In this document: positions 1 through 64,000 of the stretch, in pieces
Numbering within the stretch: the stretch's first letter is position 1
Layout of the letters: the number at the start of each line of letters is the position of its first letter
Assembly (NCBI GenBank): GCA_020629965.1
Contig: JAHDCG010000016.1
Coordinates: 1 to 64,000 of the forward strand
Direction: 5' to 3'
DNA: 64,000 nt
Source: Saprospiraceae bacterium
GTDB taxonomy: Bacteria > Bacteroidota > Bacteroidia > Chitinophagales > Saprospiraceae
The notes under the pieces: generated by a model
The model's database searches: none
Seen by the model: only the letters and a program-made list of their open reading frames with translations
What the model was told of the DNA's origin: nothing
Made by a program: the position numbers and the translations under genes

Positions 1-3000
1 TGCCCGTTTCACCGCATTCATCGGTGAAGTTTGCCGCGTCGTAGTTGCTGCTGAAGGTTACGCTGCCGCAATCATCGCTTGCAGTTGCGCCGCCGTTATT
101 AGATAACCAAGCGTCTAATGCTGCTTGTTGGTCGCCGTCGCATTCTACCCTTGCGTTTGCTGCTTCCGTGTCGAAAGTCGGTGCTTCGGTGTCAACGATG
201 ATGAAGGTTGCGGTCGTGCTTACAGAGTTTCCGCAGTCATCGCTGACCGTGAAGGTTACGCTTGCAAAACCGGTTGCGCCGCATTCGTCAGTCAGACTCG
301 TAAAGTCATTTTCCCAAGTCAAATCAGAGTCACAGGCATCGGTAGCGGTCGCGCCGCCGTTGCTTGCCAACCATGCTTCGAGTTCAGCTTCGTTGCCGCC
401 GCCGTCGCATTCTACCGTGAGGTCGCTTGCGCTCGCAACGATTTCGGGAGCGATGTCGTCTTCAATGGTAAAGGTCGCGGTAGTGCTGACTGCATTATCG
501 CAGTCATCCGTTGCGGTGAAGGTAACGGTAACGCTGCCCGCTTCGCCGCAGTCGGTGATGAAGTTATTTGCGTCATAATCGTTCGACCAATCAAGGTCAT
601 TGTCACACGCGTCGGTTGCTATTGCGCCGCCGTTACCGTTGAGCCAATTATTTAAGGCTTCGGTGTTGCCTGCGCCGTCACAAGGAACGGTCAGGTCATC
701 GGCTTCCGCCGTTAATGCGGGTGCGTTTTCGTCTTCGATGGTGAAGGTCGCGGTGGTGTTTACGGAATTTCCGCAGGCATCGCTTGCCGTGAAAACTACG
801 GTTACACTGCCCGTTGCGCCGCATTCGTCGGTGAAATTTGCTGCGTCGTAGTTGTTATCCCAAGTGATTTCGGTGCCGCTGCAAATGTCGCTTGCCGCCG
901 CGCCGCCTTGGTTGTTTAACCATGCGTTGAGGGCATCGGTATTGCCTGCGCCGTCACAATCGACGGTGAGGTCGCCGGCTTCGGTGTCGATGGTCGGTGC
1001 TTCGGTATCGACGATGATGAACAAGCCGGTAGTCGAGATGCTGTTGCCGCAGTCGTCGGTCGCGGTAAAAGTTACTACCGCGTTGCCCGTTGCGCCGCAT
1101 TCGTCGGAAAGGGTGCCGGAGTAATCGTTGCTCCACGTTAATTCCGCGTCGCAATCATCCGCAGCGGTTGCGCCGCCGTTGCTTTCCAACCAGGCTGCGA
1201 GTTCCGCTTCGTTCCCGCTGCCGTCGCACTCTACCGTGAGGTCGTTTGCTACGCCCGTGATTTCAGGATTGGTCGTATCGACAATGGTGAAAGTCGCTAC
1301 GGTATTGACGCTGTTGCCGCAATCGTCGCTCGCCGTGAAGGTGACTTCGACGCTGCCGGTGGTGCCGCAATCCAAGACGAAATTATTTTCGTCGTAATTG
1401 TTGGTAAATGTCACTTCGCTGCATGCATCGGTTGCCGCTGCACCTGCGTTGTCTGCCAACCATGCTGCCAAAGCCGCCTGTGCGTCGTCGTTGCATTCTG
1501 CGTTGGCGTTTTGCGCGCCGGTAGTGAAGACGGGTGCGGTATCATCGGTGACGGTGAAGGTCGCCGTGGTTTCCGCTGTATTGCCGCAGTCGTCGGTAGC
1601 GGTGAATGTTACGGTGACTGCGCCGGTTTCGCCGCATTCATCGGTGAAGTTTGCGGGCACATAGTCATTCGACCATTCGACCTCGCTACACAAATCGTTG
1701 GCTGCCGCGCCGGCATTGTTTGCCAACCAAGCATCGAGTTGTGCTTCTTGGTTGCCGTCACAAGCTACGGTTTCGTCTTGCGCCGCACTTTGGATATTCG
1801 GTGCGGTTTCGTCAATAATGGTGAAAGTCGCCGTGGTGCTTGCGCTGTTGCCGCAGTCGTCGGTCACGGTGAAGGTTATCGTTGCCGAACCCGTTGCGCC
1901 GCAATCATCGCTCAAGCCTACTTCGTCGAAGTTATTGGTCCAAGTGAAACCTTCGGTACAGTTGTCGGTGGCAATCGCGCCGCCGTTGCTGTTCAGCCAA
2001 TTTTCCAATTCGTTGCCGTTGGCGTCGGAGAAACAATCGACGGTTTGGTCAACCGCTTCCGTGCTAAACTCGGGCGCGCTGTTGTCTTCCAAAGTGAAAG
2101 TCGCCGTGGTACTTGCCGAGTTGCCGCAGTCATCAGTCGCAGTGAAAGTCACCGTCCAAGAACCGGTTAAACCGCAGTCCTGTACGAAGTTACCCGCGAG
2201 GTAGTCATTTTCCCAAGTGACGTTGTTGCCGCTGCATTGGTCGCTTGCGGTCGCGCCGCCGTTGTTCGCGAGCCAATCTTCGAGTTGTTGTACGTTGTTG
2301 TCAGAGTCACATTCTACGGTCATATCCTGCGCCTCGCCGTCAATGGTCGGCGGCGTGGTGTCGATAATGATGAAAGTCGCCGTGGTGCTTGCTGCATTAC
2401 CGCAGGCATCGGTGGCGGTAAAGGTGACGGACACAAAACCCGTTTCTCCGCATTCATCGCTGACGGGGTTGGTGTTGACATCATAGTTATTTGACCACAC
2501 AAAGTTGTCGTCGCATACATCGGTTGCGGTTGCGCCGCCGTTGTTTGCCAACCATTGATTAAGGTCGTCTTGATTACCCGAGCCATCGCATTCTACGGTA
2601 ATGTCGCTTGCTTCGACGGTGATTTCGGGTGCGTCATTGTCTTCAATGGTGAAGGTCGCGGTAGTATTTGCCGCATTTCCGCAGTCGTCGGTCGCCGTAA
2701 ATGTTACGGTAACGCTGCCGCTTGTACCGCAATCATCGCTGACGGGGTTGGTGTTTTCGTCGTAGTCATTTGACCAGGTCACTTCCGAACACAAATCATT
2801 TGCGCCCGCGCCGCCGTTGTCGTCCAACCATGCGTTGAGTGCATCCAAGTTGCCTTCGCCGTCACACTGTACGGTAAGGTCTTCGGCTTCGATGCCGATA
2901 CTCGGTGCGGTTTCGTCGATAATGGTGAAAGTTGCGGTGGTGCTTGTGGCATTGCCGCAGTTATCGGTCGCGGTGAAGGTCACGGTTACGCTGCCCGTTT

Positions 3001-4320
3001 CGCCGCACTCGTCGGTAAACGGATTGTTGACGGGGTCGTAATCGTTAGTCCAAGTGATTTCACCACACGCGTCGGTAGCTGTCGCCGAGCCGTTAAAATT
3101 CAGGAAGTTTTCAAACTGATTTTCGTTGCTCTCGGGGAAACAATCTACCGTGACATCCTGTGCCTCTGCCGTAATGGTCGGCGCAGTGGTGTCTTCAATG
3201 GTGAAAGTTGCCGCCGCCGTGGTGCTCAAACCACAGTCATCGGTTGCGGTGAAAATAACTTCAATAGAACCCGCCTGACCGCAATCGGTGGCGAAGTTGC
3301 CGAAGTTGTAATTATTCGTAATTTCAATATCGCTGCCGCTGCAAGAGTCGCTGAACTCCGCACCGCCGACATCCGCCAACCACTGGTTAATCAAATCCTG
3401 ATTGTTGGCAGGGTCACACTCAATGGTAATGTCCTGCGGCTCTACGTCAAAGACAGGCACGGAAGTATCGGTGATAGTGAAAGTTGCCGTAGTGCTGCTG
3501 CTGTTGTCGCAATCATCGGTCGCAGTAAAGGTAACGGTAGTGATTACCGTTGCGCCGCACTCCTCTTGGATGTTGACGATTTCGTTGCTCCAAGTCACGT
3601 CAGAACAAACGTCGCTTGCTTCCGCACCGCCGTTGTCTGCCAACCAATTTGCAAATTCCGCTTCGTTGCCGCCGCCGTCACACTCAACGGTGATGTCTTG
3701 CGCCTCGACGGTGATTTCGGGTGCGGTGGTGTCTTCAATGGTGAAGGTCGCCGTGGTACTGCTCGGGTTGCCGCAGTCATCAGTCGCGGTGAAAGTGACG
3801 GTCACGCTGCCCGTTGCGCCGCATTCGTCGCTGACGGGGTTGGTGTTTTCGTCAAAATCGTTACTCCAAGTTACCTCGCTGCAATCGTCGGAAGCTACGC
3901 CGCCGCCGTTGCTTGCCAACCAAGCGTTGAGGGCATCGGTATTACCGTTGCCGTCGCACTGTACGGTGAGGTCTTGTGCCTCGGTGTCAATGGTCGGTGC
4001 GATTTCATCGTTAATGGTGAAAGTCGCTGTGGTGCTTGTGGCGTTGCCGCATTCATCGGTTGCGGTGAAGGTAACGGTTACGCTGCCCGTGCCGCCGCAC
4101 TCGTCGCTCAGTTCCGCGCCGTCACCAAAGTTATTTGTCCAGACAAAGGCTGCATCACAGTTATCGGTCGCCGAAGCGTTACCGTTGTTATCGAGCCACG
4201 TTTGCAGAAGCGTTTGTGCGTCGTCGTTACAAGTCACGGTTTCGTCCTGTGCCTCTACGTCGATGACCGGTGCAGAAGTATCTTGTACGGTGATGACCTG
4301 TACGGCGGTGCTGACATTTT
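1..4320 (-). repeat. HYR-like domain array, about 16 units of about 270 bp
   Basis: Inside the giant adhesin the same coding block recurs roughly every 267-276 bp. Each unit ends with a T-V-T-F-T-A-T-D-D-C-G-N type strand, then a short TATFTI strand, an acidic DTxAP turn, an ECDG strand and a helix-like AWLANNGG segment, then a Trp-Asn-Asp strand. The cysteine pattern (one in ECD, one in DxCS, one in DECG, one in DDCGN) is nearly invariant and could form two disulfides per unit. Units differ by scattered substitutions, so this array is older or less homogenised than the 945-bp array. Confidence 0.85.
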
Positions 4321-7300
4321 GACAAATATCGGTTGCCGTCCACGTGCGGGTAATGGTGAAGGTGTAATCCTCGCAGGTTTCGGGGTCGCCCGATTGTGTG
4401 GTTACTTCCTCAAATTCTAATACTACACCCGGTTGGTCGCTTTCGTCGTCCACCATAACTACGGTGTAAAGCGCGGGCGGAGTCGGTACGGTTTCGTCGC
4501 ACTCAATGGTGATGTCAGCAGGTACGCCCGTGATGACCGGCGGAATGTTATCACACACAAAGTCGATGACTTCGATGTCGTGGTCGTCTTCGTCGCCGCC
4601 GTTGTTGTCGATTTCGTTATCGACCACGGTGTCGTTATCCGGGTCGGTATCGGGCGTAGAGTCGATGTCGTCGGCAGGTGCGCCGTTGGCATCGTTACCG
4701 CCCGTGATTTCGGTGAAGTTTTCGTAAATACCCGCTTCGGCATCGGCTTCTACCTGCAAAATCAGGTTCAAAGGCGTGCTGCCGCCGGGTGCAATTGCGC
4801 TGTTAATGGTATTGGTCAAATTACCGTCCGCCGTCGCGCTCCAACCGTTGCCGTCGTTGGGCGACAAGATGAAGTTTTCGGGCAAATAATCAATCACGTC
4901 GATGCCGTTTGCGGCTACCGTACCTTGGTTGAATACGGTAATCAAGAACTGCACATCTTCGCCCGCACGAATGGTGTCGGGTGCGTTGATGATTTCTTTG
5001 CGGATGGCTAAATCGTAGGTTTCTACGGTGAAAATGTCCTCGTCGGAGTCGTCTTCATCGTTGTTACCGTTGTCGATTTCGTTATCGGTGACGGGACCGT
5101 CGTTGTCGGGGTCGTTGTCGGCATCGGAGTCGATATCGTCGGCGTCTTCGCCAAATTCATCGGCATCGTCGCTGATTTCTACGAAGTTGCGGAGGTCGCC
5201 TGTTACACCTTCGTTTACACGGAAGGTAATGGTCAGGAACTCATCCTGACCGGGACCAACGGTTAATAAAGTATTGTAAACCGCTTGGTTGCCGTTGGCT
5301 GTCCACGCCGGATCTTCCAAGGTTAAACCGGTCGGGATGTAATCCGTGATTTCAATTTCGGAAGCCGCTACGGTACCTTGGTTGAAAACGCGCAGGTCGA
5401 AAGTGACCAAACGGTTTTGTAAAATCGGCTGCTGCGTAGAACCGCTGAGGGTTTTACGAATTGCCAAATCCAAAGTCTCTACGACGATGTCTTCCGGATC
5501 GGAGTCGTCTTCGTCGCCGCCTTGCTTACCGTTTTCTTCGGTTTCGTTGTCCGCGTCAGAGTTAACAACCGCTTGGTCGTTAGTCAAATCGGTGTCGGGT
5601 GTCGAGTCAAAATCCTCGGCAATAACACCAAATTCATCGGAAGCGGAAGAAATCTCCGCATTATTAGTCACCTGACCGGATACGCCGTCGTTGACCGTGA
5701 AAGTAATCGGCACGGTTACGTTGCTGTTGGCAGCGAGGTTGAACGGATTGTTCAAAGTCGCGATACCGGTAGTTGCGTTGTACGTCCAATCCGGGTCGTT
5801 CAAAGTGAACTCAGCCGGCACGTAATCCGCGAGGGCAATGTTGGTCGCATCGACCGTGCCCTGATTGGCTATTACGAGGTTGAAAGTGACGTCGCGGTTT
5901 TGCAAAATCGGCGATTGATTGGCGTTGAAGTCAAACAATTTAATCAAAGCCAAGTCAAAACGCTCGACGACAATCACTTCGATGTCGTGATCGTCTTCGT
6001 CGCCGTCGGTGTTGTCGAGTACGTTATCGACGACGGTGTCGTTGTCGTTGTTTTGGTCGGGCGTCGAGTCGATATCATCGGCAGGTACGCCGAATTCATC
6101 GTCAGCCTGACTGATTTCCGCGTAGTTTTCTAAACCGCCTTCGACAAAAGCATCGACGGTAAAGCTGATTTGGACGGTTTCATTTGCGCCCGGTTGTAAT
6201 GATAATTCGTTGTTAAACACCGCATTTGCGCCGTTCATCGTCCAACCGTTGTTAGCTACGAGCGTCAAGCCCGCAGGTACGTAGTCGATCAGTTCGATGC
6301 CGCTCGCGAAGACCGTGCCTTGGTTTTCGACGTAGATGTCGAAAATGACGGTACGACCCGCGATAATCGGCTGTTGGGTGTTGGTATTCAGCGTTTTACG
6401 CAGTGCCAAATCGTAAGTTTGAACGGTAACAATTGCAGGGTCGGCATCGTCTTCGTCGCCGCCTTGCTTACCGTTTTCTTCGGTCTCGTCGTCGCTTGCG
6501 CCGCCGGGTACGCCGCCGTTGTCGTTGGTTACGTCGGTGTCGGGTGTAGAGTCAAAGTCGATGACGTCCGCACCGAATTCGTCTTTAGCATCGCTGATTT
6601 CCGCACGGTTGACGAGGTCACCCGTTACGCCGCTATCGACGCGGAAAGTAATCGGCACGACGGTATTCATGCTTGCGTTGAGATTGAACGGGGTGTTCAA
6701 AGTCGCTACCGTGCCGTTTCCGTTTGCCGTCCAATCGCTGTCTTCCAAAGTCAAACCTTCGGGGATGTAATCCGTGAGGACAACGTTGGTCGCGTCGATG
6801 GTACCTTGGTTGGCAACGGTGATTTCAAAAGTCACCAAACGGTTTTGCAGGACAGGATTTTCGCTCAAGACATTGTTGAAAGTCTTGATTAAAGCGAGGT
6901 CAAAACGCTCGACAACGATAATTTCTACGTCGTGGTCGTCTTCGTCGCCGCCCGTGTTGTCGAGGACGTCATTAACTACGGTATCGTTGCCGTTGTCTTG
7001 GTCGTCGGTCGAGTCGATGTCATCGGCAGGTACGCCGAATTCGTCGTCCGCGCCGCTGATTTCCGCGAAGTTTTGCAAGCTGCCTTCGATAAATTCATCG
7101 ACGGTGAAGCTGATTTGTACGGTTTGATTTTCGCCGGGCTGCAAAGACAGTTCAGTGTCATATTCGGCGAGACCGCCGTTCATTGTCCAACCATTATTCG
7201 GTACGAGGGTCAAGCCCGCAGGTACGTAATCGGTCAGCTCAATGCCGCTCGCGAAGACCGTGCCTTGGTTTTCGACGTAGATGTCGAAAATGACGGTACG

Positions 7301-10300
7301 ACCCGTGACGATTGGTTGTTGGGTGTTGCTGTTTAAAGTTTTGCGTAATGCCAAATCGAAAGTTTGGACGGTAACAATCGCAGGGTCAGCGTCATCTTCG
7401 TCGCCGCCTTGCTTACCGTTTTCTTCGGTTTCGTCATCGCTTGCGCCGCCGGGTACACCGCCGTTGTCGTTGCCGACGTTGGCATCGGGAGTCGAGTCAA
7501 AGTCGATGACGTCCGCACCGAATTCGTCTTTGGCATCGCTGATTTCCGCACGGTTCACGAGGTCACCCGTTACGCCCGCGTTGACACGGAAGGTAATCGG
7601 AATGGTCGTGTTCATGGTGCTGTTCAAATTGAACGGTGTGTTCAAAGTCGCTACCGTACCCGCTGCGTTGGCTGTCCAATCGCTGTCTTCCAAAGTCAAA
7701 CCTTCGGGGATGTAATCGGTCAGGACAACGTTGGTCGCGTCGATGGTGCCTTGATTGGCTACGGTAATTTCAAAAGTCACCAAGCGGTTTTGCAGGACAG
7801 GATTTTCGCTTAAAACATTGTTGAAAGTCTTGATTAAAGCCAAGTCAAAACGCTCAACCACGATGATTTCAATATCGGAATCGTCTTCGTCGCCGCCCGT
7901 ATTATCGGTGACGCCGTCCACGATGGTGTCGTTGCTGTCATCTTGATCATCGGTCGAGTCGATGTCATCGGCAGGTACGCCGAATTCGTCGTCTGCGCCG
8001 CTGATTTCGGCGAAGTTTTGCAGGCTGCCCTCGATAAATTCATCGACGGTAAAGCTGATTTGTACGGTTTGGTCGTCACCGGGCTGCAAAGACAATTCGG
8101 TGTCGTATTCGGCGAGGTCGCCGTTCATAGTCCAACCGTTGCCGGGTACGAGGGTCAAGCCCGCAGGCACATAATCGGTCAGTTCAATGCCGCTCGCCAA
8201 AACCGTACCTTGGTTGATAACCTGAATGTCAAAAATGACGGTACGACCCGTGACAATCGGCTGTTGGGTATTGCTGTTCAGCGTTTTCAACAAAGCCAAA
8301 TCAAAAGTTTGGACAGTGACAATCGCAGGGTCAGCGTCATCTTCGTCGCCGCCTTGCTTACCGTTTTCTTCGGTTTCGTCATCGCTTGCACCGCCGGGTA
8401 CGCCGCCGTTGTCGTTGGCTGCGTCGGTATCGGGTGTCGAGTCAAAGTCAATGACGTCTGCGCCGAATTCGTCTTTGGCATCAGAAATCTCTGCGCGGTT
8501 GACTAAGTCGCCCGTTACACCGCTGTTGACACGGAAGGTAATCGGCACGACGTTATTCATGCTTGCGTTGAGGTCGAACGGTGTGTTCAAAGTCGCCACC
8601 GTACCCGCTGCGTTTGCCGTCCAATCACTGTCTTCCAAAGTCAAACCTGCGGGGATGTAATCGGTCAGGACAACGTTTGTCGCGTCGATTGTGCCTTGAT
8701 TGGCTACGGTAATTTCAAAAGTCACCAAGCGATTTTGTAAGACAGGATTTTCGCTCAAAACATTGTTGAAAGTCTTGATTAAAGCGAGGTCAAAACGCTC
8801 AACCACAATGATTTCAATATCGGAGTCGTCTTCGTCGCCGCCCGTATTATCGGTCACGCCGTCAACAATCGTGTCGTTGCTGTCGTCTTGGTCATCGGTC
8901 GAGTCGATGTCGTCGGCAGGTACACCGAATTCATCGTCCGCGCCGCTGATTTCCGCGAAGTTTTGGATGCTGCCTTCGATAAATTCATCGACGGTAAAGC
9001 TGATTTGTACGGTTTGGTCTTCACCGGGCTGCAAAGACAGCTCGGTGTTGTATTCGGCGAGGTCGCCGCTCATGGTCCAACCATTGCCGGGTACGAGGGT
9101 CAAGCCCGCCGGTACGTAATCGGTCAGTTCGATGCCGGTGGCAAAAACGTTGCCTTGGTTGATAACCTGAATGTCGAAAATGACGGTACGACCCGTGACA
9201 ATCGGCTGTTGGGTGTTGCTGTTCAGCGTTTTCAACAAAGCCAAATCGAAAGTTTGGACGGTCACAATCGCAGGGTCAGCGTCGTCTTCGTCGCCGCCTT
9301 GCTTACCGTTCTCTTCGGTTTCGTCGTCGGTTGCGCCGCCGGGTTCGCCGCCGTTATCATTGGCTACGTCCATGTCGGGCGTCGAGTCAAAGTCAATGAC
9401 GTCTGCGCCGAATTGGTCTTTAGCATCTTTGATTTCCGCACGGTTGACGAGGTCACCCGTCACGCCGCTGTTGACGCGGAAGGTAATCGGAATGACGGTA
9501 TTACCCGGTGCCGGTAAGTCAAAGGTATTGTTCAAAGTCGCCATGGTACCCGCCGCGTTGGCAGTCCAATCGCTGTCTTCGAGGGTCAAACCTGCGGGAA
9601 TGTAGTCTACCAATTCAATCGCCGTAGCGGGAATTGTACCTTGGTTGGCAACGGTAATTTCAAAAGTCACCAAACGGTTTTGCAGGACAGGATTTTCACT
9701 TAAAACGCTGTTGAAGGTTTTAATCAAAGCCAAGTCAAAACGCTCGACGACGATGATTTCGATATCGTGGTCGTCTTCGTCGCCGTCCGTGCCGTCGAGT
9801 ACATCATTGACTACGGTGTCGTTTCCGTTGTTTTGGTCGTCGGTCGAGTCGATGTCGTCGGCAGGTACACCGAATTCGTCGTCCGCGCCGCTGATTTCGG
9901 CGAAGTTTTGCAGGCTGCCTTCGACAAATTCATCAACGGTGAAAGTGATTTGGACGGTTTGGTTGTCGCCCGGTTGTAATGATAATTCCGTGTCGTATTC
10001 GGCGACCGCGCCGTTCATAGTCCAACCGTTGTTCGGTACGAGAGTCAAACCCGCCGGTACGTAATCGGTCAGTTCTATGCCGGTGGCAAAAACGTTGCCT
10101 TGGTTTTCGACGTAGATGTCAAAAATGACGGTACGACCCGTGACGATCGGCTGCTGCGTATTGCTGTTCAAAGTTTTGCGCAAAGCCAAATCGAAAGTTT
10201 GGACGGTCACAATCGCAGGATCGGCATCGTCTTCGTCGCCGCCTTGCTTACCGTTTTCTTCGGTTTCGTCGTCGCTCGCGCCGCCGGGTTCGCCGCCGTT

Positions 10301-13300
10301 GTCGTTGGCTACGTCCATATCGGGCGTCGAGTCAAAATCGATGACATCCGCACCGAATTCATCTTTGGCGTCTTTGATTTCCGCACGGTTTACGAGGTCG
10401 CCGGTCACACCCGCATCGACGCGGAAGGTAATCGGGATGACGGTGTTTTGTCCGTTGTTCAAGCTAAAAGGCGCGTTGAGTGTCGCCATAGTACCCGCTG
10501 CGTTGGCAGTCCAATCGCTGTCTTCCAAGGTCAAACCTGCGGGGATGTAATCCACCAATTCGACTTGCGTAGCGGGGATTGTGCCTTGGTTGGCGACCAT
10601 AATTTCAAAGGTTACCAAACGGTTTTGCAATACGGGATTTTGACTCAAAACATTGTTGAAAGTCTTGATAATCGCGAGGTCAAAACGCTCGACGAGGATG
10701 ATTTCCAAATCAGAGTCGTCTTCGTCGCCGTCCGTGCCGTCGAGTACGCCGTCCACTACGGTATCGTTGCCGTCATTTTGGTCGGGCGTCGAGTCGATGT
10801 CGTCGGCAGGGTTGCCGCTTTCGTCGTCGGCTTGGCTGATTTCCGCAAAGTTTTGGATGCTGCCTTCGGTAAATTCATCAACCGTGAAGGTAATTTGTAC
10901 GGTTTGGTTTTCGCCGACACCGAGAGATAATTCAGTATTAAAGACCGCCAAACCGCCGCTGACACTCCAACCGTTGCCGGGTACGAGAGTCAGACCCGCA
11001 GGAATGTTATCGGTCAATTCGATGCCCGAAGCGGGTACGGTACCTTGGTTTTCAACGTAGATGTCAAAAATGACCGTGCGACCGGTGACGATAGGCTGTT
11101 GCGTATTGCTGTTCAGTGTTTTCAACAAAGCCAAATCGAAGGTTTCGACGGTGACTATGGCAGGGTCGGCATCGTCTTCGTCGCCGCCTTGCTTACCGTT
11201 TTCTTCGGTCTCGTCGTCGCTTGCACCGCCGGGAACGCCGCCGTTGTCGTTGTCGGGGTTCATGTCGGGCGTCGAGTCAAAATCGATGACGGTCACGCCG
11301 TTGGGGTCGGTTGCGTTTTTAATTTCCGCGCGGTTGACGAGGTCGCCCGTTACGCCCGCATTGACGCGGAAGGTAATCGGTACGACGTTATTTTGCCCGA
11401 CACCGAGGGTGAACGGGTTGTTGAGGGTCGCCATAGTACCCGCTGCATTTGCCGTCCAATCGCTGTCTTCCAAAGTCAAACCTGCGGGGATATAATCGAC
11501 AAGTTCGACGTTGGTCGCGCCGATTGTACCTTGGTTGGCAACGGTGATTTCAAAAGTAATTAAGCGGTTTTGCAGGACGGGATTTTCACTCAAATTTGAG
11601 TTAAAAGTCTTGATAATTGCCAAGTCAAAACGCTCGACGAGAATGGTCTCGATGTCGTGGTCGTCTTCGTCGCCGCCCGTGTTGTCGGTTACGCCGTCCA
11701 CTACGGTGTCGTTGCCGTTGTTTTGGTCGTCGGTCGAGTCGATGTCATCGGCGGGCACGCCGAATTCATCGTCTGCGCCGCTGATTTCCGCAAAGTTTTG
11801 GATGCTGCCTTCGACAAATTCATCAACGGTGAAGCTGATTTGTACGGTTTGATTTTCGCCGGGCTGTAAAGATAATTCGGTGTCGTAAACCGCGACAGCG
11901 CCGTTCATGCTCCAACCGTTGTTGGGTACGAGGGTCAAGCCTGCGGGTACGTAATCAGTCAGTTCAATGCCGGTAGCAAAAACGTTGCCTTGGTTAATGA
12001 CATTGATGTCGAAAATTACGGTGCGACCGGTCACAATCGGCATGATTGTACCCGAGTTGACGGATTTGGTCAAAGCTAAATCGAAAGTACGCACATTGAC
12101 CAACGCGGGGTCGGCGTCATCTTCGTCACCGCCTTGCTTACCGTTTTCTTCGGTTTCGTTGTCGGTCGGTGTGCCTACCTGACCGCCGTTGTCGTTGTTC
12201 GGATTGGTATCGGGTGTCGAGTCAAAATCTTCGATAGCGTCGCCGTTTTCGTCTTTGGCGTCACTGATTTCTGCGCGGTTAATTAAGTCGCCGGTCACGC
12301 CGCTGTTGACGCGGAAGGTAATCGGCACGGTGTTGTTCATGTTGGCGTTGAGGTTGAACGGAGTGTTCAAAGTCGCTACCGTACCCGCTGCATTTGCCGT
12401 CCAAGCGGGGTCTTCGAGGGTCAGGCCTGCGGGGATGTAATCGACGAGGCGCACCTGCGTCGCATCGACCGTACCTTGGTTGGCGACCATGATTTCAAAG
12501 GTTACCAAACGGTTTTGCAGGACAGGATTTTGGCTTAAAACGCTGTTGAAAGTTTTGATAATCGCCAAGTCAAAGCGATCGACCAAAACAGGTTCTACGT
12601 CGGCGTCATCTTCGTCGCCGCCGCCGTTATTGATTTCGTTATCAACCAAAGTATCGTTGCCTTGGTTCATATCGGGCGTCGAGTCCACATCGGGTACTTG
12701 GTCGCCGTTGTTGTCGCGAGCCGCTTTGATTTCGGCAAAGTTTAAGATTTCACCTTCGACAAAATCATTGACTTGGAAGCGGATTTGTACGGTTTGGTTG
12801 CCGCCGGCGTTGATACTCAAAGGGTTATTCAAAGTTGCCATGCCACCGTTGGCAGTCCAAGCGTTGTCTGCCAAAGTGAAGCCCGCAGGAATGTAATCTA
12901 CGATTTCGATTCCTTGTGCATTGACCGTACCTTGATTGAAAACCTGAATGTTGAAAGTCACAAAACGACCTGCCACGAGCGGGCTGTCGGTTTGGTTGTT
13001 GTTGACGGTTTTGCGCAGCGCGAGGTCAAAAACTTCGACCTGCAAAGGCTCGCGGTCGGCATCGTCTTCGTCGCCGCCGTTGTTGTTGATTTCGTTATCG
13101 ACTTCGTTGCCGTCGTTGCCGGGATTGCCGTCGGGTGTAGAGTCGATGTCCACGTTAGTAAAGCCTGCGGGTGCGTTTGCGCCTGTGATTTCGGCGCGGT
13201 TAATGATTTCGCCCTGAAAGTCTTGTGTGACTAAGAAGGTAATGTCAACGAAAGCAGATTGGTTGGGCTGAATGGTGCCGGGCAGTTGAATACTCGCCTG

Positions 13301-16300
13301 ACCGCCGCCGCCGGCTTGTGTCCAATCGCTGTCTTGCAATGCCAAACCTGTCGGAATATAGTCCACGACATTAACCGCCGAAGCGGGAATGCTGCCTTGG
13401 TTGAAAACCTCGATGCGGAAAGTGACGGTTTCACCTTTATATACGATGTTGTCGTCTTCGCCCGGAGCGAGGGTTTTACGGAGTGCCAAGTCAAAGCCGT
13501 CCACGCGCACGCTGCGCTGACAAGCAGCAGAATTTCCGCAGACATCGGTGACGGTTAAAGTTACGCTTTGACTGGTGCCAAGGTCAGAAACGTCAAAGTC
13601 TTCCTGTGAGAGTTCAAAAGTCAACGGGCTGCAGTTATCGGTGCTGCCGCAGTCAATGTCGGACGGGTCAATGCTCGCCTGACCGTTGGCGTCGAGCTGA
13701 ATGTCGGTATCTTCACAGCAGATGTCCGGGTCGGTGTCGTCACGGACGGAAAGTGTTTGCGTGCGGGTGATAGAGTTGCCGCAATCATCGGTGGCGCGCC
13801 ACCTGCGCTCGATGGTGTATTGGTAGGCGTTACATTGATTTGGGTCGTTGCCTTGGTTATCGGTTTGACCGAGGTATTCTACGTTGACGTTGTCGTCGCA
13901 GTTGTCTGAAGCAGTGACAATTGCCGGACCGGGGATGTTATCGCACTCAGCGGTTTGGTCGGCGGGGAAGTTGTTGAAAGTAGGGTCGGTGTTGTCATTC
14001 ACCGTGATAATCTGTGTGTGCGAAGCTTCATTACTGCAACCGTCGGTAGCTTGCCAAGTGCGTACAATTGTGTAATCACAGTCTGTATTTTCGGGTTGAC
14101 AATCATTCACCGAACCGGAGAGAATAAGATTAAAATCACCGTTTTGCGTACCGGTAGAACCTACGAAGCCGGGTACGAGGGTCGTTCCGTTACCGGGTTG
14201 GGAAATAACATCCACGTCAAACCATACGGCAAGACCTAGACCGGCTTGGAAGTTGGAAGCACCGATACCGATTTGAGTAGCGGGACCGAAACGCGTGATG
14301 TTAAGGGTTGCTCCGTTGAAATCACCCTGACCGGTCAACGTACCGTTCATGCCGATGTAGTAATAAAAGGTAGAAACATCAGGATTGGAGCAACTTTCCT
14401 CTAATTTAGGACTGCCCGGAGGTGTAGAAAAAGTACGTCCGAACAAATTGACCGTATAATCGAAACGTTGGTTACCGTTAGCAACGTTCGTTGCTGAACC
14501 CGTGATAGTTGCCGTACCGTCATTGCGCTCAACAATAGAGGCATTGTTGATACTGTAATTGTCCGTAAATCCTTCGAAAGGTAAGGTCAATCCTTTTGCA
14601 GGAGAGCCGTTACAACGGTTAATATCGCTGACACTACGATTGGTACATGCCTCAATATTACTTTCATAACGCACCTCACTGAAGTCCAAAATAACGGGGT
14701 AATTGCTACAGTTATCACTGACCGTCACATTAGCAGGCACGGGAACATCATCAGTACACTGTACATTCAAATCATTTGGGGTATTAGACAAGACAGGAGG
14801 TGTATCTTCACCGATATTGATGTAAACCCAAGCCTCGTCACAACATATTTCCGCATTGATACCTTCGTTACAAACCCGATATCTGAAAAAGTCGGGTGCA
14901 CACATGGTACTACCCGTTGCCTGATAGTTAAATTGACCGTTATTATCAATGGTGACACTACCATTGTAAGGTCCTTCAACGACCGTAATCGTCGGGTTAG
15001 ACACATTATTATCATTATTTAATACGTTGCCGGAAATATTTCCGTTGCCGCAATCGCTGCTGATGTTATTATCGTACACCGCATTGGGTTGTACGCAGGT
15101 AATACATTCGGCTATTGCGTTGACGAAACCCGCAACGACATAAGACTGACCGTTTTCACCGTTCCAACCGGGCCAGCCACTGTACTGACTTTGGTTTTGT
15201 TGCGGAGAAATCAAACGGAAACTGATATTGGTCACGTTGCCGGGTACGTTGTTGAGGGTACGGGTAATGACGTCGATACAACAAGGATTCAAGTCACCGG
15301 GATTCCATTTTTCCGTCCAACGTTCGTTGGCACTGCCGCCCGTTGCTTCCAAAAGTAAAACCCGCCCGTCGAGGGTAATTTCGGACATCGGCATTTGTAA
15401 AAATACATCACGCGGTCCCTGCGCGGCGGGTATCGGAAGGTTGAAAGTAATTTCGCTGTGGTAGCCGCTGTTGTAAGTATAGATTCCGGACTGGACGGAG
15501 CCGGTACTAATTTGTCGATTAACAAAAAGAGCTAAAGATTGGGCGTCGTGTTCGTTGGCTTCATTGAAATAAGAAACCGAAGAAACCGCCGGCAAAAAGG
15601 CACGATAGACCCAAACATTGGTACTGCTGCCAAAAGGTGTAGTGCGGGTAGCGGTATAGCTACCGCCGTCATCATCCCAAAGAACAATACTCGAACCGGG
15701 GTTGCTGCCTTTGTAAACAACTTCAGCGACAATGTCGAGGACGTTTCCGCTGTTCGGTACGTTGAGCGTAGTCGGTACATTATTTTTCAGACCGCGTGTG
15801 TAAATATCTACACGCTGCCCGTCGTCACAATCGGTCGCCACATCGGGTTCGAGAGCACAATCGACGACGGCATTCACCAAACCGGCCACCACGTAAGACT
15901 GACCGTTGTTACCGTTCCAGCCCGGCCAGCCGCTATACTGACTTTGGTTTTGTTGCGGAGAAATCAAGCGAAAAGCGACATTAGTGACATTGCCCGGCAC
16001 ATTTAACAAAGTGCGCTCAATAACATCGATACAGCAGGGATTTAAGTCGCCGGAGTTCCATTGCTCCGTCCAACGTTGAGTCACATTGCCGGCGGTAGCT
16101 TCCAAAAGGAGCACGCGACCGTCGAGGGTAATTTCGGACATCGGCATGCGCACGACGAGGTTACGTGACTCGGAAGCTGCGGGTATCGGCAGGTTGAACG
16201 TAATCTCGCTGTGGTAGCCGCTGACGTAAGTATATTTTCCCGATTGCGCCGAGCCTTTGACATCTTGACGGTACACATAAAGGGCGAGTGACTGCGCGTC

Positions 16301-17671
16301 GTGTTCGTTGGTTTGATTATTATAAGTAACGCCGGAAGTGGCGGGCAGGTAGGCGCGATAAAGCCACACATTCGAGCTGTTGCCGAAAGGCGTGGTGCGC
16401 TGCGCGGTGTAAGCATTGCCCGAGGCATCGAAAATGTTAATCGAACTGCCGGGGTTGCTGTGTTTGTAAACGATTTCGGCGACGACGGAAGTAACATTTT
16501 CCGAATTGGGAACGTGCAAAGTAGCGGGTACATTATTTTGCAGACCTAAGGTGTATAAATCGACCCGCTTCTCATCGTCACAGTTGAAAATGAAATCTTC
16601 GTCCGAGTTGCTCGAATCGCAGGGTACATTGTCGTTAGATTCTGATTTTATATTCAATTCGATGTCACCGAAGCAGATGTGTTGTAACTGACCGTTAGCG
16701 ATGCTGTGTGTGTAGAAATTAAAATCCACGACATTGGTTCCGCCGAAAATGTAGTTGACGGTATTCAAATCAACCGGGTAACTAATCGTACGCAGATTTT
16801 CGGGCTGACATACATCTTGTACACATTTCAACTCGACAGGGTCGAAGTAGCCGATAATGGTTCCGTTTAACTCGATTGGATAGCTAAGGCTAACCTGATT
16901 GACACTGCTCGGGTCGGTATTTTCCTGATAGTCACAAGCGGCAACATTAAAGGTAATGGTAAATTCTGTCACTTTACGTCCGATATTACCAATCGGATCG
17001 GAAAATACAGCTTTATCCTGATCATTGTTTTGGTAAAAATCATCGGTGGTAGAAGAATAATTCGAGCCGCATATATTGTTGGAAGTACCGGCCTGACCAT
17101 AAAGTGTCCACTGATCCATAAACACGGTGTGCGTTGACTCCTCACAAGGAACAGCGCAGGCAGTACTTGAAGAGGCAATAGTTACATTGCCGAAGTAGGC
17201 AGCATCGCAACCGTTAGCATCGGTGATTTTAATTTGCGAGTAGGTGCCGGGTTCTAAATTATAAAAGTAGTAATCATCGAAACCGTCGGTAGCACCGACG
17301 GGTCCTTTGGAGCCGGCTACACCGTCGCGCACGTAGTGCAGGTTAATCGGACCGGTAGTGCCGCAATTCGTACAGACATCGACGTGAATCATGCCGCCGA
17401 TACCATTGCAGGCTTCGTTGTGTGCGTAAAGATTATCAATAGAACACGTCATAGAATTAGCCGCGAACGCAGGTAATTCCTCGGCACCAAAACCCGAGGT
17501 GCGCAGGTTGGCTTTGACCTGACCGGCGAGGTGCGCTGTCACAGAGTTGAAAAATTTGCTGTTGGGCTTTTCGAGGGAGTTAAAAGCGAATAGTGCGGTC
17601 AGAACAGCCGCGAACAAAGCAAAGAAGAGAACTTTGGCGAATGACTGAAAAGAAGGTCGAACTTGTACCAT
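1..17671 (-). CDS. Giant secreted repeat adhesin (DUF11 + HYR-like), C-terminus outside window
   Basis: An uninterrupted minus-strand frame runs from an ATG at 17671 to the window edge, giving at least 5,890 residues with no stop seen. Residues 1 to about 28 form a signal peptide with a hydrophobic core rich in Phe, Ala and Leu. Residues to about 870 are a Cys-rich unique region with a duplicated module. At about 870-1390 there are Ig/HYR-like segments. From about 1390 to 4400 there are about 19 DUF11-like domains (motifs such as DLALRKTL, NQGT, DYVPAGL) separated by acidic Asp/Glu linkers of DxDxD type. From about 4400 onward there are about 16 HYR-like domains (motifs VTFTATDDCGN, TATFTI, ECDG). 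Such proteins in Bacteroidota are large surface adhesins or gliding/matrix proteins, usually exported by T9SS; the sorting domain would be beyond position 1. The acidic linkers suggest calcium binding (inference). A 1.2-kb intergenic region precedes the gene. The exact function and ligand are unknown. Confidence 0.9.
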   Translation of the reverse strand, partial: MVQVRPSFQSFAKVLFFALFAAVLTALFAFNSLEKPNSKFFNSVTAHLAGQVKANLRTSGFGAEELPAFAANSMTCSIDNLYAHNEACNGIGGMIHVDVCTNCGTTGPINLHYVRDGVAGSKGPVGATDGFDDYYFYNLEPGTYSQIKITDANGCDAAYFGNVTIASSSTACAVPCEESTHTVFMDQWTLYGQAGTSNNICGSNYSSTTDDFYQNNDQDKAVFSDPIGNIGRKVTEFTITFNVAACDYQENTDPSSVNQVSLSYPIELNGTIIGYFDPVELKCVQDVCQPENLRTISYPVDLNTVNYIFGGTNVVDFNFYTHSIANGQLQHICFGDIELNIKSESNDNVPCDSSNSDEDFIFNCDDEKRVDLYTLGLQNNVPATLHVPNSENVTSVVAEIVYKHSNPGSSINIFDASGNAYTAQRTTPFGNSSNVWLYRAYLPATSGVTYNNQTNEHDAQSLALYVYRQDVKGSAQSGKYTYVSGYHSEITFNLPIPAASESRNLVVRMPMSEITLDGRVLLLEATAGNVTQRWTEQWNSGDLNPCCIDVIERTLLNVPGNVTNVAFRLISPQQNQSQYSGWPGWNGNNGQSYVVAGLVNAVVDCALEPDVATDCDDGQRVDIYTRGLKNNVPTTLNVPNSGNVLDIVAEVVYKGSNPGSSIVLWDDDGGSYTATRTTPFGSSTNVWVYRAFLPAVSSVSYFNEANEHDAQSLALFVNRQISTGSVQSGIYTYNSGYHSEITFNLPIPAAQGPRDVFLQMPMSEITLDGRVLLLEATGGSANERWTEKWNPGDLNPCCIDVITRTLNNVPGNVTNISFRLISPQQNQSQYSGWPGWNGENGQSYVVAGFVNAIAECITCVQPNAVYDNNISSDCGNGNISGNVLNNDNNVSNPTITVVEGPYNGSVTIDNNGQFNYQATGSTMCAPDFFRYRVCNEGINAEICCDEAWVYINIGEDTPPVLSNTPNDLNVQCTDDVPVPANVTVSDNCSNYPVILDFSEVRYESNIEACTNRSVSDINRCNGSPAKGLTLPFEGFTDNYSINNASIVERNDGTATITGSATNVANGNQRFDYTVNLFGRTFSTPPGSPKLEESCSNPDVSTFYYYIGMNGTLTGQGDFNGATLNITRFGPATQIGIGASNFQAGLGLAVWFDVDVISQPGNGTTLVPGFVGSTGTQNGDFNLILSGSVNDCQPENTDCDYTIVRTWQATDGCSNEASHTQIITVNDNTDPTFNNFPADQTAECDNIPGPAIVTASDNCDDNVNVEYLGQTDNQGNDPNQCNAYQYTIERRWRATDDCGNSITRTQTLSVRDDTDPDICCEDTDIQLDANGQASIDPSDIDCGSTDNCSPLTFELSQEDFDVSDLGTSQSVTLTVTDVCGNSAACQRSVRVDGFDLALRKTLAPGEDDNIVYKGETVTFRIEVFNQGSIPASAVNVVDYIPTGLALQDSDWTQAGGGGQASIQLPGTIQPNQSAFVDITFLVTQDFQGEIINRAEITGANAPAGFTNVDIDSTPDGNPGNDGNEVDNEINNNGGDEDDADREPLQVEVFDLALRKTVNNNQTDSPLVAGRFVTFNIQVFNQGTVNAQGIEIVDYIPAGFTLADNAWTANGGMATLNNPLSINAGGNQTVQIRFQVNDFVEGEILNFAEIKAARDNNGDQVPDVDSTPDMNQGNDTLVDNEINNGGGDEDDADVEPVLVDRFDLAIIKTFNSVLSQNPVLQNRLVTFEIMVANQGTVDATQVRLVDYIPAGLTLEDPAWTANAAGTVATLNTPFNLNANMNNTVPITFRVNSGVTGDLINRAEISDAKDENGDAIEDFDSTPDTNPNNDNGGQVGTPTDNETEENGKQGGDEDDADPALVNVRTFDLALTKSVNSGTIMPIVTGRTVIFDINVINQGNVFATGIELTDYVPAGLTLVPNNGWSMNGAVAVYDTELSLQPGENQTVQISFTVDEFVEGSIQNFAEISGADDEFGVPADDIDSTDDQNNGNDTVVDGVTDNTGGDEDDHDIETILVERFDLAIIKTFNSNLSENPVLQNRLITFEITVANQGTIGATNVELVDYIPAGLTLEDSDWTANAAGTMATLNNPFTLGVGQNNVVPITFRVNAGVTGDLVNRAEIKNATDPNGVTVIDFDSTPDMNPDNDNGGVPGGASDDETEENGKQGGDEDDADPAIVTVETFDLALLKTLNSNTQQPIVTGRTVIFDIYVENQGTVPASGIELTDNIPAGLTLVPGNGWSVSGGLAVFNTELSLGVGENQTVQITFTVDEFTEGSIQNFAEISQADDESGNPADDIDSTPDQNDGNDTVVDGVLDGTDGDEDDSDLEIILVERFDLAIIKTFNNVLSQNPVLQNRLVTFEIMVANQGTIPATQVELVDYIPAGLTLEDSDWTANAAGTMATLNAPFSLNNGQNTVIPITFRVDAGVTGDLVNRAEIKDAKDEFGADVIDFDSTPDMDVANDNGGEPGGASDDETEENGKQGGDEDDADPAIVTVQTFDLALRKTLNSNTQQPIVTGRTVIFDIYVENQGNVFATGIELTDYVPAGLTLVPNNGWTMNGAVAEYDTELSLQPGDNQTVQITFTVDEFVEGSLQNFAEISGADDEFGVPADDIDSTDDQNNGNDTVVNDVLDGTDGDEDDHDIEIIVVERFDLALIKTFNSVLSENPVLQNRLVTFEITVANQGTIPATAIELVDYIPAGLTLEDSDWTANAAGTMATLNNTFDLPAPGNTVIPITFRVNSGVTGDLVNRAEIKDAKDQFGADVIDFDSTPDMDVANDNGGEPGGATDDETEENGKQGGDEDDADPAIVTVQTFDLALLKTLNSNTQQPIVTGRTVIFDIQVINQGNVFATGIELTDYVPAGLTLVPGNGWTMSGDLAEYNTELSLQPGEDQTVQISFTVDEFIEGSIQNFAEISGADDEFGVPADDIDSTDDQDDSNDTIVDGVTDNTGGDEDDSDIEIIVVERFDLALIKTFNNVLSENPVLQNRLVTFEITVANQGTIDATNVVLTDYIPAGLTLEDSDWTANAAGTVATLNTPFDLNASMNNVVPITFRVNSGVTGDLVNRAEISDAKDEFGADVIDFDSTPDTDAANDNGGVPGGASDDETEENGKQGGDEDDADPAIVTVQTFDLALLKTLNSNTQQPIVTGRTVIFDIQVINQGTVLASGIELTDYVPAGLTLVPGNGWTMNGDLAEYDTELSLQPGDDQTVQISFTVDEFIEGSLQNFAEISGADDEFGVPADDIDSTDDQDDSNDTIVDGVTDNTGGDEDDSDIEIIVVERFDLALIKTFNNVLSENPVLQNRLVTFEITVANQGTIDATNVVLTDYIPEGLTLEDSDWTANAAGTVATLNTPFNLNSTMNTTIPITFRVNAGVTGDLVNRAEISDAKDEFGADVIDFDSTPDANVGNDNGGVPGGASDDETEENGKQGGDEDDADPAIVTVQTFDLALRKTLNSNTQQPIVTGRTVIFDIYVENQGTVFASGIELTDYVPAGLTLVPNNGWTMNGGLAEYDTELSLQPGENQTVQISFTVDEFIEGSLQNFAEISGADDEFGVPADDIDSTDDQDNGNDTVVNDVLDNTGGDEDDHDVEIIVVERFDLALIKTFNNVLSENPVLQNRLVTFEITVANQGTIDATNVVLTDYIPEGLTLEDSDWTANGNGTVATLNTPFNLNASMNTVVPITFRVDSGVTGDLVNRAEISDAKDEFGADVIDFDSTPDTDVTNDNGGVPGGASDDETEENGKQGGDEDDADPAIVTVQTYDLALRKTLNTNTQQPIIAGRTVIFDIYVENQGTVFASGIELIDYVPAGLTLVANNGWTMNGANAVFNNELSLQPGANETVQISFTVDAFVEGGLENYAEISQADDEFGVPADDIDSTPDQNNDNDTVVDNVLDNTDGDEDDHDIEVIVVERFDLALIKLFDFNANQSPILQNRDVTFNLVIANQGTVDATNIALADYVPAEFTLNDPDWTYNATTGIATLNNPFNLAANSNVTVPITFTVNDGVSGQVTNNAEISSASDEFGVIAEDFDSTPDTDLTNDQAVVNSDADNETEENGKQGGDEDDSDPEDIVVETLDLAIRKTLSGSTQQPILQNRLVTFDLRVFNQGTVAASEIEITDYIPTGLTLEDPAWTANGNQAVYNTLLTVGPGQDEFLTITFRVNEGVTGDLRNFVEISDDADEFGEDADDIDSDADNDPDNDGPVTDNEIDNGNNDEDDSDEDIFTVETYDLAIRKEIINAPDTIRAGEDVQFLITVFNQGTVAANGIDVIDYLPENFILSPNDGNGWSATADGNLTNTINSAIAPGGSTPLNLILQVEADAEAGIYENFTEITGGNDANGAPADDIDSTPDTDPDNDTVVDNEIDNNGGDEDDHDIEVIDFVCDNIPPVITGVPADITIECDETVPTPPALYTVVMVDDESDQPGVVLEFEEVTTQSGDPETCEDYTFTITRTWTATDICQNVSTAVQVITVQDTSAPVIDVEAQDETVTCNDDAQTLLQTWLDNNGNASATDNCDAAFVWTNNFGDGAELSDECGGTGSVTVTFTATDECGNATSTTATFTINDEIAPTIDTEAQDLTVQCDGNGNTDALNAWLASNGGGVASDDCSEVTWSNDFDENTNPVSDECGATGSVTVTFTATDDCGNPSSTTATFTIEDTTAPEITVEAQDITVECDGGGNEAEFANWLADNGGAEASDVCSDVTWSNEIVNIQEECGATVITTVTFTATDDCDNSSSTTATFTITDTSVPVFDVEPQDITIECDPANNQDLINQWLADVGGAEFSDSCSGSDIEITNNYNFGNFATDCGQAGSIEVIFTATDDCGLSTTAAATFTIEDTTAPTITAEAQDVTVDCFPESNENQFENFLNFNGSATATDACGEITWTNDYDPVNNPFTDECGETGSVTVTFTATDNCGNATSTTATFTIIDETAPSIGIEAEDLTVQCDGEGNLDALNAWLDDNGGAGANDLCSEVTWSNDYDENTNPVSDDCGTSGSVTVTFTATDDCGNAANTTATFTIEDNDAPEITVEASDITVECDGSGNQDDLNQWLANNGGATATDVCDDNFVWSNNYDVNTNPVSDECGETGFVSVTFTATDACGNAASTTATFIIIDTTPPTIDGEAQDMTVECDSDNNVQQLEDWLANNGGATASDQCSGNNVTWENDYLAGNFVQDCGLTGSWTVTFTATDDCGNSASTTATFTLEDNSAPEFSTEAVDQTVDCFSDANGNELENWLNSNGGAIATDNCTEGFTWTNNFDEVGLSDDCGATGSATITFTVTDDCGNSASTTATFTIIDETAPNIQSAAQDETVACDGNQEAQLDAWLANNAGAAANDLCSEVEWSNDYVPANFTDECGETGAVTVTFTATDDCGNTAETTATFTVTDDTAPVFTTGAQNANAECNDDAQAALAAWLADNAGAAATDACSEVTFTNNYDENNFVLDCGTTGSVEVTFTASDDCGNSVNTVATFTIVDTTNPEITGVANDLTVECDGSGNEAELAAWLESNGGATAADDCDAELTWSNDYSGTLSDECGATGNAVVTFTATDDCGNSISTTGLFIIVDTEAPTIDTEAGDLTVDCDGAGNTDALNAWLNNQGGAAASDICSGTEITWDNNYDAANFTDECGATGSVTVVFTASDACGNSVNTTATFTIEDENAPALTAEADDLTVPCDGAGNTEALNNWLNGNGGAIATDACDNDLDWSNDYDANNFITDCGEAGSVTVTFTATDDCDNAVSTTATFTIEDDIAPEIVASASDLTVECDGGGNEAELEAWLASNGGATATDACDSDLTWENDFTSLTDECGATGFASVTFTVSDDCGNSVSTTATFIIVDTEAPTFDTEAANARVECDGDQQAALDAWLSNNGGATASDDCGSVTFSSNYDAANFTDECGETG
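4545..13500 (-). repeat. DUF11-like domain array with acidic linkers, about 19 units
   Basis: Alternating domains of about 155-160 residues occur in two flavours. One carries VTVQTFDLALRKTLN-like openings and a conserved GKQGGDEDDADP linker before it. The other carries VERFDLALIKTFN-like openings and a DDIDST...NDTVV linker. The shared core (fall-in of NQGT, DYxPxGL, WT, ITFxV, EISxAxDEFG) fits the DUF11/conserved-repeat family of stalk-like Ig domains. The linkers carry several DxDxD/DxDxxxD stretches reminiscent of calcium-binding thrombospondin type 3 sequences. Confidence 0.8.
5896..12520 (-). repeat. Exact 945-bp tandem super-repeat, seven consecutive intervals
   Basis: The anchor ggttttgcag (one or two substitutions allowed) starts at 5896, 6841, 7786, 8731, 9676, 10621, 11566 and 12511: seven intervals of exactly 945 bp. 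A second anchor, gtacgacccg, starts at 6351, 7296, 8241, 9186, 10131, 11076 and 12021: six intervals of exactly 945 bp. Each 945-bp unit encodes 315 residues, that is one pair of DUF11 domains. No indel has accumulated in over 6.6 kb. Confidence 0.93.
15085..16600 (-). repeat. 753-bp in-frame intragenic duplication
   Basis: Two consecutive modules of 251 codons in the N-terminal part of the giant adhesin are near copies. The block gactgacc...gttcca occurs at 15144 and again at 15897 (753 bp apart), and paired blocks run throughout. Both copies encode VDIYT/VDLYT, NVPNS, HDAQSLAL, GYHSEITFNLP, MSEITLDGRVLLLEAT and SGWPGWNG motifs. It is not a family I recognise; two surface-lectin-like or wall-binding modules are possible but unsupported. 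Confidence 0.85.
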
Positions 17672-18900
17672 AATGACTGATTGTAGTTTTCGGTTTGCAA
17701 AAACCGAGATAGTGTTTTGTTTCGGTAAAATGCTGTAAACAATTACTATAAGCAAAAACAAGCCCGGTATCTCCGGGGGGAAGAAATTAAGGCGTGAAAA
17801 ATTGTAAAAACATGTGCGGAAATACAGGAGGGATTTGTATTCCGAAAAACCGCGAACGGTTCGATTGTGTGTTTGTAAAGTTATTGTTTCGGCCTAAAGG
17901 GAGGTAAAGCCGTATTGTATATGGTAGAGTACAGAGGAGGTAGTTTGCAAAGAAAACTATGTCTTCATTTGCTCTATTGTTACGCAAAATCGGAAATAAG
18001 TCACTTTTAACTGTGCTTTTTCAAAAAAAAAGGGGGAATTTGCCCGAATTGCTTTGTCGATTGTGACAAAAAAGACGGGACTTTAATAAAATTAAATACA
18101 AAAAGAACATATTTGAGGGAGGGGGTTTCGGAAAAAACGGAGCTAAAGCCCTTTATTTTCCTTTCATTCTTCAAATATAGGTCTTTTGTAAAAGAAAAAA
18201 CAGCGAATGAGTAACTTTCGGGAAAAATGTTATCGGCACAAGGGAAAATCGGAACAGTCAACAGCGGGTTAGTTACGTTTATTACTTTGTTAATGAGCGA
18301 AAAACGCATAAGAAAAACATGCCGGATGATGAGAAAAAAAAGTTTGAATGCTGTCACATTTTTTCAATTTTACCGAAAATCAATAATCGGCAATTTTGTG
18401 ACAGGGTAAACTTAAAAATATAAACGAAATAAATATAGGTTTTACTTTTGTTAAGGCTCCCCTTCATCTTACTTCAAAAGCAGTACCAAAAACGGCGAAG
18501 AGGTCGGAGAGCAAAGGAAGTCAGAGAGAATAAGCCGTTTCACCCGAGTGCATGCGGAATGCTGACGGCTTCGGATTCGGGGATTTTAAATATTAGGTAA
18601 AAATGGTATGAGTGACGTTGTTTTGGGGGAGCGGGGAATATGCGGTTTTTGTTTTTTTCTTCATGTTTGGATTGGAATCAGAATTGAGGGGGGATAGTTT
18701 ATTTTGTGGTTTAAATTTGTGCATCGAACGACCCGACGTAATAATGTATGAGTAGCTTTTTGTCCTAAACCTTTAGACTAAATCAGGCGATTAGTCCGAA
18801 ATGTAATCATTTAAAAACTGCTGCTTGTACGTTAAACTAAAACGAACGGTTATCCGATACTTATTTTCGCAGATAAATCGCCTTCAAAACCCGTTTCAGT
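17672..18900. other. 1.2-kb intergenic region upstream of giant adhesin
   Basis: No convincing gene is seen; short frames here lack plausible composition. It is AT-rich. A minus-strand TATATTTG (18172-18179) and a plus-strand TACTTTTG (18443-18450) match the Bacteroidota -7 element TAnnTTTG, but neither has a well-spaced upstream TTG, and both would leave leaders of more than 400 nt. The region probably holds the adhesin's regulatory DNA. Confidence 0.5.
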
Positions 18901-19771
18901 ATGAAAACGACATTTAAATTCAACCTCAAAAGTCTTTTCTCGTTACTCTTGTTCAGTTCTCTTTTCTTGAGTTCCGTAAAAGCACAGGAAATCAATTTGT
19001 TTAATCCCGTTCCTCTTTCCTCCTTAAATTTGACCGTCGGGCAGCAAGATTTTTACGAAAAAAATCATAAATCTCCCTGATGTAGAAGCGGCGCAAATCA
19101 TTCAATTCGGTAATCTGCCCGATTTGCAGCAAGACGGAAATTTGACATTTACCATTCCGCTTTTTGAAGATGCCTTGTTTAAAGCACAAGCAAAAATAGT
19201 AGAAGCTCAAAGTACCGAGGAGTACAGATGGATAGGTAAGCTAATCGACGGTGTCGAAGGTGACATTTCCGTAGTCTCCGACCCGCAAGCCGGCACTTGT
19301 GCCTACGTCGATTTAATCAATCGTACTTACACAATCTTTCCGCTCGGTGGAAACTTGGGTGTTCTTACCAAAGTAACTCACCAAGTCGATGCCGTAGTGT
19401 GTAGCCTGACTGAACCTCCTGAGAATACCGAAATACAAGAGTTTTGCGGCGAAAATCCTTCTTGCTCGGAAGGTGTAGTAGATGTGTTGGTTTTAGTAAC
19501 CGATGAGGCACGCGATTTTTTTGCTGATTTTAATCCGCTTTTGGTTTCAATTTATGTCAATTTAGGTTTTGCAAGTGTCGATGCAGCCCTAAGCAACAGC
19601 GGCATTACCGATAAAAAAGTACGCTTTCGGTCAGTGGCTTTTGATTTTAATGATTATACCACAAGTCTAAGTGACCCTATTCGTAAAGATACAGAAACAT
19701 TAGAAGCATTACCCGAAGCCCAATCAGTAAGCTACAAACCAAAACACAGACATTTTCCGAAAAATTCGTGA
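18901..19771 (+). pseudogene. Truncated, frameshifted secreted zincin-type metalloprotease
   Basis: ATG 18901 opens a clear signal peptide (MKTTFKFNLKSLFS... ending SVKA/QE) that stops after 59 codons at 19078-19080. The downstream frame, open from 19034 to 19771, continues the same protein. Removing one A from the run of seven A at 19058-19064 joins the frames into about 290 residues. The second half contains VVDVLVLVTDEARDFF and later NSGI, the start of the reprolysin/M12B-like secreted metalloprotease domain seen in Bacteroidota. The protein stops before any HExxH zinc site, so the catalytic half is missing. It is therefore a double lesion: frameshift plus 3' truncation. A sequencing error could explain the frameshift but not the missing catalytic half. 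Confidence 0.7.
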
Positions 19772-19854
19772 TTACGGATTAAAAACCTAAACCATTTTAA
19801 CTCAATCACGGAGAGAATATATCCCGATATATTCTCTTCGCTAAACAATACACA

Positions 19855-20400
19855 ATGAAAAATTTATTTTTTCTGTTCCTCACCTTTTCTTTGCTCCTTC
19901 CTTTTGGTTGCAAAAAATATGAAATGCGGGTAGCGGATAACTCAGACAACGGCATAATGACGGCGGAATTTAACAATCGAACCGATTGGGAAGCTACCGG
20001 GTCAGCTAAAATAATCGATGACAAACTTTTTCTCGGAGGAATTGCTTATGTTGAAACAAATGAAGATTTTTTAATTATGAAAGAATTTGCCTCCTTCGAA
20101 AATTTACCGATTGGAGTCGGTAAATATAACCTCGAAGCAAATGACAGTTCAAATCCCGAAAATAAAATAATCAGATTTCGTACCATTTGGGATGCAGATG
20201 TCAGCGGTGATAAATATGTACCCCGTGCAAACAAAGACAATTGGATTCGCATTACCGAAATTGACACCCTCGCCGGCTTTGTACGCGGCACATTTGAACT
20301 CAATCTCGAAATAGAAGATGCAGATAACAAAACAATACCGAGCAACCCGGATAAGATAAAATTGAAAGACGGGCGGTTTGATATTTTGCTGACGGAGTGA
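19855..20400 (+). CDS. DUF6252-like lipoprotein
   Basis: 181 residues starting at ATG 19855. The N-terminus is a lipoprotein signal (hydrophobic stretch then FGC at Cys 19 followed by KK). The body has TDWEATGSAKIIDDKLFLGG near residue 50, an acidic W/D-rich middle, and a late WIRITEID...GFVRGTFELNL block. This strand order matches the Bacteroidota DUF6252/DUF5025-type lipoproteins as I remember them, whose function is unknown. It follows the broken protease by 83 bp and ends before a hairpin terminator. It is probably exported to the outer membrane. Family assignment is moderate; lipoprotein status is strong. Confidence 0.75.
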   Translation: MKNLFFLFLTFSLLLPFGCKKYEMRVADNSDNGIMTAEFNNRTDWEATGSAKIIDDKLFLGGIAYVETNEDFLIMKEFASFENLPIGVGKYNLEANDSSNPENKIIRFRTIWDADVSGDKYVPRANKDNWIRITEIDTLAGFVRGTFELNLEIEDADNKTIPSNPDKIKLKDGRFDILLTE

Positions 20401-20424
20401 GCGATGCCTTCCGAATTATGATTT

Positions 20425-20465
20425 AAAAGACCTCGTGAAATTCGATTTTTGCGGGGTCTTTTTTT
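20425..20465 (+). terminator. Intrinsic terminator after the DUF6252-like gene
   Basis: AAAAGACC pairs with GGTCTTTT around a 22-nt loop and is followed by a T run. It is 25 bp past the stop at 20400. Confidence 0.7.
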
Positions 20466-20517
20466 AAGCAAAAGTCATTTCAGTTTTCAGCCCTTTTACA
20501 ACACAATATAAATTTTG

Positions 20518-20525
20518 TAATTTTG
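20518..20525 (+). promoter_or_regulatory. TAnnTTTG -7 element very close to a start codon
   Basis: TAATTTTG matches the Bacteroidota -7 consensus TAnnTTTG. The ATG of the next gene begins at 20531, only 5 nt further on, so transcription from this box would give a leaderless or nearly leaderless mRNA. No clear -33 TTG is seen at the usual spacing. Confidence 0.45.
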
Positions 20526-20530
20526 TCGGT

Positions 20531-21223
20531 ATGAAAAAACGCCGAACAAGAAAATACATTTTTGAATTTCTCTCGATTTTCATTGCTGTTATTTCCGCTT
20601 TTGCTTTGAATAATTGGAACGATAACCGCCGCGACCGAGAGGCTGCCGACAAAATTTTGACGGAAATAGCCAACGGTCTGCAAAAGGATTTAGAAGATAT
20701 TGCGGTCAACAGCGGCGGGCACGAGAACGGTATCGACGCTTGCATTTTTTGGCGAAAAATCATCTTAAATCAGGAAGTCAGTCATGACTCCTTGAGAAAC
20801 TATTATTTCGGACTGACACGAGATTTTTTCTCCGCACAAAATAATTCGGGCTACGAAACGCTGAAATCAAAAGGTTTGGAGTTGATAAGAAACGACTCGC
20901 TGCGCTACAAAATAATTTCTCTCTACGAGTATGATTTTACTTCGCTGAAAACTATGGAAGAAAATTATGCGGAAATGCAATTTCATACGAGTTATTTCAA
21001 AGAAATAAACGCATTTATCGCACCGCATCTCACTTTTGATGATAGAGGAAACATCACCGGAATTGAGACGCCGCTCGACCTGACCGAAGCCGAACGCAAG
21101 ACTTTTCTGACTTACCTGTGGCGCATTAGACTGAACCGAATGTTCATTTTGCAGTATTACGAGACAATCAACGAAAAAATTGAGAATTTAATCGAGGAGA
21201 TTGAGGAGGAGAAGGGAAGATAA
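20531..21223 (+). CDS. DUF6090-family small membrane protein
   Basis: 230 residues. A basic N-terminus (MKKRRTRKYIFEF) leads into a single membrane helix (LSIFIAVISAFALNNW) that ends in the NNWND motif, followed by a long, charged, largely helical domain. This layout, one N-terminal helix ending in LNNWN followed by a soluble helical part, is typical of Bacteroidota DUF6090 proteins, whose function is unknown. The C-terminus ends in a Glu-rich helix (EEIEEEKGR). It stands alone between terminators, with a -7-like box directly before its start. The soluble part should face the periplasm or cytoplasm; topology cannot be decided here. Confidence 0.75.
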   Translation: MKKRRTRKYIFEFLSIFIAVISAFALNNWNDNRRDREAADKILTEIANGLQKDLEDIAVNSGGHENGIDACIFWRKIILNQEVSHDSLRNYYFGLTRDFFSAQNNSGYETLKSKGLELIRNDSLRYKIISLYEYDFTSLKTMEENYAEMQFHTSYFKEINAFIAPHLTFDDRGNITGIETPLDLTEAERKTFLTYLWRIRLNRMFILQYYETINEKIENLIEEIEEEKGR

Positions 21224-21256
21224 TTATTGCGTTTATTTTATTGCCGGTAAAAATTG

Positions 21257-21264
21257 TAACTTTG
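21257..21264 (+). promoter_or_regulatory. TAnnTTTG -7 element before the coiled-coil pseudogene
   Basis: TAACTTTG matches the -7 consensus and lies 14 nt before ATG 21279. No well-spaced -33 TTG was found. Confidence 0.35.
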
Positions 21265-21278
21265 AGAAAAAGACTGCT

Positions 21279-21724
21279 ATGAACACTACAAATCCGACTT
21301 ACGACACTGTTTTTGAAATTTTAGCGGAAAACGAATGCATTGCACAACTCTTCCGACAAAATCGCTATTCGTCGAAGTTAGACAAGTTGTTGATTGCCCT
21401 TGAACGTTCCGACTTTATGGATGCCGACAAAATCACCGAAAATACAAGCACCGAGCAAATGAAGATGCGGTAAAAATTGTAAACAATATTCTTCATCAGT
21501 CAGGTAACTCTTCTGAGTCGCGCAAACTAATAGAAACAGAACGCGAAGCATGGCGAACGGTCAACGGATTTTGTGAAATGCGAAACGGAGAATTAGTGAA
21601 TATTTTGGATGAAAAGAAAAATGCTTTAGCCGAAAAAGATAAGTTGATTGCAGAAAAATACAAACTAATCGATGAAAAAGACAAACTAATCGCCGAACTG
21701 AAAAGAAAACTGAAAGAAAAATAA
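21279..21724 (+). pseudogene. Frameshifted coiled-coil protein of unknown family
   Basis: ATG 21279 opens 64 codons (MNTTNPTYDTVFEILAENE...) that stop at 21473. A second frame, sensible from at least 21458 to its stop at 21722-21724, begins NEDAVKIVNNILHQS and ends in heptad-like EKDKLIAEK repeats, a strong coiled coil. Switching frames near 21450-21460 gives one protein of about 147 residues. The second frame has no upstream ATG of its own, which supports a broken gene rather than two genes. The Glu/Lys coiled-coil tail resembles tails on some Bacteroidota nuclease/transposase-like proteins, but no catalytic domain is visible, so the family is left open. Confidence 0.55.
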
Positions 21725-21739
21725 CCCCCAAGCCCAAAA

Positions 21740-21771
21740 AAAGCCGCCCGACCGGTAAGTCGAGCGGCTTT
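21740..21771. terminator. Strong bidirectional terminator between convergent genes
   Basis: AAAGCCGCCCGAC (21740-21752) and GTCGAGCGGCTTT (21759-21771) form a 13-bp stem with one C-A mismatch and a 6-nt loop. It sits between the plus-strand pseudogene and the minus-strand adhesin that ends at 21798, and can serve both. Confidence 0.85.
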
Positions 21772-21797
21772 CTCATTATCAGCGCAGAGGCACTCCC

Positions 21798-24700
21798 CTA
21801 TCGCCTGATCTGTATCCATCCCTGCAAATCTCTTTCTTCATCGCTCAGCGTATCGTCATTAAGATTTAAAATGTAATAGTACGTCCCGTTCGGCAGGTCT
21901 TTTCCTTCCCACTTTCCGTCCCAATCGTTTTGGTAATTGATGACGTTGAGCACGCGATTTCCCCAACGATTGAAGACCTGCAAGCGACTCTCCGTAAAGG
22001 CTTCGATGCCGTCGATGGTCCACGTTTCGTTGGTGCCGTCGCCGTTCGGACTGAAGCCGGTATAGACCAAAATGCCGGGGCAATTGACGGTCACAAAAAT
22101 CCACGCGGAGTCGCAGCCGAGGGTGTTGCAGATTACGTATTGCAGCGTATCGGGCAGCCCCGCGTCGCAGAAATCGGGGTTCGGCACGTAGTTGATGCTG
22201 CCGTCCGGATTAAAGGCCGCTTCGCCGAATTGCGGCTGCACACTGATAAAGAAAGTGTCCAAGAAGCCGTTAATCGTGTCGTTGGCAAACGGATTGATAA
22301 CCACCGGCTGATTTTGCCCCGTCGTCGTAGAGTCGGTTACTGCGACCGGCAAATCCAAATCGTTGACACGCACCGTAATGTTTACGTAAGTCGTATCACA
22401 GATGCCCAAATCGTCGCAGACGATGATGCAGGCCGACTCTTCGCCGGGAACTAACCCGTTGAAACTGACGCAAAGCGAATCCGGTTGCTCGGGCGTATTG
22501 CCGATGACCACTACCTCCGCCGCCGTACCCGACAGCTCGGGACAGTCGTTAGAAATCGAAACGAAATTCCCTACCAATTCCAAAGTATCGAAACACAAGG
22601 TATCGCTCATGCCGACGTCGAGCACGAGATTAAGCGTGTCGGTTTCCAAACAAGCGACCGTCGAAATCAAAGTGTCGCGGCAACCCGTTTCTTGGTCGAT
22701 GAAAATAATTTCCTGCGTACCGGAAGGCACGATAATCGCCGTACCCGTCGGCGTAATCCCGATTTCCGAACCGAAACCGATGCTCGAACCGCTGATGATT
22801 TGCGTAATCGTTCCGTTGTAAGTATTATCTGTATTCGGACTCAAAACAAAGCCCAAAATCGGGTCGTACACCCACATCGCAGCGGGGTCGATTGCGTTGA
22901 AAATATCGTCGATTTCGCCGATAACCTCGATGGTGTCGGTAAAGTCGGTCTCGTTTCCGTTCGGGTCGGTAACGGTAAAGGTCACTTCGTAAGGTCCGAG
23001 TTCACCGCCGCCCGGCACGTTGACCACGGCTATTTGATTTTCAAAAACGGGGTCGCACACGTCGCGCACGCCCGTGTATTCGACGCCGCCGACAAAGATA
23101 TCGGTCGTCATTAAATCTTCGCGCAGTATCGGCAGACAAATCTCGCCGCCGAGCGTCAAATCATCGCAATCAATCAGACCGCCGCCCACATTATCCAAAG
23201 CAAACAAGTCGTCGCACTGCTCGATGACCGTCAGATTGAAGGTCAAAGTTATGCAGCCTTCCGCGTTGCACAGCTCTAAGCAAATCGTGTCTTGCCCCAA
23301 AGCAACGGGGTCGAAAGTGATGCAATGCGTCAGGGTATCGTAGGTGAAAGTGACATTGCCGGTACCCAATTCGGGGCAGGTATTCACTACGCTCGTGCCG
23401 ATGATGCCCGTGGTATCTACGTCATAATCTTCGAAGAGGCAGAAGGTTTCGGACTGACCCAAATTCAGCGTTTCTTCAATCGTCAAATCCTCAAAAACGA
23501 TGCAACGCACATCCACAAAGAACTCTTCCGTGCAAGAACCGTCCGTCGCCGTGAAGACAAGGGTATGCTCACCCGGCAGCAGTTGCAGAGCCGCCGCGTC
23601 GTCGTTTTCACTGCACGCTACGGCACCGCCCGCGTAAGGTTCGCCGTTGTCGGTGATGGTGTAAAGCACCAAGTCTTCGACTGCGAGCGAGACGCAGAAT
23701 TCAACCGGCGTATCGCAGTCCTCGGTGATGATTTCCGTCGGAGATAAGGCATCCAAACCGGGGCAGCCGTCGGGGTCGTCGCACAGCACATTGATATTCA
23801 CCACATCCGTACAAGTCGTAATCGGGTCGGTGAAAACAATTTGGTGCGGCCCGCTCGTCAGGGTCAATGCCAAACCGGTCGAGGTCGTCGTTTCGGTGTA
23901 AACCAAAGCAAATTGCTCGCCCGCCGCGCTGATAAATAAGGTGTCGTAAATGCCGATGCTGCTGCCGTTGACTAAGCGTTGCGCATCCGCATCGAGTGTC
24001 CACATTTGCGCAATATCCCACACGTTCAGACTGTCGATGAGTTGCTGTGCATCGTCGAAAGTGCCGGTAAACGTTTCGCCGTTAATATCGACACTATCCG
24101 CCGTAAAGCCGCCTGCGGGAATATTCGAGAAGTCGTAAAAACCGCCGGCTTCTCCGTTTTCACAGGTCAGCGTGAGGTCGATTTCCGTACCGTTGTCCGT
24201 GACCGTATAGCCCGTCAGGTCTGCGCCGTTGAGGTCGAGACAGTAGTCAACCGGAACGTCACAGTCTTCCGCCGTGAGTTCGATGTCATCGGCAAGAATG
24301 AGATTTTCCGGACAGTCCGAAACCACGTTAATCAAGACCGTAAATGTCTCGCAGGCCGGTACACCGTCAATCGTGCTGCACACTTCCACACAGCCTTCGT
24401 CTTCCCCCAAAAAGTTGTCGTTCGGCGTAAAGATGAAGCAGGTATCGTTGAAGATTTCAAAAGTACCGTTCGTCGGCTGTCCGCAAATGCTGAGACTGTC
24501 AAAGTTCGGATATTCCGCCGTGATGTCGAAACAAGTCGTGTCCGGAACGTTTTGAAAAGTCTCGATTTGCAAAGTGAAATCACCGTCAAAAACGTTGATG
24601 CTGATGCTGTCGGTACAGCCCGTCGCATTTTCGGTAAAGACCAAAACGTGACCGCCCGGCTCTTGGAAAACGAAAGTCGTGCCGCCCGGCAATTGACCCA

Positions 24701-27700
24701 AAGCAGGCGTATCGTTACTCGTGTAGATTTCCGAGCCGTTTGTCACCGTCAAAACGCCGTAAGCCGTACCCGAGTCCGTATTTGTCGAGAAAATATTCAT
24801 GGCATCCTCATTGAAAGTCCAGTCACCCGTCGGGTCGAGACTGCTCATCAGTGCCGCCAATTCCTCCAAATCATTCGCCGTTCCGCTGAGAATATTTCCG
24901 TCCACCAACCAAGTCACGGAGGTATAAGGCCCCTCGAAAATGTTGTTAATGTCGTAAGTGAAAATATCCGTAAAATCACAGCCGCCGATAGGGCCGCTGT
25001 ACAGTTCGCCGTCCAGTACTACTTCATAATTGTCGATAATATCCAAAGGCAACAGCGGTACGCAGATGTTAGAGTTGCCCATGTCCGTCACCAAAACGGT
25101 GTCGCTGACGGCAATAAAATCCTCGCATTCCACCGAACCCGTAATCGACAAATAAGTGGTATCACAAAACTGCGGATTGTTGTCGTCGCAGTGTACAAAG
25201 CAAATTTCCGTCGTATTCAAGCCCAAGTTACCGGTCAAATCAATCGTCAAACAGGTATCCTGAATGCTGACCGCATCGACAAACTCGGAGTCGAAACCGC
25301 AAATCTCCGCCGAGACGACCTCGCCCGGCAGTTGCAAAAAGTCCGTTGTCATCAGGCAGGTATCGAATGCCAACGACGGCGCGATAATTTCAATCGTATC
25401 GACCGGCGGCAAGACCTGAACGACAAAAGTCGTCAGATTGCAATTCGTCGGTATCATATCGTCGCAGACCTGCAAACACAGCGTATCGAAACCGACAAAA
25501 TCATTCAACGGTGTGTAGAAAACGCAGGGCGTGCCCGTGATAATCGGTGTCAGTCCGTCGGTCGCTTCGAGGCAATAAGCCACATCGCCGTTCCAGTTGC
25601 CGGCGAGCGTTGTCGTGTCGCCGCAAATGCTGTCGATAGTTGTATTAAAAGGTGTAACCAAGTTGACAAACTCGTCACTGTTATCTTCTTCGTAAGTAAT
25701 CGTAATCGTGTCGGTGCAACCAATCGCATCTTCAAAAATAATCGTATGCTGCCCGAAACCGCTGAAGCTAAACAGCGAACCGCCGGCAACGGGTAATTCC
25801 GTAAACGGAAAAGTCGTCGTGTCGCCGTCGCCTAAATCTACGGTCATCGTGCTGTACGCCGCACCGTTTTCACCGCCTTCGATAAATTGATTATCCGCAC
25901 TCAAAGTCCAGTTGCCCGCCGGGTCGTTGACGTTCATGCTGTCCAACAGGTCGGCGACATCGGTCACGACAAAACTGAAAGTCGCACCGTTGCAAATCCA
26001 TTCCGTCACCGTAAATCCGGCGGCGGGTGCGCCGCTGACGTTGTACACGTAACTCGTATCGACGTCGCAGGGCGCGGGCGAAACGGGCGTTTCTTCTTCG
26101 TCTAAAAATACCGTGTAAGTTTCAATGACGGTCATTTGCGCAATCGGCACACAGTAAGTAAAATCTTCCTCAAAACCTGTCAAAGTCACTTCGCTTTCCG
26201 TGAAAATATCCGGACAGTCGGGCGTGACCGTTACGTTGAAGAATGTCGTATCGCAAACCGGCGCGGGGCTGCTGTCGTCGCAGTGAATGACGCAGACTTC
26301 GGTTTCGCCGAAAAAGCCGTCAGCCGGGTCGAAAGTCACACAGTTTGCGTCGAAAGAGACCGCGATTTGTGTGTCGTCGATGCCGCAAACTTCCGCCGTT
26401 TGAATATTACCGGGCAGTTGCAGCACGTTTTCTTCCAAGCAAACTTCTTCGGTTTCCAAAGTATTGACCGTGACATCGACCGTATTTGTCGGCGGATGAA
26501 CCGTCACGATAAAGACCGTCGAGTCGCAGTTAATATTGCCGCCTTCGCCGCAAATGACGACGCAAAATTCGTCTTGACCGAGGAAATTCGTCCCCGGCAC
26601 GTAAGTCGTGCAAAACGGGTCGGAAGACAACAAAGCCGCGCCGTTGCTCGGTATGCCGCAATCGACAATGCCCGTAATCGTCATGCCGTCGAGGTTTTCG
26701 CCGGTAAAGCAATATGCCTCCGTGTTCGTGTTTTGCGGCGTAGAAAGGAAAATAGTATCGCCTTCCGTGCCGGTCACCGGCGGGTTAACGACTACATCTT
26801 CTTCTTCCACTATAATCGTGATGGTATCCGAGCAGCCGTTGCCGTTGCTCGCCGTAAATTCGTAAGTGCCGACTCCGCCGACCGCAATGCAGGTTCCGTT
26901 GGAAACGGGCGCGGAATTAACCATCAGCGTCTCCTGTACATCGGTTTCGGTAACGGTAATCAGAATATCCCCGTAAACCGCGCCGTCTTCTCCGCCGACA
27001 ATTTCGTTGCCGTCCAAAATCCAGTTGCCGGTCGGGTCCCACACGTTCATTTGCGCGACCAAAGCGTTAATGTCCGCTACCTCGCCGCTGAAAGTGCCGT
27101 TGTTGCACACCCAGTTATCGACGTTGTACGGGCCGGTCGAGCCGCTTTGTTGCAGGGCTTGGGTACTGTAAGAATAAACCGTGAAGTTATCGCAACCCGC
27201 CAGTTGTTCGTTATAAGGATTTCCGTCTAAAGTCAAATCGAAAATGAATACCTCCGCTACGGGAACGGGCACGCAGACTTTACCGCCCGGCAGCAAATCC
27301 GCCTCGTTGACAATTAAGGTCATTTCGGTGAAAATTTCCGTGTCACCGCCCGTCAAAATAACGGGGTTCAAAATATAAGGCAAAGGACAAGTTCCGTCCG
27401 CATTTTGCACAAAAACGTTGTATTCACCCGCACCCAAATCGTTGAAAACCTGTGCCGCTTGGTAAGTATTACCGCCGTCGATGCTGTACTCGAATTGCGT
27501 CGGGTCGATATTTTCGTTGGTGAAAGTCACCGTAATTTGTCCGTTATCGTTACCGCAGTCGCCCGGATTATTAAAACTCACCGAGTAATCCGGAACGGCC
27601 GTGCCGCCCTCGTCCGTAATCGTAATTTCACCCGCAGAGACTTGGCAGGTACCGTCGTCGTTTTGCGCAATTACATTATAAGTACCTACCGCGAGACCCG

Positions 27701-30700
27701 TAAAAGTCGGAAACGGTTGGAAAGTTACGCCGCCGTCCGCGCTGAATTGTACATTCGTGCCGCCGGTCACGTCGAGAGCAATCGTACCCGTATCGTTGCC
27801 GCAGCCGATGTTCGTTACGGTCGGTGCGCCGTTGAGCGTAATGCCGCCTTCTTCGGTCAACGTAACGGGCATCAAATCCGCCGTGCAGGTGCCGTCGCCG
27901 TTGCGAATGCTGACCGTATAAGTGCCTGCCGCCAGACCGTCGAAGGTGTTATTGTCATTGAAATTAATACCGTCGATGCTGTATTCGTAGCCCGTGCCGT
28001 TGCCGCCTTGCGCCGCTACGCTGATGACGCCGTCGGTCGCGCCGCAGGCGGGGTTGGTGTTTGCAATGATGCCCGTCGGGGCATCCGTTACCGTCAAAAC
28101 CACAGGATTATTTGCGAAGAAAAATTCTTGGTCGGCAGTAATGTCTAAAGCCGAAACGGTGTAGTTGCCCGCACCGAGACCCGGAAATTCGGGAGACATT
28201 TGGTAGTCGATGCCGTCGATAGAGTACAGATATTGGAAGCCCAAAGGCGCCGTCACCGTAATCGAACCGTCGCTCGCGCCGCAGGCCGCCGGGTTGTTTG
28301 TGGTAATCGTCACCTCGGTAGCTCCGCCGCCGCCGCCGATGCTTAAAACCACCGTCTCGCCGATAACGGTACAGGTGCCGTCGTCGTTTTGAATGACAAC
28401 CTGATAAGTGCCTTCCGACAGACCGTTAAAAGTGCTTTCCGCCTGAAAAGTCGCGCCGTTGTCGATGCTGAACAAAGTCGTGCCCGCGCCCGCGTCGATG
28501 AGGATAGAAATACTGCCGTTTTCCGCAAAAACTTCGGTCGGGTCGGTGGCGATAATTTCTTCAATCGTCGCACAGTTCGCCGCATCGGGAGCAGTCAAAA
28601 TGATTTCCGCCTCACCGAAAGTTTCGGTCGAGCCGACGTTGCGCACGGTGATATTGTAAGTGCCGGGCGGTAGGTTGTCAAAAAAGTTTCCGGTTTGGAA
28701 AGTTACGCCGCCGTCGATGCTGTATTCGAGTTGATTATTGCCGCAGGGCGTTGCGTTTATCGTTATCGTTCCGTCGTTGCTGTCCGCTGTCGTTGGGTTA
28801 GTTGACTCTACTCCGCTGAAGGTCGGGGTGCCGTCTTCGTCCACCGTCACCTCGTTGCCCGCCGTCTCGCAGTCGGTATTTGCATTGCGCACCACGGGCT
28901 GATAAGTGCCTGTCGCCAAGTTGTTGATAATGCTGCTGCTGACGAAAGTCATACCGCCGTCCACCGAATATTCGTAAGGAGGCACGCCGCCCGTGACTTC
29001 AAAAATAATGTTACCCGTCGCCTCGCCGCAGAGGGTCGCGCCCGCCGTGACGGAGGTAATTTCGGGACTCGCCGGCTCCCCTACCGTTGCCGTGCCGCCG
29101 CTGACTTCGCAGGCAGAACCCGCCTGACGGATGACAATTTCGTAGCTGCCGGTCGCCAGATTTTCAAAAGAATTTCCGTTTTGGAAAGTCGCGCCTCCGT
29201 CGTTACTATATTCAAAAGTACCGTCGTCGTTGGTGACGCTGACGGAGATTAAACCCGTCGGATTTTCGTCGTCGCAGTTCAAATTGTCTTGGGTAAATAA
29301 GCCGCTGAAATTAGGGCTGTCTTCCGAGTTCAAAATGACCGTGCCCGCGTTAACCGTGCAAGTACCGTCGGCGTTTTGTACTAAAATATCGTAGCTGCCC
29401 GCACCCAATCCCGTGAACGAATTTTGCGTACCGAAAGTCGCACCGCCGTCATTGCTGTACTGCAAATCGCCGCCGTTACCGCCTTCCGCCGTGATGACGA
29501 TGATGCCGTCATTCGCGCCGCAGGTCGAAGGCTGCTCGACCAAAGGCTGCTCGACTATCGGAGTGCCCGGCGCGGAAAGTTGGGTAAACATAGCCGGCGT
29601 CTCACAAGAGCCGTCGGTATTGCGCACGATAACGCGGTAAGTGCCGATACCGAGACCGCCGAACGCCGGGTCGGTTTGGAAAGTCGCGCCGTTGTCGATG
29701 CTGTATTCCAAATCGCCGATGCTGCCTTCGGTATCTACGGTCAATGCGCCGTCAGCCGCGCCGCAAGCGGTCGGATTAACGGGATTTAAGTTTGTAATAA
29801 TCGTCTGACCGGGTGCGGTCAAAGTCACCGGCTCACCCAACACAGGGCAGGTACCGTTGAACTGATTGCGTACCGCAGGCGTATATTCGCCCGCATCCAA
29901 ATCGGCGAAAGTGCCGAAAAATTTCCACGACAAACCGCCGTCTATAGAGTATTCCAAATCGCCGGTACCGCTGCCCGTCACGACGATGAAGCCGTTGTTA
30001 TTATCGCAGCCGTCAGGATTTTGAAATTCTACGTTATCGACCGTCGGGGCTTCGGGTTCTAAAAGAGAAATCGCGCCGCCGTTGGTTTCACAGGTCGAAG
30101 AGGTGACCAAAATATTGTATTCGCCGCCGTCCAAACCGGAGAAAAAGTTCTCGTTTTGGAAAGTCTCGCCGCCGTCGATGCTGTACTGAAAACTGCCGTT
30201 GTCATTCGCTACGATAATCGAAATCGTACCGTCGTTGGTGTTACAGCCCGTCGGATTTTGGGTGTTAAAAGTCGGAACGGCGGGATTATCGCTCGCCGCT
30301 AATGTAATCATCGGACCGAAAACCGGGCAGGTGCCGTCGGTATTGCGGATGCTGACCTCGTATTCGCCACCGGGCAGACCGGTAAAATTGCCGTTATTCT
30401 GAAAAGTGATACCGTCGATTGAGTATTCCAAATTATCGCCCGTCGCCGTGACGGTAATCGAGCCGTTTTGCTCGGTGCAAGAGTTGGGGTTGGTTTGCTC
30501 TACGTTGTCGATTGTGCCTTCACTCGTCGTTAAAACAATCGGGTCGCTCGTTACGGGGCAGGTGCCGTCGGTGATTTGTACCGTTGCGGTGTAAGTGCCC
30601 GCCGCTAAGCCGGTGAAGACATTTTCCGCTTGAAAATTGATACCGTCGAGAGAATATTCGTAAGTATTTGCGCCCTGCGCGTTGACGGTAATCGTGCCGT

Positions 30701-32687
30701 CGGTCGCGCCGCAGTCGGTGGGGTCGGTAAATTCGACAGTCACCGTCGCCGTGCCCGAACCTAAGAGTTCGGTGCTGTTTTCGAGTTCTTCACAAGTGCC
30801 GTCCGCATTGCGAATACCGAGCGGATATTCACCTGCCGTCAAACCCGTAAAAGTGTCGCTGTCTTGCCAGTTCGCGCCGTTGTCGATGCTGTATTGGTAG
30901 GAACCGCTGCCGCCCGTGCCGCTGATGGTAATGCTGCCGTCGTTTGCCGCGCAGGAGGTCGCGGGCACTGCGTTAATGGCTTGAATTTCGGGAGTTGTCA
31001 AGGCGTTTACCGTAACGGTTTCGCCCTCGACTAAACAATTTCCCGCCGCATTGTTAATTGAAATCGTGTATTCACCGGGCTGCACCTCATTAAAGGTATT
31101 AAAGGGTAAAAATCCGCTGCCGATGCTGTAAATATAATCGCCCTGTCCGCCTTCTGCGGTGATTACGATGCTCGCATCGGTGCCGTCGCAAACGGTGGTT
31201 TGATTGACCGTTACGTTCGCAATAGTCGGCGCGGGAGGGTCGGCGAGGGTATAAGTATCACCGGTGACGGTACAAAAATTATCGCCCGCATCGACGACTA
31301 CGGTATAGGTGCCGGGTGACAATCCGTCGAAGGCATTGCTCGTCTGATAGGTCAAACCGTTGTCGATGCTGTATAAAAAGTTGCCGTTGTCGTTGGCGAC
31401 CGCAACGGAGATAACGCCGTCATTTGCGCCGCATGCCGTGATTTGTTGGACAAAATCATTCGGGGACAAATCGGGTTCGTTGCCGCCCGGCACGGTGACA
31501 GTCGGGCCGGTCACAAAGCAGGTTTGGTCGTTGGTGCGCACCCGCAATTCGTAAGTGCCGCCCGCCAAACCGGTAAAAACATTGGAGTCTTGGTAGTCGA
31601 TGCCGTTGAGTGAGAACATTAAATTATTGACATCGCCGCTCGCCATTTCGACCGTAATGCTGCCGTCGCTCGCCAAACAAGAAGAAGGAAAATCAACGGT
31701 CGGATTACCGAATGCGGGTGCATCGGGTGCGGTCAGCAAAATTTCGGGACCGAAATCCACGCAGGTATCATCGTCGGCATTACGCACTGCGGTCATGTAC
31801 ATACCCGCGCCGAGACCGGCAAAAGTACCGCTGCCCTGCCAACTGTTACCGCCGTCGATACTGAACTCGTAGTTGCCGTTGGTGCCGCTGCTCGCCGTTA
31901 ATACGAGCATACCGTCTGCCGCCGAGCAAGCCGAGAGGTCGGTCGGGGTAGCGGTGTCGAATTGCGGGCCGGTCGGTGAGGTCAGGGTCACCTGTGAGGG
32001 TTCGCTGACGCAATCCGTACCGTTTAAACGCACAAAAACGGTATAAGTGCCTTCGGAAAGATTGCCGAAGAAGCTGTTAAAAGTATAAGTCATACCGCCG
32101 TCGATGCTGAACTCGGTCGCGCCGTCGCCCGCCGCTTCGACGAAAATTGCGCCGTTGTCGGCGTCGCAGTCGGAAATGTTGGTGGTGCTGATATCGGAAA
32201 TAACGGGTTGACTTTCACCGTTCACGATAACTTCACCGTGTGTCGTGGGGCAGGTGCCGTCTTCGTAGCTGACGACGGCATTATAAGTACCCGGAGCAAG
32301 GTTCATAAAAACATTTTCCGCCTGAAAAGTCGCGCCGTTGTCAATGCTGTACTGCAATGCTAAATTAGGATTGTTACCTTCGGCATTGAAGACAATATTA
32401 CCGTTAAAATCCACGCAATCAGAGGACGCGCCGCTCGTGACCGAGATAATCGTGATGTCTGCCACGGAAAGCGCGAAGTAGTCGATGGCAGCGTAAGCCT
32501 CGGTTTTACTGAACGCCTCCGGGCGGTCGTGCGTACACGGCGCGGCGTCTGTCAGGTTGTCGGTAAAAACCGACTTTGCAGAAACGGATGCAACCGTTAA
32601 CAGCAGTATGCCGAGAACCGTCATTATTTTTTTGCCCGAAAGGCGGGCTTGCGTGGTCAAGAAATCGCAGGGTACAAAGCGCTTCAT
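21798..32687 (-). CDS. SprB-like giant adhesin with type B T9SS sorting domain
   Basis: 3,629 residues, complete. The N-terminus has basic residues, then a signal peptide core (VLGILLLTVASVSA) near residue 40. From about residue 55 to 1780 there are about 21 SprB-like repeats of about 82 residues, each with EYSIDGG, an F.GL..GTY strand pair and a C at a DGTC turn. Residues about 1780-3400 alternate Cys-rich Ig-like segments (VCLEVCDD/VCVIHCDD type) with DxxGN...FTVY-like modules. Near 3450 a Big/cadherin-like segment carries PFANDTI and YVPNPDFC. The last about 85 residues (FSPNGDGTNETW, VFNRWGN, WDG.., LPNGTYYY) are the gliding-motility-associated type B T9SS C-terminal domain. It is expected on the cell surface, in adhesion or gliding. 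Start chosen: the only ATG before the signal peptide with a suitable basic region. Confidence 0.92.
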   Translation of the reverse strand: MKRFVPCDFLTTQARLSGKKIMTVLGILLLTVASVSAKSVFTDNLTDAAPCTHDRPEAFSKTEAYAAIDYFALSVADITIISVTSGASSDCVDFNGNIVFNAEGNNPNLALQYSIDNGATFQAENVFMNLAPGTYNAVVSYEDGTCPTTHGEVIVNGESQPVISDISTTNISDCDADNGAIFVEAAGDGATEFSIDGGMTYTFNSFFGNLSEGTYTVFVRLNGTDCVSEPSQVTLTSPTGPQFDTATPTDLSACSAADGMLVLTASSGTNGNYEFSIDGGNSWQGSGTFAGLGAGMYMTAVRNADDDTCVDFGPEILLTAPDAPAFGNPTVDFPSSCLASDGSITVEMASGDVNNLMFSLNGIDYQDSNVFTGLAGGTYELRVRTNDQTCFVTGPTVTVPGGNEPDLSPNDFVQQITACGANDGVISVAVANDNGNFLYSIDNGLTYQTSNAFDGLSPGTYTVVVDAGDNFCTVTGDTYTLADPPAPTIANVTVNQTTVCDGTDASIVITAEGGQGDYIYSIGSGFLPFNTFNEVQPGEYTISINNAAGNCLVEGETVTVNALTTPEIQAINAVPATSCAANDGSITISGTGGSGSYQYSIDNGANWQDSDTFTGLTAGEYPLGIRNADGTCEELENSTELLGSGTATVTVEFTDPTDCGATDGTITVNAQGANTYEYSLDGINFQAENVFTGLAAGTYTATVQITDGTCPVTSDPIVLTTSEGTIDNVEQTNPNSCTEQNGSITVTATGDNLEYSIDGITFQNNGNFTGLPGGEYEVSIRNTDGTCPVFGPMITLAASDNPAVPTFNTQNPTGCNTNDGTISIIVANDNGSFQYSIDGGETFQNENFFSGLDGGEYNILVTSSTCETNGGAISLLEPEAPTVDNVEFQNPDGCDNNNGFIVVTGSGTGDLEYSIDGGLSWKFFGTFADLDAGEYTPAVRNQFNGTCPVLGEPVTLTAPGQTIITNLNPVNPTACGAADGALTVDTEGSIGDLEYSIDNGATFQTDPAFGGLGIGTYRVIVRNTDGSCETPAMFTQLSAPGTPIVEQPLVEQPSTCGANDGIIVITAEGGNGGDLQYSNDGGATFGTQNSFTGLGAGSYDILVQNADGTCTVNAGTVILNSEDSPNFSGLFTQDNLNCDDENPTGLISVSVTNDDGTFEYSNDGGATFQNGNSFENLATGSYEIVIRQAGSACEVSGGTATVGEPASPEITSVTAGATLCGEATGNIIFEVTGGVPPYEYSVDGGMTFVSSSIINNLATGTYQPVVRNANTDCETAGNEVTVDEDGTPTFSGVESTNPTTADSNDGTITINATPCGNNQLEYSIDGGVTFQTGNFFDNLPPGTYNITVRNVGSTETFGEAEIILTAPDAANCATIEEIIATDPTEVFAENGSISILIDAGAGTTLFSIDNGATFQAESTFNGLSEGTYQVVIQNDDGTCTVIGETVVLSIGGGGGATEVTITTNNPAACGASDGSITVTAPLGFQYLYSIDGIDYQMSPEFPGLGAGNYTVSALDITADQEFFFANNPVVLTVTDAPTGIIANTNPACGATDGVISVAAQGGNGTGYEYSIDGINFNDNNTFDGLAAGTYTVSIRNGDGTCTADLMPVTLTEEGGITLNGAPTVTNIGCGNDTGTIALDVTGGTNVQFSADGGVTFQPFPTFTGLAVGTYNVIAQNDDGTCQVSAGEITITDEGGTAVPDYSVSFNNPGDCGNDNGQITVTFTNENIDPTQFEYSIDGGNTYQAAQVFNDLGAGEYNVFVQNADGTCPLPYILNPVILTGGDTEIFTEMTLIVNEADLLPGGKVCVPVPVAEVFIFDLTLDGNPYNEQLAGCDNFTVYSYSTQALQQSGSTGPYNVDNWVCNNGTFSGEVADINALVAQMNVWDPTGNWILDGNEIVGGEDGAVYGDILITVTETDVQETLMVNSAPVSNGTCIAVGGVGTYEFTASNGNGCSDTITIIVEEEDVVVNPPVTGTEGDTIFLSTPQNTNTEAYCFTGENLDGMTITGIVDCGIPSNGAALLSSDPFCTTYVPGTNFLGQDEFCVVICGEGGNINCDSTVFIVTVHPPTNTVDVTVNTLETEEVCLEENVLQLPGNIQTAEVCGIDDTQIAVSFDANCVTFDPADGFFGETEVCVIHCDDSSPAPVCDTTFFNVTVTPDCPDIFTESEVTLTGFEEDFTYCVPIAQMTVIETYTVFLDEEETPVSPAPCDVDTSYVYNVSGAPAAGFTVTEWICNGATFSFVVTDVADLLDSMNVNDPAGNWTLSADNQFIEGGENGAAYSTMTVDLGDGDTTTFPFTELPVAGGSLFSFSGFGQHTIIFEDAIGCTDTITITYEEDNSDEFVNLVTPFNTTIDSICGDTTTLAGNWNGDVAYCLEATDGLTPIITGTPCVFYTPLNDFVGFDTLCLQVCDDMIPTNCNLTTFVVQVLPPVDTIEIIAPSLAFDTCLMTTDFLQLPGEVVSAEICGFDSEFVDAVSIQDTCLTIDLTGNLGLNTTEICFVHCDDNNPQFCDTTYLSITGSVECEDFIAVSDTVLVTDMGNSNICVPLLPLDIIDNYEVVLDGELYSGPIGGCDFTDIFTYDINNIFEGPYTSVTWLVDGNILSGTANDLEELAALMSSLDPTGDWTFNEDAMNIFSTNTDSGTAYGVLTVTNGSEIYTSNDTPALGQLPGGTTFVFQEPGGHVLVFTENATGCTDSISINVFDGDFTLQIETFQNVPDTTCFDITAEYPNFDSLSICGQPTNGTFEIFNDTCFIFTPNDNFLGEDEGCVEVCSTIDGVPACETFTVLINVVSDCPENLILADDIELTAEDCDVPVDYCLDLNGADLTGYTVTDNGTEIDLTLTCENGEAGGFYDFSNIPAGGFTADSVDINGETFTGTFDDAQQLIDSLNVWDIAQMWTLDADAQRLVNGSSIGIYDTLFISAAGEQFALVYTETTTSTGLALTLTSGPHQIVFTDPITTCTDVVNINVLCDDPDGCPGLDALSPTEIITEDCDTPVEFCVSLAVEDLVLYTITDNGEPYAGGAVACSENDDAAALQLLPGEHTLVFTATDGSCTEEFFVDVRCIVFEDLTIEETLNLGQSETFCLFEDYDVDTTGIIGTSVVNTCPELGTGNVTFTYDTLTHCITFDPVALGQDTICLELCNAEGCITLTFNLTVIEQCDDLFALDNVGGGLIDCDDLTLGGEICLPILREDLMTTDIFVGGVEYTGVRDVCDPVFENQIAVVNVPGGGELGPYEVTFTVTDPNGNETDFTDTIEVIGEIDDIFNAIDPAAMWVYDPILGFVLSPNTDNTYNGTITQIISGSSIGFGSEIGITPTGTAIIVPSGTQEIIFIDQETGCRDTLISTVACLETDTLNLVLDVGMSDTLCFDTLELVGNFVSISNDCPELSGTAAEVVVIGNTPEQPDSLCVSFNGLVPGEESACIIVCDDLGICDTTYVNITVRVNDLDLPVAVTDSTTTGQNQPVVINPFANDTINGFLDTFFISVQPQFGEAAFNPDGSINYVPNPDFCDAGLPDTLQYVICNTLGCDSAWIFVTVNCPGILVYTGFSPNGDGTNETWTIDGIEAFTESRLQVFNRWGNRVLNVINYQNDWDGKWEGKDLPNGTYYYILNLNDDTLSDEERDLQGWIQIRR
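27345..32520 (-). repeat. SprB-like repeat array, about 21 units of about 246 bp
   Basis: In the minus-strand reading each unit encodes a start such as NPTSCGANDGSI, then YEYSIDGG, FQ, F.GL.AGTY, VRN.DGTC and a proline-rich boundary. A recurring DNA word, gtcgatgctgta (encoding YSID), marks the units on the plus strand. Units have diverged in protein and DNA, in contrast with the 945-bp array in the first adhesin. Confidence 0.85.
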
Positions 32688-33535
32688 GTTTTGTTGTTTA
32701 ATATGTTCTGAATACAGACTAATGTGCGTATAATTCGATGCGTCTCTAAGCCCAAAGCGGGGAATTTTCTCCGGGTTCGAGATTGCAGAGTAATTGTCGT
32801 TTGTTACTTTTCTTTGAAAGAATTATGTTAGTCAGTTAATGCAAAAGCGGTATCAGACGCTTCTTTTGCTTATTTGTCGGGTTGATTCTTAGTGTTTCGC
32901 CTCTTTTTTGCGAGAGCGTCAGACACCCCGGCGTGCAACTAAAAAACCCTGTTTGCGACGTGCAAACAAGTACCGTTATTATTTTTTTCTCGTAAATAGT
33001 TGGTTAAATAAAGCAATGAGGAAGGACGACACAGCGGCGGCGGCAACGGGCAAGTCGGAATCGTAAACATGGAAAATGAACCGGCGAGGGCAAATTTTTT
33101 CCGTAATTTACATGTAATTTCAGACTCGGTAAAAAGCTGCATCTGCAGTTGTTTATCTCTTCATCGTATGTTTAAAAAATCATTAGAGTCACAAAATCCG
33201 ACTTGATTTGTAGTTTTCAATAGCAAAACAAGGGGATTCGGTGAGTAAGAACGACACTTTTTTACTCGCGCAATGTTAAACATACACCTATTTATTCAAT
33301 GTTATTTTTCAAAATTTGTACCAAAAAGACATTCAGGGTCTTCGATATACAAATTAAACAAATTTAAAATGTGAATAAACGCTTTTGTAATCCGAATAAG
33401 CGGGGGGAAGATGTCTTTAAATACTAAGGTAAGGAACGGGAACTTTCATAGTTTGCGCATTTTCGCGCCGTGGGCATAATGATTGACAAAAGTAGAGAGC
33501 TTTGGCGGCATTTCAAAGAAATATATGTTTTTTTT
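32688..33535. other. Intergenic region upstream of the SprB-like adhesin
   Basis: AT-rich, with no gene supported. Short frames here have no recognisable protein features. No exact TAnnTTTG was found on the minus strand within 200 nt of the adhesin start, so its promoter is unassigned. Confidence 0.5.
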
Positions 33536-33660
33536 AGACGGTGGACGGTAGGACGGCAAACGGTGAACGGTGAGCCGGTTGACGGTTGACGGCGGCTTAT
33601 CCTCACCGTAGCATCGACTTTAGTCGATTGGCTGATTGAAATCGGTGGACGGCGGACGGG
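33536..33660. repeat. 7-bp degenerate repeat tract (two blocks)
   Basis: Units such as GGTGGAC, GGTTGAC and GGTGAAC follow one another at 33536-33596, and a short second block lies at 33643-33660. Between them is a small hairpin (ATCGACT/AGTCGAT). It lies upstream of icd rather than at a stop codon. Confidence 0.75.
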
Positions 33661-33715
33661 GCGACTCTTTTACCGATTGAAATTACTTATAATCCCGTCG
33701 ATTTTAGGTTGAACA

Positions 33716-33746
33716 TTGCGGTTTTGCGGCAAAAAAGCTACCTTTG
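33716..33746 (+). promoter_or_regulatory. Bacteroidota-type promoter of icd
   Basis: TTG at 33716-33718 and TACCTTTG at 33739-33746 match the -33 and TAnnTTTG -7 elements with 20-bp spacing. Transcription would begin near 33752, leaving a leader of about 115 nt before ATG 33866. Confidence 0.55.
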
Positions 33747-33865
33747 CGCCGTTTTTCGGGCAGCGACAAAAATCGAGTCGCTTTTCCCATTTACTTGACC
33801 AAATCGGTTTTCTTCCGCTTATGAATAAATTCTGCGGAACAATCCGGCAAAACAGAATTAAATCA

Positions 33866-35089
33866 ATGAGCGGTACAAACATTACCATAAAAAAAGACTC
33901 CGTTAAAGTTCCTAACGACCCGATTATTCCTTTTATCGAAGGTGACGGCATCGGTCCCGATATTTGGGCGGCAGCGCAACGTGTATTCGACGCGGCGGTA
34001 GAAAAAGCATTCGACGGCAAAAGAAAAATTCACTGGAAAGAAGTCTTGGCAGGTCAGAAAGCCTACGACGCGACGGGTGAATGGTTGCCGCAGGATACGC
34101 TCGACGCGATGACCGAGCACCTGGTCAGTATCAAAGGCCCTTTGACGACTCCGGTCGGCGGCGGTATTCGCTCTTTGAACGTGGCGATTCGTCAAAAATT
34201 GGATTTGTACGCTTGTGTGCGCCCCGTGAAGTGGTACCGAGGTGTGCCTTCGCCGGTGAAAAAACCGGGTTTGGTGGATATGACTATTTTCCGTGAAAAT
34301 ACGGAAGACATTTACGCCGGAATCGAGTACATGCACGGTACGCCCGAAAACGATAAGGTGAAAAAATTCTTCATCGAAGAAATGGGTGTCACGGGCATTC
34401 GCTTCCCGGATACGGCTTCTTTGGGTGTAAAACCCGTTTCGGAAGAAGGTACCAAACGCCTTGTCCGCGCGACGATTAAAGATGCCCTGAAAAACAAAAA
34501 AGTGACTTCGGTGACTTTGGTACACAAGGGTAATATCATGAAATTTACCGAAGGTGCCTTCAAAACCTGGGGTTACGAAGTAGCGAAAGAAGAGTTCGGC
34601 GCGAAAGATTACCAAGGCGGACCGTGGCAGGTTATCGAGCATAAAGGTCGCGAAATCATCGTGAAAGACGTGATTGCCGATGCTTTTTTGCAGCAAATTT
34701 TACTGCGCCCCGCAGAGTACGATCACATCGCTACCCTCAACCTCAACGGTGACTACATTTCCGATGCACTGGCGGCAGCGGTAGGCGGTATCGGTATCGC
34801 ACCCGGCGCGAATATCAACTACGACAGCGGTATTGCGGTCTTTGAAGCGACACACGGTACGGCACCGAAATATGCGGGGCAGGACAAAGTAAACCCGAGT
34901 TCGGTTATCCTGTCGGGCGTGATGATGTTCGATTACATGGGCTGGTCAAAAGCCGGTAAGCTCATCGAAAAAGGTATCAAAGCGGCGGTACGCAAGAAGC
35001 GCGTTACTTACGATTTCGAACGTCTGATGAAAGACGCTACTTTGTTGAAGTGCTCTGAATTTGCGGATGAAATTATTGAGAATATGTAA
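33866..35089 (+). CDS. icd: NADP-dependent isocitrate dehydrogenase
   Basis: 407 residues, close to the 416 of the E. coli enzyme. It oxidatively decarboxylates isocitrate to 2-oxoglutarate in the cytosolic TCA cycle. Visible signatures: GDGIGPDIW near residue 27, the substrate loop [13 protein letters not shown] (Ser 103, Asn 105, Arg 109), the metal-binding region [13 protein letters not shown], and the cofactor region [15 protein letters not shown]. The Lys-Tyr-x5-Val pattern there, and TYDFERLM with Tyr and Arg near the end, are the NADP-specifying residues known from E. coli. The ATG at 33866 was chosen because it gives the family N-terminus; an in-frame extension to 33716 would overlap the promoter and is unlike the family. 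It is followed by a 9-bp repeat tract and a terminator shared with the convergent ATPase gene. Confidence 0.95.
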
Positions 35090-35096
35090 GAAAGAA

Positions 35097-35140
35097 GGTT
35101 GGAATGGTTGGAGTTGTTAGACTTGTTTGAGTTGTTGCGG
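35097..35140 (+). repeat. 9-bp repeat tract after icd stop
   Basis: Units GTTGGAATG, GTTGGAGTT, GTTAGACTT and GTTTGAGTT begin 8 bp after the icd stop. The G/T-rich strand is the mRNA strand. Confidence 0.85.
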
Positions 35141-35166
35141 CTTTGATTTCAACTTACCTTTTTCAG

Positions 35167-35208
35167 AAAAAAATCCTGTTGTGTTTTATTACGCAACAGG
35201 ATTTTTTC
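35167..35208. terminator. Bidirectional terminator between icd and the MoxR-like gene
   Basis: A 14-bp stem (AAAAAATCCTGTTG with CAACAGGATTTTTT, one bulged A) with a 12-nt loop and A/T tails on both sides serves the two convergent genes. Confidence 0.85.
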
Positions 35209-35224
35209 ATTATGTTTCTATACG

Positions 35225-35270
35225 ACTATTCCAACGATTCAAACGACTCAAACCACTCAAACAAACACAG
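35225..35270 (-). repeat. 9-bp repeat tract after the MoxR-like gene stop
   Basis: Units TATTCCAAC, GATTCAAAC, GACTCAAAC and CACTCAAAC precede the minus-strand stop at 35281-35283. In the mRNA sense this is again G/U-rich, and it mirrors the tract behind icd across the terminator. Confidence 0.85.
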
Positions 35271-35280
35271 TCACGCAGGT

Positions 35281-36360
35281 TTAAACATTCTCCCGGCAAG
35301 CCTCATACAAATCCTCCCAACCTTTCCTTTCTTTCATGACCGTTTCCAAATATTCGAGCCAGACGTTTTTGTCGGTTACGGGATCTTTGACAATCGCACC
35401 CGTGATGCCGGCGGCGAGGTCGGCAGCTTTCAGTTTGCCGTCGCCGAAGTGTACGGCGAGCGTCTGACCGCTGTTCATGACACTGATAGCCTCGGCAACC
35501 GAAAGCGTGGAGGTCGGTGATTTTACCTTGTCGCGCCCGTCTTCGGTGCGCCCGCTGCGCAGTTCGCGGAAGATAGTGACCAATCTGCGGATTTCTTCAA
35601 GCGGGGCGGCGGCGGGCGGCAGTTCGAGACTTTGCCCGATGCTTTCTACCCGCGTTTTGACGATTTGCACTTCCTCTTCCAAAGTCTTCGGCACGGGCAA
35701 AACAACGGTATTAAAACGCCGACGCAGGGCGGAACTCAGCTCATTAACGCCCTTATCCTGCGTGTTGGCGGTAGCAATTAAATTAAAACCTTTCTTCGCG
35801 GCAATTTCCGTATTTAACTCGGGCACCGGCAGCGTTTTTTCCGACAAAATGGTAATAAGATTGTCCTGTACGTCCGACGGAATCCGCGTTAATTCCTCGA
35901 TGCGCACGACCTTTCCTTTTTGCATGGCAGTCATCACGGGCGAGGCGACGACGGCTTTTTCGGTCGGCCCTTCGGAGAGGAGGCGGGCATAATTCCACCC
36001 GTAGCGCAGCGCGTCTTCGCTCATACCGGCGGTGCCTTGTACGAGCAGGGTGCTGCGACCGCAGACGGCGGCGGCAAGGTGTTCGCTGACGCGGGTTTTG
36101 GCGGTACCGGGGATGCCGACCAAGAGCAGGGCGCGGTCGGTGGCGAGGGTGGCGACGGCGATTTCCATGAGGCGGCGGTTACCGTAATATTTGGGGGTAA
36201 TTTCCATACCGTTCTCGGTTTTTCCGCCGATGAGGTAAGTGACGACGGCGCGGGGCGAAAGTTGCCAACCGGGCGGCTTGGCGTTTTTATCGGCGGCGGC
36301 GAGGGCTTGCAGTTCGTGTGCGAAAAGGTCTTCGGCGTGCGGGCGGATGTTGTCGGTCAT
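35281..36360 (-). CDS. MoxR-like AAA+ ATPase (orphan)
   Basis: 359 residues from ATG 36360, chosen because the family begins IRPHAE.LFA soon after the start; an ATG at 36432 would add 24 atypical residues. Walker A is GIPGTAKT near residue 85. The Walker B position reads VVRIEELTR, with Glu-Glu where most MoxR proteins have Asp-Glu. Sensor 1 and the arginine-rich region follow as IATANTQDKGVNELSSALRRRFN. I recall close relatives encoded beside DUF5682, von Willebrand A and SWIM-zinc-finger genes, where the ATPase is thought to act as a chaperone-like remodeler. None of those partners is present in this window, so it is an orphan here. Cytoplasmic; substrate unknown. Confidence 0.85.
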   Translation of the reverse strand: MTDNIRPHAEDLFAHELQALAAADKNAKPPGWQLSPRAVVTYLIGGKTENGMEITPKYYGNRRLMEIAVATLATDRALLLVGIPGTAKTRVSEHLAAAVCGRSTLLVQGTAGMSEDALRYGWNYARLLSEGPTEKAVVASPVMTAMQKGKVVRIEELTRIPSDVQDNLITILSEKTLPVPELNTEIAAKKGFNLIATANTQDKGVNELSSALRRRFNTVVLPVPKTLEEEVQIVKTRVESIGQSLELPPAAAPLEEIRRLVTIFRELRSGRTEDGRDKVKSPTSTLSVAEAISVMNSGQTLAVHFGDGKLKAADLAAGITGAIVKDPVTDKNVWLEYLETVMKERKGWEDLYEACRENV

Positions 36361-36643
36361 AAGTATTTTGATTTTGCGCAAAATTAGAAATTCGGGGTCG
36401 AAACGACCGATTTTTTCGCCGTTGAGACGCAAATATGTTTCGGAAAATGTTAAACCTGCGATTTACGACGGGGTTGGCGTATTTTTTGCATCGAAAAGAG
36501 TGTCTCGAACTACTTTTAAAGATTACTCTTATCCGCGCATTGTCATTCTTTCACCCGACCCGTTTCACGACTTGTCGATTAAAACTCTCGTAACGTATTT
36601 TAAAATCCGACAATTAGATTCAATCGAGCCAAAAATGATTTAA

Positions 36644-37462
36644 ATGCCAATCAAAATAAACTACATCATCTTAGCTTTCAGCCTGTTTTTTCTTTCGCTG
36701 ACCGTTCCGCAATCTACGAAAAATAAGAGCTGTACCGACTCTTCGGATTCGTCCGAAAAGCAAACGGAAATACCGAAGCGACTCGAACGCAAATTTCGAC
36801 GCGACGCCGCCCGCCTTGCCCTGCGCCTGACCGCCGAGCAGGAAGACCTTCGCTACCAAAATATCGAAATACCGCGCGGTAACATCGAAACTTTTTACGC
36901 GCTTTTAGCCGGTATTTACCTCGACAACGAAACGGCGCAATCCATCGCCGATTGCAATGTGCACACTTTTCCCAATCCTTCCATCGACCGCTTTATCGTC
37001 ATTTTTGATAAAACCGTCGCCTGGGCAGAGCCTTTGCAAATGGGCATCAGCGAGACGGACAGCCGCGAAATCAACGAACTGCTGGACGAATATAATCTCG
37101 TACTCGATAAGCACGTGCAGTGGAACGACACGCAAGACGCCATCACCATCCGCTCGAAAGAACCGCTGAATATGGCCGCGCTCGCTAATGAATTTTACAA
37201 CGTGGAAGGCGTCGCGGAAATCGACCTCGGCGTGCCGGAAGTGAGCGGCAACGACATCCAAGTGCGTCGCATCGAAGCGGGCTGGACGGTAGAATATTAC
37301 CTGCGTTTCGGGTCGCAAATTACGGGCAACGGCAAGCAACATGTCTGGACGTACCGTGCGGAAGACAGCGGCAGCGTTACGATGTTGAAAGAAGAAGGCG
37401 ACCCGATTCCGGAGTGGATGCGGTGCGAGTTGAATCTGCCCGGATTTATGGTTGGTAGTTGA
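36644..37462 (+). CDS. Secreted protein with protease-propeptide-like fold
   Basis: 272 residues. The N-terminus is hydrophobic (INYIILAFSLFFLSL) and ends near a Ser/Cys-rich segment, so it is exported. Residues about 110-205 read DRFIVIFD..., INELLDEYNLVLDKH, ITIRS, AALANEFYNVEGVAEID: a beta-alpha-beta-beta-alpha-beta order like the inhibitor I9/subtilisin propeptide fold. No protease domain follows; instead there is a short C-terminal region with VEYYLRFGSQ. The final residues MVGS and the stop codon are encoded by the start of a 7-bp repeat tract, so the C-terminus may have been altered. The fold is inferred from the pattern only. The protein is otherwise unrecognised. Confidence 0.7.
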   Translation: MPIKINYIILAFSLFFLSLTVPQSTKNKSCTDSSDSSEKQTEIPKRLERKFRRDAARLALRLTAEQEDLRYQNIEIPRGNIETFYALLAGIYLDNETAQSIADCNVHTFPNPSIDRFIVIFDKTVAWAEPLQMGISETDSREINELLDEYNLVLDKHVQWNDTQDAITIRSKEPLNMAALANEFYNVEGVAEIDLGVPEVSGNDIQVRRIEAGWTVEYYLRFGSQITGNGKQHVWTYRAEDSGSVTMLKEEGDPIPEWMRCELNLPGFMVGS

Positions 37463-37500
37463 TAAATGGTTGGTAGTTGGTGGTTGTTGGTTGATAGTTG
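37448..37500 (+). repeat. 7-bp repeat tract overlapping a stop codon
   Basis: Units TGGTTGG, TAGTTGA, TAAATGG, TTGGTAG, TTGGTGG run from inside the coding end of the preceding gene. The TGA stop at 37460-37462 is part of one unit. The G/T-rich strand is the mRNA strand. Confidence 0.85.
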
Positions 37501-37609
37501 CGGAATAATCTCCCGCTTTAAGCGTTACCGATCTTATCAATTTCGACTTCGTTCCTTTAGTAATTGTTCTTGGTTTCGCTGATGTAATTTAATACGAATT
37601 ATTCTTTCT

Positions 37610-38413
37610 TCAATTCTCTCCCGACGCCCCGCGCTTAGCCAAAATACCGGCGAGAATACCCGGGAAAAAACGTTTTAAAAATACCCCGAGTTTTTCCTTT
37701 CCGCCCACGTAAATTTCTCTTTCTTCTTTTCTTATTGCTTGCAAGATGCGCTGTGCCAATTCCTCGGGCGACATGCCGTTTTCCTGATTTTCGTCCATTT
37801 TTCCCGCTTTTTTCCCGTCACTGTCCAAAGCATTTTTAGAAATATCCGTGCGAATATAGCCCGGGCAGACCAGTAAAACTTTAATCCCGTGATGTGTATT
37901 TTCCGCCCGCAAAGCATCGAAGAAGCCGTGTAGCGCGTGCTTTGCCGCCGAGTAGGCCGACCGCTGCGGCACGCCCATTTTCCCGCTCAAACTGCTCATT
38001 GCCACCAACATGCCCGACCGCCGCGCCACCATACCGGGCAGCACCGCTTTGGTCAACGCCACCGTTCCGAAAAAATCCACGTCCATGATACGTTTATCGA
38101 CTTCGAGACCGGTCTCTAAAACGGTGCCGCGCTGTGAAATGCCGGCGTTATTCACCAAAATATCGACACCGCCTTGGGTCGCTTCGACTTCTTTACCGGC
38201 GGCGGTGACGGCATCGTGTTCAGCAACATCCAAAGGGCGAATGATGATTTCGGGATTGCCCGGACAAGTATTTTTTACCCGTTCCAGTTCCGCGACTCTC
38301 CTACCGGAAATGATAATTTTGGCTGCGCCCGCCTCGGCAAATGCGTAGGTCAGGGCTTCGCCGATACCGGACGATGCGCCGGTTATCCAGATGGTTTTAT
38401 TTTTTATTTGCAT
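37610..38413 (-). CDS. Short-chain dehydrogenase/reductase (SDR)
   Basis: 267 residues. A classical SDR Rossmann enzyme: cofactor motif TGASSGIG at 11-18, RR at 38-39 which favours NADP(H), NNAG at 88-91, catalytic Ser near 140-141, Tyr 154 and Lys 158 in YSAAK, and VCPGYIRTDIS after the active site. The C-terminal Lys-rich segment (KEEREIYVGGKEKLGVFLKRFFPG) resembles DHRS7-like or lipid-directed SDRs that associate with membranes. Substrate cannot be predicted. A pure 13-copy 7-bp repeat array begins 6 bp upstream of the start codon, in what should be its leader. Confidence 0.88.
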   Translation of the reverse strand: MQIKNKTIWITGASSGIGEALTYAFAEAGAAKIIISGRRVAELERVKNTCPGNPEIIIRPLDVAEHDAVTAAGKEVEATQGGVDILVNNAGISQRGTVLETGLEVDKRIMDVDFFGTVALTKAVLPGMVARRSGMLVAMSSLSGKMGVPQRSAYSAAKHALHGFFDALRAENTHHGIKVLLVCPGYIRTDISKNALDSDGKKAGKMDENQENGMSPEELAQRILQAIRKEEREIYVGGKEKLGVFLKRFFPGILAGILAKRGASGEN

Positions 38414-38419
38414 AATTTG

Positions 38420-38510
38420 TTGTCGGTTGTCGGTTGTCGGTTGTCGGTTGTCGGTTGTCGGTTGCCGGTTGCCGGTTGCCGGTTGTCGGTTGCCGGTTGC
38501 CGGTTGCCCG
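38420..38510 (+). repeat. 13-copy 7-bp tandem array TTGYCGG
   Basis: Thirteen consecutive units of TTGTCGG or TTGCCGG (the last is TTGCCCG) with no indel. Order: six T units, three C units, one T unit, then C units. It is the purest tract in the window and lies directly upstream of the SDR start at 38413. Confidence 0.95.
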
Positions 38511-38537
38511 ACGCGGAATATTTGCGTTCATCAGCAA

Positions 38538-38744
38538 TTCCCGGCTTTGTAGAGACGTGCGACAGCACGTCTAAGGTAAAACGGGCATTTTAACACACAG
38601 ACCTTTTCTTTTAAACCGTATCTGATTTTGGTGCTCGACCTACCCGAGATGCGTTTTCCCGCGTCTGTACACACTCGGCGATTAGGCTTGTCCTCTGCCG
38701 GTTTCGTTTTTTCACGGCAAGACGTCGCAGTGCAACGTCTCTAC
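38538..38744. mobile_element. MITE/REP-like element, copy 1
   Basis: About 206 bp, non-coding. It begins with a hairpin (AGACGTGC/GCACGTCT) and ends with GACGTCGCAGTGCAACGTC followed by TCTAC. The ends GTAGAGACGT and ACGTCTCTAC are inverted repeats. Palindromes with GTAGAGACG are a familiar dispersed class in Bacteroidota and cyanobacteria. It carries no transposase. Confidence 0.7.
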
Positions 38745-38771
38745 GTGCCCGGCGGTAGTGATTGGCGCGGA

Positions 38772-38812
38772 ACTACCCAACCGCCCAACTTCCCAACCCC
38801 TCAACCTCTACA
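38772..38812. repeat. 8-bp repeat tract between the two MITE-like copies
   Basis: Units CTACCCAA, CCGCCCAA, CTTCCCAA, CCCCTCAA and CCTCTAC run at 8-bp period. Confidence 0.7.
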
Positions 38813-38854
38813 AGCCAAGCAATCGCGGAAATAATAACCTCATTTCAATCGCCC

Positions 38855-39060
38855 GTTCCCGGCTTTGTAGAGACGTGCGACGGCACGTCTAAGGTAAAAC
38901 GGGCATTTTAACACACAGACCTTTTTTTTTAAACCGTATCTGATTTTGATGCTCGACCTACCCGAGACGCGTTTTCCCGCGTCTGTACACACTCGGTGGT
39001 CGGGGTTGTCTTGCCGGTTTTGTTTTTTCACGGTAAGACCGCGCAGTGCGACGTCTCTAC
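38855..39060. mobile_element. MITE/REP-like element, copy 2
   Basis: A direct copy of the element 317 bp upstream, differing mainly by scattered substitutions (for example gacggcacg versus gacagcacg). It has the same end palindromes and is non-coding. Confidence 0.7.
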
Positions 39061-39187
39061 GGGAGTGTTATTTTATAAAAAGCGAAGTATAAATAACAAT
39101 ATTTCGTTATTTTCAAAGAAACGGAAGACAATAAACCTAAAGAAAACAGAAACCGCAAAGCAAATCATTTCACTACCTCAAAGCAAT

Positions 39188-39218
39188 GGTAAATCGTACA
39201 TCGTAAATCGTACATCTA
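39188..39218 (-). repeat. 7-bp repeat tract at the GH32 stop codon
   Basis: Units GTAAATC and GTACATC alternate on the plus strand. In the mRNA sense they read GATGTAC/GATTTAC directly after the TAG stop (39216-39218). Confidence 0.85.
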
Positions 39219-40847
39219 CTGCCAAACCGAACGCATCTCGAAAATCTTTACCTCCGTCGCCTTTGCTTCACCGCCGAGGGCAAAAATTTCCGCGCGGTCA
39301 TACTCTTCATTCGGAAAGAAAATATCGGTTACAGCGATGCTGCCGTCGTTGATGAAAGTCTCGGCGGAAGCACGGTCGAGCAGGATGTCGAATTTTATTA
39401 AATCTGCATTTTCGCTCGTTTCCTGTCCTGCGGTCAACATTTCGGTATTGTGTTTTTCTGTGGCAAATTTATCCGAAAAACCGAGGTCGCCCGACTCGGT
39501 GCGGTCGCTGAAAAATCTTTTGGTTTTTGCGTCATAACCGACGCGATACTCCTCTCCCGCTTTGTTGAAAATGCGCAGACCGAATTCCTGTGCCGTGGTT
39601 TTGCTGCGGTCGATGGTAAACTGAATACGGCTTTGCACGACCTTGAAGGGCACTTCCCCCGTCAACAGGTAGCTGTTTGCAAAAGTCTTTTTTGGTAAAG
39701 AATGCGAAGCTTTTGCTAAATATTCGACCTCGCGTACCGGGCGATTTTGTAGGCGATATCCGGCGGCGGTTTTGTGCAAAGTCAGGGTGCGCGGAATGGT
39801 CATGGCACCACGCCACGTTTCGGTCGGCACTTCGCGGGCGTAGTCCCAATTCGACATCCAACCCAAAAAAAGGCGGCGACCGTCGCGGGGGTCGATATTC
39901 GACCAAGTGACGCCCGCGTAATTGTCTCTGCCGTAGTCCATCCACACCCCTTTTCCGTTTTGAATATCCTTTTCAAAAGCGGGGTCGATGATAAATTCTT
40001 TGCCGTTCCAATCGCCGATAAAATACTGCGTGCCGGAGCCGCCGTTGGGTGCGCCGGGATTTAAACTTAAAATCAAAACGTATTTGATTGCGTCGCTGCC
40101 CTCGACCCGCAGCGGGAAAATATCGGGGCATTCCCACACTCCCGCGCGGTCGCCGTATTCATTGCCGAAGTCGCTGAGGTAAGTCCAGTCTTTCAGATTT
40201 TTCGAGGCATAAAAACGCAGTCGGTCTTTGGCGGCAAGCACCATCAACCATTGATTGCGGGCTTCGTCCCAAATAACTTTGGGGTCGCGGTAGTCTCTGA
40301 TTTTTTCGGCGTTGGGGAGTACGGGATTACCGGCATATTTTGTCCAAGTGCGCCCTTTATCGGTGCTGTATGCGAGACTTTGCACTTGGTGGTCGCCCGC
40401 GTCGGTTTTTTCTTTTTCGGCATCGTGGTGCGTGAAAATTGCGACTAAGGGCGTTTTATCGTCTTCGCCGAAACCGCTTGTATTCTCGACATCCGCGACG
40501 GCGGAACCGGAGAAAATCGTTCCTAAATCATCGGGGTAAAGCGCGACGGGCAGATGTTCCCAGTGCAGCATATTTTTGGAAACGGCGTGCCCCCAGTGCA
40601 TCGGTCCCCACACGGTACTTTCGGGATGATATTGATAAAAAAGATGGTATTCTCCGTCAAAATAAACCATACCGTTGGGGTCGTTCATCCATTTTTCGGT
40701 CGGTGAGAAATGATATTGTGGGCGGTATTTTTCGTTGTATTTTTCTTCGGACATAGGTTCGGTTTTTTTCTCGACTGCGGCGGTCGGTTGCGGCTTATTT
40801 TCACAAGCAATAAAAAGCAAAATCGAGAGAAACAGAGAGAAACGCAT
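39216..40847 (-). CDS. GH32 fructan hydrolase (levanase/inulinase-like) lipoprotein
   Basis: 543 residues. Lipoprotein signal: LLFIAC with Cys 15. The glycoside hydrolase family 32 catalytic triad is visible: nucleophile Asp 56 in WMNDPNG (53-59), RDP at 187-189 as transition-state stabiliser, and acid/base Glu 239 in the EC motif. The five-bladed propeller is followed from about residue 390 by the usual C-terminal beta-sandwich (FKVVQSRIQFTIDRS, VGYDAKTKRFFSDR, LLDRASAETFINDG, IFFPNEEY). The protein is expected to hydrolyse beta-fructans (levan, inulin, sucrose) at the outer membrane or periplasm. No SusC/SusD or fructokinase gene is next to it, so it is not in a visible utilisation locus. 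Confidence 0.93.
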   Translation of the reverse strand: MRFSLFLSILLFIACENKPQPTAAVEKKTEPMSEEKYNEKYRPQYHFSPTEKWMNDPNGMVYFDGEYHLFYQYHPESTVWGPMHWGHAVSKNMLHWEHLPVALYPDDLGTIFSGSAVADVENTSGFGEDDKTPLVAIFTHHDAEKEKTDAGDHQVQSLAYSTDKGRTWTKYAGNPVLPNAEKIRDYRDPKVIWDEARNQWLMVLAAKDRLRFYASKNLKDWTYLSDFGNEYGDRAGVWECPDIFPLRVEGSDAIKYVLILSLNPGAPNGGSGTQYFIGDWNGKEFIIDPAFEKDIQNGKGVWMDYGRDNYAGVTWSNIDPRDGRRLFLGWMSNWDYAREVPTETWRGAMTIPRTLTLHKTAAGYRLQNRPVREVEYLAKASHSLPKKTFANSYLLTGEVPFKVVQSRIQFTIDRSKTTAQEFGLRIFNKAGEEYRVGYDAKTKRFFSDRTESGDLGFSDKFATEKHNTEMLTAGQETSENADLIKFDILLDRASAETFINDGSIAVTDIFFPNEEYDRAEIFALGGEAKATEVKIFEMRSVWQ

Positions 40848-40906
40848 GGTTTGATTTTCGTTTTAAATAAAATCCCGCGCAATGTGCTGAAATTAACCGG
40901 GAGTAC

Positions 40907-40945
40907 AAAAAAAAGACCCACAAAATAAATTGTGAGTCCTTTTTT
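40907..40945 (-). terminator. Terminator for the DUF1501 gene
   Basis: In the minus sense GGACTCACAA pairs with TTGTGGGTC around TTTATT with two mismatches, followed by a run of T. It lies beyond the 9-bp repeat tract that follows the DUF1501 stop. Confidence 0.6.
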
Positions 40946-40997
40946 GAAGTTTTACAAAATCGTTTTTTTTAAGGTTGAGTAATCAACAAGGACGGAA

Positions 40998-41040
40998 ACA
41001 ATTCCAACCTTTCCAACCACTCAAACCTTTCCAACCTTTA
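40998..41040 (-). repeat. 9-bp repeat tract abutting the DUF1501 stop
   Basis: Units CAATTCCAAC, CTTTCCAAC, CACTCAAAC and CTTTCCAAC end one base before the stop codon at 41041-41043. In the mRNA sense it is G/U-rich. Confidence 0.9.
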
Positions 41041-42963
41041 TCACTTCTGCACCGTCAAAGGCATACTTTCCTTCACCACGCCGTCCTTACTTTCTACCGT
41101 GACAAAATAATTACCCGAAGAAAGGCGGTTGACGTCGAAGTTGAATTTGTTAAAGCCCTGCTTGACGCTTTTCGTAAAGTTGCGGTGTATCATACCCGCC
41201 GCACTCACGATGCTGACCTGTGCGTTGAAGTCTTTTTCGCTCGTCACGACCAAGTTGGCGTCAAAAACGGCGGGGTTCGGATAGACCTTCATGTTTTTGA
41301 CATTTTCGTACTTGATGTTGACCTTTTTGACTTCCGAATAGGTGAAATCACCGTTGGCATCGACCTGCTTCAGGCGGTAGTAGCTGTCGCCTTGGTACGG
41401 CTTGTCGTCCTGCTCGAAATAGTCGGTATTACCTTCCGTATCGACCCCCGCGCCTTCCACGCGCATGACGTACTCGAAGTCGCTGCCGTTGCGGCTGCGC
41501 TCCACCTCGAAGTGAGAGTGGCTGTACTCCGCAGCGGTTCTCCATTCGAGATTGACGACGCGGTTGTTTTGCGGTTTTGCGTTGAAAAAAGTAAGCGAAA
41601 CCGGCAAAGCCGCACCACCGTAGCAGACCGGGTCGATGGCAACCTGACTGTCCACAATACCGCTCACCTTGCCCCATACGTTGGAGAAAGTAGCCATCAA
41701 AGCACCGTCGCCGCTGCCTAACCAATCCTGCAAAATGGTCGAATAAACCTGACGGTAATCGTATTGCTGATTTTGCAGATTGATACCGTATTGCAAATCG
41801 GAAAGATTATCGTTGGCACCGCTGACACCCGCACTGACACCGTTACCGAAGACAAACATCGGCGCAAAAGTACCGTGGTCGGTACCGTTGTTTCCGTTTT
41901 CCGCCGCACGACGACCGAACTCGGAGAAAGTACAGGTCATCACTCGATCACCGATACCCAAACCGTCCAAATCATCGTGGAAAGTCTTCACGGCACTTGC
42001 CAACTCGGAAAGTTTGTCCGCGTGCCAGCCGATGGAAGTCGAGCCGACCTGCACCTGATTGTCGTGCGTATCGAAAGAGCCGATATCGACGAGGAAAACT
42101 TTAGTCTGCGAACCGCCGGCGAGCAAACGCGCTACGGTTTTCAACTGACCCGCCAAGCCCGTGCTCGGGTAGGTCATAGAGTTGCTGCCGTTGTTAAAAA
42201 CACTCGTAATGCGAGCAGCATAAACGTTGGTGTTGTCTTCGATAAGTTGAATGTAGCTCAACTCGTCGCCGTAATCGCCGCCGGGCAAATTCGCAATCGC
42301 CTCGTTACCGATACCTTGTACCAGGTTTTGGTATTGAGCCGGATTGACGCCCGTCAGATTGACCGCTGCGGTATATTCCGATGCGGTTTTAAAAATCATC
42401 GACTGCTTTTTGTCGGACAACTGAATGCCGAGCGGGTCGGGATTTCCGGAAGTCGGATTGCCTACCAAACCCGGATATTCGTATTCCAAATAACGACCGA
42501 TCCAGCCGGAGGTCAGGTTAAAATTAGCGGCATCGCTGTCTCCGCCCGTCAGCCAGAGGTCGGTGGATTTGAAGTGCGAACCGTTGGTATTGGCGTAGCC
42601 CGTACCCTGCACGAGGTGCATTTTGTCGTTGTCGTACATGTCTTTCAGCGGAGCCAAAGCCGGGTGCAGACCGAGTTGGTCAACCTGCGGAATAGTGGTG
42701 TCGAGGTTGATGAGTGCGCTTTGATTCAGCGCGATATTCGGACGCAAATTATTGTAAACGTCGATTTGGTCTAACGGCACTACGGTATTGACCCCGTCGT
42801 TTCCGCCGTGCATATTGATGAGTACCATGACGCGGTCATCGGCGTCGCTACAGTTGAACGCGCTCATCATCAGCGGAGAGGCGACGGCGCGGATTGCCAT
42901 GCCGTTAAGCATCATCGGAGCGGCGGCAGCGGAGGTGTATTTAAGGAAATTTCTTCTTTTCAT
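41041..42963 (-). CDS. DUF1501 protein with type A T9SS sorting domain
   Basis: 640 residues. The N-terminus MKRRNFLKYTSAAAAPMML resembles a Tat-type leader with RR and an Ala-rich stretch. Residues about 40-450 are the DUF1501 domain (alkaline-phosphatase-like fold: MHGGNDGVNTVVP, GSHFKSTDLWLTG, IGSFDTHDNQ, TFSEFGRRAAENGNNGTDHG). From about 455 a fibronectin-like segment follows (LTFFNAKPQNNRVVNLEWRTA), and the last about 80 residues (MKVYPNPA..., LSSGNYFVTV) are the T9SS type A C-terminal domain. It lies downstream of a DUF1800 gene in the same direction; this pair is recurrent in many bacteria, with unknown role. It is expected outside the cell. Combining a Tat-like leader with T9SS export is notable. 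Confidence 0.9.
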   Translation of the reverse strand: MKRRNFLKYTSAAAAPMMLNGMAIRAVASPLMMSAFNCSDADDRVMVLINMHGGNDGVNTVVPLDQIDVYNNLRPNIALNQSALINLDTTIPQVDQLGLHPALAPLKDMYDNDKMHLVQGTGYANTNGSHFKSTDLWLTGGDSDAANFNLTSGWIGRYLEYEYPGLVGNPTSGNPDPLGIQLSDKKQSMIFKTASEYTAAVNLTGVNPAQYQNLVQGIGNEAIANLPGGDYGDELSYIQLIEDNTNVYAARITSVFNNGSNSMTYPSTGLAGQLKTVARLLAGGSQTKVFLVDIGSFDTHDNQVQVGSTSIGWHADKLSELASAVKTFHDDLDGLGIGDRVMTCTFSEFGRRAAENGNNGTDHGTFAPMFVFGNGVSAGVSGANDNLSDLQYGINLQNQQYDYRQVYSTILQDWLGSGDGALMATFSNVWGKVSGIVDSQVAIDPVCYGGAALPVSLTFFNAKPQNNRVVNLEWRTAAEYSHSHFEVERSRNGSDFEYVMRVEGAGVDTEGNTDYFEQDDKPYQGDSYYRLKQVDANGDFTYSEVKKVNIKYENVKNMKVYPNPAVFDANLVVTSEKDFNAQVSIVSAAGMIHRNFTKSVKQGFNKFNFDVNRLSSGNYFVTVESKDGVVKESMPLTVQK

Positions 42964-43051
42964 GATGAAAATATTATCAATTCAACGGATGGGAAATCTA
43001 TTGAAATCGTTTTTTAATTTATTGAATGTGTGGTTTGTCCGTAAAATTTGT

Positions 43052-43086
43052 GAGTTGTTGGTAGTTGGCGGTTGATAGTTGATAGG
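43052..43086. repeat. 7-bp repeat tract between DUF1800 and DUF1501 genes
   Basis: Units GTTGTTG, GTAGTTG, GCGGTTG, ATAGTTG. It lies about 90 bp upstream of the DUF1501 start, so it is inside the presumed operon and in the less common orientation. Confidence 0.75.
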
Positions 43087-43176
43087 AAAAATTTCCTGAC
43101 CGGCTGTCAACTTTCTTTACGGCAACTTTGTCACATTGAATTACAGAGCTGAACCTGTTCGACTGCGGCTGCCGCT

Positions 43177-44811
43177 TTACATGATTTGGAACTCCTGGGA
43201 GTAAACCAAACCTTTAAACAAGCGGTCTAAAGCAATGCGCACGCCCGTGTCGTCGCCGGAGGAAAGATAACCTGCCCACTCACTGTTTGCCCATTCATTC
43301 GGCAGAATACCGGCGAGGAAAACGTCATTGGTGAGGTAATCCAAACGGGCGGAGTCGGGTGCTTCGGCGAAAAGGTAATCACACAATTCCGTCACCATCA
43401 GGGAGGCGTTGGAAGGGTCGGAAACAACACCGCCGTACTGTACAAAATTCACCATGTCAAAAGTTACACCGCCGAGCGTACCCCAGCTGAGAATACGATA
43501 GCCGGTCAAAAACTGCTCGGGAATTTTGTAACGCGCGATAATGGTCGCGCTGCTGAACCAATCGCGGTTGTAAGAGGGGTCTTGGTAGTAAGCCGCATAA
43601 CCCGCCACGTTGTCCGGCTCCAAAAGGATGAAATTCGCCTGACCGAGCATCACGTCTTTTACGGAGTAAGACCAAAAAGACTCGTAATTATTCATGGTAT
43701 CGGTCAGCGGATTCGGCGGTTGAATGTTGAAGAAACTCATGGTGTGCAGCACATTATCGAGCGGAGATTTGATGAGTTTACCGATATTTTTATCGGAATT
43801 TTCGCCCGCGCCGTCGCTGAAAAAGTGCTGAGATTTGAGCAAGGTTTGTACCGTGACGGTCAAATCATAATTATTATTTTTGCAGATTGTCGCCAAGGGC
43901 TGAATAATGCTGCTTTCGACGGCGGGCGTAATTTCATAGCTGACAAAATAGCGATACAAACGGCGGCACAACGTCACGGCGGTAGCGTCTTGGTCGAAAA
44001 TCATATCGACAAAAGTCTCCAATTCATTCCAAACACCCGCTTCATCCGTGCCGGCGTCGATGGTCTGATTACCGAAAGCGGAACTGAACGTTTTCGGATT
44101 CGGGTCGTGGTGCGTCAACAAGACAAAATTGCGCGTGATGCCCGTATCCGGGTCGAGGTGGTCGGCATTTTCGCGGTCGCCGAAGCGGAAACCGGTCAGC
44201 AGACGGGCGGCTTCCTGCACGTCGTCTTCGGTGTAATTGGTGTAATTGCCGGGCGCGATTTGCGGGCCTTTACCGATGGTAAAAAGCTCCATAAACTCGC
44301 GGGCAAAGTTTTCATTGGGGTTCCATTGGTGATTCCAGCGATTATCGAGGTAATCGGACATAATATTGTCGGTCACCATTTTATGCGCGAGCGTCTTGTA
44401 GCTGCCGAGGGCGTAAAAACGCAGCAGACTCAAGTAGTCGTACATATATATGGTGTTCGCGGCGTCCGTATGCAGAGCGAGGTACTGGTGCAGAAAAATC
44501 ATCATCTTGGAGACGATGGATTCGTCATTGTACATTTCCTGCAGCCACCATGCGCGAATGTAGTTGCGCTGTTTCCATTGTGACGGTTCGACGGCGTTGG
44601 GGTCGTTAATCCACGGTTGACCGGTCTCGGCGTTGAGCGGTTCGGTGAGTTGCAAAGGTGTGGGAACGAAGAGTGCATCGACGGCCTGTGCGGCAGTCAT
44701 GACGGCAAAAGATTGGATGCGATCGGCGGTCACTTTGTAAGAAGCGCGACGCAGCAGATGCTTAGCCAATCTTTCTCCCAGTAAACCTGAGTGCGGGTCT
44801 AAAGAAGCCAT
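43177..44811 (-). CDS. DUF1800 family protein
   Basis: 544 residues. DUF1800 signatures: an N-terminal helix with HLLRRASYKVT, a central NENFAREFMELFTIGKGP block near residue 165, LTGFRFG, HHDPNPKTF, and a C-terminal LFKGLVYSQEFQIM, the usual LxxLLxSPEFQ-type ending. Members are usually encoded beside DUF1501 proteins, as here (213 bp upstream of the DUF1501 gene, same strand), suggesting an operon. No clear signal peptide is seen, while the partner carries a Tat-like leader; co-export is a possibility. Function is unknown. Confidence 0.9.
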   Translation of the reverse strand: MASLDPHSGLLGERLAKHLLRRASYKVTADRIQSFAVMTAAQAVDALFVPTPLQLTEPLNAETGQPWINDPNAVEPSQWKQRNYIRAWWLQEMYNDESIVSKMMIFLHQYLALHTDAANTIYMYDYLSLLRFYALGSYKTLAHKMVTDNIMSDYLDNRWNHQWNPNENFAREFMELFTIGKGPQIAPGNYTNYTEDDVQEAARLLTGFRFGDRENADHLDPDTGITRNFVLLTHHDPNPKTFSSAFGNQTIDAGTDEAGVWNELETFVDMIFDQDATAVTLCRRLYRYFVSYEITPAVESSIIQPLATICKNNNYDLTVTVQTLLKSQHFFSDGAGENSDKNIGKLIKSPLDNVLHTMSFFNIQPPNPLTDTMNNYESFWSYSVKDVMLGQANFILLEPDNVAGYAAYYQDPSYNRDWFSSATIIARYKIPEQFLTGYRILSWGTLGGVTFDMVNFVQYGGVVSDPSNASLMVTELCDYLFAEAPDSARLDYLTNDVFLAGILPNEWANSEWAGYLSSGDDTGVRIALDRLFKGLVYSQEFQIM

Positions 44812-45436
44812 AAATTTTATATTTAGAATGTAACGGAATTAGTCAAATAATTTACCGACTCGCCGGCAAGGGCGGAACAGCAAATAAAGCAAACAGGAAG
44901 AAAATCAGGTAACTGAAGGCGGTGTAGTATTGCAAAAAAGGGTAGAAAAACGGAGGTTAGTTAAGTTTCGGAGGAAAGCTCTTCGGGTGGTTCGAGGGTA
45001 GGATGTGGCGAAGTTAGGGATTGTTCTGAAAATTTTCAAGAAATTCGGGTAAAAATTTAATATTATCGTATATGTTAATACATTCATCCCGATACGGGTA
45101 GAATTTTGTCAAATCCGACTGTTTTTTTTTTAATTTTAAGGAAAAATTATCTGTACACACCAAAAGCAAGGCGGGCTGCATCTTTTATGCAAAAACAAAG
45201 TACCGAACGACGGAAATTTACTTTTGCAAGCGGAAAAATGTTAAGATAAACGGTAACTGATTTAAAATAGGATGCCGGATTCTTTTTTTATTCCAAACTT
45301 TTGTCCTAAAATTGCGAAATGAAAACCGAATGTCCGGTTTGCGTACTTTTTTAGCGCATTGTTCTTCACATATTAAATCGAATGCAGCTACGGTCAAACA
45401 CAAGACAAGGTGCTGCGGCAGCAAAACAAACCGAAA
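44812..45436. other. Divergent intergenic region
   Basis: No gene is supported. A plus-strand TACTTTTG at 45219-45226 fits the -7 consensus for the rightward gene starting at 45437, with a leader of about 205 nt; no well-spaced -33 TTG is visible. Confidence 0.4.
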
Positions 45437-46021
45437 ATGAAGATAGTTATTAATTTGATTTTGGCAGCGCTCATCGTTGTCTTTGCTTGGGTTCTTTTCA
45501 GCAGTATCAGCGAACCGATTAAGTTCAGAGATGAAAAAACGAAGCGCAAAAATCGCGTGGAAGCGAAATTGAAAGAAATTCGCAGCGCACAGGAATTGTA
45601 TCGCGGTGTGACAGGTGAATTTGCGGGCAGCTTCGACACCCTGCGTCAGGTGCTTTCGACCGGTAATTTTCGACTCATCAACGTACAAGGCGACCCGGAT
45701 GATCCGACCAATCCGGAAGCGGTCATTTACGATACCGTTTTGGTGCCGGCTATCGACTCCGTGCGCAGTCTCGGTCTGACTTTGGAAGACATCGAGTATG
45801 TGCCTTACACCGACAAGCAGAAGAAATTTACCATTGCCGCAGATACCATCAGCTACCAAAGTACGGTCGTACCGGTGGTGGAAGTAGGTGTTAAGTGGGC
45901 GGATTTTATGGGTGATTTTGCCGATAAAAAATTCAAGAAATACGACAGCAGCTATCAGCCGGGTTCGGTGATGAAGTTTGGTGACATGAGTTCGCCGCAG
46001 TTGAATATTTCGGGAAATTAG
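45437..46021 (+). CDS. Conserved membrane-anchored protein of unknown function
   Basis: 194 residues from ATG 45437. One N-terminal membrane helix (INLILAALIVVFAWVLF) is followed by SEPIKFRDEKTKRKNRVEAKLKEIRSAQELYRGVTGEFAGSFDTL, a long helix leading to a TG-x-F turn. This resembles a pilin- or minor pseudopilin-like N-terminus, and I recall this block as conserved across Bacteroidota hypothetical proteins next to DUF3822 genes. The rest is a beta-rich periplasmic domain with no named family. It is followed by an 8-bp repeat tract and then the DUF3822 gene, probably in the same operon. A role in an envelope assembly system is inference only. Confidence 0.75.
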   Translation: MKIVINLILAALIVVFAWVLFSSISEPIKFRDEKTKRKNRVEAKLKEIRSAQELYRGVTGEFAGSFDTLRQVLSTGNFRLINVQGDPDDPTNPEAVIYDTVLVPAIDSVRSLGLTLEDIEYVPYTDKQKKFTIAADTISYQSTVVPVVEVGVKWADFMGDFADKKFKKYDSSYQPGSVMKFGDMSSPQLNISGN

Positions 46022-46113
46022 GGCGGGTTTATTTGTTGATGCGTTTATTTGTTTATCTGTTTGATATCCTTTGAACGAATAAACAACTCAACAGATAAAC
46101 AAATAAACAATAC
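46022..46113 (+). repeat. 8-bp repeat tracts forming a perfect 18-bp inverted repeat
   Basis: After the stop at 46021, units GTTTATTT, GTTGATGC, GTTTATTT and GTTTATCT run at 8-bp period. A complementary set (GAATAAAC, AACTCAAC, AGATAAAC, AAATAAAC) follows. Arms 46043-46060 and 46091-46108 are perfect 18-bp inverted repeats with a 30-nt loop. The right arm ends 16 nt before the ATG of the next gene, so it could affect termination or ribosome access. Confidence 0.9.
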
Positions 46114-46123
46114 AAAACACCGA

Positions 46124-46981
46124 ATGATTAGTTTTGAATTGACTGAACCGACGTTCAGCAAAAAAAAGACTTCGGACTACGAACTGTCCGTCCTGCTCGG
46201 GGCGGACAGTTTGTCGTATTGTATCACGGATAATAATCGGCTCGTGCTTTCGGTGGTTAAAGAGGATTTGCCCGAAGCAAAAGAAGGCGAAACCTACCCT
46301 ACCCGCGTCGAAAATTTGATACTGCGCAACACGCTTTTACAGCAAACTTACCGCCGCGTCAGCTTTGCAATCTTTAATACACTTTCTACTTTCATTCCCG
46401 AAAGGTTGTACGACAAAGCGCAACAAAATGTCTATATCGAGCGCATGCTGCGCCTGCCGGAGGGCGCGGAAACCCACCAAGATAAGGTGGCCGGCATCAA
46501 GGCACACAATGTGTATGCGACCGAAAAGGGTTTGATGCCCGTTTTGAAAACTTACTTCAGCGGCGCGACCATCCGGCACATTGTCACTCCGCTGACCGCC
46601 GCGCTGCGCCGCCGGTCACTGCTCGACGCAGAGCAGGAAAAGACGGTCTTTCTGAACGTCAACAGCGAGTGTCTGCAAATTTTTCTTTTCAACGCCGGCG
46701 AATTGCTGTTCTGCAATACCTTCTCCTACTCTTCCTCCAAAGATTTTATTTATTACGTGATGTTGGTTTATGACCAGTTCGGTTTGAAACCCGGCGACGT
46801 TCCCGTCGTATTAAGCGGTGATATTCTGACGGACTCGGAAATTTATCATTTGATTTATCGCTACATCAAGCAGGTAAAATTGATTGAGACACCCGAAAAT
46901 ATCAGCCTGAGCGGACAGTGGGTCAATCGACCGGCTCATCGGTTTTTTGATTTGTTTACGTTGGGGGCGGTGGACGGTTGA
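46124..46981 (+). CDS. DUF3822 family protein (actin-like fold, PilM-related)
   Basis: 285 residues from ATG 46124; the alternative upstream start at 46049 would translate the inverted repeat and is rejected. The beginning, ELSVLLGADSLSYCITDNNRLVLSV, and the middle VFLNVNSECLQIFLFNAGELLFCNTFSY and VVLSGDILTDSEIYHLIYRY match the DUF3822 pattern: two actin-like lobes with phosphate-loop-like strands, related to PilM/FtsA-type ASKHA proteins. Function is unknown in Bacteroidota. Its upstream partner has a single membrane helix, so the pair could resemble a PilM plus inner-membrane partner module (inference). The last residues AVDG and the TGA stop come from a 7-bp repeat tract. Confidence 0.8.
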   Translation: MISFELTEPTFSKKKTSDYELSVLLGADSLSYCITDNNRLVLSVVKEDLPEAKEGETYPTRVENLILRNTLLQQTYRRVSFAIFNTLSTFIPERLYDKAQQNVYIERMLRLPEGAETHQDKVAGIKAHNVYATEKGLMPVLKTYFSGATIRHIVTPLTAALRRRSLLDAEQEKTVFLNVNSECLQIFLFNAGELLFCNTFSYSSSKDFIYYVMLVYDQFGLKPGDVPVVLSGDILTDSEIYHLIYRYIKQVKLIETPENISLSGQWVNRPAHRFFDLFTLGAVDG

Positions 46982-46998
46982 CGGTGGATGGTGGACGG
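46966..46998 (+). repeat. 7-bp repeat tract overlapping the DUF3822 stop codon
   Basis: Units GGTGGAC, GGTTGAC, GGTGGAT, GGTGGAC. The stop TGA (46979-46981) is inside the unit GGTTGAC. G/T-rich in the mRNA sense. Confidence 0.88.
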
Positions 46999-47131
46999 AA
47001 AAGAACTTTGCTTCAAATCAATTTTCTTTTCACATGAGTATCTGTTTCCTGTTTTTTTTTGAAAGATTTTTTATGCAAATCAAATTTAGCGATGATGTTA
47101 ATTTAATGAAAACTAACGAAGTCAGAGCAGA

Positions 47132-47170
47132 AGTCTAACGTCTAAAATCTAACGTCCAACGTCTCTAATC
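47132..47170 (+). repeat. 7-bp repeat tract upstream of the small membrane ORF
   Basis: Units GTCTAAC, GTCTAAA, ATCTAAC, GTCCAAC, GTCTCTA lie 9 bp before ATG 47179. Confidence 0.7.
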
Positions 47171-47178
47171 CAATCAAT

Positions 47179-47325
47179 ATGACCGATTTTGATACACCAC
47201 CCGCTTCCGAAGACGATGACTCTCCGCCGATTTTTCGGGACTGGAGTACGCTTTACGCAATCGTCCTGATTTTGCACGCCTGTTTGATTTTCTCATTCTA
47301 TTTGTTCACGGCTTATTATAATTGA
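47179..47325 (+). CDS. Small single-helix membrane protein paired with SSS symporter
   Basis: 48 residues from ATG 47179 to TGA 47325. An acidic N-terminus (MTDFDTPPASEDDDSPP) is followed by RDWSTLYAIVLILHACLIFSFYLF, one membrane helix with TAYYN at the end. I recall small proteins of this shape directly upstream of sodium:solute symporter genes in Bacteroidota, where a role as an accessory subunit is plausible but unproven. It is 74 bp upstream of the symporter gene on the same strand. Its 3' end overlaps the -33 element of the symporter promoter. Confidence 0.7.
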   Translation: MTDFDTPPASEDDDSPPIFRDWSTLYAIVLILHACLIFSFYLFTAYYN

Positions 47326-47333
47326 TATATTTG
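47301..47333 (+). promoter_or_regulatory. Bacteroidota-type promoter of the SSS symporter
   Basis: TTTG at 47301-47304 and TATATTTG at 47326-47333 fit the -33/-7 pair with 21-bp spacing. Initiation would be near 47339, giving a leader of about 60 nt. Confidence 0.55.
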
Positions 47334-47399
47334 TCTCAAAAGAAAATTTCGGAAAGGTAAAAGGAGGCACGGAAAAATTCACAACTACAACTCAACACT

Positions 47400-49112
47400 A
47401 TGCACCCGATTGACTGGGCAATAATGATTGCCGTGCTTACCGCTATCGTTCTGTACGGCATTTACAAAACCCGCAAGATTAACTCCATGAAGTCTTACCT
47501 GCGCGGCGACCGCGACCTGCCCTGGTGGACTATCGGGCTGTCGGTCATGGCAACGCAGGCGAGTGCGGTGACTTTTCTTTCCACGCCGGGGCAAGCATTT
47601 GAAGAAGGTATGGGATTCGCGCAATTTTACTTCGGGATGCCGATTGCAATGGTGTTGCTTTGCATTTTCGTGCTGCCGATTTACTACAAACTCAACGTTT
47701 ATACCGCTTACGAATATCTGGAAGGTCGCTTCGACCTCAAAACGCGGACGCTGACAGCCATACTTTTTCTGATACAGCGCGGCATGGCGGCGGGCATTAC
47801 GATTTACGCGCCGGCGATTATATTGTCGTCGATTATGGGCTGGTCGCTGTATATTACCATCATTTTTATCGGATTTATCGTGATTTTTTACACGGTTTCG
47901 GGCGGTACGAAGGCGGTGAGTGTGACGCAAAAGCAGCAGATGATTGTCATCCTGACGGGAATGGTAGCGGCGGCTTTAATTTTGATTTATAAATTACCGG
48001 CAAATATCAGCTTCGACGATGTGCTGGAAGTAGCGGGAAAAACGGGGCGTTTGGAAGTGATAAATTTTGATTTTGATTTGAATAATAAATACACGATTTG
48101 GACGGGCATGCTGGGCGGTGTCTTTCTTTTCCTCTCTTATTTCGGAACCGACCAATCACAGGTGCAACGTTATTTATCCGGCAAATCTCTGGCACAAAGC
48201 CGACTCGGTTTGTTGTTTAACGGTATTTTTAAAGTGCCGATGCAGTTTTTGGTGTTGTTTACGGGAATTTTGGTTTTCGTATTTTTTCAATTCGAAAAAC
48301 CGCCTTTGCACTTTAACGAAGCCAACGTGCGCATCGTCGAAAGTTCGGAATATGCGGAAGATTATGCCGCCATTGAAGACATTTACAATCAAGTCCACGC
48401 CGAAAAAGAGGTCGCGGCATTCGTGCTGACCGACGCGGTAGAAAGCGGAACGGAGGAAGAAATTACGGCAGCGGAGCAGAAATTTAACGGATTGCTGTTG
48501 ACCCAAAAACAACTGCAGAACGCCGCCAAAGAAGTTATCCTCAAAGCGGATAACAGCTTGGAAACCCGCGACACCGACTACGTTTTTATCACTTTCATTA
48601 TGAATTATCTGCCCGTCGGCATGGTCGGGCTGTTGATTGCCGTCATTTTTTCGGCGGCGATGTCCTCGACTTCATCGGAGCTGAATGCGTTGGCAACTAC
48701 CTCCGTCATCGACCTGTACAAACGCAGCGTGGCCACCGATAAGAGCGACAAACACTACCTGTTTGCTTCCAAATTTCTGACCATCGTATGGGGTTTAATT
48801 GCTTTATTTTTCGCCGTTTTCGCCTCGCTTTTCGACAATTTAATCGAAGCCGTCAACATCGTCGGCTCGGTTTTTTACGGCTCTATCCTCGGCATTTTCG
48901 TCGTGGCTTTTTTCTTCAAAAAAATCGGCGGCACGGCGGTCTTTATCGGGGCGGTGATTGCGGAAATACTGGTGATTACGCTGTTTTTAATGGACAGATT
49001 TGAAGTGATTGATTTGGCTTACCTGTGGCTGAATTTTATCGGCTGCTTACTGGTAATTTTCTTTGCGTCACTGGTACATGCGGGAACGGAGACGGAGTTC
49101 AGACGGTCGTAA
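47400..49112 (+). CDS. Sodium:solute symporter (SSS family)
   Basis: 570 residues, about 13-14 membrane helices. SSS signatures: DWAIMIAVLTAIVLYGIYKTRK at the start, the DLPWWTIGLSVMATQASAVTFLSTPGQAFEEGMGF unwound helix region, FLSYFGTDQSQVQRYLSGKS in the middle, and FSAAMSSTSSELNALATTSVIDLYKR near residue 420, typical of the sodium-binding end of the core. An unusual charged insert of about 80 residues (about 300-385, rich in Glu and Ala) sits between helices; it is not the usual short loop, so substrate or regulation may differ. It imports an organic solute (sugar, amino acid, nucleoside or sialic acid class) with sodium; the substrate is not predictable. It lies downstream of the small membrane ORF. 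Confidence 0.92.
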   Translation: MHPIDWAIMIAVLTAIVLYGIYKTRKINSMKSYLRGDRDLPWWTIGLSVMATQASAVTFLSTPGQAFEEGMGFAQFYFGMPIAMVLLCIFVLPIYYKLNVYTAYEYLEGRFDLKTRTLTAILFLIQRGMAAGITIYAPAIILSSIMGWSLYITIIFIGFIVIFYTVSGGTKAVSVTQKQQMIVILTGMVAAALILIYKLPANISFDDVLEVAGKTGRLEVINFDFDLNNKYTIWTGMLGGVFLFLSYFGTDQSQVQRYLSGKSLAQSRLGLLFNGIFKVPMQFLVLFTGILVFVFFQFEKPPLHFNEANVRIVESSEYAEDYAAIEDIYNQVHAEKEVAAFVLTDAVESGTEEEITAAEQKFNGLLLTQKQLQNAAKEVILKADNSLETRDTDYVFITFIMNYLPVGMVGLLIAVIFSAAMSSTSSELNALATTSVIDLYKRSVATDKSDKHYLFASKFLTIVWGLIALFFAVFASLFDNLIEAVNIVGSVFYGSILGIFVVAFFFKKIGGTAVFIGAVIAEILVITLFLMDRFEVIDLAYLWLNFIGCLLVIFFASLVHAGTETEFRRS

Positions 49113-49133
49113 ATCGCTTTAAAATTAAACTGA

Positions 49134-49385
49134 ACGGAAGAAAAAAATCTAAAAGAAATACCGACCGCTGAATTGCGGAAAAAAGTCGAGCGGTTCAAGT
49201 TCATTTTCGGCATCTTTCTGATTGTCGTAAGTTATTTGGCTTACAGTATTTTTGAAAGTCATACCGCAGAAGAAGAATTGAGCCTGTTCCGAGTCCTTTT
49301 CCTATTCGCGGCATTAGGCGCAATATTTTCGGCACACAAAAAATACGCAGAGATGAAAGAAGAATTGGAAATGAGAAAAGACTAA
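49134..49385 (+). CDS. Small membrane protein, start codon uncertain
   Basis: The frame reads TEEKNLKEIPTAELRKKVERFKFIFGIFLIVVSYLAYSIF and then a second membrane helix and KKYAEMKEELEMRKD. The best N-terminus by similarity to short Bacteroidota two-helix proteins (KEIPTAELRKKV-type) begins at 49134 with ACG, since the nearest ATG-free alternative is TTG at 49173. A missing or mutated ATG, or an ACG start, is possible. About 70-83 residues, with two membrane helices. It follows the symporter by 21 bp. Function unknown. Confidence 0.5.
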   Translation, partial: TEEKNLKEIPTAELRKKVERFKFIFGIFLIVVSYLAYSIFESHTAEEELSLFRVLFLFAALGAIFSAHKKYAEMKEELEMRKD

Positions 49386-49429
49386 AAAAAACGGTAACGA
49401 AGCACAAAACCTCGTTACCGTTTTTTTTT
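49384..49429. terminator. Bidirectional terminator between the small membrane gene and SulP
   Basis: AAAACGGTAACGA and TCGTTACCGTTTT form a perfect 13-bp stem with an 11-nt loop and A/T tails. It overlaps the last bases of the plus-strand stop. Confidence 0.9.
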
Positions 49430-49439
49430 AAGCAGCGCA

Positions 49440-49476
49440 CCCGTCCACCGTCAACCGTACCACCGTTCACCGTCTC
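49440..49476 (-). repeat. 7-bp repeat tract abutting the SulP stop
   Basis: Units CCGTCCA, CCGTCAA, CCGTACCA and CCGTTCA end at the stop codon at 49477-49479. G/U-rich in the mRNA sense. It lies between the stop and the terminator. Confidence 0.88.
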
Positions 49477-51021
49477 TCAAACATCCGTCACCAGCTTATA
49501 CTTCGGGTCTTCCAAAACATTCACGTCGATGATTTTATCCGCATTTGCCAACAGGCGGCGGCAGTCCTGACTCAAGTGTTTGAGGTGTACCGTTTTGCCC
49601 TGTTTTTGGTAGCGTTCCGTGATTTTATTCAGGGCTTCGATTGCGGACATGTCCACTACCCTGCTTTCCGCAAAGTCGATGACCACTTCGTCCGGGTCGT
49701 TGAGCACATCGAATTTTGAGTTAAAAACCGACACCGAACCGAAGAAAAGCGGACCGTAAATTTCGTAGTATTTCACGCCGTTTTCGTCCGTACGCTTGCG
49801 GGCGCGAATGCGTTTGGCATTGTCCCAGGCAAAAACGAGCGCCGCGATAATGACCCCGACAATAACCGCCACGGCGAGATTGTGCAAAATCGCCGTCACC
49901 AAAGTCACCAAAACCATCACAAAAATATCGGATTTCGGCATCTTGTTAACCGTGCGGAAACTCGCCCACTCAAACGTTCCGATGGCCACCATAATCATCA
50001 GTCCGGTCAAAGCCGCCATCGGCATCTGCTCGATGAGTGAGGCCCCGAACATGATGAAAACCAACAACATCAGCGAAGCAAAAATGCCCGACAAACGCGC
50101 CCGCGCCCCCGCCGATACGTTAATCAAACTCTGACCAATCATCGCACAGCCGCCCATGCCCGAGAAAAAACCCGAGCAAACGTTGGCGATACCCTGTGCG
50201 ACAGCTTCCTTATTGCCGCGTCCGCGGGTCTCGGTAATTTCGTCAATGATGTTAAGCGTCAGCAGACTTTCAATCAAACCGACCGCCGCCATAATTCCCG
50301 CATAAGGCAAAATGAGCACCAGTGTGTCCCAACTCCAAATAATATCCGGAATGTGAAAAGGCGGGAAACTGCCCGCAATGCCGTCTTCACCCGAGCGCAA
50401 CACGATGTCTCTGACCGTCGTCGTGTCGATATTCAACGCCGCCACAATACCCCAGATGGTCAAAATTGCCACCAAAGAACTCGGAACAGCTTTGGTCAAT
50501 TTCGGCAAACCCCAGATGATTAACATTGTCAGCAGCACCAAACCGCCGAAAATCAACAACGGCGTACCCGTCAGCCAATTTCCGCTGCCGTCCTGAAATT
50601 GCGCCAACTGCGAAGTACCGATAATAATCGCCAAACCGTTGACAAACCCGAAAATCACCGGATGCGGCACCAGACGCATCAATTTTCCGAGCTTCATAAA
50701 ACCCGCCGCCATCTGAATGATACCCGCCAAAATGACTGTGGCAAAGATGTATTCAACGCCGTGCGTTTTTGCCAACACTACCAAAACGACCGCCACTGCG
50801 CCCGTCGCGCCCGAAATCATGCCCGGTCTGCCGCCCAATACGGAAGTCACAAAACCCATGACGAATGCCGCGTACAGCCCCGTCAAAGGCGACAAACCCG
50901 CAATCATGGCAAAGGCAACCGCCTCCGGAATGAGTGCCAAAGCCACCGTCAAACCCGACAGGATTTCGGTTTTGTAATCGACTTTTTGGGAAAAATCAAA
51001 GAGATTCAAATATTTAGTCAT
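49477..51021 (-). CDS. SulP family anion transporter with STAS domain
   Basis: 514 residues. The SulP membrane part has about 12-14 helices with the family opening ILSGLTVALALIPEAVAFAMIAGLSPLTGLYAAFVMGFVTSVLGGRPGMISGATGAVAVVL, PHPVIFGFVNGLAI, and ESLLTLNIIDEITETRGRGNKEAVAQGIANVCSGFFSGMGGCAMIGQS. Residues about 430-514 form a cytoplasmic STAS domain (VVIDFAESRVVDMSAIEALNKI). Family members move sulfate, bicarbonate or dicarboxylates; the cargo cannot be chosen here. It is monocistronic, with a 7-bp tract and terminator behind it and a possible minus-strand TACCTTTG at 51296-51303 upstream. Confidence 0.93.
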   Translation of the reverse strand: MTKYLNLFDFSQKVDYKTEILSGLTVALALIPEAVAFAMIAGLSPLTGLYAAFVMGFVTSVLGGRPGMISGATGAVAVVLVVLAKTHGVEYIFATVILAGIIQMAAGFMKLGKLMRLVPHPVIFGFVNGLAIIIGTSQLAQFQDGSGNWLTGTPLLIFGGLVLLTMLIIWGLPKLTKAVPSSLVAILTIWGIVAALNIDTTTVRDIVLRSGEDGIAGSFPPFHIPDIIWSWDTLVLILPYAGIMAAVGLIESLLTLNIIDEITETRGRGNKEAVAQGIANVCSGFFSGMGGCAMIGQSLINVSAGARARLSGIFASLMLLVFIMFGASLIEQMPMAALTGLMIMVAIGTFEWASFRTVNKMPKSDIFVMVLVTLVTAILHNLAVAVIVGVIIAALVFAWDNAKRIRARKRTDENGVKYYEIYGPLFFGSVSVFNSKFDVLNDPDEVVIDFAESRVVDMSAIEALNKITERYQKQGKTVHLKHLSQDCRRLLANADKIIDVNVLEDPKYKLVTDV

Positions 51022-51295
51022 CGTGTAAAATGTAAGATTTGTAACAGATTTTTTTTATTTGCTTGTTTAAAAGTTTAGGGGGTTTAGGCGTTTAAAAGCC
51101 TCTCGCGGCTAAGGTATCGAGCAAAACCGCACAACACTTGCGTTCTGACGTATTTATTGGTTTTCCAAAATAAACAAGCCTTCCTGCGGACGCATTGCAC
51201 GCAAAAAGGCAACTTAACAACAATCGTTTTTTGTGATTATCGGTGGCGGAAAGTAATATTCGGCTGTAAAAAAGGACGGTTTTTCAAATCGGGCG

Positions 51296-51303
51296 CAAAG
51301 GTA
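51296..51303 (-). promoter_or_regulatory. Possible -7 element of the SulP gene
   Basis: In the minus sense this is TACCTTTG, matching TAnnTTTG, about 275 nt before the SulP start. No well-spaced -33 TTG was found, and the leader would be long. Confidence 0.3.
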
Positions 51304-51399
51304 GGTTTATTTACGCAAGGAAAAGAGTTAAAGTTGTTTTTTTAGCTGCCCGTTTAGCTTCAATGCCGGAAAAATCTCTAAATATTGCGTTAATATTTT

Positions 51400-51407
51400 T
51401 AACTTTG
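51400..51407 (+). promoter_or_regulatory. -7 element upstream of trxA
   Basis: TAACTTTG fits TAnnTTTG and lies 136 nt before ATG 51544. The nearest TTG (51385-51387) is only 12 bp upstream, which is a poor -33 spacing. Confidence 0.4.
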
Positions 51408-51543
51408 ATTTTAATCACAAAACCTTTCCCAAAGTTGCGGCGTTTTTTAAACAGACTCCGCGCCGAAAGGTCGAGCCGACTCAAACTAAAATTACAGAAG
51501 ATGCCCGTCATCTTTTCTCATTTAATTTAAAAAATAAAATATT

Positions 51544-51864
51544 ATGGCATTTGAATTCACGGATGCAAATTTCCAAGAGGCAGCATTAGAAGGCGGCGTC
51601 AGCGTCGTAGATTTTTGGGCGGAATGGTGCGGTCCCTGCCGCATGGTGACTCCGATTATCGACGAACTCGCAGGAGAATACGAAGGCAAAGCGACCATCG
51701 GTAAAGTCAATGTGGACAACAACGCGGAGGTCTCTCGCAAGTACGGGGTGCGCAGTATTCCGACAATTTTGATTATCAAAGACGGCGAAATCGTCGATAA
51801 ACACGTCGGTACGATTACTAAATCGGCTTTGCAGGAGAAAATCGACACTGCTTTAGCGAACTAA
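51544..51864 (+). CDS. trxA: Thioredoxin
   Basis: 106 residues, the normal length of a thioredoxin 1. Redox motif WCGPC at 28-32 in FWAEWCGPC, cis-proline in SIPT (Pro 73), and the usual ending GTITKSALQEKIDTAL. It is a small cytoplasmic protein that reduces disulfides using thioredoxin reductase and NADPH. It lacks a signal peptide. It is monocistronic, with a strong terminator immediately after the stop and a 7-bp repeat tract beyond it. Confidence 0.96.
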   Translation: MAFEFTDANFQEAALEGGVSVVDFWAEWCGPCRMVTPIIDELAGEYEGKATIGKVNVDNNAEVSRKYGVRSIPTILIIKDGEIVDKHVGTITKSALQEKIDTALAN

Positions 51865-51906
51865 AAAAAAGCGGCTGTTTCGTTACCGAAACAGCCGCTT
51901 TTTTTT
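51863..51906 (+). terminator. Intrinsic terminator of trxA
   Basis: GCGGCTGTTTCG (51871-51882) and CGAAACAGCCGC (51887-51898) form a perfect 12-bp stem with a TTAC loop, with A and T tails on both sides. Confidence 0.92.
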
Positions 51907-51936
51907 GGTTGATGGTTGATGGTTGTCAGTTGATGG
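51907..51936 (+). repeat. 7-bp repeat tract after the trxA terminator
   Basis: Units GGTTGAT, GGTTGAT, GGTTGTC, AGTTGAT run directly on from the T tail of the terminator, in the trxA sense. Confidence 0.82.
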
Positions 51937-51997
51937 AAAGTAAGGAATTTTTGCATGTTCTCGTTTGGGTTATCATGTGTTACGGAGTACTTTCCTA

Positions 51998-52315
51998 TCA
52001 TTTCCGTCGCCCCGTTACCAAACGCATGGCGAAAATGATTAGAATTGCGCCCAGCGTTCCCGATAAAATCATGCCGACGATATTTTGCGGCACTTTTACT
52101 CCGAATGTATCATAAATCGTGCGCACGATGCCCGCCCCGGGTTCGATGCCAAGCCAATTAAAAATCATGCCGCCGACCACCGCGCCTGCGATGCCGAGAA
52201 TGGTATTAACTAAAAATCCGCTGTTGGCGCCGCTCATAATGCGTGATGCCAATCCGCCGCAGACCGCCCCGACGAGTACCATGACGACTATTTTGATGAT
52301 TTGTGGAGAATCCAT
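51998..52315 (-). CDS. GlsB/YeaQ/YmgE family membrane protein
   Basis: 105 residues from ATG 52315 (the upstream ATG at 52378 adds an atypical Asn-rich tail and is rejected). Three predicted helices with many glycines: IVVMVLVGAVCGGLASRIM, VNTILGIAGAVVGGMIFNWLGI, and VGMILSGTLGAILIIFAMRLV. This is the transglycosylase-associated/GlsB family of small inner-membrane proteins, linked to stress in other bacteria. Its role here is unknown. Confidence 0.85.
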   Translation of the reverse strand: MDSPQIIKIVVMVLVGAVCGGLASRIMSGANSGFLVNTILGIAGAVVGGMIFNWLGIEPGAGIVRTIYDTFGVKVPQNIVGMILSGTLGAILIIFAMRLVTGRRK

Positions 52316-52408
52316 GTTTTTTTTGTTTGAGTAGTTAGTAAAATTTGCTTGGTTTGCATTGTAAATTTCTCGCGGCAAAGCTAAGGAAATTTACGGAACG
52401 TCGGCACT

Positions 52409-53080
52409 TTACTGCAATACTCTGCTGACCGCCTTCACTATCAAATCCGCCGTCGTGTAACCGTTGGAAACCAAATAATAATCCTCGCCCTTGCGTAAAA
52501 TCAAACTCGGAAAACCGCGCACGCCCATCGACTCAGACAATTGAAAATCCACTTTCACCAAGGCCTTCATCGCCTCGGAGGCAAATTTTTCTTTAAATTC
52601 TTCCGGATCCAAGCCGTACTTTTTTACAAGCGGCAAGTAGCTTTCCACCGTATTCATATTCGCATTTTTTTCGTAAAAGAGCGTTTGCAAATCCGCGAAA
52701 AAATCTAACTCAATACCGGGTTTCATGCTGCGCACCACATGCACGGCACGCGACGGCGGCTCGGTGTCATAGACATAATCTTCCTGCAAAATCTCGTAAG
52801 AAAACGGCTGTCCGCTGCGCTCGTGCACCTCTCGCCAATGACCGCGCAAAAAGCCGGCGAGGTCTTGCATCGTTTCGGTATTATAAGGTCGCAGCCCGCC
52901 CGTAACTACCTGTATATCAACCTTTTCTTTCAGTTCATTTACAGCCTTACTCAACTCGGGCGCAAAGCCGTAGCACCATGAACACATCGGGTCGCCGACA
53001 TAAATTAAAATGGGTTTTTCTTGAGCGGTAGTCGTGTTTTGCATGAGGAGTGTTGTGATTAAAATCAGGAGATATTTCAT
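52409..53080 (-). CDS. DsbA family (FrnE-like) secreted disulfide oxidoreductase
   Basis: 223 residues from ATG 53080; the ATG at 53140 would translate the 9-bp repeat tract and is rejected. Signal peptide LLILITTLLMQNTTTA, then ILIYVGDPMCSWCYGF with the CxxC at Cys 33 and Cys 36, and the cis-proline loop GVRGFPSLI near residue 190. The layout matches the DsbA/FrnE group with a helical insert. It should form or shuffle disulfides in the periplasm, useful for the Cys-rich secreted proteins of this region (inference). A -7-like box lies upstream of the tract, so the tract would be in its leader. Confidence 0.88.
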   Translation of the reverse strand: MKYLLILITTLLMQNTTTAQEKPILIYVGDPMCSWCYGFAPELSKAVNELKEKVDIQVVTGGLRPYNTETMQDLAGFLRGHWREVHERSGQPFSYEILQEDYVYDTEPPSRAVHVVRSMKPGIELDFFADLQTLFYEKNANMNTVESYLPLVKKYGLDPEEFKEKFASEAMKALVKVDFQLSESMGVRGFPSLILRKGEDYYLVSNGYTTADLIVKAVSRVLQ

Positions 53081-53088
53081 TGGATTTT

Positions 53089-53131
53089 GGTTTGTGTTGT
53101 TTGAATTGTTGGAATTGTTTGAGTCGTCTCG
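53089..53131. repeat. 9-bp repeat tract in the presumed leader of the DsbA-like gene
   Basis: Units GTTTGTGTT, GTTTGAATT, GTTGGAATT, GTTTGAGTC on the plus strand, ending 8 bp before the start codon of the minus-strand gene. Here the C/A-rich strand is in the mRNA, opposite to the stop-linked tracts. Confidence 0.8.
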
Positions 53132-53137
53132 GTGACG

Positions 53138-53145
53138 CAAATTTA
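53138..53145 (-). promoter_or_regulatory. -7 element of the DsbA-like gene
   Basis: In the minus sense TAAATTTG fits TAnnTTTG and is 57 nt upstream of the start. No -33 TTG is seen at the usual spacing. Confidence 0.4.
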
Positions 53146-53255
53146 CCGTTTTTTTATACAGAAAAGCACCACTTTGTACAAACGCGGGAAAACGCGTCTC
53201 CGCGCAAATTAAAACCCAAATTTTCGCAGCAAAAAAATTAAAGCGAAAAGCCCCC

Positions 53256-53291
53256 CCGTCAACCGTCCACCCTAAAACCGTCCACCGTCAA
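53256..53291 (-). repeat. 7-bp repeat tract overlapping the PBP1C stop codon
   Basis: Units CCGTCAA, CCGTCCA and CCGTCAA lie at the 3' end of PBP1C. The stop (53288-53290) is the TCA inside CCGTCAA. A run of seven C precedes the tract on the plus strand. Confidence 0.88.
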
Positions 53292-55819
53292 AAAACCTCA
53301 AACCAAATCTCACTCCTCACCCCGTCTTCATCCGTCAAAGTCAAAAGGTGCTTCCCCGCCGCCGGCAACAATTCCATGTCGTGAAAATCGGTGGTGCTGC
53401 CGAGATAATCTTCGTCCAAATACCAAAAAATTGTCTTCTCGGGTTGACGGTGCGCGACCGAAAAAACCGTGCGGCTGCGTTCTCCGTCCAAGTCCTTCGG
53501 CACGGAAATTCTCGCACCGCGTTTCGGGTAAATGAATTGCATCACCGCTCGGTCGTCCCCACCGCGACAGCCCTCCGCAAAGGGCGGCAACGGTCGGTAA
53601 GCCGGATGTCTTTTACGATAATAATACTCCGCAACGGGCGGCAAAACGAAGCGCGATGCCAAATTCATTTCCGGCGGCGGCAGACAAGCGGAAGTCACGC
53701 GCTCGCCCGTCACGGGGTGCAGCGGAATGATTTTATGATAGTCGCAAACCCGCGCCTGCAAACCGCCGTTCGGCATAAATTCCGTTTTTTTCGGACAATC
53801 CGCACCGGCACGCCAACCGCTGTTTTCACAAATTTCAAGCTCCGTCATCTCGTCGAAAGGCGGCTCGAACCACGCATTATTCGTCGGCAGTATTCTGAAA
53901 ATATCGAACAAAACGGGCGCCGCCGCCTGAATGCCGATGCAGCCCGGTCGCCCCTCCCCGTCCGCATTGCCCGCCCACACACCGACCGCGTATTCGGGTG
54001 TCACGCCCACCGCCCAGGCGTCGCGGAAGCCGAAACTCGTCCCCGTTTTCCAAGCCACGGGAAAGCCGCTGCCGTAACTCGTCCACGCATCGTGACCGTC
54101 GGGTCGCTCTACGTGCTGCATGACTTGCAGGGTTTGATAAATGCTCGCGGCGGTTAAAACGGGAGCGGTTTTGAGCAGTTTTCCGTCGTTTTTTGTCTCT
54201 TTTTCCCGTCGATATTTTGCTTTTTGAAAATCATTTTTGCGGTACTCTCCGCTCTGTGGCTGAAAATTTTCGAGCGTGCGCGCCATGCTTGCGTAGGCGT
54301 TGGTAATGTCCCAAAGGCTGCCCTCCGCGCCGCCGAGAATGAGCGACAAACCATAGTTATCGGGGGAGCGCGTGATGGTCGTCAGCCCGATATTTTGCAG
54401 ATCTTTATGAAATTTTTCGACGCCGTATGAACGCAGCAGATGGACAAACGGCACATTCAGCGAACGCTGCAAAGCCCGATCCGCCGCTACCCTGCCGTCG
54501 TAATTTTCGTGATAATTTTCGGGACGATAACCGCCGATATTCGACGGAATGTCGATGAGCAGACTTTGCGGTAAAATCGTTCCGTCCTGCAAGGCCTGCG
54601 CGTACAAAAACGGCTTTAAAATACTGCCCGTGCTGCGCGGTGCGCGGATGATATCGACGTTTTCGCCGTGTTCTTTTCCCGTGTCGGGGGCATTGCCGAT
54701 GTAAGCCAAAGTTTCGCCCGATTTGACGTCGATGACAAGGGCGGCGAGATTGTGAATTTGGTTGTATTTCAGTCGTTCATTCGCGCGTTTTATCAAGTCC
54801 GTAATTTGCTTTTGCAGACCGCCGTTGAGCGTTGTATTCACGGGCGGTAATTTGCCGTATTTATCCGGCGGCAACTCCTGTAAAGCACGGTCAGCAAGGT
54901 GCGGCGCGAGGTCGGGCAGCGGCAAAGGAGCGGCGGGCAGCGGTTCGGTTTTCGCTAAATCGCAGGTCAATTCATCTATCTTTCCCGCATTTAACAATCT
55001 GTCTAACAGTCGATTACGTTTTGCAAAAAGTGCTTGCCGATTGCGCCCCGGATGAATGAGTCCCGGACTGTTGGGCAGCACGGCGAGGGTCGCGGCTTCT
55101 CCCCACGACAGCAGCTCGGGTCGTTTTTGGTAATAGCGATACGCCGCCGCATCGAGTCCGACGACATTGCCGCCGAAGGGCGCGTGCGAAGCGTAAAAAG
55201 CTAAAATTTCGGCTTTGTCATAAGCGACTTCCAAGCGCGTTGCCAAGCACATTTCCGACAACTTTTGCCACAGAGTGCGCGGCGGATTATCACGGCTCAA
55301 ACGCACGGTCTGCATGGTTAAAGTACTGCCGCCGCTGACGATTTTTCGTTCTTTGATATTTTGTAAAAATGCCCGCCCGACCCCCCGCAGGTCGATACCG
55401 AAATGCCGGTAAAAACGTCGGTCTTCAAACTCGATTATCGCCGTCGCAAACTTAGCCGGCACCGTATCACGCTCGGGAAATCGCCACTGATAATCGGCGG
55501 CAATGCGGGCGGAAAGCAGATTATCGTCGCGGTCTTTAAGGACTAAACTGACGGGCTTATCGAATAAAGGAAAAGGCAGGCTGAACCACCACAGGACGGC
55601 AAGCAGGAGAAGTAAAGCAATGAAGTATTTTTTTTTTATACGTTTAATATCGCAAAAATAAGGTTTTACGTTTTCAATTTTGGTAGGAAAGATTCGCGAA
55701 TTTTTTTCCCCGGCTACTACCCCGGCATTTACATACCTTGAGAGGCGAGCCGGGTTGAAGTGTTCCGTGCCGTTGGCACTCGCGGGAGAGAAGCACACAT
55801 TATCGGAGGTAACACACAA
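53288..55819 (-). CDS. pbpC: Penicillin-binding protein 1C (bifunctional)
   Basis: 843 residues as drawn. A membrane anchor at about 64-82 (FIALLLLLAVLWWFSLPF) is followed by the GT51 transglycosylase domain (EDRRFYRHFGID at 132-143, GGSTLTMQ at 163-170) and a transpeptidase domain with SILK (Ser 399, Lys 402), SLN (453-455) and KTGTS (591-595). A C-terminal BiPBP_C-like beta domain follows (YPKRGARISVPKDLDG, KTIFWYLDEDYLGST). It polymerises and crosslinks peptidoglycan at the inner membrane. The start is doubtful: the first 50 residues before the anchor are unlike the family, there is no in-frame ATG near the anchor, and a -7 element lies inside this region (55653-55660). The true start may be ATT or ATA close to the KKKYF segment. 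Confidence 0.92.
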   Translation of the reverse strand: MCVTSDNVCFSPASANGTEHFNPARLSRYVNAGVVAGEKNSRIFPTKIENVKPYFCDIKRIKKKYFIALLLLLAVLWWFSLPFPLFDKPVSLVLKDRDDNLLSARIAADYQWRFPERDTVPAKFATAIIEFEDRRFYRHFGIDLRGVGRAFLQNIKERKIVSGGSTLTMQTVRLSRDNPPRTLWQKLSEMCLATRLEVAYDKAEILAFYASHAPFGGNVVGLDAAAYRYYQKRPELLSWGEAATLAVLPNSPGLIHPGRNRQALFAKRNRLLDRLLNAGKIDELTCDLAKTEPLPAAPLPLPDLAPHLADRALQELPPDKYGKLPPVNTTLNGGLQKQITDLIKRANERLKYNQIHNLAALVIDVKSGETLAYIGNAPDTGKEHGENVDIIRAPRSTGSILKPFLYAQALQDGTILPQSLLIDIPSNIGGYRPENYHENYDGRVAADRALQRSLNVPFVHLLRSYGVEKFHKDLQNIGLTTITRSPDNYGLSLILGGAEGSLWDITNAYASMARTLENFQPQSGEYRKNDFQKAKYRREKETKNDGKLLKTAPVLTAASIYQTLQVMQHVERPDGHDAWTSYGSGFPVAWKTGTSFGFRDAWAVGVTPEYAVGVWAGNADGEGRPGCIGIQAAAPVLFDIFRILPTNNAWFEPPFDEMTELEICENSGWRAGADCPKKTEFMPNGGLQARVCDYHKIIPLHPVTGERVTSACLPPPEMNLASRFVLPPVAEYYYRKRHPAYRPLPPFAEGCRGGDDRAVMQFIYPKRGARISVPKDLDGERSRTVFSVAHRQPEKTIFWYLDEDYLGSTTDFHDMELLPAAGKHLLTLTDEDGVRSEIWFEVF
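55653..55660 (-). promoter_or_regulatory. -7 element inside the drawn N-terminus of PBP1C
   Basis: In the minus sense TATTTTTG fits TAnnTTTG just upstream of codons for the family-like N-terminus. No well-spaced -33 is evident. Confidence 0.35.
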
Positions 55820-55845
55820 TGTTCAACGCAAAAACGAAAGCCCTT

Positions 55846-55914
55846 CGTACATCGTAAATCGTAAATCGTACATCGCCCCCCCCCTCGTACATCGTAAATC
55901 GTAAATCGTACATC
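55846..55914 (-). repeat. 7-bp repeat tract abutting a lipoprotein stop codon
   Basis: Units CGTACAT and CGTAAAT in two blocks separated by a run of C. In the mRNA sense the stop TGA (55913-55915) leads into GATGTAC, GATTTAC units. Confidence 0.88.
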
Positions 55915-56467
55915 ACCGCACTTCCGTCAATTTATAATAATCCCGCATGACCATTTGAAAAGTGCTGCGGTCTTTTCCGTCCCGCAAAATCGGCACGAAG
56001 TTACCTTTTGCGGTTTTGACTTCCATGGCTTGTTTGTCTTTCATAGCACCATAGATTTTGCCCGCAAATTCGTACATCGCGGGGCGGGTGCCGAGTGGCA
56101 GTTCGTAGTAGCCCGAAAGCGTATCGCCCTGTGACCAACGGATGGTCAAGGTATCCGACCAACCGTTGCGATAAGGATTTTTTTCGATAAAAATGTAGGC
56201 TTCGTCTTTCATCCAGTTGTTGACGATGACGGGGTGCAGCACGGGGCGGTCGTCTTTAAAAGACAGTTTACGGTGCCGATAAAGGTCGATGCGCGTGCCG
56301 GGTTTGCGCTCGCGGTAGTAGTCGGTGCTGCGAATGTTGTTGAAGTACAGGCGGCTCGGGTCGGTGGTACGAAATTGCTTATCGCCCGTAAATTCCCTCT
56401 GCGGCTCGGGACTCGTACAGGCGGTAAATGCGGACAAGAAAAGAAAAACGGGAACAAGAAATTTCAT
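55913..56467 (-). CDS. Lipoprotein of unknown function
   Basis: 184 residues from ATG 56467 (the upstream ATG at 56512 is less likely because it precedes no signal). Lipoprotein signal with FTAC (Cys near 17). The mature part is mostly beta with RIDLYRHRKLSFKDDRP, IVNNWMKDEAYIFIEKNPYRNGW, LTIRWSQGDTLSGYYELPLGTRPAMYEFAG and a C-terminal MVMRDYYKLTEVR. No family recognised. It probably sits in the outer membrane. Its stop is followed directly by a 7-bp tract. Confidence 0.75.
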   Translation of the reverse strand: MKFLVPVFLFLSAFTACTSPEPQREFTGDKQFRTTDPSRLYFNNIRSTDYYRERKPGTRIDLYRHRKLSFKDDRPVLHPVIVNNWMKDEAYIFIEKNPYRNGWSDTLTIRWSQGDTLSGYYELPLGTRPAMYEFAGKIYGAMKDKQAMEVKTAKGNFVPILRDGKDRSTFQMVMRDYYKLTEVR

Positions 56468-56561
56468 ACGGAAATCAAGATTTTGAAAAGAAGACAAGCC
56501 GATAAGAAGCAACGGCGCGAGACAATTATAACCACAAATTCAAAAAATTGTTCCTGCTCCC

Positions 56562-56593
56562 CCCGTCAACCGTCAACCGACAACCGACAACCG
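56562..56593 (-). repeat. 7-bp repeat tract next to the first I9-like lipoprotein stop
   Basis: Units CCGTCAA, CCGTCAA, CCGACAA, CCGACAA end 2 bp before the stop at 56596-56598. A C run precedes it. Confidence 0.85.
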
Positions 56594-56595
56594 TT

Positions 56596-56934
56596 TCAAT
56601 GGTGCTTATCCTTCATCACAAAATTCGCCTCTTTGACACCGGGATAGTCCGCCAATTCGACGAGCAATTTATCCGCACGTATCGACTCTTCGTCAAAACC
56701 GACTTTCCAAGCCGTTTCGCCGTCGCGTTCGTGTTTGTCGTTTAGTTCCAAAGAATACCGGGAAAAAGCAGCCTCCACGGTGCTGCGTTCGTAGCCCGGA
56801 TTGAGGACGACGAGCAATTCATCGGTCATAATAGCATCATCGACATCGCCGGCGCCGGGTACGTGTTTATGCGTACAGCCGGCGGTCAAAAAACCGAGAA
56901 ATAAAAACAGGAAAAGCAGTGATTTCATTTTCAA
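56596..56934 (-). CDS. I9/propeptide-like small lipoprotein (paralog 1)
   Basis: 112 residues. Lipoprotein signal ending FLTAGC. The mature part reads DELLVVLNPGYERSTVEAAFSRYSLEL, ETAWKVGFDEESIRADKLLVELADYPGVKEANFV: beta-alpha-beta-beta-alpha-beta, the layout of the inhibitor I9/subtilase propeptide fold. No protease follows. It is close in sequence to the next gene upstream (56987-57319), so the two are tandem paralogs. Possible roles: protease inhibitor or remnant intramolecular chaperone on the cell surface (inference). Confidence 0.75.
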   Translation of the reverse strand: MKMKSLLFLFLFLGFLTAGCTHKHVPGAGDVDDAIMTDELLVVLNPGYERSTVEAAFSRYSLELNDKHERDGETAWKVGFDEESIRADKLLVELADYPGVKEANFVMKDKHH

Positions 56935-56986
56935 AATTTGAAATAGAAGGTAAGGATTTTTGATTACAAAAGCAGGCTAAGGTTCG

Positions 56987-57319
56987 TCAATTTGCCTCCG
57001 TCACCTCCACAAAATTTGCTTCTTTGACGCCGGGGTGATTGACCATTTTGACCAAAAGTTTATCGGCACGTATCGTATCTTCGTCAAAGGAAGCAATCCA
57101 CGTGATTTCACCGTCTTTTTTGCTTTTTTGGTTAAGTTTGACTTTGTATTCTCTGAATGCGCCTTCAATGGTCGTTCGATTGTAGCCCTGTTCTAAGACG
57201 ACGAGCAGTTCATTGATTAAAATATCGTCATCGACATCCGCCGAGCCGGGTACGACTTTTTGGGTGCAGCCGACGTTTAAAATACCGAGCAGCAGAGCGA
57301 AAAAAATCAGATTTTTCAT
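56987..57319 (-). CDS. I9/propeptide-like small lipoprotein (paralog 2)
   Basis: 110 residues from ATG 57319; the ATG at 57448 gives 43 atypical residues and is rejected. Lipoprotein signal ending LNVGC. Mature part: NELLVVLEQGYNRTTIEGAFREYKVKL, EITWIASFDEDTIRADKLLVKMVNHPGVKEANFV. It shares most of its conserved positions with paralog 1 and has the same fold pattern. The two genes are 52 bp apart and likely cotranscribed. No protease domain is present. Confidence 0.75.
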   Translation of the reverse strand: MKNLIFFALLLGILNVGCTQKVVPGSADVDDDILINELLVVLEQGYNRTTIEGAFREYKVKLNQKSKKDGEITWIASFDEDTIRADKLLVKMVNHPGVKEANFVEVTEAN

Positions 57320-57449
57320 AATTGTTTTTTTGTTTGTTTTCTTTCGGATATGGGCTATAAAACTTTGGGCGGGGAAATGTTCGATTTTGTCGGAAGTGAA
57401 CGAGGCATGAAGAAGGGAGTCGCAGTTTAAATCGGTTGCCAAAAGCACG

Positions 57450-57488
57450 TTTACTCAAAAGGTGACTTCGAGTCACCCTGTGAGTAAA
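57450..57488. repeat. Composite inverted repeat (15-bp interrupted hairpin)
   Basis: TTTACTCA (57450-57457) pairs with TGAGTAAA (57481-57488), and inside them GGTGACT (57461-57467) pairs with AGTCACC (57471-57477) around TCG. It lies upstream of paralog 2 and downstream of the next minus-strand gene. It lacks a T tail, so a pure terminator role is doubtful. Confidence 0.7.
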
Positions 57489-57571
57489 TTCAGCTTCAAC
57501 CTGATACCAAAAACGGTCACACCTTCCTCTCGGAAAATGCAACCGTTTTTTGTATTCTTAAAATTTCTGCC

Positions 57572-58039
57572 CTACGACATCCCCAACAAAAAGAAAGTGC
57601 CGTTCACTTTATACTGCGTCATACCCGCCGGAATTGCTTCGTCGGGGGAAGACTTTTGGCGAATGAGGCGGTAAACACCGGGGTAACTTTGACCGTCGGG
57701 CATCGTAATCGTCGCTTGTTTGCCGCCGATAGCATCGTTGACCGAAAAAATCAGCATGTAGCCGATAATGCCGTATTCCGGGCGCTCCAAAAAGGCAGCC
57801 GCCTGAATACAATCCGTCATACCGAGCGAGCGAATCGGGCTGTCCAAGACGAGTTTATTAACGGTGCTGATTTGGTCGTAAGACTCGGGCACCGCCGATT
57901 TTTCGATGAGTTGACTGTTTTTTCCGTCCGCCGTGCCGTCGCTGACCATAATCATGAACTGCTCGTCGGTGGGTTTAAATTGTGCATTTGCGGCGGTAAA
58001 AAAGAAAACCGCGCAGCAAAAGGTCAGTAAATATCTCAT
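57572..58039 (-). CDS. Secreted protein of unknown function
   Basis: 155 residues. Signal peptide LLTFCCAVFFFTAANAQ. The mature part has KPTDEQFMIMVSDGTADGKNSQLIEKSAVPESYDQISTVNKLVLDSPIRSLGMTDCIQAAAFLERPEYGIIGYMLIFSVNDAIGGKQATITMPDGQSYPGVYRLIRQ, with no family recognised. Start: ATG 58039 is the only one before the signal. It is expected to be periplasmic. Confidence 0.7.
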   Translation of the reverse strand: MRYLLTFCCAVFFFTAANAQFKPTDEQFMIMVSDGTADGKNSQLIEKSAVPESYDQISTVNKLVLDSPIRSLGMTDCIQAAAFLERPEYGIIGYMLIFSVNDAIGGKQATITMPDGQSYPGVYRLIRQKSSPDEAIPAGMTQYKVNGTFFLLGMS

Positions 58040-58300
58040 AATTTGTTTTGTATTTTAGTTTGTGTTTATCGCTAATGATAAAACCCGACGACGTCGTAAA
58101 GTTCGTTAACTTATCCGATATTTCCGTGCTTCGGGCAAAAAAAGGCAAATTAGGTACAGTTTGATAAAGCAAAAGACGAAACGCACGACGCCCGTTTTAC
58201 AGACGCAAAAGTCGTGCTGTTTCATAACTTTTAAGAAAATTTTATCTGACCGCAAAGTGTCATTCTTTCCGTTTATCCCCGCCCTTTCGACGGCGATTTC

Positions 58301-58308
58301 TACTTTTG
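58301..58308 (+). promoter_or_regulatory. -7 element directly upstream of a start codon
   Basis: TACTTTTG fits TAnnTTTG, and ATG 58313 begins 4 nt after its last base. This is a second case, with 20518, of a -7 element that would produce a leaderless mRNA. Confidence 0.45.
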
Positions 58309-58312
58309 TCAC

Positions 58313-59674
58313 ATGAAATTCCTGCCCCTTTTACTACTACTTCTTTCTTCCTGCATTTTGTGCGCACAAGAGAATACCGCCCTGCTTTGTGCCGACGGCA
58401 TCGACAACGACGGCGACGGTGATATCGACTGCGCCGACAGTCAGTGCGCCTCGCTTGCCGTCACCGCGCCCTGCGACATTTGCCCGACCGGCGGCAGCTT
58501 CGCCGATGTGGTTTTAGAGTACAGCTCCGGCTGCCCCGCTTCCGACCCGCAGCCCGAAGGTATACTCGGAGTCGCGGATTGGATTTATACTTTCACGGAC
58601 AGTCCGGAGGCGGTTTTTTTGGGTATCAACGGATACATTAAACTCGGTTTTACAAATAACCTGCTGACCAACTCCGCTACGGACGCACCCGACTTATGGA
58701 TTTTTGAAATCGGCGATTTAGTAGAACCCACCGACATCGCCCTGCGCCCCGTCGATGCGTTTACGCAAAACACCTTAATGAGTCAAGGCATCACAGACAC
58801 CGATGCAGACGGCTATTATGAATTTGCGACCGTCGGCGGCGCGACTACCGGCTTGGACATCGACGCGCAGGTTTCCGCCCCCGCCGGGCTGCTGCTCTTC
58901 GATGCCGTTAAGATTACCGACAGCAACGCTACGAGTTGCGATACCGGCTCGCCCGGCGCGGACATCGACGCGGTGTGTGCAATTAGCTCCGTGCCGATTG
59001 ACTGCAACGGAACGCTCAACGGCACCGCAATTTTAGACCTTTGCGGTGAATGCCTCGAAGCCGACGACCCGAATTTCAATCAATCCTGCGCCGACTGCGC
59101 GGGCGTACCGAACGGGTCGGCGGTCACGGATGCGTGCGGCGTTTGCTTGGAAAGCGACGACCCGAGTTTTAACCAATCTTGTACGGATTGCGCCGGCAGC
59201 GTCAACGGCAGCGCGGTTATCGACGACTGCGGCGTATGTTTAGAACCCACCGACCCGACCTTCAATCAATCCTGTACCGACTGCGCGGGCGTACCGAACG
59301 GCACGGCGGTTCTCGACCTTTGCGGCGACTGTTTGCCGCCGGACAGTCCCGACTTCAATGCGGTTTGCCTCGGCGAAAAGAAGATTTTTATCCCCGACGC
59401 TTTTTCTCCGAACGACGACGGCGTGAATGATTTTTTCGGAATTTTTAAAGAACCGAACCTCTTAGCGACCGTGGTGAGTTACCGTATTTTCGACCGTTGG
59501 GGCGGGCTTGTTTTTGAAAAAACGGATTTTGCTTTTTCGGAAACGGAAAACTTTTGGCGGGGCGATTTTAACGGAAAAGAAGCGGACGAGGGCGTATTTG
59601 TGTATGTGATTGAAATTCAATTCGGCGACGGCACAAGGGAAGTTTTTTCCTCTGATGTGTCTCTGCTGCGCTGA
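58313..59674 (+). CDS. Cysteine-repeat T9SS cargo protein with type B sorting domain
   Basis: 453 residues. Signal peptide LLLLLLSSCILCAQ, then a DGIDNDGDGDIDCADSQC calcium-binding-like motif near residue 30, a unique middle domain, and from about 225 to 350 four or five repeats of about 31 residues with C-A-D/N-C-x-G-x-x-N-G-x-A-x-x-D-x-C-G-x-C. The last about 95 residues (FIPDAFSPNDDGVNDFFG, YRIFDRWGGLVFEK, WRGDFNGKEADEGVFVYVIEI) are the type B T9SS domain. It is likely exported and anchored on the surface. The Cys repeats are similar to short DCNG-type repeats in other large bacterial surface proteins. Confidence 0.9.
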   Translation: MKFLPLLLLLLSSCILCAQENTALLCADGIDNDGDGDIDCADSQCASLAVTAPCDICPTGGSFADVVLEYSSGCPASDPQPEGILGVADWIYTFTDSPEAVFLGINGYIKLGFTNNLLTNSATDAPDLWIFEIGDLVEPTDIALRPVDAFTQNTLMSQGITDTDADGYYEFATVGGATTGLDIDAQVSAPAGLLLFDAVKITDSNATSCDTGSPGADIDAVCAISSVPIDCNGTLNGTAILDLCGECLEADDPNFNQSCADCAGVPNGSAVTDACGVCLESDDPSFNQSCTDCAGSVNGSAVIDDCGVCLEPTDPTFNQSCTDCAGVPNGTAVLDLCGDCLPPDSPDFNAVCLGEKKIFIPDAFSPNDDGVNDFFGIFKEPNLLATVVSYRIFDRWGGLVFEKTDFAFSETENFWRGDFNGKEADEGVFVYVIEIQFGDGTREVFSSDVSLLR

Positions 59675-59760
59675 CCGAAGAATTGTAATAACAAACCAAA
59701 AAAGACTCTGATTTATCAAAAGTAATTTGACTTTTTATTATTTCGATATGTGAAATTCTC

Positions 59761-59768
59761 TACTTTTG
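59761..59768 (+). promoter_or_regulatory. -7 element upstream of the TRL-like gene
   Basis: TACTTTTG fits TAnnTTTG, 159 nt before ATG 59928. No well-spaced -33 TTG is visible, so the assignment is tentative. Confidence 0.4.
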
Positions 59769-59927
59769 CGTCGTTATCAAGACATTTGATTTTGCCGAAA
59801 TTATTTTTTCAGCAAATAAGAATCGCGCAAAATCATAAAAACCATTCACCCGTGGAGTTCAGAAACCACATTAAAAAACGGGGCGCAACCGAAAAGCCTG
59901 ACGAGTAGGACTTTAAAACCTTTTAAA

Positions 59928-60212
59928 ATGTTGAAACAACTGAAAACTTTCTTAACTCTTTTTGCCTTTGCCGCTTTGGTATCGAGCTGTTCTTTGACTT
60001 TGCCCGTCACCGCGACTGCAAATGCGGTAGGCAGCAAAGTAGGTACCGCAAAAGCGACCGGCTACCTCGGCATTTTGTTTTTTGACGCGGATGCAAGTAT
60101 CCAAACCGCAGCGAAAAACGCCGGCATCACCAAAATTTCTACGGTAGATATCAAAACTACCAGCGTACTTAACCTCATCGTTACTTACGAAACCATCGTA
60201 ACGGGTGAGTAA
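59928..60212 (+). CDS. TRL-like family lipoprotein
   Basis: 94 residues. A lipoprotein leader with VSSC, then PVTATANAVGSKVGTAKATGYLGILFFDADASIQTAAKNAGITKISTVDIKTTSVLNLIVTYETIVTGE. This matches the TRL-like family (the name comes from a tRNA-leucine-linked locus) of small Bacteroidota/Proteobacteria lipoproteins with DASIxxAAKNAGI and TVD motifs. It may bind small molecules or act in envelope homeostasis; the function is unknown. It is monocistronic, with a strong terminator after it. Confidence 0.88.
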   Translation: MLKQLKTFLTLFAFAALVSSCSLTLPVTATANAVGSKVGTAKATGYLGILFFDADASIQTAAKNAGITKISTVDIKTTSVLNLIVTYETIVTGE

Positions 60213-60220
60213 ATACCTTT

Positions 60221-60253
60221 AACCGGAAGACCGATTTTTGCGGTCTTCCGGTT
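60221..60253 (+). terminator. Terminator of the TRL-like gene
   Basis: AACCGGAAGACCG (60221-60233) and CGGTCTTCCGGTT (60241-60253) form a perfect 13-bp stem with a 7-nt loop, followed by a T-rich tail. Confidence 0.92.
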
Positions 60254-60299
60254 TCTTTTCTCCGTTTTAATTGAAAAAATTACACGCTTCCCGCTTCCT

Positions 60300-60779
60300 A
60301 TGATTCTACGCTGTCTCCTGTTTTTCTCCGCTCTTTTTATTTTTTCCTGCAATAACACCGCTCCCGAAAATATCCTTCCTCTCTTCCACGATGCAGGTTT
60401 TACTTTACACCCGGGTGAAAAAAACGTCCAAATCATCCCCAAATTCCAAAATAATTGGCAAAAACTCACCGACACGCTGTCGATTCCGCTTTTTAAATAC
60501 ATAGAAGGTTCAGATTATCGAATCTACGCCGGCTTGCCGTACAATACGGATTTGAAAAAACTCAATGCCGTTAATCTTTTTCCCAATCAATTGAAAAACG
60601 CACAAAGCGACCCGACCGCTCTCTATCGTACTTACGATTTAGATACGCGGTACTTAGCGGAATACTGCGTTGATTATCAAGGCAATTTACTTTATTTTTT
60701 AACGGAAACCGACTCTGCCGCCCGACGCGATTCGCTTTTTTCCTCCGAAAAATTTGCCGCTCGCATCGTCTCGTTTTAA
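60300..60779 (+). CDS. Lipoprotein of unknown function (first of an operon pair)
   Basis: 159 residues. Lipoprotein signal CLLFFSALFIFSC. The mature part has ILPLFHDAGFTLHPGEKNVQIIPKFQNNWQKLTDTLSIPLFKYIEGSDYRIYAGLPYNTD and ends with SLFSSEKFAARIVSF. No family recognised. It starts a short operon with the next gene, which begins 14 bp later. Confidence 0.7.
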   Translation: MILRCLLFFSALFIFSCNNTAPENILPLFHDAGFTLHPGEKNVQIIPKFQNNWQKLTDTLSIPLFKYIEGSDYRIYAGLPYNTDLKKLNAVNLFPNQLKNAQSDPTALYRTYDLDTRYLAEYCVDYQGNLLYFLTETDSAARRDSLFSSEKFAARIVSF

Positions 60780-60793
60780 TTCAAAACCATTTC

Positions 60794-61327
60794 ATGAAAA
60801 ATCTTTTTCTTCTCTTTTTTTCACTGTCCTTCGCAGCGGGCTGTCTTTCGCTGAAACCCGGTGCCGCCAAAGCGGGCAAAAAATTATTCGAGACTTTTTA
60901 TGTCGGTGAAGAAGGCACGCAGTATTTTATCAAGCCTTTGCAATTTGACGGAACCGACGAAAAATCAACCTTGCTGCCCGATTTCAGTTTTCGACAAAAT
61001 CAGAAAACGGCTTCCGGTGTCACCGTAAATTTTACGATTCTCAGCCCTGATATCAAGCAAATTTGTGACAGTTTGGTGTTCAGCGACAACGACGTAGATT
61101 TTACCGTTTACGAAAATAAAGTGCTGTTTAAAGAGAAAACCAAAGACGGTTTTTCTACGCGCTTCTCGGGAAAAGGAAAGTTAAGCGATTTGAAAAAATT
61201 GATACAGTCTTCGGATTGGCAGGTAAAATTTTACGCCGAAAATCAAACCGACATTTTCATCGCAAATAAAAAAACAAAAAAGAAAATTCAGGCTCTGAAT
61301 GACAACGTATTTGTTTTATTCAGATAA
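60794..61327 (+). CDS. Lipoprotein of unknown function (second of an operon pair)
   Basis: 177 residues. Lipoprotein signal LLFFSLSFAAGC. The mature part is beta-rich (FETFYVGEEGTQYFIKPLQFDG, VTVNFTILSPDIKQICDSLVFSDNDVDFTVYENK) with a short Lys-rich C-terminus. No family recognised. It is followed after 20 bp by the Tex gene, possibly in the same transcript. Confidence 0.7.
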   Translation: MKNLFLLFFSLSFAAGCLSLKPGAAKAGKKLFETFYVGEEGTQYFIKPLQFDGTDEKSTLLPDFSFRQNQKTASGVTVNFTILSPDIKQICDSLVFSDNDVDFTVYENKVLFKEKTKDGFSTRFSGKGKLSDLKKLIQSSDWQVKFYAENQTDIFIANKKTKKKIQALNDNVFVLFR

Positions 61328-61347
61328 TATTCAAGCAAAAAAATTCA

Positions 61348-63474
61348 ATGAACGCTACACACCTTCGCCTTATCGCACAGAACTTAAATCTGTCCGAAAA
61401 AAACGTTAAAGCTACCCTTGCTCTGCTCGCCGAGGGCGCGACTATTCCCTTTATTTCCCGCTATCGCAAAGAAGTGACCGGCTCGCTCGACGAGGTGCAA
61501 GTCGCTGATATTCAGTCGGAAAGCAAGCGATTGGAAGACATCGACAAACGCCGCGAAAGCATTCTCGGCAGCATCGAAGAGCAGGGCAAACTGACCCGGG
61601 ATTTGCGCCGCCGCATCGAGCAGACTTGGAGCATGACGGAGTTGGAAGACCTTTATTTGCCCTACAAACGCAAACGCAAAACCCGCGCCGACACCGCCAA
61701 AGAACGCGGTTTGGAGCCGTTGGCAAATTTTCTGCTGATGCAACAAAGCGACGACGTAGAAAAGAACGCCGCCAAGTTTTTGACCGACGAAGTGCCCGAC
61801 ATCGAAGCCGCCCTGCAAGGTGCCCGCGACATCATTGCGGAGCAAATCAACGAAGATGAAAAAGCACGGAATACCGTGCGCCGTGCCTTCAAACAACAGG
61901 CAACCGTCAAAGCCAAAGCCGCACGCGGTAAGGAAAAAGAAGGCGAGAAATACAAGGATTATTTTGACTTTGAAGAGCCGTTAAAGAAAATTCCTTCGCA
62001 CCGATTGCTCGCCATTCGACGCGGAGAAGACGAAGGATTTTTGCGCGTCGGCATCTCGCCCGACGAGGAGGAAACGGTGTACAAATTGGAACGTGCCTTT
62101 GTGCGCAACAACTCCAAAGCCGCCGACCAAGTCTATGAAGCGGTCAAAGAAAGCTACAAGCGCCTGTTGTCGCCGAGTATCGAAACGGAATTTCGAAACA
62201 AAAGCAAAGAAATCGCCGATGCGGAAGCCATTGAGGTTTTTACGCTGAATCTGCAACAACTTTTACTCGCCGCACCGCTCGGTCAGCGCCGAGTTATCGG
62301 TCTTGACCCGGGTTATCGCACGGGCTGCAAAGTGGTGGTTTTGGATGAAAACGGCAATCTGCTGTACAATACGACCATTTATCCGCACCCGCCGCAAAAA
62401 GACGAATACGGCGCAAAAAAGGAAATTGAATACCTCGCGGAAAAATACCAAATTGAAGCTATCGCAGTCGGCAACGGTACGGCGGGGCGCGAAACAGAGG
62501 CATTTTGTCGCGGACTGAAATTCGGTCGCCCGGTCGATATTTTTTCCGTGAATGAAGCCGGCGCGTCGATTTACTCGGCATCGGAGGTGGCGCGTGAGGA
62601 ATTTCCCGACCAAGACCTTACCGTGCGCGGTGCGGTCAGCATCGGTCGCCGCCTGATGGATCCGCTCGCGGAGTTGGTGAAAATCGACGCCAAAAATATC
62701 GGAGTCGGTCAGTACCAACACGACGTAAATCAAGTAAAATTGCGCGAAAGCCTCGACCGCGTCGTGGAAAGCTGCGTCAACTCGGTCGGCATCAACATCA
62801 ATACGGCGAGTAAATCTTTGCTCACTTACGTCTCCGGTCTCGGCCCGACGTTGGCGCAAAATATTGTCACTTACCGCGCCGAAAACGGTGCGTTTAAATC
62901 TCGTGCCGCCGTCAAAAAAGTACCGCGCATGGGCGCGAAAGCCTACGAGCAAGCCGCCGGTTTCCTCCGTGTGCGCGATGCCAAAAATCCGTTGGACAAT
63001 ACCGCCGTGCACCCGGAAAGTTATAAAGTCGTGGAGCAAATGGCAAAAGATGCGGGCGTAAAAGTGCAGGACCTCATCGACAAATCGGAGCTGCGCAAAA
63101 GCATCCGGCTCAAAAATTACGTGACCGAAACCACCGGCTTGCCGACGCTCAACGACATCATGCAGGAGCTGGCTAAACCCGGTCTCGACCCGCGCGGTCA
63201 GGCAAAATCGTTCTCTTTCGCCGAAGGTATTCACAAAATCAGCGACCTGCGCGAAGGCATGGTCGTCCCCGGCATCGTGACGAATATCACCAATTTCGGT
63301 GCTTTCGTGGACATCGGCGTGAAGCAGGACGGCTTGGTGCATATCTCACAACTCGCCGACCGTTTCGTCAAAAATCCCGCCGACGTGGTCTCGCTGACGC
63401 AGCAGGTAACGGTACGGGTAACGGAAATCGACGAGCGGCGCGGACGGGTGCAGTTGAGTATGAAAAATCTTTGA
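61348..63474 (+). CDS. tex: Tex family RNA-binding transcription accessory protein
   Basis: 708 residues, somewhat shorter than the about 770-785 of E. coli and Pseudomonas Tex. Domains in order: N-terminal Tex helices (about 1-190, with PFISRYRKEVTGSLDEVQ and YLPYKRKRKTRADTAKERGLEPLA); RNase H-like YqgF domain from about 314 (VIGLDPGYRTGCKVVVLD); helix-hairpin-helix region about 485-560 (SVGININTASKSLLTYVSGLG, NPLDNTAVHPESY); and C-terminal S1 domain about 634-705 (GMVVPGIVTNITNFGAFVDIGVKQDGLVHISQLAD). Tex proteins act on transcription and RNA stability, mechanism debated. The catalytic-looking residues of YqgF are not necessarily active. Its stop runs into a 9-bp repeat tract. Confidence 0.95.
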   Translation: MNATHLRLIAQNLNLSEKNVKATLALLAEGATIPFISRYRKEVTGSLDEVQVADIQSESKRLEDIDKRRESILGSIEEQGKLTRDLRRRIEQTWSMTELEDLYLPYKRKRKTRADTAKERGLEPLANFLLMQQSDDVEKNAAKFLTDEVPDIEAALQGARDIIAEQINEDEKARNTVRRAFKQQATVKAKAARGKEKEGEKYKDYFDFEEPLKKIPSHRLLAIRRGEDEGFLRVGISPDEEETVYKLERAFVRNNSKAADQVYEAVKESYKRLLSPSIETEFRNKSKEIADAEAIEVFTLNLQQLLLAAPLGQRRVIGLDPGYRTGCKVVVLDENGNLLYNTTIYPHPPQKDEYGAKKEIEYLAEKYQIEAIAVGNGTAGRETEAFCRGLKFGRPVDIFSVNEAGASIYSASEVAREEFPDQDLTVRGAVSIGRRLMDPLAELVKIDAKNIGVGQYQHDVNQVKLRESLDRVVESCVNSVGININTASKSLLTYVSGLGPTLAQNIVTYRAENGAFKSRAAVKKVPRMGAKAYEQAAGFLRVRDAKNPLDNTAVHPESYKVVEQMAKDAGVKVQDLIDKSELRKSIRLKNYVTETTGLPTLNDIMQELAKPGLDPRGQAKSFSFAEGIHKISDLREGMVVPGIVTNITNFGAFVDIGVKQDGLVHISQLADRFVKNPADVVSLTQQVTVRVTEIDERRGRVQLSMKNL

Positions 63475-63538
63475 TTCTTGTTAGAGTTGTTGGTTTTGTT
63501 TTGTTTGAATTGTCGGAGTCGTTGGAGTGGTTTTGGGT
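63475..63538 (+). repeat. 9-bp repeat tract directly after the Tex stop
   Basis: Units GTTAGAGTT, GTTGGTTTT, GTTTGAATT, GTCGGAGTC, GTTGGAGTG start within a few bases of the stop. G/T-rich in the mRNA sense. Confidence 0.88.
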
Positions 63539-63648
63539 CGGTTTAGTAAGTTGCAAAGAGAGGTGTTGACCAACATGGTTTTAGAGTCGATTGCTCGTCA
63601 CAAAGTGACAAAATACACTTTGATTATTCCGATACAATCAAGCGAGAA

Positions 63649-63692
63649 CAGCAACAACTCAAACAATTTCCAACAACTCAAACAACTCAAAC
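63649..63692 (-). repeat. 9-bp repeat tract downstream of the right-edge gene
   Basis: Units AACAACTCAAAC, AATTTCCAAC, AACTCAAAC, AACTCAAAC end 5 bp before the minus-strand stop at 63698-63700. G/U-rich in the mRNA sense. Confidence 0.88.
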
Positions 63693-63697
63693 TTTTT

Positions 63698-64000
63698 TCA
63701 GGCCACCGTCAGCCGCAAAGCCCGCAGCCCGTCCACCCCTTGCAGCGCGCCGAGTTCCGTTTCTTCGATGTCTGCGGTGATTTCTCCTTTTTCGAGCAGA
63801 TATTTGGCGTAGCCGAGGTATTCCAAACGGTCGCGCTCGGTGGTGTACACGACGGCTACTTTTCCTGCCTGCGTGATGCGTTCTTCGGTGCCGCGAATGA
63901 CGGCTTTGTCGATGCGTTTTTTCAAAATTTTGTAGCGCACATTATACGCACCGTCCACGTCGAAATGTTTTTCGTCGAGCAAAAAGCGGATGCTGACGGG
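63698..64000 (-). CDS. C-terminal part of a GAF-domain-like Bacteroidota protein, partial
   Basis: At least 100 residues to the stop; the N-terminus is outside the window, and the frame is open to position 64000 without a needed start. It reads PVSIRFLLDEKHFDVDGAYNVRYKILKKRIDKAVIRGTEERITQAGKVAVVYTTERDRLEYLGYAKYLLEKG and ends GLRALRLTVA. The ILKKRIDKAxIRGTEERxTQxGKxAVVY block resembles the C-terminus of proteins annotated as GAF-domain proteins in Bacteroidota, as far as I can recall. Confidence in the family is limited. Confidence 0.6.
   Translation of the reverse strand, partial: PVSIRFLLDEKHFDVDGAYNVRYKILKKRIDKAVIRGTEERITQAGKVAVVYTTERDRLEYLGYAKYLLEKGEITADIEETELGALQGVDGLRALRLTVA

Follow-up and report, generated by a model that had tools for sequence, protein, structure and literature searches.

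A DUF11 domain (PF01345) has been shown by crystallography to form an internal isopeptide bond, and the family has been renamed CLIPPER (PMC12617251). In fibrillar adhesins, DUF11/CLIPPER domains build stalks as tandem repeats lying mid-way in long surface proteins, each repeat being an Ig-like beta-sandwich with a Lys-Asp-Asn triad, and alternation of two related domain types, DUF11 and DUF7507, has already been reported (PMC12617251; PMC9210967). Periscope Proteins also have stalks of tandem, highly similar folded domains, the number of which varies by whole units; they depart from the rule that adjacent domains in large multidomain proteins usually share less than 50% identity (PMC8201768). 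In Bacteroidota, the SprB-type gliding adhesins, which are T9SS type B proteins, are giant and repetitive surface proteins (PMC12635249). Among the papers searched, none dealt with DUF11 in Saprospiraceae.

We analysed a window of 64,000 nucleotides, which begins at base 1 of contig C10 in a draft genome of a Saprospiraceae bacterium (291 contigs, 6.52 Mb). One open frame of the window (2-17761, minus strand; likely start codon at 17671) encodes a giant protein whose C-terminus is missing, because the contig starts inside the gene. This protein is a new example of the already known bacterial adhesin stalk type: it shares with the CLIPPER stalks the domain family, the Ig-like beta-sandwich, the triad and the mid-way tandem repeats. 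In contrast to known CLIPPER stalks, it has a fixed pair of 163 and 152 aa, long acidic linkers and HYR arrays, and its homologues have a T9SS type B tail. The reported DUF11/DUF7507 alternation also differs, as both partners here score as DUF11. As in Periscope Proteins, for which long tandem repeats of about 80% identity or more are characteristic, the 315-aa units are 77-91% identical in protein, reaching at least 83% in five of the six neighbouring pairs. In DNA, however, the units are less alike (75-86%) than Periscope repeats, the variation in number is seen between species only, and adjacent domains stay about 46% identical, because the repeat is a pair of unlike domains. The SprB-type adhesins resemble the giant protein in size, repetitiveness and the type B domain of its homologues. 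They differ in that no SprF/PorP gene was recognised next to the homologues, and any link of the giant protein to gliding would be speculative.

The 945-bp register and its DUF11 pairs

The array repeats with an exact period of 945 bp. Over 5700-12700, DNA self-identity was 0.81 at an offset of 945, in contrast to 0.29 at 942 and 948 and about 0.23 at unrelated offsets. A repeat search returned families of eight copies, spaced by 945 seven times, and others of seven copies, spaced by 945 six times. Eight copies of the 12-mer TCTTCGTCGCCG, which encodes part of a GDEDD motif, follow one another at intervals of exactly 945 bp (5994...12609). Ten 12-mers are each found seven times in the same register. 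These results bear out the initial annotation, which had reported two words repeated at 945-bp spacing in eight and seven copies. The period comprises seven complete units (5960-12574) and part of an eighth.

Each unit was also correctly described as a pair of DUF11 domains, here named A (163 aa) and B (152 aa). In unit 5, the PF01345 scores were 47.7 bits for A and 49.5 bits for B, with a gathering cut-off of 24.6, and every domain scanned along the whole array matched above the cut-off. The B domain also matches DUF7507, slightly below the cut-off of that family. The giant protein contains 19 DUF11 domains in all, with spacings of 155 and 152, then alternating 163 and 152, and finally 162 and 152 (Table 1).

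Table 1. Features of the giant gene, in window coordinates
Feature	Position	Strand	Remarks
Giant surface-protein ORF	2..17671	-	5,890 aa or more, counted from Met (MVQVRPSFQ...); lacks its 3' end, window starts at contig start
Signal-peptide-like N-terminal segment	17575..17671	-	hydrophobic, VLFFALFAAVLTALFAF; judged by eye
N-terminal module 1	15860..16582	-	241 aa, all-beta and outside Pfam families; candidate tip
N-terminal module 2	15107..15829	-	241 aa, 74% identical to module 1
DUF11 domain 1	13031..13495	-	155 aa
DUF11 domain 2	12575..13030	-	B type, 152 aa
Array unit 1	11630..12574	-	A domain 3 and B domain 4
Array unit 2	10685..11629	-	domains 5 and 6
Array unit 3	9740..10684	-	domains 7 and 8
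Array unit 4	8795..9739	-	domains 9 and 10
Array unit 5	7850..8794	-	domains 11 and 12; structure predicted
Array unit 6	6905..7849	-	domains 13 and 14
Array unit 7	5960..6904	-	domains 15 and 16
DUF11 domain 17	5474..5959	-	diverged A type, 162 aa; one codon shorter, ends exact register
DUF11 domain 18	5018..5473	-	152 aa
DUF11 domain 19	4562..5017	-	
HYR-like domain array	2..4561	-	about 90 aa each, conserved Cys; runs into contig end

Searches with the G079 tail (see below), the first 600 bases and the HYR array found no contig that continues the giant gene. C108 was ruled out as its continuation, as it sits inside a 43.9-kb contig. Elsewhere in the window, the heptamer GTTGTCG is repeated 12.6 times (96% match) at 38419-38506, adjoining an SDR oxidoreductase ORF; this tract is a possible phase-variable repeat.

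Age of the copies and origin of the register

We compared the divergence of the copies with that of orthologous domains from two other species, G079 and G168 (genus g79). Between whole units, identity was 75-86% in DNA and 77-91% in protein, with dN of 0.06-0.20 and dS of 0.56-1.03; the copies are, thus, similar, as the initial annotation had it, but not nearly identical. For single domains, dS between units ranged from 0.35 to 1.14. The G079 and G168 orthologous domains gave dS of 0.46-1.71. Since the two ranges are similar, the copies are old, with a divergence comparable to that between species. The sequence and the length of the copies are under purifying selection.

The exact register and the high identity had been read as signs of recent tandem expansion or gene conversion, and the two parts of this reading fared differently. 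If the seven units had been copied lately, there would have been too little time for indels, which would account for exact register over 6.6 kb, and some segments are indeed 92-94% identical (for example, B of units 4 and 5, with dS of 0.35). However, the dS of whole units is at the level of species divergence, no exact repeat in the array is longer than 71 bp, and truly young DUF11 arrays of the family look different, although they too are in exact register. In the single-contig genome G062, such an array has a 399-bp register and units 92-96% identical, and its exact repeat measures 464 bp; in G085:C4 the units are 423 bp, some of them are 100% identical, and an exact repeat extends over 1,280 bp. 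Both arrays are repeats of single domains. We therefore reject recent expansion, which is very improbable given the dS values and the contrast with these arrays. The array of identical units in G085:C4 (L131; contig positions about 349372-350970) is itself of truly recent origin, and is a more promising place to look for strain-level variation in length.

Nor does the register require a special process, although it is at the upper end among the arrays compared, being the longest run of equal steps among those fetched. On the domain tree, 2.88 substitutions per site in the g79 lineage were accompanied by three length changes, and 1.12 in the core A and B domains of the array by none. At the g79 rate only about 1.2 length changes would be expected in the core array, and the probability of none is about 0.31, so that the register is expected without recent copying.

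Exchange between the copies fared better than recency. A run test on the seven units was significant both for silent columns (p=0.0035) and for all variable codons (p=0.0005), which suggests that tracts of sequence were exchanged or duplicated out of step. Ongoing gene conversion, by which an old array would be homogenised and kept in register while its divergence understates its age, is a plausible explanation to which we give somewhat less than even weight. The run test fits it, as do the shift of the nearest other unit along the length of a unit, the grouping of core copies by genome and the greater divergence of the array edges than of its centre. Staggered duplications of one or two pairs, however, yield the same mosaic, and most silent sites still differ, hence any conversion must be slow. 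Gene conversion is compatible with the explanation that we favour, in which ancestral pairs have diverged since they were copied, and differs from it on what keeps the copies alike. An assembler that added, collapsed or forced copies into register is very unlikely to have produced the array, even though the draft is fragmented, the contig ends inside the other repeat array of the giant gene, and a contig of a same-genus genome ends within the repeated N-terminal module. Every unit has differences of its own, an open reading frame spans the whole array, and the A/B lengths recur in separately assembled genomes of other species. Collapse of the array, of which the initial annotation had warned, is likewise unlikely with no exact repeat above 71 bp, though some identical copies may be hidden.

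Growth of the array by pairs in related genomes

Named relatives were mainly Saprospiraceae metagenome assemblies. On the domain tree, the A domains from the five genomes group in a single clade (support 99/92) before they split by lineage; the B domains follow the same pattern, more weakly. The A/B domain lengths are the same in three genera. The unlike pair is, thus, ancestral and predates the split of at least three genera, and each lineage has extended or homogenised its array separately.

The stalk had been predicted to vary in length between strains; the variation that we observed, by whole units, was between two species of one genus: G079 has 19 DUF11 domains and G168 has 15. Domains 1-6 and 15-19 of G079 pair with domains 1-6 and 11-15 of G168. 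Domains 7-10 and 11-14 of G079 are both nearest to domains 7-10 of G168, with weaker support at some forks, which points to a duplication of two A/B pairs (four domains, 7-10) in the G079 lineage. That the giant protein and G079 have the same count of 19 is probably a coincidence. The proteins of G079 and G168 have the common layout HYR-DUF11-HYR but lack the N-terminal modules of the giant protein, and may therefore be domain-sharing homologues rather than strict orthologues. Essentially no gene neighbourhood was conserved with either. The closest relative in layout was found in G332 (genus g63), which has both N-terminal modules and the A/B pairs; the same-genus genome G001 contained no assembled array, but just an N-terminal module lying where a contig ends.

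Structure, sorting and the unlike neighbours

The array probably belongs to the stalk of a giant fibrillar adhesin of the T9SS type B kind, in which the A/B pairs are ancestral and the copies have since diverged. It would encode part of a rigid stalk of isopeptide-forming (CLIPPER) domains, in a layout running from the N-terminal modules through the stalk to a cell-surface anchor. Each lineage has lengthened its array by whole A/B pairs, and the copy number would set the reach of the adhesin; growth by pairs keeps neighbouring domains unlike, and may thereby limit misfolding.

The AlphaFold2 model of unit 5 (A-B; pLDDT 85.7) consists of two Ig-like beta-sandwiches with acidic joining loops of low confidence. 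Foldseek matched it to Ig-like domains of integrins and of PrgB; a sequence search of solved structures gave no match. The likeness to the Ig-like CnaA type is at the level of the beta-sandwich, rather than of a CnaA topology traced strand by strand. The Lys/Asp/Asn triad is present in all 19 DUF11 domains of the giant protein, and across 67 domains Lys was found in 67, Asp in 64 and Asn in 66. These conserved residues suggest internal isopeptide bonds in the stalk domains. In three domains, 8 and 12 of G079 and 8 of G168 (L064, L085), the catalytic Asp of the triad is replaced by Glu.

The N-terminal modules (15107-16582, minus strand) represent an undescribed all-beta domain family, and relatives of the 241-aa module are present in 84 of the 398 genomes of the bacterial family. 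Their only fold matches are weak and carbohydrate-binding-like (TM about 0.3). From their position and this weak match, the modules are candidates for the adhesive part of the protein.

The initial annotation had taken the array for a surface stalk, and this is likely: the protein has a signal-like N-terminus and 19 tandem stalk domains, and the homologues in G079 and G168 each have a C-terminal T9SS type B domain (TIGR04131). Type B sorting of the giant protein was read from these homologues, because its own C-terminus lies outside the assembly; its export, anchoring and adhesion are, likewise, predictions from the sequence. In the ORF lists of G079 and G168, no PorP/SprF gene was recognised directly downstream. 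In the giant protein's own genome, substrates with a type B tail outnumber PorP-family carriers (82 matches and 21, respectively). The window also encodes a second giant protein (3,629 aa; 21798-32687, minus strand) with a complete T9SS type B tail, and a 453-aa protein (58313-59674, plus strand) with acidic double-disulfide-like repeats and such a tail, within whose gene lies a 93-bp DNA repeat (59018-59328).

Within the core array, adjacent domains are 44-47% identical and next-but-one domains 76-95%; in G079 and G168, adjacent domains reach 50-61%. The unlike pair could be the unit of growth by a folding constraint, in that domains next to each other would fold separately only at an identity below about 50%. 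We regard this as rather doubtful, and shared descent alone would also give unlike neighbours.

A perfect register in a coding array is no clock, because in-frame length changes in DUF11 domains are rare relative to substitutions. The position-by-position trees of two species document the gain of exactly two domain pairs by one stalk. If the folding constraint is real, the conservation of the A/B lengths and the identity gap across three genera would be a mark of that selection, and a stalk could vary in length within the rule of low identity between neighbours, from which Periscope Proteins depart. This suggests a testable reason for the growth of stalks by unlike pairs.
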